This document shows positions 1-64,000 of a stretch of 64,000 bases of DNA, one piece after another (the stretch's first letter is position 1; each line of letters starts with the position of its first letter). The notes beneath the pieces are model-generated. The model was given only the letters and a program-made list of their open reading frames with translations, did no database searches and had not been told where the DNA came from. The translations under genes were made by a program, and so were the position numbers. Origin of the DNA: Brachyhypopomus gauderio (taxonomy: Eukaryota; Chordata; Actinopteri; Gymnotiformes; Hypopomidae); NCBI RefSeq assembly GCF_052324685.1, contig NW_027506905.1, positions 592,501 through 656,500 on the forward strand, in the 5' to 3' direction.

Positions 1-343
1 TTTAAGCCCCACCTCAGAGTGAAGGGCGGATACCCTTCTTTTATGCACTTTAAATTGAGTATTGGCTTCTTTTTGTAAAGAGCATCAAGACAGACAAAAA
101 AAACCAGCTTAGGATGCTGGTTAGAGAACCGCTGTTGCTCTGCCCAAGAAATCCCAGAGCACCCATTAAATCTTAATGATGGCCTTCTTCATTAACCTCA
201 TCCACCCACTGTTTTACAACATACAAAAGACAGGCTCTCTGGATTATTAGACTACTTAGACCATAATACTGTACCTTGTAAAATTGTGTTTAAAAGACAA
301 AATCTGCATGAATCTTGCGTTTGAATAACGCTGCGTGCTGTAC
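1..343 (-). other. start of gpc1 intron 3
   Basis: Intron sequence downstream of the exon 3 donor at 343. I see no further exon before the window edge, so exon 4 lies outside. Confidence 0.7.
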
Positions 344-741
344 CTGAGACACCTTCCTCACGACGTCCCCCGCCATGTTCAGGCCCTGCACGAAGGCGCG
401 AGCGGCGATGAACACGCGCACCAGCCTGTTCTTCAGCTCGCGCGGGGCGTCGCCGAACGGACGCAGCGTCTCCGTCTGCTTGGACGCGCATTCCAGGAAG
501 TCGTCGGAGACCAGAGACGCGGCGGCCGGTTCGGAGGCCTTGAGCAGACGCTCCAGCAGGCGCGTCCAGAACTCGTCGAGCACCTCGTCCAGGTTCAGCG
601 CCGCCCCGCGGTAGTAGCGCCGCAGGTCGGCGTAGAGGTCGCGGAAGACGCCCGCGTTTGGCCCGTACAAGGAGCCCAGGGCTTTGATGAACGCTTCTTC
701 CAGCCAACGCTCAGATCCGTTCAGGAGCTCCAGAAAGTACG
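344..741 (-). CDS. gpc1: gpc1 coding exon 3 (helical core)
   Basis: Acceptor TTGACAG|CG and donor TCTCAG|GTACAG give 398 bp, ending in phase 0. It encodes [17 protein letters not shown] through DVVRKVSQ, a cysteine-poor helical part of the core with one Cys (DFLECASKQ) and one NGS N-glycosylation site. In human GPC1 the corresponding exon also ends just before the Cys-rich exon. GC content is high against AT-rich flanks, as expected for this exon. Confidence 0.94.
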
Positions 742-2467
742 CTGTCAACAAGGATGAAGGAGTTAAAGCCTACACGCCTACAGTGTCTGTTCAAACGGAA
801 CCACAGAGGAACACCAGGTCCAGGGTCAATTTAATTTAGGTGGCTCTAAAATTCTATTCAATCAAAACCACCAGCCGTTCATTTAATTTGCTGCACATTC
901 CTGTGGAAAGTTTCAACATAAATTAAGTTAACGGCTGAACGGGCTGAATGGGCTGAATGCAGCTAATCTCGTCCCTAGAGGTATCAGACCATTTTAGGGA
1001 TCCATTCAGTGACCTTTGAAAAAGGATCCATCCCCCACGTCACGTGTGTGTCATCTCCACAAGAGCACCGTAGGAATGTTCTGACTGCCACTACTTTTAT
1101 GAATATTTCAAAGCGCGAGCTCTGACTGGCTCGGGATGGCAGTGTAGTTTTGAAAATGGCGTGATAAACATGCGCGTGTCTTGGGAGCGCATGAAAAGTG
1201 TTCTAGCTTTGTCCTGCAGCTCAGACGCCGTCCCTGGAGGAGACGCCAGCGCGCACTTCTGCAGCAAGCGCTGAATCACAGCGGCTGAGCTCCCTTTGAA
1301 AAGATAAAAGCCAGAACTTGCTTTCTGCCTCAGCAAGCCTGGTCTCCAGGAGCAGAGGAATCTGCCGTTTTGCTTTGGGACAGACATGTAAAGGCATCAG
1401 TCAGCAGCTGACGTCAATGGCTATTTGGGCCGAAACAGATTGAAAAAATGAAAATAAATGATATCCCGGGAACGATATCCTTATGTCCTTGGTCATCGGC
1501 AGGCCTGGGTGCGTTGGAGCGCAATGTTAGATTGGAGCGGTCTGTGAATGCTTAACAAAGCCATGTCTCACCAGAACACTGCCTCAGCAAATGTAGAACG
1601 CCCCCCACCGTGTGTCTTATTATTCAGAAAATGACTTTACGCAATGTGGAAGATACTTAGCGCAAAGGCTCCTGCTAGTTTTCTTATGGTTACTGCTGGA
1701 TGCAGTCTGTCATGGTTTATTGTGTTTTAATGAGAGACCGGTGTTGAAGGGGATGAAACCCCTTTGTGAGGCACCTCGTCCCACTGGGTGGTTTGGCAGA
1801 GAGAAACACCAGCACCTTCTCCCTTTAATCGTTCCTCTGTCACAAACCAGGAGAGAGAGAGCATCCCACCAGCCCTCCTACTTTCCATTAAGCCAGGTGT
1901 TCAAGATCTAGACAAGACAAGACATCTAGACTAGACAAGATCTTGTTGGACTGAGCTGGTCTGCCTCTATGCCCCCTGAGGCTGCATGGCCTCTCTGCTG
2001 CCCCCTGCTGTGTGACCCAGAGTGTGCGCGTGTACACTACTCACTGTCGAAGCTTCTGTACTGGGCGTTGAGGGAGGCCTGAATGGAGCGACCCGCCTCG
2101 CGCACCAGACCCTCAAACTCTCGGCGGCTCAGGTTGGACAGCGTCTCCTCCATGGCGCTGGTGCAGCAGGTGTACCCCTGCGGACACACACGCAGGTGCT
2201 CACCTGCCCGACGAGTGACAGGACGCACAAGTTACTCACCACTGTAGCTCTTTACAATTTACCTCGGCATATGCTACTGTGCATGTTCGGTAAAATAATA
2301 AAAGGCATCATAACACTTTATTAATCCTAAATGGAAATTAAGGTGTTCTAACAGAGTCCATGCAACACAAACATGGAGAAAATTAAATGTGCCATATTTT
2401 GTCAATTGTGATTTTTACACCCCAATCGAAATTTGTCCTCCGCTTTTAACCCATCTGTGCAGTCAGA

Positions 2468-2499
<32 letters not shown>

Positions 2500-5400
2500 G
2501 ATTACTAGGGGGCTGTGGATCACACGTGCCCAGAGCGGTGGGCAGCCCTAGCCCGGCGCCCGGGGAGCAGTTGGGGTTAGGTGCCTTGATCAAGGGCACC
2601 TCAGTCATGGCCTTAGGTCTGGGAATCGAACCCACGACCCTCCGGTCACAAGACCAGTTCCCTACCACCAGGCCATGACTGACCACAAGGTTCAGGTGGG
2701 AATACACAAACTGCAGCTACAGTTATTGTTCCAGCAGCTGCTACAGTTAGTGTTGAACAGTTAAAACATTTTAACAGAAGCAGGGCTTCCAATAAACTAC
2801 AAAATAGTACATAGGAGCACGACCAGTGTAGAATGAAACAATAGAACGTGCAGAATACTTAGGACACTTAAAGTACTGCGGTTATATAATAACTTCAGCT
2901 TATAATAATATCAGCGATCACCATAATGTGGTTAGTTGCAGAAAATCTGTGAGGTCCGCCCACGGCCACGCGTCCTCACTGGGTGTGAGGAATGACTAGG
3001 TCCTTCTATTCTGGTTCATGCAGTGCAGTGATAGCCAATTGCGAGCTTCTGTTAGGTCACAGAGGGTATACAGTCAGTTCAGGTGTCCTGTAGTGGTGTC
3101 ATACTGTGGTTCAAATGTCCTGCATTATAGCAGCACTGAATTAGCCTTCAACAAACCAGCAACGAAGTGATAAATACTTCACTTAAAGAGAATAACAGGT
3201 CCCAGTCATTACTGTAGATCAACACTGTTATACAACTGGTCCCATGGAGAACACCCTCCAGAATATTACACTAACAACACTAACATTGTTATGTATGTTC
3301 AGGCATGATTTGTAATAGCCCTACCTTCTTTGAAATAGAAGGTTTGGAATCATACATTATTCAATATATTCAAATTAAAACCCATCATTATGCAAGTTTA
3401 AGTAGGATTTCCCTATATTGAATAATGTATGATTTGGAGATTTCAAACACTGGTTTGTTTAACAACGGTCGCCTTTGGCTGGTTCATTAGGGATCTGGAC
3501 CCATACGATTGTAAAGCTGCTTTGTGACAACATGTGTTGTAAATGCGCTATATAAATAAATTTGACTTTGACTTTAAGGATACTTACTATAATATCAGTA
3601 TATCCCATTGGAAGATTTTGACTCTTTTAAAAATTCTATTCAAAGATGTCCTCAACTCACACCACCAAGCACCTGCAAGATAAGGTTGCTTTCTGCTCCA
3701 CGCTGACCTTGGTAGAGAGACATCTAATTGTACACAGAGACCCACAACAGTTCACAAAGGGGTTTCCAGCTCATTAAAATGTTCTTAACCAATATTGACT
3801 ACTCCCCATGTCCATTCCTCGGCCTGCTATAGAAATATTCTGGTCTGTCTTAAGATTGCACAGTGGCCTTGCAGCCTCCTGAAGCTTTCGTTATGTACCC
3901 AGAGGACTACACAGGCCCCAATTCAGGCCCTTACACAGGCCCCAATTCAGGCCCTTACACAGGTCCTTAAACGGGCCCCTACACAGGCCTCTTGGACTTA
4001 CTTTGCGTTCACTACTAACACTTTCTACCTGCAGAAATGTTTATTATCTTAATACAGTGACCAGCTACATGTGTCATGTAATATATCATGGGGGGTGGGG
4101 GAGGGGGGGGGGGGGGGGGGGGGTTGTGGGTTGCGGTACATTCATAACCCTCCTGACCTCAACACAAGATGTTTTCCCAGCTTGGGAATCTGAGCTGTCA
4201 GATCAATCATAAATATGCACATATGTATATTCATGCATATGCATAAACATGATTTACATACTGCTGCTCAAGGCTGGCCACATAAAATCTCAGCAGAGGA
4301 GCTAGCACGTACAGGGATCTGTCACTACAGGTATACTACAGTTACACTACAGGTACACTACAGGTACACTACCACTACAGGTACACTACCACTACAGGTA
4401 CTCTACAGGTACACTACCACTACAGTTACACTACAGGTACACTACCACTACAGGTACACTACAGGTCTTCTCTTTGTCTCTCCCTCTCTGCAACGCCCAC
4501 GCACACACACACACACACACGCACCGAGATACACACATTCTGCAGCAGGTTAGGGAGGTCTTGCGGGAGACTCTCTGGAGATGCTTGACATTTGGCGCAC
4601 GGGTTCCCCCGCCTAAAGCTCGACCTGTGGCAGGGCCAGCGGGGGGTTGACACTAGACCAACGCGCCGTGCATCTTTCATAGCCTCGGACAACATAGCGA
4701 AAATCCCCGCGTGTGCTGAGGTTTATTTATACAGTGAGGTAACACGAAGGGAGGGGAGAGAAACGCTTTACAACCAACCCAGGAGCTGAGCAGCTGGCCT
4801 GAATACTTCCCCTGCTAAGTGCTCAGAGATGCATTTAGAGGAACACTGCTTGGCTCCTTACACCCAAAGTGAATCCACTTAATTGCCGACGACCGTTTCA
4901 TCCTGGAAAAAAACGGGACTCCCTAAAATTTTAATGCGGGACATTTGAACTGCCCCCAACTCACTACAGCACTCAGTACAGGAGAACCGAAAAACACATC
5001 AGGTCAAACGCGCCTATAGAATATCCGCGTGGCAGCTGCAAGCGTCGTAGCACGAGGCCTTTGGCCCCGCCCCCCTCAGTCCCGGGGGTGACGCGAACGC
5101 GCTGGTGTGGCGCGCGTGAATCGCGAACACATTAGCGCGAGCACAGGCAGCCGTAAACCAATAAAGCGAGCCTATAAGCTCATATCCAACCGCCCGCTCC
5201 GGTAGCTAAACAGGCTACAATCTCATTATAACATCTCGTCCCACTCGGCGGAGCTTCCTCGTTTCAGTTCGCAGGCAACGCGGCGGTGTGGCCTGAATAT
5301 CAACACCGGGGGACGGGAGGAGCTGGCGGCCCGCTCCCTCCGCCTCTCTCGCACACGCACGGACACTCAACATGGACTGGAGCTTTGCACTAAAACTGAG

Positions 5401-7508
5401 AGACAGGCAGAGAGTAAGATAGAAATAGAGTGAAAGAAGAAAAAGACAGCAAAACAAATCATCAAGTTTCTGTCTTGCGTGGAATGTATGAGGTGTGGCA
5501 ATAATATGTGGGGTGAGAATATAAATCAGTCTGCTGTGGTCCATCTCATGTCAGACTGTCAGTCTTACCCCATTTATCAGGTCCCATGTGAGCACGTGTG
5601 AATGATGCAACTGCCAGGCCAGGCAGACTCACCAGATCACAGACTGATTAATAGGAAAAAATCACCTGTCTTCCACAAGGAAAAAGCCTTTAAGAGAGAC
5701 TATTTGTCACGAGTACAGACAGCCAAAGAGACGGAGCCGCTGACCTGCGTTCAGGAGGCAGCCGAGGCCCAGCGGGTATGACCACGACAGGGGAACAGAG
5801 ACATCAAGCGGAGTGGCCGGTGTGGAGGGGCAGTGAGAGTGGAGAGTGCTCTACCCACTACAGCTCCTTCCTCCGAGAGTGCTCTACTCACTCCTCTCTG
5901 AGAGTGCTCTCCTCACTACAGCTCCTTCCTCTGAGAGTGCTCTCCTCACTCCTCTCCGAGAGTGCTCTACTCACTATAGCTCCTTCCTCTGGCTGTCTGA
6001 AGATGGAGCACCTACAGACAGGAATCCAGGAACTAATGATCACAGGAATGAAGGAACGGCCACCTGAAATGAAACCGATTCTCCCCTCAAACGTATTATC
6101 CTGATGTATTGCTTACGACTGAGGGTGTGGTGGGTTTTATTGCTTAAATTATAAAGAAAAAAGGCAAGGATGGTATGAACATTTTCCTCGCCTGGCTTCT
6201 GATACACCCATAAAAATGTCCAAATATCCTGTTATAAGATGAGCTTGTAGCAATTAAGGTTATACAAAGTAGAAAAATAGTGGAGCTCCTTCAAAGAGTG
6301 CATACATTCCTCGGTAGTGTTGATAAGATGTGTTTAAAGACAACTATCTGGCATGACTTCTGACAACATATCTGGGCACATTTCAGACAAAAACATGCAA
6401 ACGGCAACAGGAAGTTCTCGCTAGGGATGCTCTTCAAAGTTCTCCTTCAAAGCCTCTGACATTCCAGTGTGAATCCTCCTTCATTTTCCTCTTTTCAAAC
6501 CTTCCCTCTTCTCCCGGGAGAGGATTTGGGCGAGTTCTGCCGAGGTGAGGGAGTGGGGAGTTGCCCCGGGCTTCGTTTTTGGTCGCCGCTCGAGCGAGCA
6601 GGTGTACAACACTCTGAAGGTGAGCCCAGCTGGAGTCATAAATCCCTGAGCTAACCACGAGAAACGGTCATCTCCTCTGTCTCCTGGTCCCCTTGCTCCT
6701 CTGAGATACAGATCGTGTTGACTTTATCCTTGCCTTTACCTCAGTGTATTGTCTAAAAATAGCAATGGAGTTTCTTTGGAGTTTGGTTAAGAAAGAGGTC
6801 TGTGGCATTCCCTGGAAGTTGTATAGCTTCATTCAGTTCACTTCATTATCATTTCATTACTCATTTAAGAGTCAGTTCAACAAAAGAGTGAATGTAGAAA
6901 AAATAGCTACAAATGAACTGTGTGAGCTGGAGACTCTCAGGATGTCCCATTGATTAATGTGGCCTGCTGCCACCTCTGAAGCTCCTCCCTAAAAGACTCC
7001 TTGCTTCTCAGAATAGGGTCACTGTGCCATTATGTGAAAAGACTGGTCTCAATTAAGAGTATGAAGTCCAAGGTAATGAATTCATTCAGTATCACTATAA
7101 TCCCCATCTGACTGCCATCAACCCACAGCATGTGGGGAGCTCTCACCCAGGATAACATGGGAAACAAGGTTAGTGCAGGAAAGACATAGAGAGACTTGGA
7201 ATGACGGAATTAGAAAGGGGAAAAAGAGGGACAGCAGACATTGCTATCCTTTCTTTCTGTCTTACTTTTATTACTTAAGTCCCAGTAAGGAGCAAAATTA
7301 ATATTTATAACTGTTCACCTTCATAGCAATTACCAGATGGAAGAAAGGAAAGTTACCAGAGGAATTATTTCTCTAACCTATTAACCAATAGCACACGACT
7401 AATGGACTGAGTCCCCCTCCTTTCTCATAGTGACTTTTCTTTCAACTAATCTGTTACCTCAGCAACATTCTTTCTCTATCACTCTGTCTTTCTGTCTATG
7501 TATGTGTG

Positions 7509-7588
<80 letters not shown>

Positions 7589-9149
7589 CTCCCCCATGCC
7601 CACATCAGCACCACGCACCACTGTTTCAGCCTCCAGGACCTGATGTATCCGATGTTTTGCTATCTCATGCTCTAAACCCTGACCTCTGACCCAACATTTC
7701 TCTGATGTCTTCGTAAAGGCAATTGGTAGCTGTTTGCTTCGTATGCCTCATAGATGACATCAGAGTGAGACGGCGTACCCTATAAATCATCGCCAAAGGA
7801 CCTTCTAAATGATTTCTGGGGCTGTTCTCTAAAGCTAGCCCCTTGCATCTTGAAATTATCGAGTTAGCCTCGTGATTTTACGTATATACCACACACACTA
7901 TGTCATAAATGTGATTGCGTGCTTGTGTTTTGCTCTGCGAGTGTGCACGCACTTGTGTGTGTGCCTGAGGTTTGGCTTAAGTTAAAATAGCCCAGGCTTG
8001 TGTGCTATTTAGCATGCACATGACCTGCTACCATATGCATTTATTCAGCTTTATAGCCATGGGGAAATAGAGAGGGAGCCAGGGAATGGGAAATATCAAG
8101 GTTCTAACAGGGATAACTAATGACTAACTCTGATCCTGTAATGAAGGCAGTAACACTCGCTCTGTGCACCAGAGTTTTTTGTTTCCAAAGAGAATGACCC
8201 TAATCCTGTGCCTGCCTTTACACACATGGATGTATAAGAGGAACAATGTAAAATAAATGAAGTTGTTTCTTATGACAATTAGGTTGACTTTTATGTCAAT
8301 ATACATGACAGACACTGGAACCATATCAGAACGAGGTTCATGCTAGCCTTCACCTTCCTGGCTTGCCCATGTTGTGGAATTTGAGGAGGTTCAGTTAGCA
8401 AGTGAGTGGAATGAAAATTACAGACGGAAGAAAATGTATATAAAAATAATAATGAAAATTGTTTTTAAAATGACAAATGAACCTAAAAGGTCATTATTAA
8501 CCACCTGCTTACAGTAATATACCGCTTAATATGTACTAGTCAGGAGCTTATTGTTGAAGTTTGTAAACAATATGACGATCATAAACTCTATTCTTTCTTT
8601 AATTGGGCACAGTCCCACTGCAGCAGCAGGCAAATTAAAGTAATTTAACAAGATAATTTTTTATTTAAACATTTATGGCCGCATTCTCTTAGTCACACAC
8701 TGCCTACCACATTTTTGATCATTTTTACATAAGAATGCTAATTTTTTTTAACAAGTCCAATTATGACAAAATAAAGGGAGATGCTGTCGGGCTAAATATC
8801 AGAATAAAGACAGCTGCTTTGGCCTTGATATTCTGACAGAAATAGTTAAAAGGTACCAAAGAAAAGTAGCTGACATTCCCCATTACAGAATTGTTGAAGT
8901 AATTCGAATGTCTGATCTTGTTGCCTTAGTAGTAAGAAGTGCTTGGACCCCAATAATTGCTGTGTTTATGTTTAGATCTGGTCCTGCGTCCAAACTGTCA
9001 AATGAATGAGTTCAAATATCAATGTTTTGCATCGTTGCTAATGGCAAACTATGCCCAGGAAAGCAAACCAGCACTTTGATTTGAATGTTTCTAGGTTTCC
9101 ACAGGACTAAAAATATACCACTAGTTAGACTCAGCACTGTGTGTGTGTT

Positions 9150-9204
<55 letters not shown>

Positions 9205-12200
9205 GGGGAGGGGGGGTCTGTGTGAGAGCATGTGTGGTTTAGCTGCAGAAAACACACCAGACCACAAGGGCTCCTGAATAGTTACTTTGAAGCTTCTTTG
9301 AGACCCAGAGTCATATTTTTAGCTGGCACTTTAGCTACCAATGCCTGTTAAATATTCTGCCTTAGTGGTACATACAGATGTTGCTATGGAAGAAGCTGAG
9401 GGGTGTGTGTGTTGGGGGTGTGTGTGTTTGTTGGGTGTGTGTGTGTTGGGGGTGTGGGTGTGTTGGGGGTGTGTGTGTGTTGGGGTGTGTGTGTTGAGTG
9501 TGTGTGTGTTGGGGGTGTGTGTGTTGGGGGCGTCCATGGCCCCGAGAAGCCCACTGATAATGAGAGAGAGCCGAATCTTGGCAACTGCGAGGTGAAACCT
9601 CAAGCCTCACAATCACAGGACCCAGAGATCCAAACGGAGAGGTGCAGAGAGACGGGATACGCTCACTCTGGTTTAAAACTGCAGAGAAGGGCGACTGCCT
9701 GTCAGTGCCTCTGTGATGCACTGACCACTTCATCAATCACATCAGAGGTGTTAATGGTCAGGTGAATACCTGTCATCTTCTGCTCATGTTTGTTCTAAAA
9801 GAACCCAGAGAGTGTGAAGGACATTGGAGAGACTGTGACGCCAGCCGCACATTCAGCAAACACAGTGGTAGAAAAATGCAGTAATGCTGCAGTGAAATCC
9901 ATATAATGATCACAGCACTGATCCTCTTAAGCCAAAATAAACAGAGACCCAAATCAAATACAGCTCCCTTCTGATTGGTACTTTTGCCATGCGTGATTGT
10001 TAATGAATAAAGGAAAGCTTTGAGAAACATCTAACCTGCCACACAAACCTTTCAGAAGACAAACACTCCTCATATTATACGCATGCATTCTTCAGTAACA
10101 CAGCGCACACACACACACACAATTTATTAAACCCTGTTCAAATTGCTATGCTCGGTGCTCCTTAAATCTGGATTACAAGACCTTGGATTAAGCTCGGGGT
10201 ATTTGTGGCTGTAAGACTCGCTAATCTCTCAGCTGTCATGCATTGTGTTAGCCTGGCTCCAACGGTCCACGGCAGTGGACCTGGACGTACGGTGTCCTGA
10301 CCAGTGGATGTACAGTGGTGGGGTTTTAGAAAAGGGACTTCATCCTAAATCTGGACAACAGTGATAATTAATCCATATTTTAGCAGAAAATCTGTGGTGT
10401 CCTCGTTACCAAGCAAATCAGACTACTACAGAGCAATACATCTGAAAGGTTGAAACATGACATTTCAAATAATTCACAAGTTGTTAAATGCGTGTCAGAT
10501 TTGTACCCCGTGGCTTCATATACTCTATTCCTGTGAAGATGAAAGGTGTGAGGTTGGGTTTTCACGAAAGTGCACAGCAAGAGTTAGAGGAGCTCTGCTC
10601 TGACGTGGGTGTTGTGAATGATAGTAGCTATGTGTGTATGTGATGCGTGTGTCTGATCGGCTAGCACCTAAAATAAGAAAGCAAAGCCCGTCACTGCATG
10701 TCAACCGTCGGATGTCAGAGGTTCTCCAGAGCGACACCGTGGGCCACCTGTAATCAGTCCATTGCAGCTCATACTCTAAGTCAGCCCAACACAGAATCTT
10801 ACTCTCCGTAAATGACAACTCCTTCCAGATCTCCCCCGAGCCTCCACGAGGGTCCAATCTGTCAGATTTCAAGGCAGTTCTGCTCAGCACGATTAAGACT
10901 TCACACTTAAAGTAACAACCCTCAGTGACCTTCTTTGACCTCCTGTACGGGACTGCAGGACTAGAAGCAGACAGATTAGCTAACGACCCACTCATTATCC
11001 CATCCAGAAGGAACGAAAACATACCTACTGTTTCTCCAGAAGCTGTGACCGTTCAGCCAATAACTGAACTGGAAGCTCACACCTCTGATCCTAACAAGCA
11101 GTTATGACAGATCTCGTGTATGCTCAGGAAAGTATTTGAAAGTCAAGACAGAAAGGATGTTCGTGACCGCAATGTACTTCAGTAACACAAAGGATATGAC
11201 AAAAACTAGAATTTCCATATTCTAATCTACCCTAAAGGGGAAATAGTAGTTTAGCAAAGTGAGCTCCCTGTACTCAAGGTTTGACTCTGAGAAGAGTAGA
11301 GAACTTAATGACTGAAAAGTATGTAAGTTTGTGAATCACTTAATAGATCATTTAACAGCTACTTATTGGCTTTAATCACCCACACTTAATCACTAAACAC
11401 TATGTGTTGGACCTGAACTACCACCTAAGAAGGGTTAGCATTACTTTGCCCCCTGTCAATCACTGTGACACTAGCCGATCGTGGCTGGTGTTTGCTGATG
11501 AGGGCAGTCTATCGCAGTACAGGCCGCGGTTTGTAAAGACGTTTGGTGTAATGCGTCTTGGAGGAAGCACGTGCTTCACCACACCGTACAGGGTCAGTCA
11601 GTGTCTCTTGATGGGGGAGGATAGCATAAATGCCTAACTTGGAAGACAATGGATTGAATATAGTAAAATGTAAAAAACAGAAATATAGAATAAAATGATA
11701 GACCTTACAAATGTAATTCGGAGGCATACGGGTTTGACCAAAAGCCAAATTCCCACCATAATCTCTGTGGATCTGTGTCGGGGCTGAGGACACACTATAC
11801 ACGTTCACTACACACATTCTGCTAGTCCTTTCCCCACCGATTCGAGAGCGTGGCGCAGGTTAATGAGGGGTTGCTTAGGTGCAGATAATCCACTCATTCC
11901 TGAGCCCCTTTAGTGACTAAGAGAGCGGGAGAAAGATGATCTCCCACCGAGAGCTCCGCTCGCCTGATCTCAGTATGACGGCTCATCAGTTCAGAGCGAA
12001 CCACATGCAGCCACACCACGGGTTCCGACCGGCACCGGCGTCACGTCTCAGTCCCGGACGACATCCGTGCACAAAGCTCTATTGTACACACAACTCATTT
12101 GTGCAGAGAGCTCAGCTGTACTCTCCTTCTGCCTCAGCCCCGACCTTAACAAGCGCACAAAGGGTCTGATACGTCAGTGTTGGGTGAGGTGTGTGGAAAC

Positions 12201-12420
12201 GGTACACAGAGGAGCAAGATCCACGCTGCTGAGTTCAAGACTGCACGTTTGCATGAACGTGAATTTGCAGTGGAATATCGTGAACAACCAAGGTCAGGTG
12301 CAACAGGGTTTATGCTTTTCCAGGCAGCAATATGTATGACTTCATGTTGGGTATCTGTACGGTAGATTTATCCATTGTTGAGTTGAAAATTTCTCAGACA
12401 CAGAGCTAGCACAGGGGGCG

Positions 12421-12476
<56 letters not shown>

Positions 12477-15451
12477 AAAGAACCAGACTTCTGGTAGTCC
12501 ACAGCCTTGCTTAAACCAAACGACATTAAAGATGTGTCATTATTATAAAGACAAAAGTATTTCCAAGTCATTAAAAAGGTGCAGGTCAAATACACGAGAT
12601 AACTAGAAAACACTCTGCAAACCAATCCACACAGCAATAACGTGAAACATCTTGCAAAAAAAATGGAGACGCGAGCGACTCTCCGACCCCTCAAGGTACA
12701 GAAATGTCGCCACATCCTGACAACACTAATAATCACTCCTCCATCTTCATCATTCACTCTCATTGCCTTGGCCAGCGTCTCGCGGTGAAGCAGGAGAACT
12801 AGCTGGCGGAAAAAGCGCAATTAATATTGACAGAGCAAAGTGGCTGGAGGAACGCCAGGCGCTGCTGTGAATTATTCACAGAATTTCAGTTAGCCAGCGC
12901 ACAGCGCGCCGTGATGAACACTTGTCGTGAGCTGTAGCGGACTGATTACAAATGTAGCAACAATTACCGTTGTAATGTAAGCAGGTGAAACGCACGATCA
13001 TTTTTAACGGTAGTGTTATACTCAGTGCGAGTGTGGAGGAGAATTAATGCAGGTGTATCTTTATGTTTATGGGCTGCTTATTTCTGTGTGTGTGTGTGTG
13101 TTGTGTGGGTGGGAATCTGAATCTGAGAAGGATTGATTGGAGATGATGCTGTGTAGGCCTGGCCAGTGTGCATGGGGCACTAAAAAGTCGCAGCATGCAT
13201 GAAAAAAGAGGTGAGAGATACAGAGGATCTTCTAAGACCCAGTCCAGAGAGACTCCAGCAGGATCTTCTAGGATCACTAGAACCCAGTCCAGAGAGACTC
13301 CAGCAGTCAGCCTGGGTTCAACTGCCAGTAGATTTTAATGGCTTACAGGTGGAAGTGTCATGGGAAATGTTCACTGAATGTTGTTCAAAGCTGCATTTCT
13401 GCTCTGCAGTTAAAGGAATAAGCAACACAATTTAAAGCAGTCTGCTTTGCACATGTTATTAATTAAGACTTTAATTATACCATGCTTTGGCTGAAAATTA
13501 ATACACTGACAATTGAAGATGTGAGACAGTAATTAAAATGTATTTTATAAATGTTTCTTAGATGTTTGTGTGCTACTAACCAAATATTTGTTAAGTAAGT
13601 TGAGGTTCTTTGACAGTGCAGCATGTGGCTGGGAAAGTCTGACATAAACAGATGAGTATAGGAGTGTGTGGCTGGTTGGGTGTGTCTTCTAAAGTTCACA
13701 CAACTATATGGGTGTGGACTTTATACATAGCACAGAGCAGAGCGCATGTTGGCATGACTTACACAGGGCTAGGAGAAATTGGTAGAGCTCACGAAGCAAG
13801 TGTGAACATCTCTTACTCTCACCGAATTCACAAATACACACACGCTTGTGTTCATGTGCAGACCCACATCAAACACAGGAAGAATGTCTAACCTTTACAC
13901 ACCTTAACACACAAGCACACACACACCTACACACATCAATGCACATACATACATCCACCACTTCATATAGTCTGCAATGTGATCTTGTCTTTGTTTAGTG
14001 TCACTGCAGGGCTTAAATTGTCACCGAGTCTCATACTGAACAATATAAGGGCTTCTGCACTTAACGATGGACGACACCTTAGTCGGTCTCGTAATTTCAT
14101 ACGTGGCGGCTCAACTCCAGTTTCCCTCTGACCTTTAAACAATGTTCATCACCTCCTTCTCCTTAAACACCTTTAAGGCAAAGAGAGCTGTAAAGCCAAA
14201 CTCGGTTTCTTGGACCATTTTCCGTTCGGTCTGTCCCAGAACACAACGCTAGGATTCCACTGGCAACAAAATAGTGCCAGCGCTGACATTTAAGAATGCA
14301 GCACCTGCTCCCACCGTCCTGTTCTAACCAACTCACACAGGCAGCCCGCTTCTATTTTGTGTGCTAAGTGGCACTGTGGGCCAAATCTGGAAGTCATCTC
14401 TCAGCAGTATCCTGGTACCTGAACTACCCCTGCAGCTCATGTTTGAGTCCTGACTCCCAACACACCTCAACTCACCCTGGCTGGGTTCCCTGAAAGCATC
14501 GTAACACAAAGATCACAGTTAAATGTTAGAGTGAGTATCAGATGAACATTTTCTCATTCAAGGTGATCTTAACACGTTTAGTGCTTTTAGGAAATGGAGC
14601 TCACCAAATTACAAAGTTTTTTATGAGGGCTTAAAAAATAAGTGTGCCAGAACAGGAAAACACAGGGGAACCCCAGAACCAGTATTTAGAAATCCTGTCC
14701 TAGACCTCAGCTGTAGACTTTAGCTATAGATTTCAGCTTTAGTCCTCAGCTCTAGCACAGGACTGTGTAGCTCACGTGTGGGTGATTATGTATCACTGTA
14801 GCTCGATCCATGGGTGATTTTGTAGACCACAGCTTTAGACCATGGACGTTACATCTTTCACATAGCACATCCCAACCCCTGTGGAAGTTTTCTGCCTTGT
14901 TTTCTTAGTACTGAATAACAATAATTTATATTCCCTGTCTGCTCTTCAATAAGTATATGCCTAATGTGGTGCATATGATAATATCATCCACTATGAATCT
15001 ATAGCAGCAGGGGCTGCCACAGTACAACAGCCAATCACACAAGCTTATAAACTGTAATTTGCATAAAGCACACAGCAGGCATGGGGGGGGGGGGGGGGGG
15101 TACACTTCTGTTTTCCTGCACTTCTGTGTTTCCCCTGCAGATGCTTATGCCTTGTTTAGTGAATGAATAAAACATGAGGATGGCCTTGCATGATTTAGGC
15201 ACGGGCGTGCCGGGTGCTGTCATTAAGCGTGAAGCTCTCCTCTTTGAGCGTGCTGTCATTGAAACGACACGCAGTCACCTTGAAAACCTCCATCCGGCCA
15301 ATAGGCTCCCTGCCACTTCCTCAATCCCCCCCCCACCCCACCCCACCCACCCCCACGGCTCTGGGAATGCCAAGACAGATGACTATACAACAATTACGAC
15401 TGGGGAGACAAGGTGGTGAGAGTTATTGAGCCTACTAGTGTGTATGTGTGA

Positions 15452-15526
<75 letters not shown>

Positions 15527-15561
15527 GGTGGGTGGGTGTGTGTGTGTGTATGTGTGTGTGT

Positions 15562-15618
<57 letters not shown>

Positions 15619-17068
15619 GGTGTGTGTGTGTGTGTGGGTGGGTGGGTGGGTGGGTGCATGCATATGTGTGTGTGTTTGTATGTGTGATAAAACTATATAG
15701 CTCAATAGGCTGATTTAAGTGTCAATATTTACAACCTGTACCTCAGTTATCTGAGGGCCATGAATAAAGGCAATCTGCTAAATTTGGAAGGTAGTTATAA
15801 AGGTAATGCTACTGAAAACTGTGAAATCGTCAGTTGTCATCGTGCTTTCATTGTATTCGAGAATGTGTGTGTGTATCTGTGTGTACAAGCAAAGCATGGA
15901 CATCTGTAATCATTTATCTCCATTTATCAGACACACAGACAAACCTGACTCTGTGCCCTTAAACCATACACTGCGGAAACAGATGGTTTGTATTTTAGTG
16001 CTTCATAAACTATATTATGTTAATGGGAAGGTACTTATTTTATGATCTCTCTTCAAATTTTGTGTATGCTTTGTCACTATGATTGATAGGTATTTTAAAA
16101 TTAGGCATAAGTCTGATCCAAAGAGTCCAGAACAAGAGCAGACAGGCACTGCTGCACCTGCCAAGCCTCTTCTGGACACTTTTCCAGGGTAAACCCATCT
16201 TAAGACACTCGCTGTTGTTGTCATAACAAGTATTTTGCAAGTGCGGAGACTTCATCTGTCTACATGTCTCCTAATATATGCGATTATAAAGTGATTATAC
16301 ACCGGGATTTTTTTATAGGCACTGACAAGCTTGTGTGATACAGGCACAAAAAACGATATTCTTGCTTCACACTACGCTGAGGGACTGGGATTAATAACAA
16401 AAGAATAATCTACATCGATCCAGCCCACACCCGTTCTCATGGGGTAGGATGCATACGCCACAAAAACTCGTTACCAACAAAGACGATCCCGGTATCTTTC
16501 AGACTTTCCTTTTGCCCTGATCCGAATTAAGGGGGGAAAGTATGACATTTGCAATGACGAAATCCACGGTAAAGCGCATAGAGGTCGGGTGTAGAATTCA
16601 GATCACATCTATGCGCATTGTGGGCAGCCTTTGTTCGGGACCCCCGTGTGGCTACAGATGCGTCTTGAACTTGAGCCGTAGCATCATAACGCATCACAGA
16701 ATATGTGACCCTGTCACCTTATACAACACTCCGCTATTTCGGTTTTAAACAAACCACCAATATGTGGACTGTCAGGTCTTCTGCAGCTCCGTCCCAAATG
16801 CGTAATAACTGGACAGTGAGGAATTCGTGGCAATTTAGCCAGAGGGTAAAGAATAAATTGAAGTGTTTCAGCCGACCGGTCAGTGAAAATACTATCTTCA
16901 CTTATTCTTACCTGATATCTCGGATTGAGGAACACCGTTTAATGTGAACCCTTTGCCGCTGTAGAACTGACGGACATCCGCACAGCTGCGGGCTTTAGCG
17001 CCTGTGTTATCCGCACACACACACACGGCGACCAGGCAGACGAGGAGGGGAACCGGTGTAAGATCCAT
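344..17068 (-). CDS. gpc1: glypican-1, 5' part of gene (exons 1-3 of a gene cut by the left window edge)
   Basis: Core protein of a GPI-anchored heparan sulfate proteoglycan that binds FGFs, Wnts and other ligands at the cell surface. Three coding exons join in phase on the minus strand: 17068-16912, 2203-2045 and 741-344. They give 238 residues, about the N-terminal 40 percent of a usual ~550-residue glypican. Visible are a signal peptide, the first conserved cysteine ([10 protein letters not shown]), the CPQGYTCC block of exon 2 and a long helical exon 3 ending DVVRKVSQ. The wording [19 protein letters not shown] and [20 protein letters not shown] fits GPC1 better than GPC2, 4 or 6, from memory of the families. 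The Cys-rich signature, heparan sulfate sites and GPI tail lie beyond position 1. The next gene upstream is another glypican on the same strand. Teleosts may have two gpc1 copies and I cannot say which this is. Confidence 0.93.
742..2044 (-). other. gpc1 intron 2
   Basis: 1.3 kb between exons 2 and 3. At 1901-1940 a TCTAGAC/GTCTAGA-rich stretch with AAGATCTAGACAAG and ACAAGATCTTG makes a short imperfect inverted repeat. Nothing else recognisable. Confidence 0.7.
2045..2203 (-). CDS. gpc1: gpc1 coding exon 2
   Basis: Acceptor GGGCAG|GT and donor GACA|GTGAGT give 159 bp, phase 1 to phase 1. It encodes [20 protein letters not shown], then [16 protein letters not shown] and a helix ending [14 protein letters not shown] holds three of the 14 invariant glypican cysteines. 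NLS is a potential N-glycosylation site in the region where human GPC1 has one. Confidence 0.93.
2382..2681 (-). mobile_element. tRNA-headed SINE (type A)
   Basis: Read on the minus strand, a tRNA-like head (GGCCTGGTGGTAGGGAACTG, then the B box GGGTTCGATTCCC) leads to a body and a (CA)n stretch ending near AATTTCGATTGGGGTG. The same body occurs at 57831-58121, showing it is a dispersed family. I do not assign a family name. Confidence 0.75.
3348..3434. repeat. 87-bp hairpin repeat with perfect 21-bp arms
   Basis: 3348-3368 and 3414-3434 are exact inverted copies (AATCATACATTATTCAATATA) around a 45-bp loop. It may be part of a MITE, but I found no target duplication. Confidence 0.6.
3505..3576 (+). 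repeat. teleost retroelement 3' tail
   Basis: TAAAGCTGCTTTGTGACAAC followed by GCGCTATATAAATAAATTTG and a GACTTT repeat. This resembles a tail shared by many fish retroelements, from memory. Confidence 0.45.
4090..4123 (+). repeat. poly-G tract
   Basis: Interrupted G run ending with 21 consecutive G. Possible G-quadruplex, or a collapsed homopolymer in the assembly. Confidence 0.8.
4326..4466 (+). repeat. short minisatellite
   Basis: Degenerate units of TACACTACAGG and TACACTACCACTACAGG. Confidence 0.8.
5846..5995 (+). repeat. minisatellite built on GAGAGTGCTCT
   Basis: About five copies of GAGAGTGCTCT(A/C)CTCACT alternating with ACAGCTCCTTCCTCT; unit length varies. Confidence 0.75.
7511..7587 (+). 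repeat. (CT)n microsatellite
   Basis: About 38 uninterrupted CT units. Confidence 0.95.
9138..9530 (+). repeat. (GT)n array and GT-rich minisatellite
   Basis: (GT)n to about 9196, then unique DNA, then from 9401 repeated GTGTGTGTTGGGG units. Confidence 0.85.
12421..12476 (+). repeat. (CA)n microsatellite
   Basis: About 25 CA units. Confidence 0.95.
15449..15662 (+). repeat. compound (GT)n/(GGGT)n array
   Basis: GT runs broken by GGGTGGGTGGGT blocks in at least three places; about 214 bp in total. Confidence 0.95.
16912..17068 (-). CDS. gpc1: gpc1 coding exon 1 (signal peptide and first conserved Cys)
   Basis: Starts at the ATG at 17068 (context CACAATGG). It begins [20 protein letters not shown], a typical signal peptide, then [15 protein letters not shown], the glypican N-terminal cysteine block, and ends PQSEIS plus one base. 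The donor CAG|GTAAGA follows at 16911. The exon is 157 bp and ends in phase 1, matching the GT that opens exon 2. A very short upstream ATG (ATG TCT TAG) lies in the presumed 5' UTR. Confidence 0.93.
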
Positions 17069-17583
17069 TGTGAGGAGCCTGTCTGGGCAACTCGGGTGGT
17101 ATCAGTGCGGTTTAAAGGAGTCCTGGAAACCAAACTAAGACATCCAGTGTCTTTACTCCCGAAGCAAACAGACGATGCGCCCCAGTAGGTTATACCGGCA
17201 AGCGGTTCCCGTTTCTCTGGGTTCACGCCCGTCCAGGTACCGCTGGAGCCGATGTCTTGAAGTAGCCTGGGTTATTTATCAGTCCGGCGGGTTTCCGTAT
17301 CTGGGGCTCATGTCTTTTAAAAATTCCCGATGAAACAACCTTAAGAATATTTACGTGCAGAACAAAACAGAGAGTGGAAATATCCGGGGACATGTACAGG
17401 CACACGCAGAAGGCACAAGCGGACGGAACCAGTGCTGCGGACTCCCCGGTGTTTCACAGGCTTCACGCCTCCGACTGGTCCTCGCCCAGAGAGGTGCGAG
17501 CCCAGTGTAAGCGAACCGAACCACCTGCAGGCGGGTAGACGCCCCCTGCCGCCTCCCTCGCTCACTGTGACGGCTGATATAAC

Positions 17584-17584
<1 letters not shown>

Positions 17585-17634
<50 letters not shown>

Positions 17635-17839
17635 GAAATTAAACATCTAAAATTAAACACCTTTCTTGAAAATATCTAAATAGCCCCCATGTCCCGGTCA
17701 CACTGGAGTGTTTAGAGATCACAGATACGGAGACGCAACAGGCACTACACATATTCTACACACCACGAGCAAATAAAGGTATTAGTGCTGGGTACATGCA
17801 GCAGTCCTAAAATCTTACACACACACACACACACATATA

Positions 17840-17873
<34 letters not shown>
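17585..17873 (+). repeat. two (CA)n arrays upstream of gpc1
   Basis: 17585-17631 and 17817-17873, about 520-800 bp upstream of the gpc1 start codon. Confidence 0.9.
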
Positions 17874-18598
17874 CACACAAGGCCAGGAAACACACTGGCC
17901 CCTGGCTGTTATAGGCTCCAAGCTCTTTTCTTTAGGGTAACGATCATGTAGACCAATTTCTTTTTGTTTGTTTGTTTGTTTGTTTTCTGCATGTAAATGC
18001 TTCTTAAGCTTGTAAAGCCAAAAGGTAAATTGTGTGCAAGACGAGATTTGCCCAAAGGCCATTACAGTCAAATATATCGAATATGAGGTTCATAGTTCCA
18101 CTACGGTCAAAGAAGGAACGCTAAACAAATCAAAATGGATTGCAAATAAATAGTTTGTGGTTTGAAGGATTCTGCTGGGATGAAAGGTCATTAGCCACGC
18201 GGTTCTGACCTGTTTACTACTGAATATCGGGAAACGCAGAGTACGGAGAGCCATGCTGTCATTTTAATATATCTTTCCCTGCAAAATTACACAGCTAATT
18301 AAACAAGGGCGTAAATCACAGCAAGCGAGGCTGCACGGAACACTCAATGGCTCGAATCGTGGATATGAAAACGTGTGAAGTGGGTAACTTGGTGCTGTAA
18401 AACACAGCCGAGTTCATTCCATCTCTTATGGACAAAACGTCTGCGAATCGGCGTGTGTGTTTTGCTTTTCTGACACTTGCAGTGCGCTGATGAGGACTTA
18501 GACTAGACGGAGAACTAACCGCGTTAAGAGGAGACTTGTTGATAACAAGGGGCAAGCTGGGGCCTGGAAAGTCACATGTTCATACGCATAAACATACG

Positions 18599-18644
<46 letters not shown>
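18599..18644 (+). repeat. (ATC)n trinucleotide array
   Basis: About 15 uninterrupted ATC units. Confidence 0.95.
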
Positions 18645-18647
<3 letters not shown>

Positions 18648-18750
18648 AAGTTCGAGGAGGCATAAGGTGGAAGAGAACAAAATAAGATAATCAGCGGGTT
18701 TTGTGGGCACACAAAATAGGCGACGCCAACGCTCTCGAAATCAGACATTT

Positions 18751-18756
18751 TTTATT
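18751..18756 (-). terminator. candidate polyadenylation signal for the gpc5-like gene
   Basis: AATAAA on the minus strand, about 1.06 kb past the proposed stop codon. It is the first canonical hexamer I found downstream; variant signals could lie nearer, so this is tentative. Confidence 0.3.
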
Positions 18757-19817
18757 GATCGATTAACGCGCGAGCCTCATAACACATTACTGTCAACACG
18801 TGCACGCGCAACAGCTGCACGAGACTCACCGAGTCACGCGCTGCCTTTAGTGCAGGACGCCGATAAGTGCTGCAGAAACCCATATATGCAGAACAAAAGA
18901 GAGATACGGTGTAAGTGTGGGAATACTTAAGTATTTTTTTGTGTGTTATGAGGTTTTGTCTACACACATTTTCTTAAACATTTTTTGCTTCAGCAATCTA
19001 TGAGTTATATTACGTAGTCAAATATTTTTTTTATCCATTTTACACTGGGCACTCGCGTCCCATACTACTGTGTATACATACTATAGATTTCTCCATAAAT
19101 ATGTTAATTTACATGTTATCTCATTTATATGTCCTATAAATATACTACTATGCATTAAAATTAGATTAAAACATCGCTATCGCAATACGTTCTTGTATAC
19201 ACATGGTACATACGGCCATACAACCATATGGTGAATGTCAAATAACTTCACTTGTCCTGCACAATACTGTGAATGAAGGCAGTTATCTGTAGTACAATGT
19301 GAACTCTGAACTCTGCAGATCTCCAGAAGCATGGGTAGATTGAAGGAAGGACTATTATAGCACAAAGCTTGTTCCCAAACACCATGTCTGCTAATGGCAG
19401 GAGGCAGTTTAATACTAAAGAGTTCATATGTAAATTTCAGATAAGAAGGTGACAACTGTGGGAACATGTGCAGCAGAGTTAATATTTCTGTAGCTAGCGC
19501 ACAACATAAACTGCCACTTAGATAAAATAGAGGGAAAAAATTCTACAAAGCAGGTAACAGCTAACAAGCATTTGTTCACAACACAAGCTCAAAGACAAAA
19601 CCCCCCTCTCCCCTCCCAAAATCACAGAAGCACCTCATGTGAAGCAAATGGGTTCTCTGGCTTTGGCAGGCCAGCAGAGAGTAGCTAGCAGGGGTGGACC
19701 ATGGGATGGATCAATGGGTGGGCGTTGGTCTAAGTGTCCAGTGCAAGTGCATACGTCAGGCCTCCAGTGTGTCCACACCCACTCCTGGCCCAGTTCCTCC
19801 GTGTGGCTGGGGGGGTG

Positions 19818-55477
<35,660 letters not shown>

Positions 55478-56773
55478 TGCACCATTTCAATCCATAATCT
55501 TGTATAGCAACTGAAAGACAATGTAAGACAATCTAAATATATATATATAGATCCCACGCTTTCTTTAAAAGTCTAAGATCATACATTTAAAGGTGGGTAT
55601 TCCACAAGAGAGCTGTGCTCGCTCCTCCAGTCCCAGTGAGGTTCACATGCTTCTTTATTCTGGACGCGCAGTCAGCGGCTAAAAGGAGCGTCGCCTCATT
55701 CTGAGGAGTTAGCGGCACTTGTGAAGAGGGTCCGTGTCCTCTCACTCTCCCTGACCAACACTCACGTCTTCTCCCTCACACTACATTCAGCAGTTCGCCC
55801 AAGTAATAGTACTGCGATTTATTGCATCTGTCTAGAAATAAACATTACCGAACGGTACAGCGTCCAGCATGTAGCTATGTAGCGTGTCACTATGGGACAC
55901 GCAGCTTACACACCCGCATAAATAAAACCCGCTTTCATCTGCTTATGGTAAAAACGTAATTAACAACTTACATATATTTGCTTGCCTGGCGATATATACA
56001 TGCATATTACTAAATACATTGTATAAAACCATTGTACATAAACGTGTTAGACCTATATTGGCAAGCTCGAAGTTTGGAGAAGTGGGTCTTGTAGTGTATT
56101 TCTTATTGTTGGATGTGTGACTGACTTGGGCACCACATGGACGCAGAAGCGATGCGCTAGCAGCTTTTGAACCGCAGTGTCTCAGTCAATGACATGACGG
56201 TTTACAGATTCTCTCACAGTTGCTCCACAGTTGTAATTAAATGGCCGACCGTGATCATGTGTACACTGGCAGGACACACAGACGTGAAGTCCCAGCGCAC
56301 ATCAATCTCTGACGCATCTGCTGGACGAAACAAGGCGGCGTGTCAGTGTCCATCCCCAGGACGCGAATGAAACGCAGGCTCTCTCTGTGGGACGTATTCA
56401 GTGTACACCATGATGAGAGTTAGACAAACACTCAGCAGTCACTCTCTATAGGGTAATTATATGGCAATTAGAGTACTCTAAAACCATGCTCAGTGAACCA
56501 TATTGTTAAATCACATAAATAAATGAGGTATACAATTAAGATGTAACATCTTAGGACAAACTACCAATTAACTAACTCTTTTTGTTAAAGTCAAGGTTAT
56601 TTATATGGTGCTTTTACAACACATAACAAAAAGGCTTTACAAATGTTTGGGGTTCAGAACCCCAATTAGACCCCCCCCCCTTTCAAAAAATGATAGTTAA
56701 TTTCAGTGTAAAATATTTCAGATTTAAATAAAGCTGTTAGTCAAATTATGTTAGTTAAAATGAATAAGTATAT
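55478..56773. other. upstream region of the gpc5-like gene
   Basis: Should contain the promoter and 5' UTR. No clear TATA or initiator could be assigned. No coding sequence recognised. Confidence 0.4.
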
Positions 56774-57127
56774 ACAGTGAGGAAAATAAGTATTTGAACA
56801 CCCTGCAACTGCTACTTTCTCCCACTTAGAAATCATGGAGCAGTCTGACATTTTCATCTCATGTGCAAAAATTTAAATCCGGAAATCACAATATGATTTT
56901 TAATAATTTATTTATGTGTTACTGCTGCAAATACGTATTTGAACACCTGTGAAAACCAATGTTAATATTTGGTATAGTAGTCTTTGTCTGCAATTACAGA
57001 GGTCAAACGTTTCCTGTAGTTCTTCACCAGGTTTGCACACACTGCAGGAGGGATTTTGACCCATTCTTCCACACAGATCTTCTCCAGATCAGCCAGGTTT
57101 CTGGGCTGTCGCTAAGAAACACGGAGG

Positions 57128-57277
57128 GGGCTTCCACCCCCATGCCCGGCACCCAGGGAGCGGATGGGGTTAGGTGCCTTGCTCAAGGACACCTCAGTCA
57201 TGGCCACAGGTCTGGGAATCGAACCCATGACCCTCCGGTCACAAGACCTGTTCCCTACCACCAGATCATGACTGCCC
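57128..57277 (-). mobile_element. truncated SINE inside the Tc1 relic
   Basis: Minus-strand head GGGCAGTCATGATCTGGTGG, then GTAGGGAACAGGTCTTGTGA and B box GGGTTCGATTCCC; body stops near CCGGGCATGGGGG. It replaces the middle of the transposase region. Confidence 0.8.
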
Positions 57278-57830
57278 CAGTCGTCCTGTCCCATGTGCAG
57301 AAAAACACCCCCAAAGCATGATGCTTCCACCCCCATGATTCACAGTAGTGATGGTGTTTTTGGGATGGTTCTCATGATTCTTTGTCCTCCAAACACGAAT
57401 AGTGGAATTAGGACCAATAAGTTCTATTTTGGTCTCATCTGATCACAGAACGTTCCCCCATGTCTCCTCTGGATCATCTAAATGGTCATGGGTGAACTTA
57501 AGACGGGCCTGGACGTGTGCTGATTTAAACAGGGGAATCTTCTGTGTCATACATGACTTTAAACTATGACGTCTTAGTGTATTACCCACAGTAACCTTGG
57601 AAACAGTGGTGAAATTTTGTCTCTGGTGTCGTGTCTTTGCACTTTGCCATGTTAGTAGTTGGAGTCTTACTGATTATGTGGAGTGGACAGGTGTGTTTAT
57701 GCAGGTAACGACCTCAAACAGGTGCTTCTAATTTACAATAATAAGTGGAGTGAAGGTGGATATTTTAGAGGCAGACTAACAGGTCTTTGGGGGTCAGAAT
57801 TTTTGCGAATTGGCAGGTGTTCAAATACTT

Positions 57831-58121
57831 GAAATGAAATGTGCCATATTTGTCAATTGTGAATTTACACCCCAATCGAAATTTGTCCTCCGCATTTACC
57901 CATCTGTGCAATTAGAACACACACAAACACACACACTAGTGATTACTAGGGGGCTGTGGATCACACGTGCCCAGAGCGGTGGGCAGCCCTAGCCCGGCGC
58001 CCGGGGAGCAGTTGGGGTTAGGTGCCTTGCTCAAGGGCACCTCAGTCATGGCCTCAGGTCTGGGAATCGAACCTACGACCCTCCGGTCACAAGACCAGTT
58101 CCCTAACCACCAGGCCATGAC
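57831..58121 (-). mobile_element. tRNA-headed SINE (type A) inside the Tc1 inverted repeat
   Basis: Same body as 2382-2681, nearly full length, ending GCACATTTCATTTC on the minus strand. ACTT occurs on both sides and may be the target duplication. Confidence 0.85.
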
Positions 58122-58510
58122 TTATTTGCAGCAGTAACACATAAATTATTACAAAATTATACATTGTGATTTTTTAAAGATTATGTCTCTCACAGTAGAC
58201 ATGCACCTAAGCTAAACAATACAGATTTTTACTAAAATTCGTTGCCCTGGGACAAACAAGTAGAACATAGAATGTTATATTGCAATATGAACTCTAGAGG
58301 GCGGCATAACACCTCGAAAACACTACGAATCCGCGTGACAAGCAGCATTGTGAATCAGGGAATCTAGTCCAGTCTTGTTTTTATAAAGGTACAAACTTAT
58401 ACAGCATCTTATTGGCTTAAGGACGGAAATTGTGATCAAGAGCGGGCGAGAAAAGTGCGCTCGGTACATTGTTAACATTTTGTGTTCTTATGTAAAACCC
58501 AAAAAAGCTT

Positions 58511-58583
58511 TGCCCCGTGTGAGGCTCGAACTCACGACCTTCAGATTATGAGACTGACGCGCTGCCTACTGCGCCAACGAGGC
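58511..58583 (-). tRNA. tRNA-Met (CAU), elongator type
   Basis: A 73-nt cloverleaf on the minus strand begins GCCTCGT and pairs with ACGGGGC plus discriminator A. The anticodon CAU is at 58550-58548 and the T loop reads GTTCGAGCC. The body follows elongator tRNA-Met rather than initiator. An Ala-type reading is excluded by the anticodon. A run of six T for Pol III termination follows at 58506-58501. No intron. Confidence 0.95.
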
Positions 58584-59491
58584 TGTAAACGACCATTTAT
58601 GCATATATTTAAAACGCGAATGGTGATTGGTTCTATGTCCTACAACTCAAGTTATTAAGTGTTTTATAGGTCTTTTATCAAGTCCCGCCCATTGCGAACT
58701 TATTTAAGAACACAAATTAAACGACATAGATTATTTAAAGATGACTGTGGTGATGTTCGTCTTTAAATAACTTTACGACAGACCAAATACTTATGTCCAG
58801 ATATTTGACTCTCTAGATTGACTGTCATACAATGTCTAAAACTATATTATATTTATACATTATATTTCAATGAGTTTGATTATGTTTTGTAACTTGGTTT
58901 ATAAATCTAACGAGATTAAGCTGGTAATTTTCTACAGCCTTATGAGCCATTACACGCATTTCTCTTGACATAGAACATGAAGCCAACTCTGCATTTCCAA
59001 CGAAAAATCATATACACACCGGTTCTCGTTTTCGGCATAAAAAACCTCAAATGTGCTTTATTTTGACTGGCGTTTCTTCATTCATTCATTCGTCTTTGAC
59101 AGTAAATGTTTTGGGGGGCTTCGACGTCAACTGTGTTACACGAGTAACACCATTTAAGTCAAACTACAAGCACCAAAATCAAAAATATTGTACATATTCC
59201 AAAATAAAATGGGCATTCGAACTAGTTAAGTACGTGTTTAATGTGTTTAATGTGATTCGTGTTCTCAAATCAACCACATTCCCGTGATTTTGAGTGACTC
59301 CACATTACTTCCACGTAGCCTTGAATTGGTCATTTTTTGGCACAAAATATGGACGACGTGTGGGGAAAAAAAACGTTGATAAGAAACTTGCATCTCAGTG
59401 TGCCACGTTATCACATTCTGCGTGCAAATACTGGAGTATGTAACCGCCACCAGTCTCTTCTCTTTAGTCCAGCCTGCAGACCCAGGGCATC
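58584..59491. other. spacer between tRNA-Met and aqp12
   Basis: 0.9 kb, AT-rich. It must include the aqp12 promoter and 5' UTR. No further feature recognised. Confidence 0.5.
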
Positions 59492-60089
59492 ATGTCTGGC
59501 CTTAACATAACTCTCGTTTACTTCATAGCTGTGGTCGCCATATCTGCGTGTGCTAGAGCTCTGCTTGCATGGCAGAGGCCGACATGGAGTTTCCTGGCTG
59601 AATTCATTGCTGCTTTCTCACTTGCAGCCTCCAGACTGGAGGTGCAAACCATTTCTGAGGTGGGCCAGTGGGCCTTGGGTTTAGGGCCAGACGTCACCCT
59701 CACCTTGCTTTTCCTCACCCTAACTGTCCATGCAATCATCATGCAAGGAGTCAGTGGGAATCCTTCGGTGACCGCAATGAGGTTTCTGCAGAAAGGGGAC
59801 GGAGGTGTTTCCAGTCTCCTGAGCGTGGCTGCCCAGTTCTCAGGCGCACATCTCGCCCTGATCTTGGCCGGCCGGTACTGGGCAATGGAACTGACGGACA
59901 TGCATATGCTAAAAAATCTGATGTCGTCGGAGTGCAGCAGCTCCCTGCGCTGTCCGCTGGTCCAGGGGGTGTTTACAGAGGCCGTGAGCGCCTTGATCTT
60001 CCATCTGGCACAACTGGGCCTGGAATGCAGGTCACAGCTGCTCCGGACTCCCTTGCTGGCTCTCCTTCTGACCTTCCTCTTTTACGCAG
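59492..60089 (+). CDS. aqp12: aqp12 exon 1
   Basis: ATG at 59492 (CATCATGTC). It encodes about 199 residues including the first pore box GNPSVTAM and most membrane segments, ending FLFYA plus one base. Donor ACGCAG|GTATGG. Reading on past the donor leaves the family pattern. Confidence 0.94.
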
Positions 60090-61022
60090 GTATGGAAACG
60101 ACACCGATGACTTTACTGAGTGGCGTGTATTTGTTGTTGTCTTTGGATTCACAGAATGGCTGTGGTCTGCTGTTTTTCACTTCATCCTTTTCTTCTGGTT
60201 ATCTTTTAATGTTTCCTGGCTGTATGAAGCACAGTGAACTGCTTTTGTGTATCAAATGTGTTACACAAATGAATTTGCCCCATCAGGTATGTCAGTTAAG
60301 AGAAAGGTGACCTGTGTAGCGCTATCACCAAAGCATCTAAACAGACATTTAGTTCATTTTGGTTAAACAGGAATATGAGTATTATAATCAGGTATATAAG
60401 AGAAAGGTTTCCAAATTCCAAACCCCTGCAGATAATCAGATGTTCTTGCATGTGTTCCTTCAAGGTAACAACTTCACGTCTGCTTATGTGAATCCATCCC
60501 TTGCGTATGCCCTTACCTTCACCTGTCCTGGCCACACCTTCTGGGAATATCTTCTAGTCTACTGGCTTGGGCCCCTCATTGGTAGGTCACTCTACACTGG
60601 ACAAAACATTTGTGATGCACCTGTAATGCCGAATGCTTTAAGGATTTCACACGTGTGACGTAATCTTACATTAAGTTCTGCTTCTGAAGTGTCATCAATA
60701 TTCCTAATCCAGTTTCTTAATCATGAACAAATCTGCGTAATCACTTTCTTATGCCATTTGGATATGTATACAATTTACGCAATTGCTGTAGATGAGGCCT
60801 TTCAAGAACAAATCTGCAATATCAATATTGTGCATGAAGACACATTTAACGTTTGATTATGATAAATATATACATGTATGTGATATTTTTTCAGGCATGG
60901 CCCTGTCCTTGTTTCTCTATATGGGCAACATTCCTTTGCTTTTCACCACGAACCTGCTTTACTCAAAAAAAGCACGCTTCCGTTTGCCAAAGGGGAGAAA
61001 TTCTGAAGAGGAAAAAGAGTAA
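59492..61022 (+). CDS. aqp12: aquaporin-12 (superaquaporin)
   Basis: Intracellular channel of the AQP11/12 group; mammalian AQP12 sits in internal membranes of pancreatic acinar cells. Exons 59492-60089, 60465-60581 and 60895-61022 join in phase to 280 residues (human about 295). The start MSGLNITLVYFIAVVAISAC parallels AQP12 and not AQP11. Later landmarks are GPDVTLTLLFL, WAMELTDMHMLKNLM, HTFWEYLLVYWLGPL and NLLYSKKARFRLPKG. Both pore boxes are NPS (about residues 90-92 and 209-211) where classical aquaporins have NPA. A Cys nine residues after the second box (about residue 220) is the superaquaporin hallmark. About six hydrophobic segments are visible. Introns are 375 and 313 bp. Linkage to a GPC1 gene matches human 2q37. 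Confidence 0.95.
60465..60581 (+). CDS. aqp12: aqp12 exon 2
   Basis: Acceptor TTCAAG|GT and donor CATTG|GTAGGT; 117 bp, phase 1 to phase 1. It encodes NNFTSAYVNPSLAYALTFTC and the YWLGPLI segment, including the second pore box and the superaquaporin Cys. Confidence 0.94.
60895..61022 (+). CDS. aqp12: aqp12 exon 3 and stop
   Basis: Acceptor TTTTTTCAG|GC; encodes GMALSLFLYMGNIPLLFTTN, then LLYSKKARFRLPKG and an acidic tail ending at TAA (61020-61022). The basic NLLY.KK..R.P.G stretch is typical of AQP12 C termini. Confidence 0.94.
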
Positions 61023-61304
61023 AACCCTCAGAATGGTATGAATGTTCATCCTGTACCGTGCGGTTTTGAGGTTATGACATCTTTCTACCAGTTCAGGACT
61101 GCATTCTCTCAAGGACAATGTCTTCTCATGTTCTTTCTTGTAAGGACCACCAAGCACGAACCTAACCTCAGATATGTACAGACTCGATACACTTGGCAGT
61201 TATTAAATACATGTAATTTCAGTGTGTTGAGATTTAGCTTGTATGTCCTAGGCTTACACAAAAAAGAGGCTAAGCACTAAAATACAAGCATTACAAAACA
61301 CTAA

Positions 61305-61310
61305 AATAAA
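61305..61310 (+). terminator. polyadenylation signal for aqp12
   Basis: AATAAA about 285 bp past the aqp12 stop. Confidence 0.55.
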
Positions 61311-61345
61311 ACTATGGATTGTTACTTTGTCACTTCTAGCTTATT

Positions 61346-61351
61346 TTTATT
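61346..61351 (-). terminator. candidate polyadenylation signal for rpp21
   Basis: AATAAA on the minus strand, about 365 bp past the rpp21 stop and only 35 bp from the aqp12 signal on the opposite strand. Confidence 0.45.
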
Positions 61352-61640
61352 GTCATTCCAAAAATGTCCAAACACTCTTGTACAACAAACCAGTCATTCA
61401 GTAAATCCTAATATAACAATACACCAAGTGCAGTTTGAGGTCATAACATATGTTCAGATAATAGAAATCTTGTCTATGATACATTTCCTGGGTTTAAAGT
61501 CATGCAGAATCTGGAGTTTACCTCAGTTAATGGCATTACCTCTGTCATCTCTGTTCGCAATGTTTGTTGTGTGAGAAACATGTAATCAAGTGTTAGCAGC
61601 ATATAACACAAGCAGGCTCAAGAAGAAGAGCACACTACCA

Positions 61641-61733
61641 GGGCTTCAGGACTTGGGCTTCAGGACTTGGGCTTCAGGACTTGGGCTTCAGGACTTGGGC
61701 TTCAGGACTTGGGCTTCAGGACTTGGGCTTCAG
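61641..61733. repeat. 14-bp tandem repeat at the 3' end of rpp21
   Basis: About 6.6 copies of CTTCAGGACTTGGG. The rpp21 stop codon lies inside it. Confidence 0.95.
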
Positions 61734-61819
61734 GGATGCTGGGTTATGTGTTGAAGGAGTCGTACTCAATTGATCAGACTTATCCACCAGGGTCAAGGTT
61801 TTGGATGATGGATTCACAT
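61716..61819 (-). CDS. rpp21: rpp21 exon 5 and stop
   Basis: Acceptor GTCCACAG|AT; 104 bp, encoding DVNPSSKTLTLVDKSDQLS and ending ASLKPKS, TGA at 61718-61716. The last residues are read from the first unit of the 14-bp repeat at 61641-61733. The tail is not conserved in the family, so this exon rests on splice sites and phase. Confidence 0.78.
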
Positions 61820-62699
61820 CTGTGGACATAATTAATAAACAAATAAATAAGCAAGAAAGAGGGAAATGCACAAAGTAAAATCATCCCCAAAGTTTAAGGA
61901 AAGCTAAATACATTTTATTACTTTAATTGTTTTAATTGTTTTGACTGTTGTGTCTTCATACCTGAAACAGCAGCAGTACTTGGTTGAGAAAGGTTTTCTA
62001 ACTGAGCCTCTGGTCGGTCCACCCACAGCTGATGACTTGGGTTGTTTTGAAATGATTTGGTTAATCCACAGTTCAGACATCGCACAACGGTCATGCGCTG
62101 TCGTCGAGAACCTCCTTTAATGTTCCAATAGAATAAATAAATGATTCAAATTGTACACAATCACTTAAACAATGTATTAAAACAAATTAAAATGGGCACT
62201 TTTTGTTTGAAAGAAGATTTTTTTTACTTCTTTGTCTGACTGTTGAAGTAACTCCAGGGATCAGTAATGAGTAACATTTCTTACATATAGTTCTTTTCAC
62301 TGAGGGGTCTCTGTAAAACGAGATATTAACCGTATATTTTAATACGTGACAATTTCTTTTAAAGGAAGAAACGTTGTGCGTTATATTTTAAATATACACG
62401 AAAACATTAAACTGCAACGTCTTAAAACAGCTGGTAAACACACTCACTGCCTCAACACCAGGCGTTTGGCGATGGTCTTTTGTGTGAAGCAGTAAAACCG
62501 AGACAACTCGGTGTTGTCGGGATCTTGCGACACGACGCAGTGTGCAGCCTACAGTACAAAAAACCAGTTTATATTAAATTAACTTGATAACTTACTGGAC
62601 GTTAGCTCCATAACCGTTAAAAAGATAGCTAGCATAACTTACTTGATAGAGGAAGTTGAGTCTCTGAAAAGCCTCTTTATCTTTTATATTGCCTGCCAT
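61716..62699 (-). CDS. rpp21: ribonuclease P protein subunit p21
   Basis: Nuclear protein subunit of RNase P, which removes 5' leaders from pre-tRNAs, and a relative of archaeal Rpp21/Rpr2. Exons on the minus strand are 62699-62643, 62548-62448, 62310-62228, 62111-61962 and 61819-61716. They join in phase to 164 residues (human about 154). The start MAGNIKDKEAFQRLNFLYQ and the following AAHCVVSQDP...TIAKRLVLR are near-diagnostic. Two Cys pairs (ICKKCYSLL and VRCLNCGL) form the zinc ribbon, followed by LWVDRPEAQL. The Kozak context ACCATGG is strong. The C-terminal tail is Ser/Thr/Pro-rich and its last codons and stop lie in a 14-bp tandem repeat. Confidence 0.94.
61962..62111 (-). CDS. rpp21: rpp21 exon 4 (second zinc Cys pair)
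   Basis: Acceptor AAAGGAG|GT and donor GTTTCAG|GTATGA; 150 bp, phase 1 to 1. It encodes SRRQRMTVVRCLNCGLTKSF, then NNPSHQLWVDRPEAQLEN. The GGAG acceptor was chosen because it keeps the phase. Confidence 0.9.
62228..62310 (-). CDS. rpp21: rpp21 exon 3 (first zinc Cys pair)
   Basis: Acceptor TTTTACAG|A and donor AGAA|GTAAAA; 83 bp, phase 2 to 1. It encodes DPSVKRTICKKCYSLLIPG and VTSTVRQR. Confidence 0.92.
62448..62548 (-). CDS. rpp21: rpp21 exon 2
   Basis: Acceptor ACTGTAG|GCT and donor AGGCA|GTGAGT; 101 bp, phase 0 to 2. It encodes AAHCVVSQDPDNTELSRFYC and FTQKTIAKRLVLR. Confidence 0.93.
62643..62699 (-). CDS. rpp21: rpp21 exon 1
   Basis: 57 bp, 19 codons (MAGNIKDKEAFQRLNFLYQ), donor TATCAA|GTAAGT, phase 0. 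Confidence 0.94.
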
Positions 62700-63061
62700 G
62701 GTTTGTCAAAACTAGAATCTAACAATAGATCAGAGTAAATTCTCAAAATCGTGTCTGAGAAATAAAACATGCGCACAATGACATCCTGGCTAGTTCTGTA
62801 TTTTTACTCTTCATCGCGGACTACAGCCAGCAGGAGTCACGTGTCGCCATCTTTCGGAAAGGATCCTTAAAACACCCGATACCTTATTAATAATAATAAT
62901 AATAATAATAATACCTTATTAATGGGATATTCGCCATTGTATTTTAAGCACGACAGGTCACAAAACATGTGCTAGCTTTACGAAATATCGAGTAGTGTTT
63001 CCTGAAGCTGGAATAATTTAAAATCACGTAATACAGTACCTGAAAAAGATGTAAAACGTAT
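62700..63061. other. upstream of rpp21
   Basis: Short promoter-side region with a (TAA)n run at 62888-62913. No coding sequence seen. Confidence 0.5.
62888..62913 (+). repeat. (TAA)n trinucleotide array
   Basis: About eight TAA units, flanked by copies of ACCTTATTAAT. Confidence 0.9.
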
Positions 63062-63135
63062 TGGCCCGTACGGGGATCGAACCCGCGACCTTGGCGTTAT
63101 TAGCACCACGCTCTAACCAACTGAGCTAACCGGCC
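63062..63135 (-). tRNA. tRNA-Ile (AAU)
   Basis: 74-nt cloverleaf, GGCCGGT pairing with ACGGGCC plus discriminator A. D arm TTAGCTCAGTTGGTTAGAGC, anticodon AAU at 63101-63099, T loop GTTCGATCC. A TTTT terminator lies at 63056-63053. Sequence is essentially the vertebrate consensus. Confidence 0.96.
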
Positions 63136-63727
63136 ACGACGCGCCCACACCCGTAAAACCACACACAAGGGCCCGGAGGACCTGCTGCAACTATCGGTGG
63201 ATCTCCCTCTTCACCCCTCTCAGAGGAGGGGATCTCCCTCTCACCTTCCCCAGTAAGGTCTATGCAGGGGTACTGGGGAGGACTGGAGAAGAAGTTCAGT
63301 CCATTGTCCAATCTCAGTTACAGGAATGCACGATGGCTTAAGACTAGCCACTGTTTGGCAATATTTTTTGTGAGATTGGTTTTTGGTTTTGTAATTTTCA
63401 TGTAGATTTCTTGTTGAGTTATTCTTATTATTGGTTGAAGGCCTGCTATAACAGCCTGGGATTAACATCTCTGGATTGTATTTTACTAGTGGACCTATAA
63501 GTCTCAATCCTTCAGTTTCCTCCTTTAGTTCAGAGTCAAATATTTAAACTATTCAATAGAGATGGAGCAGTCGGGAGTGGTGAGGATTAGTGATGAAATT
63601 ATATTGAAAGACGTAACTCGGTTTTTCGATTTTTCTTCTATATTTGGGGCTTGGTGAATGTCACATACATATAGTGCAACAGCAATATGCATTTATTGTT
63701 GACTTGATAACAAAGAAAACGGTTAAT
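63136..63727. other. spacer between tRNA genes
   Basis: 0.6 kb. Short direct repeats GGATCTCCCTCT at 63198-63241. No gene recognised. Confidence 0.5.
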
Positions 63728-63799
63728 CTCCCCGTCGGGGAATCGAACCCCGGTCTCCCGCGTGACAGGCGGGGATACTCACCACTATACTAACGAGGA
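63728..63799 (-). tRNA. tRNA-Asp (GUC)
   Basis: 72-nt cloverleaf, TCCTCGT pairing with ACGGGGA plus discriminator G. D arm TAGTATAGTGGTGAGTA, anticodon GUC at 63766-63764, T loop GTTCGATTC. A TTTT terminator lies at 63719-63716. Matches the vertebrate tRNA-Asp consensus. Confidence 0.96.
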
Positions 63800-64000
63800 G
63801 TGATTGTGCTAGTATGATATAACTCATATAACGAATAGATATATAAATACAATATTAATTTACTAATGGACATGGCCAACACAACGTCCAAATTCCCCTC
63901 GATCCGTTTTGTTGCGGTTCGCCTGAAAAGTAAAATCTTCTCCACAAACAAAGCACACACTTTACATTTTCCTTCAGTAAATTAATATTTAGAAGTCAAT

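Follow-up and report, generated by a model that had tools for sequence, protein, structure and literature searches.

A glypican gene of the GPC3/5 type, here called X, stands head to tail with gpc1 in Brachyhypopomus gauderio; it is probably a working member of its subfamily, and the X-gpc1 pair probably represents an ancestral tandem block of which three copies survive. This block would have been copied in the two genome duplications of early vertebrates, and its X-gpc1 copy would have lost X in mammals and been doubled in teleosts. The stretch of DNA analysed (the window, C61:592501-656500) comprises 64 kb of a genome of 796.5 Mb in 840 contigs. In mammals, the GPC3-GPC4 and GPC5-GPC6 pairs each have the GPC3/5-type gene first, followed on the same strand by a gene of the GPC1/2/4/6 type. 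X and gpc1 have the same order, also on one strand, but the partner of X is GPC1, the spacing is 2.7 kb and X is not among the six human glypicans. These arrangements are most likely explained by a tandem pair, a GPC3/5-type gene followed by a GPC1/2/4/6-type gene, that existed before the vertebrates. Copying of this block, presumably in the two early vertebrate genome duplications, would have yielded X-GPC1, GPC3-GPC4 and GPC5-GPC6; the X lineage would have been lost in the mammal line, and X-gpc1 would have been doubled in the teleost duplication.

Gene models of the pair

X is an eight-exon gene on the minus strand (window positions 19818-55477) encoding 581 residues, rather than the 601 given in an earlier sequence-only reading of this DNA. 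All inner boundaries of its eight coding exons carry AG/GT, and the phases match (1,1,0,2,2,0,1). The exons of both genes are, in window positions:

55309..55477, minus: X exon 1, with the ATG, the signal peptide and the first conserved Cys (10 protein letters not shown)
54176..54337, minus: X exon 2, CxxxxPTCC block
47654..48357, minus: X exon 3, large core exon of the GPC3/5 type, a stretch that is split in GPC1/2/4/6 genes
45167..45339, minus: X exon 4, KVC and linker, without an RxxR motif
44446..44568, minus: X exon 5 (21 protein letters not shown)
35879..35999, minus: X exon 6 (25 protein letters not shown)
31609..31747, minus: X exon 7, predicted glycosaminoglycan attachment region, Ser-Gly/acidic
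19818..19972, minus: X exon 8, hydrophobic GPI-signal tail and stop, the least certain exon
16912..17068, minus: gpc1 exon 1, starting MDLTPV, ATG at 17068
2045..2203, minus: gpc1 exon 2
344..741, minus: gpc1 exon 3; the gene continues past the window

Exon 8 was chosen from eight candidate ends by phase, acceptor and hydrophobic tail; the signal peptide was judged by eye, and the C-terminal GPI signal by a hydrophobicity filter on this weakest exon. The coding sequence of gpc1 starts 2749 bases downstream of the stop codon of X. The gene models thus bear out the initial description of a minus-strand pair of glypicans from different subfamilies, arranged head to tail about 2.7 kb apart, with the GPC3/5-type gene upstream. 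Exons 1-3 of gpc1, when joined, give an open frame in phase; the exon with the glycosaminoglycan site and the C-terminus lies beyond the window, and the DNA expected to hold the intervening exons reads N. The claim of complete exon chains with all diagnostic cysteines therefore holds for X (eight exons, 14 Cys) and not for gpc1, of which the window contains exons 1-3 only.

The X protein matches the Pfam glypican profile (PF01153) with 362.3 bits (6.8e-108; curated cut-off 26.4); judged by sequence, a chance origin of this identity is out of the question. All 11 solved chains that match X are glypicans. The best one, glypican-3 (7za1, 7za2; 1.7e-84), shares the cysteine frame of X but is only 36.3% identical to it over 364 columns, and exon 4 of X lacks RxxR. 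This motif was looked for in exon 4 and none was found; GPC3 is cut by furin in the corresponding region. The 14 cysteines of the family pattern are residues 32, 63, 70, 71, 198, 253, 263, 266, 275, 279, 286, 350, 424 and 435, as assigned by our own reading of the alignments, the family number of 14 being taken from the available excerpts of PMC3828384. Residue 147 is an additional Cys within the core, and further ones occur in the signal peptide, in the SG stretch and in the tail. SG sites are positioned at 504, 511 and 523 within an acidic stretch close to the C-terminus, and three N-glycosylation sequons are present.

The predicted product of X is very probably an ordinary GPI-anchored proteoglycan: it would be secreted by means of its signal peptide and folded by seven disulphides, may carry heparan and/or chondroitin sulphate chains on the SG sites of exon 7, and may be anchored through exon 8. 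The best guess for its role, by analogy, is that of a cell-surface proteoglycan tuning hedgehog and other ligands; like GPC3 and GPC5, X may act on Hedgehog, Wnt and FGF ligands at the cell surface. A new biochemical mechanism is not suggested.

Phylogenetic position and age of X

The Pfam glypican profile yields at least 41 matches in the genome, which, together with matches from later searches, were sorted into ten genes: X and gpc1 in the window; a gpc3-type and a gpc4-type gene on contig C11; a gpc6-type and a gpc5-type gene on C12; a second gpc6-type gene on C4; a gpc2-type gene on C2; a second gpc1-type gene on C158; and a twin of X distributed over C19 and C158. The names GPC1, 2 and 3 are backed by solved mammalian relatives, the others by position and tree. 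Zebrafish likewise has ten glypican genes according to the excerpts of PMC3828384. The tree was computed from 12 of 13 aligned rows, the C158 gpc1 fragment being dropped; the alignment is gapped (X twin 2/4 segments, gpc1 of C61 2/4, gpc5 of C12 3/4), and gpc6 of C12 and gpc2 of C2 are incomplete.

In this tree, X falls with GPC3 and GPC5, apart from GPC1/2/4/6, with a support of 100/100 for the split. An undivided large exon 3 is common to X, the C11 gpc3 and the C12 gpc5, whereas the GPC1/2/4/6-type genes are cut there. The adjacency of the two window genes could suggest that X arose independently from the local gpc1, by tandem duplication or conversion, yet a grouping with GPC1 is rejected (deltaL 125, AU 1.8e-87) and X has the exon 3 of GPC3/5; this origin, refuted by the topology test, deserves hardly any credence.

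X groups with its twin at 99.5/100, and fish GPC3 with mammal GPC3, to the exclusion of X, at 97.8/97; the node joining X, GPC3 and GPC5 has a support of 0/47, with X on a long branch. Such a node would accommodate a reading in which X itself is orthologous to tetrapod GPC3 or GPC5 and was relocated by a rearrangement, the other fish genes having been assigned wrongly. However, the C11 gene beside gpc4 is the one that pairs with mammal GPC3, at the support just given, and C12 holds a GPC3/5-type gene beside gpc6, so that a misassignment of this kind is quite improbable. In the AU test, positions of X beside fish GPC3 alone (p=0.0066) and beside mammal GPC3 alone (p=0.033) are rejected; the more conservative SH test rejects neither (0.445 and 0.453, respectively). 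Among the three possible orders, with one GPC5 sequence, the AU values are 0.74 for X outside (GPC3,GPC5), 0.49 for X+GPC3 and 0.27 for X+GPC5, so that each of the three is compatible with the data.

Because GPC5 is represented by a single sequence, the fish gene on C12, nesting of X within fish GPC5 was judged by distance. The maximum-likelihood (ML) distance between X and GPC5 is 1.35, compared with 1.17-1.22 between GPC5 and GPC3, and X is farther from both GPC5 and GPC3 than these are from each other; the fish-mammal distances of GPC3 (0.96), GPC2 (0.88) and GPC1 (0.62) are all below the X-GPC5 value. Over aligned columns, X is 39.0% identical to GPC5 (126/323) and 36.3% to mammal GPC3 (132/364), GPC5 is 40.8% identical to mammal GPC3 (131/321), and fish and mammal GPC3 are 48.6% identical (176/362). 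Taken together, the tree, the topology tests and the identities let X behave as a third lineage of about the age of the GPC3-GPC5 split, if not older. At the level of sequence, X does not look like a recent copy of GPC5 or GPC3 and behaves as older than the fish-mammal split, unless it is unusually fast-evolving; a fast-evolving X could mimic age. The phylogeny agrees with the sequence-only reading as far as X lies outside the fish and mammal GPC3 clade, and does not reject X+GPC5 (AU 0.27; 12 rows, one GPC5).

An alternative is close to the published view: X may be a GPC5 duplicate that arose after the two early vertebrate duplications and before the teleost duplication, was placed beside gpc1 and then evolved fast. 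The AU value of X+GPC5, the long branch of X and the interpretation in the excerpts of PMC3828384 are in line with such a duplicate. On the other hand, a random insertion would have to hit the side of gpc1 in the order and orientation of GPC3-GPC4; X-GPC5 (1.35) exceeds both GPC5-GPC3 and the three fish-mammal orthologue distances; and the exons of the twin set the age of X before the teleost duplication. We consider this late duplicate rather unlikely.

Block order, the X twin and flanking genes

The preferred reading of X-gpc1 as a block copy draws on gene order. On C11, gpc3 and gpc4 are arranged head to tail, in the same order and orientation as X-gpc1 on C61, whereas the C12 pair lies on opposite strands (gpc6 at 13361786-13502736, plus; gpc5 at 13584407-13627405, minus), with about 80 kb between the nearest exons found. 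As gpc5/gpc6 are still neighbours on C12 and gpc3/gpc4 on C11, three blocks of a GPC3/5 and a GPC1/2/4/6 gene coexist in this genome. Near gpc2 on C2, the profile search saw no partner of the GPC3/5 type, and stretches reading N could hide one. In the tree, GPC1 and GPC2 are not sisters and GPC2 groups with GPC4/6 (76.5/64), so that the simplest two-round scheme is not favoured. The excerpts of PMC3828384 describe the GPC3-GPC4 cluster as well conserved in Eumetazoa, and the ancestral tandem pair is hence not a new idea.

The X-gpc1 arrangement seems to exist a second time, on C19 and C158. Besides known paralogues, a genome search with the X exons located X-like counterparts of exon 1 (53% identity) and exon 2 (54%) on the minus strand of C19. 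It also located an X-like exon 6 (63%) on the plus strand of C158, about 65 kb upstream of exon 1 of the second gpc1; this gpc1 has the same orientation, and X-like exon and gpc1 thus follow the block order on one strand. Since the two exon sets are complementary, they were read as one twin gene split over two contigs, although exons pieced together in this way could be parts of two loci. The ML distance between X and the twin (0.56) is close to that between the two gpc6 genes (0.50), as would be expected of copies from the teleost duplication. Over 118 codons of exons 1, 2 and 6, X and the twin differ with dN 0.27 and dS 1.30, and at a dN/dS of ~0.2 X is under purifying selection. That X is a decaying pseudogene, for which the missing RxxR in exon 4, where GPC3 is presumably cut, might be adduced, is very improbable in view of this ratio, the eight open exons with consistent splice phases, the 14 cysteines and the transcription of gpc5b and gpc5c in zebrafish reported in the excerpts of PMC3828384. 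As the twin apparently lies beside the second gpc1, the pair must have existed by the time of the teleost genome duplication, if not earlier. The initial statement that this fish kept both members is hence too narrow in scope.

Flanking paralogues are supportive of a block duplication, not decisive. In human, GPC1, GPC5/6 and GPC3/4 occupy the same bands as STK25, STK24 and STK26, respectively, and COL4A1/2 lies on 13q with GPC5/6, COL4A3/4 on 2q with GPC1. The kinase genes map to 2q37.3 (STK25), 13q31.2-q32.3 (STK24) and Xq26.2 (STK26), as given in the excerpts of PMC6585022. Four collagen IV gene pairs were found in B. gauderio, one of them at a distance of 1.5 Mb from gpc6 on C4, another 3.9 Mb away from the exons of the X twin on C19, and two on contigs without a glypican match. 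The chains of the C4 and C19 pairs were compared, with alpha-6 not among the chains and the C33 and C16 pairs left out. On C4, the even chain is alpha-2-like (409.6 bits versus 338.7 for alpha-4) and the odd chain groups weakly with alpha-1 (60/50). On C19, the even chain is a tie (alpha-2 308.6, alpha-4 308.4 bits), and in a weak tree the pair leans to COL4A3/A4 without significance (AU of the alternative: even chain 0.12, odd chain 0.36). That two of the four collagen loci fall on glypican contigs has a chance of 0.17; for a position within 4 Mb, a radius picked after seeing the data, it is 0.014. DOCK matches are present on C4 and C19, their subfamily not being assigned.

The proposal of the sequence-only reading, an ancestral block copied in the vertebrate duplications with the GPC3/5-type member lost in mammals, is thus supported in part, by the coexistence of three blocks and by the position of X, which lies outside the GPC3 clade and at least as far from GPC5 as GPC3 does, while the AU value of X+GPC5 (0.27) still allows a tandem or transposed GPC5 copy older than the teleost duplication. 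Compared with individual gpc5 duplications, a third pair of ohnologues that mammals have lost is the better fit.

Zebrafish counterparts and further features

The guess that the gene may already carry a name in fish proved right: the excerpts of PMC3828384 list gpc5b and gpc5c in zebrafish, so that the genes and the gpc5b-gpc1a arrangement are already in print. There, gpc5b and gpc1a are neighbours on chr22, as X and gpc1 are here, and gpc1b and gpc5c are both on chr2, again a second gpc5-like gene with a gpc1 on one other chromosome. The gpc1 N-terminus in the window reads MDLTPV, compared with MDLTAV in our translation of the zebrafish gpc1a primer (PMC3828384, excerpts); given this start and the position of gpc5b adjoining gpc1a on chr22, X probably corresponds to gpc5b and would be its orthologue. 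By inference, the twin would correspond to gpc5c; its start, MSRELV, recalls the MSR coded by the zebrafish gpc5c primer (same excerpts). In contrast to the present interpretation of gpc5b/c as a third lineage, PMC3828384, as excerpted, files them as GPC5 orthologues from individual gpc5 duplications. It gives an identity to human GPC5 of 55% for Gpc5a and only 39% for Gpc5b and Gpc5c, as would be the case if the latter two formed a separate lineage. The excerpts also state that gpc5-gpc6 contiguity was lost in zebrafish, whereas the two genes are still adjacent, on opposite strands, on C12 of B. gauderio. Zebrafish gpc5b expression is described there as maternal, in the floor plate and later throughout the nervous system, that of gpc5c in posterior somites.

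Slightly less probable than the block reading itself is the fuller proposition that X constitutes a seventh glypican lineage deserving its own name, born with GPC1 in the vertebrate duplications, retained as two teleost copies and lost toward mammals, where its hedgehog/growth-factor role would have passed to other glypicans. Queries of the open-access literature (top matches for the broad ones; subscription journals lie mostly outside) retrieved no paper in which gpc5b/gpc5c stand as a lineage of their own within GPC3/5 that arose together with GPC1. If this proposition is right, two zebrafish genes named as GPC5 orthologues form a separate lineage, and results on gpc5b/gpc5c should not be carried over to human GPC5. 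The glypican family of early vertebrates would then have comprised seven or more genes, arranged in tandem blocks, and X would provide a clean case of a gene lost in mammals that is recognisable by block order.

Upstream of X, and head to head with it, lies a further gene:

59492..60583, plus: aquaporin, AQP11/12 kind, at least two exons, end approximate

Its two exons, when joined, match PF00230 (4.4e-7) and contain the motifs NPSV and NPSLA, indicating a divergent type; we take the subfamily to be AQP11/12, and the name aqp12 in the sequence-only reading is plausible by position.

Long open frames at 38713-40233, 28721-29503 and 34250-34822 were rejected as coding; they overlap long tandem repeats (39041-40079, 28756-29341 and 34290-34617), which hold several frames open and thereby imitate coding, and Pfam gave no match for the frames 38804-40225, 28721-29503 and 34250-34822. 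The last intron of X contains two UnaL2-type LINE 3' ends (22548-22601, plus; 28106-28159, minus). Three tRNA genes on the minus strand flank the aquaporin on both sides (58511-58583, Met; 63061-63136, Ile; 63727-63800, Asp). Upstream of X, at 57112-57673 (minus), frames resembling pieces of a Tc1-type transposase were recognised by eye, and pieces similar to Tc1-type frames match between the C61, C11 and C12 regions.
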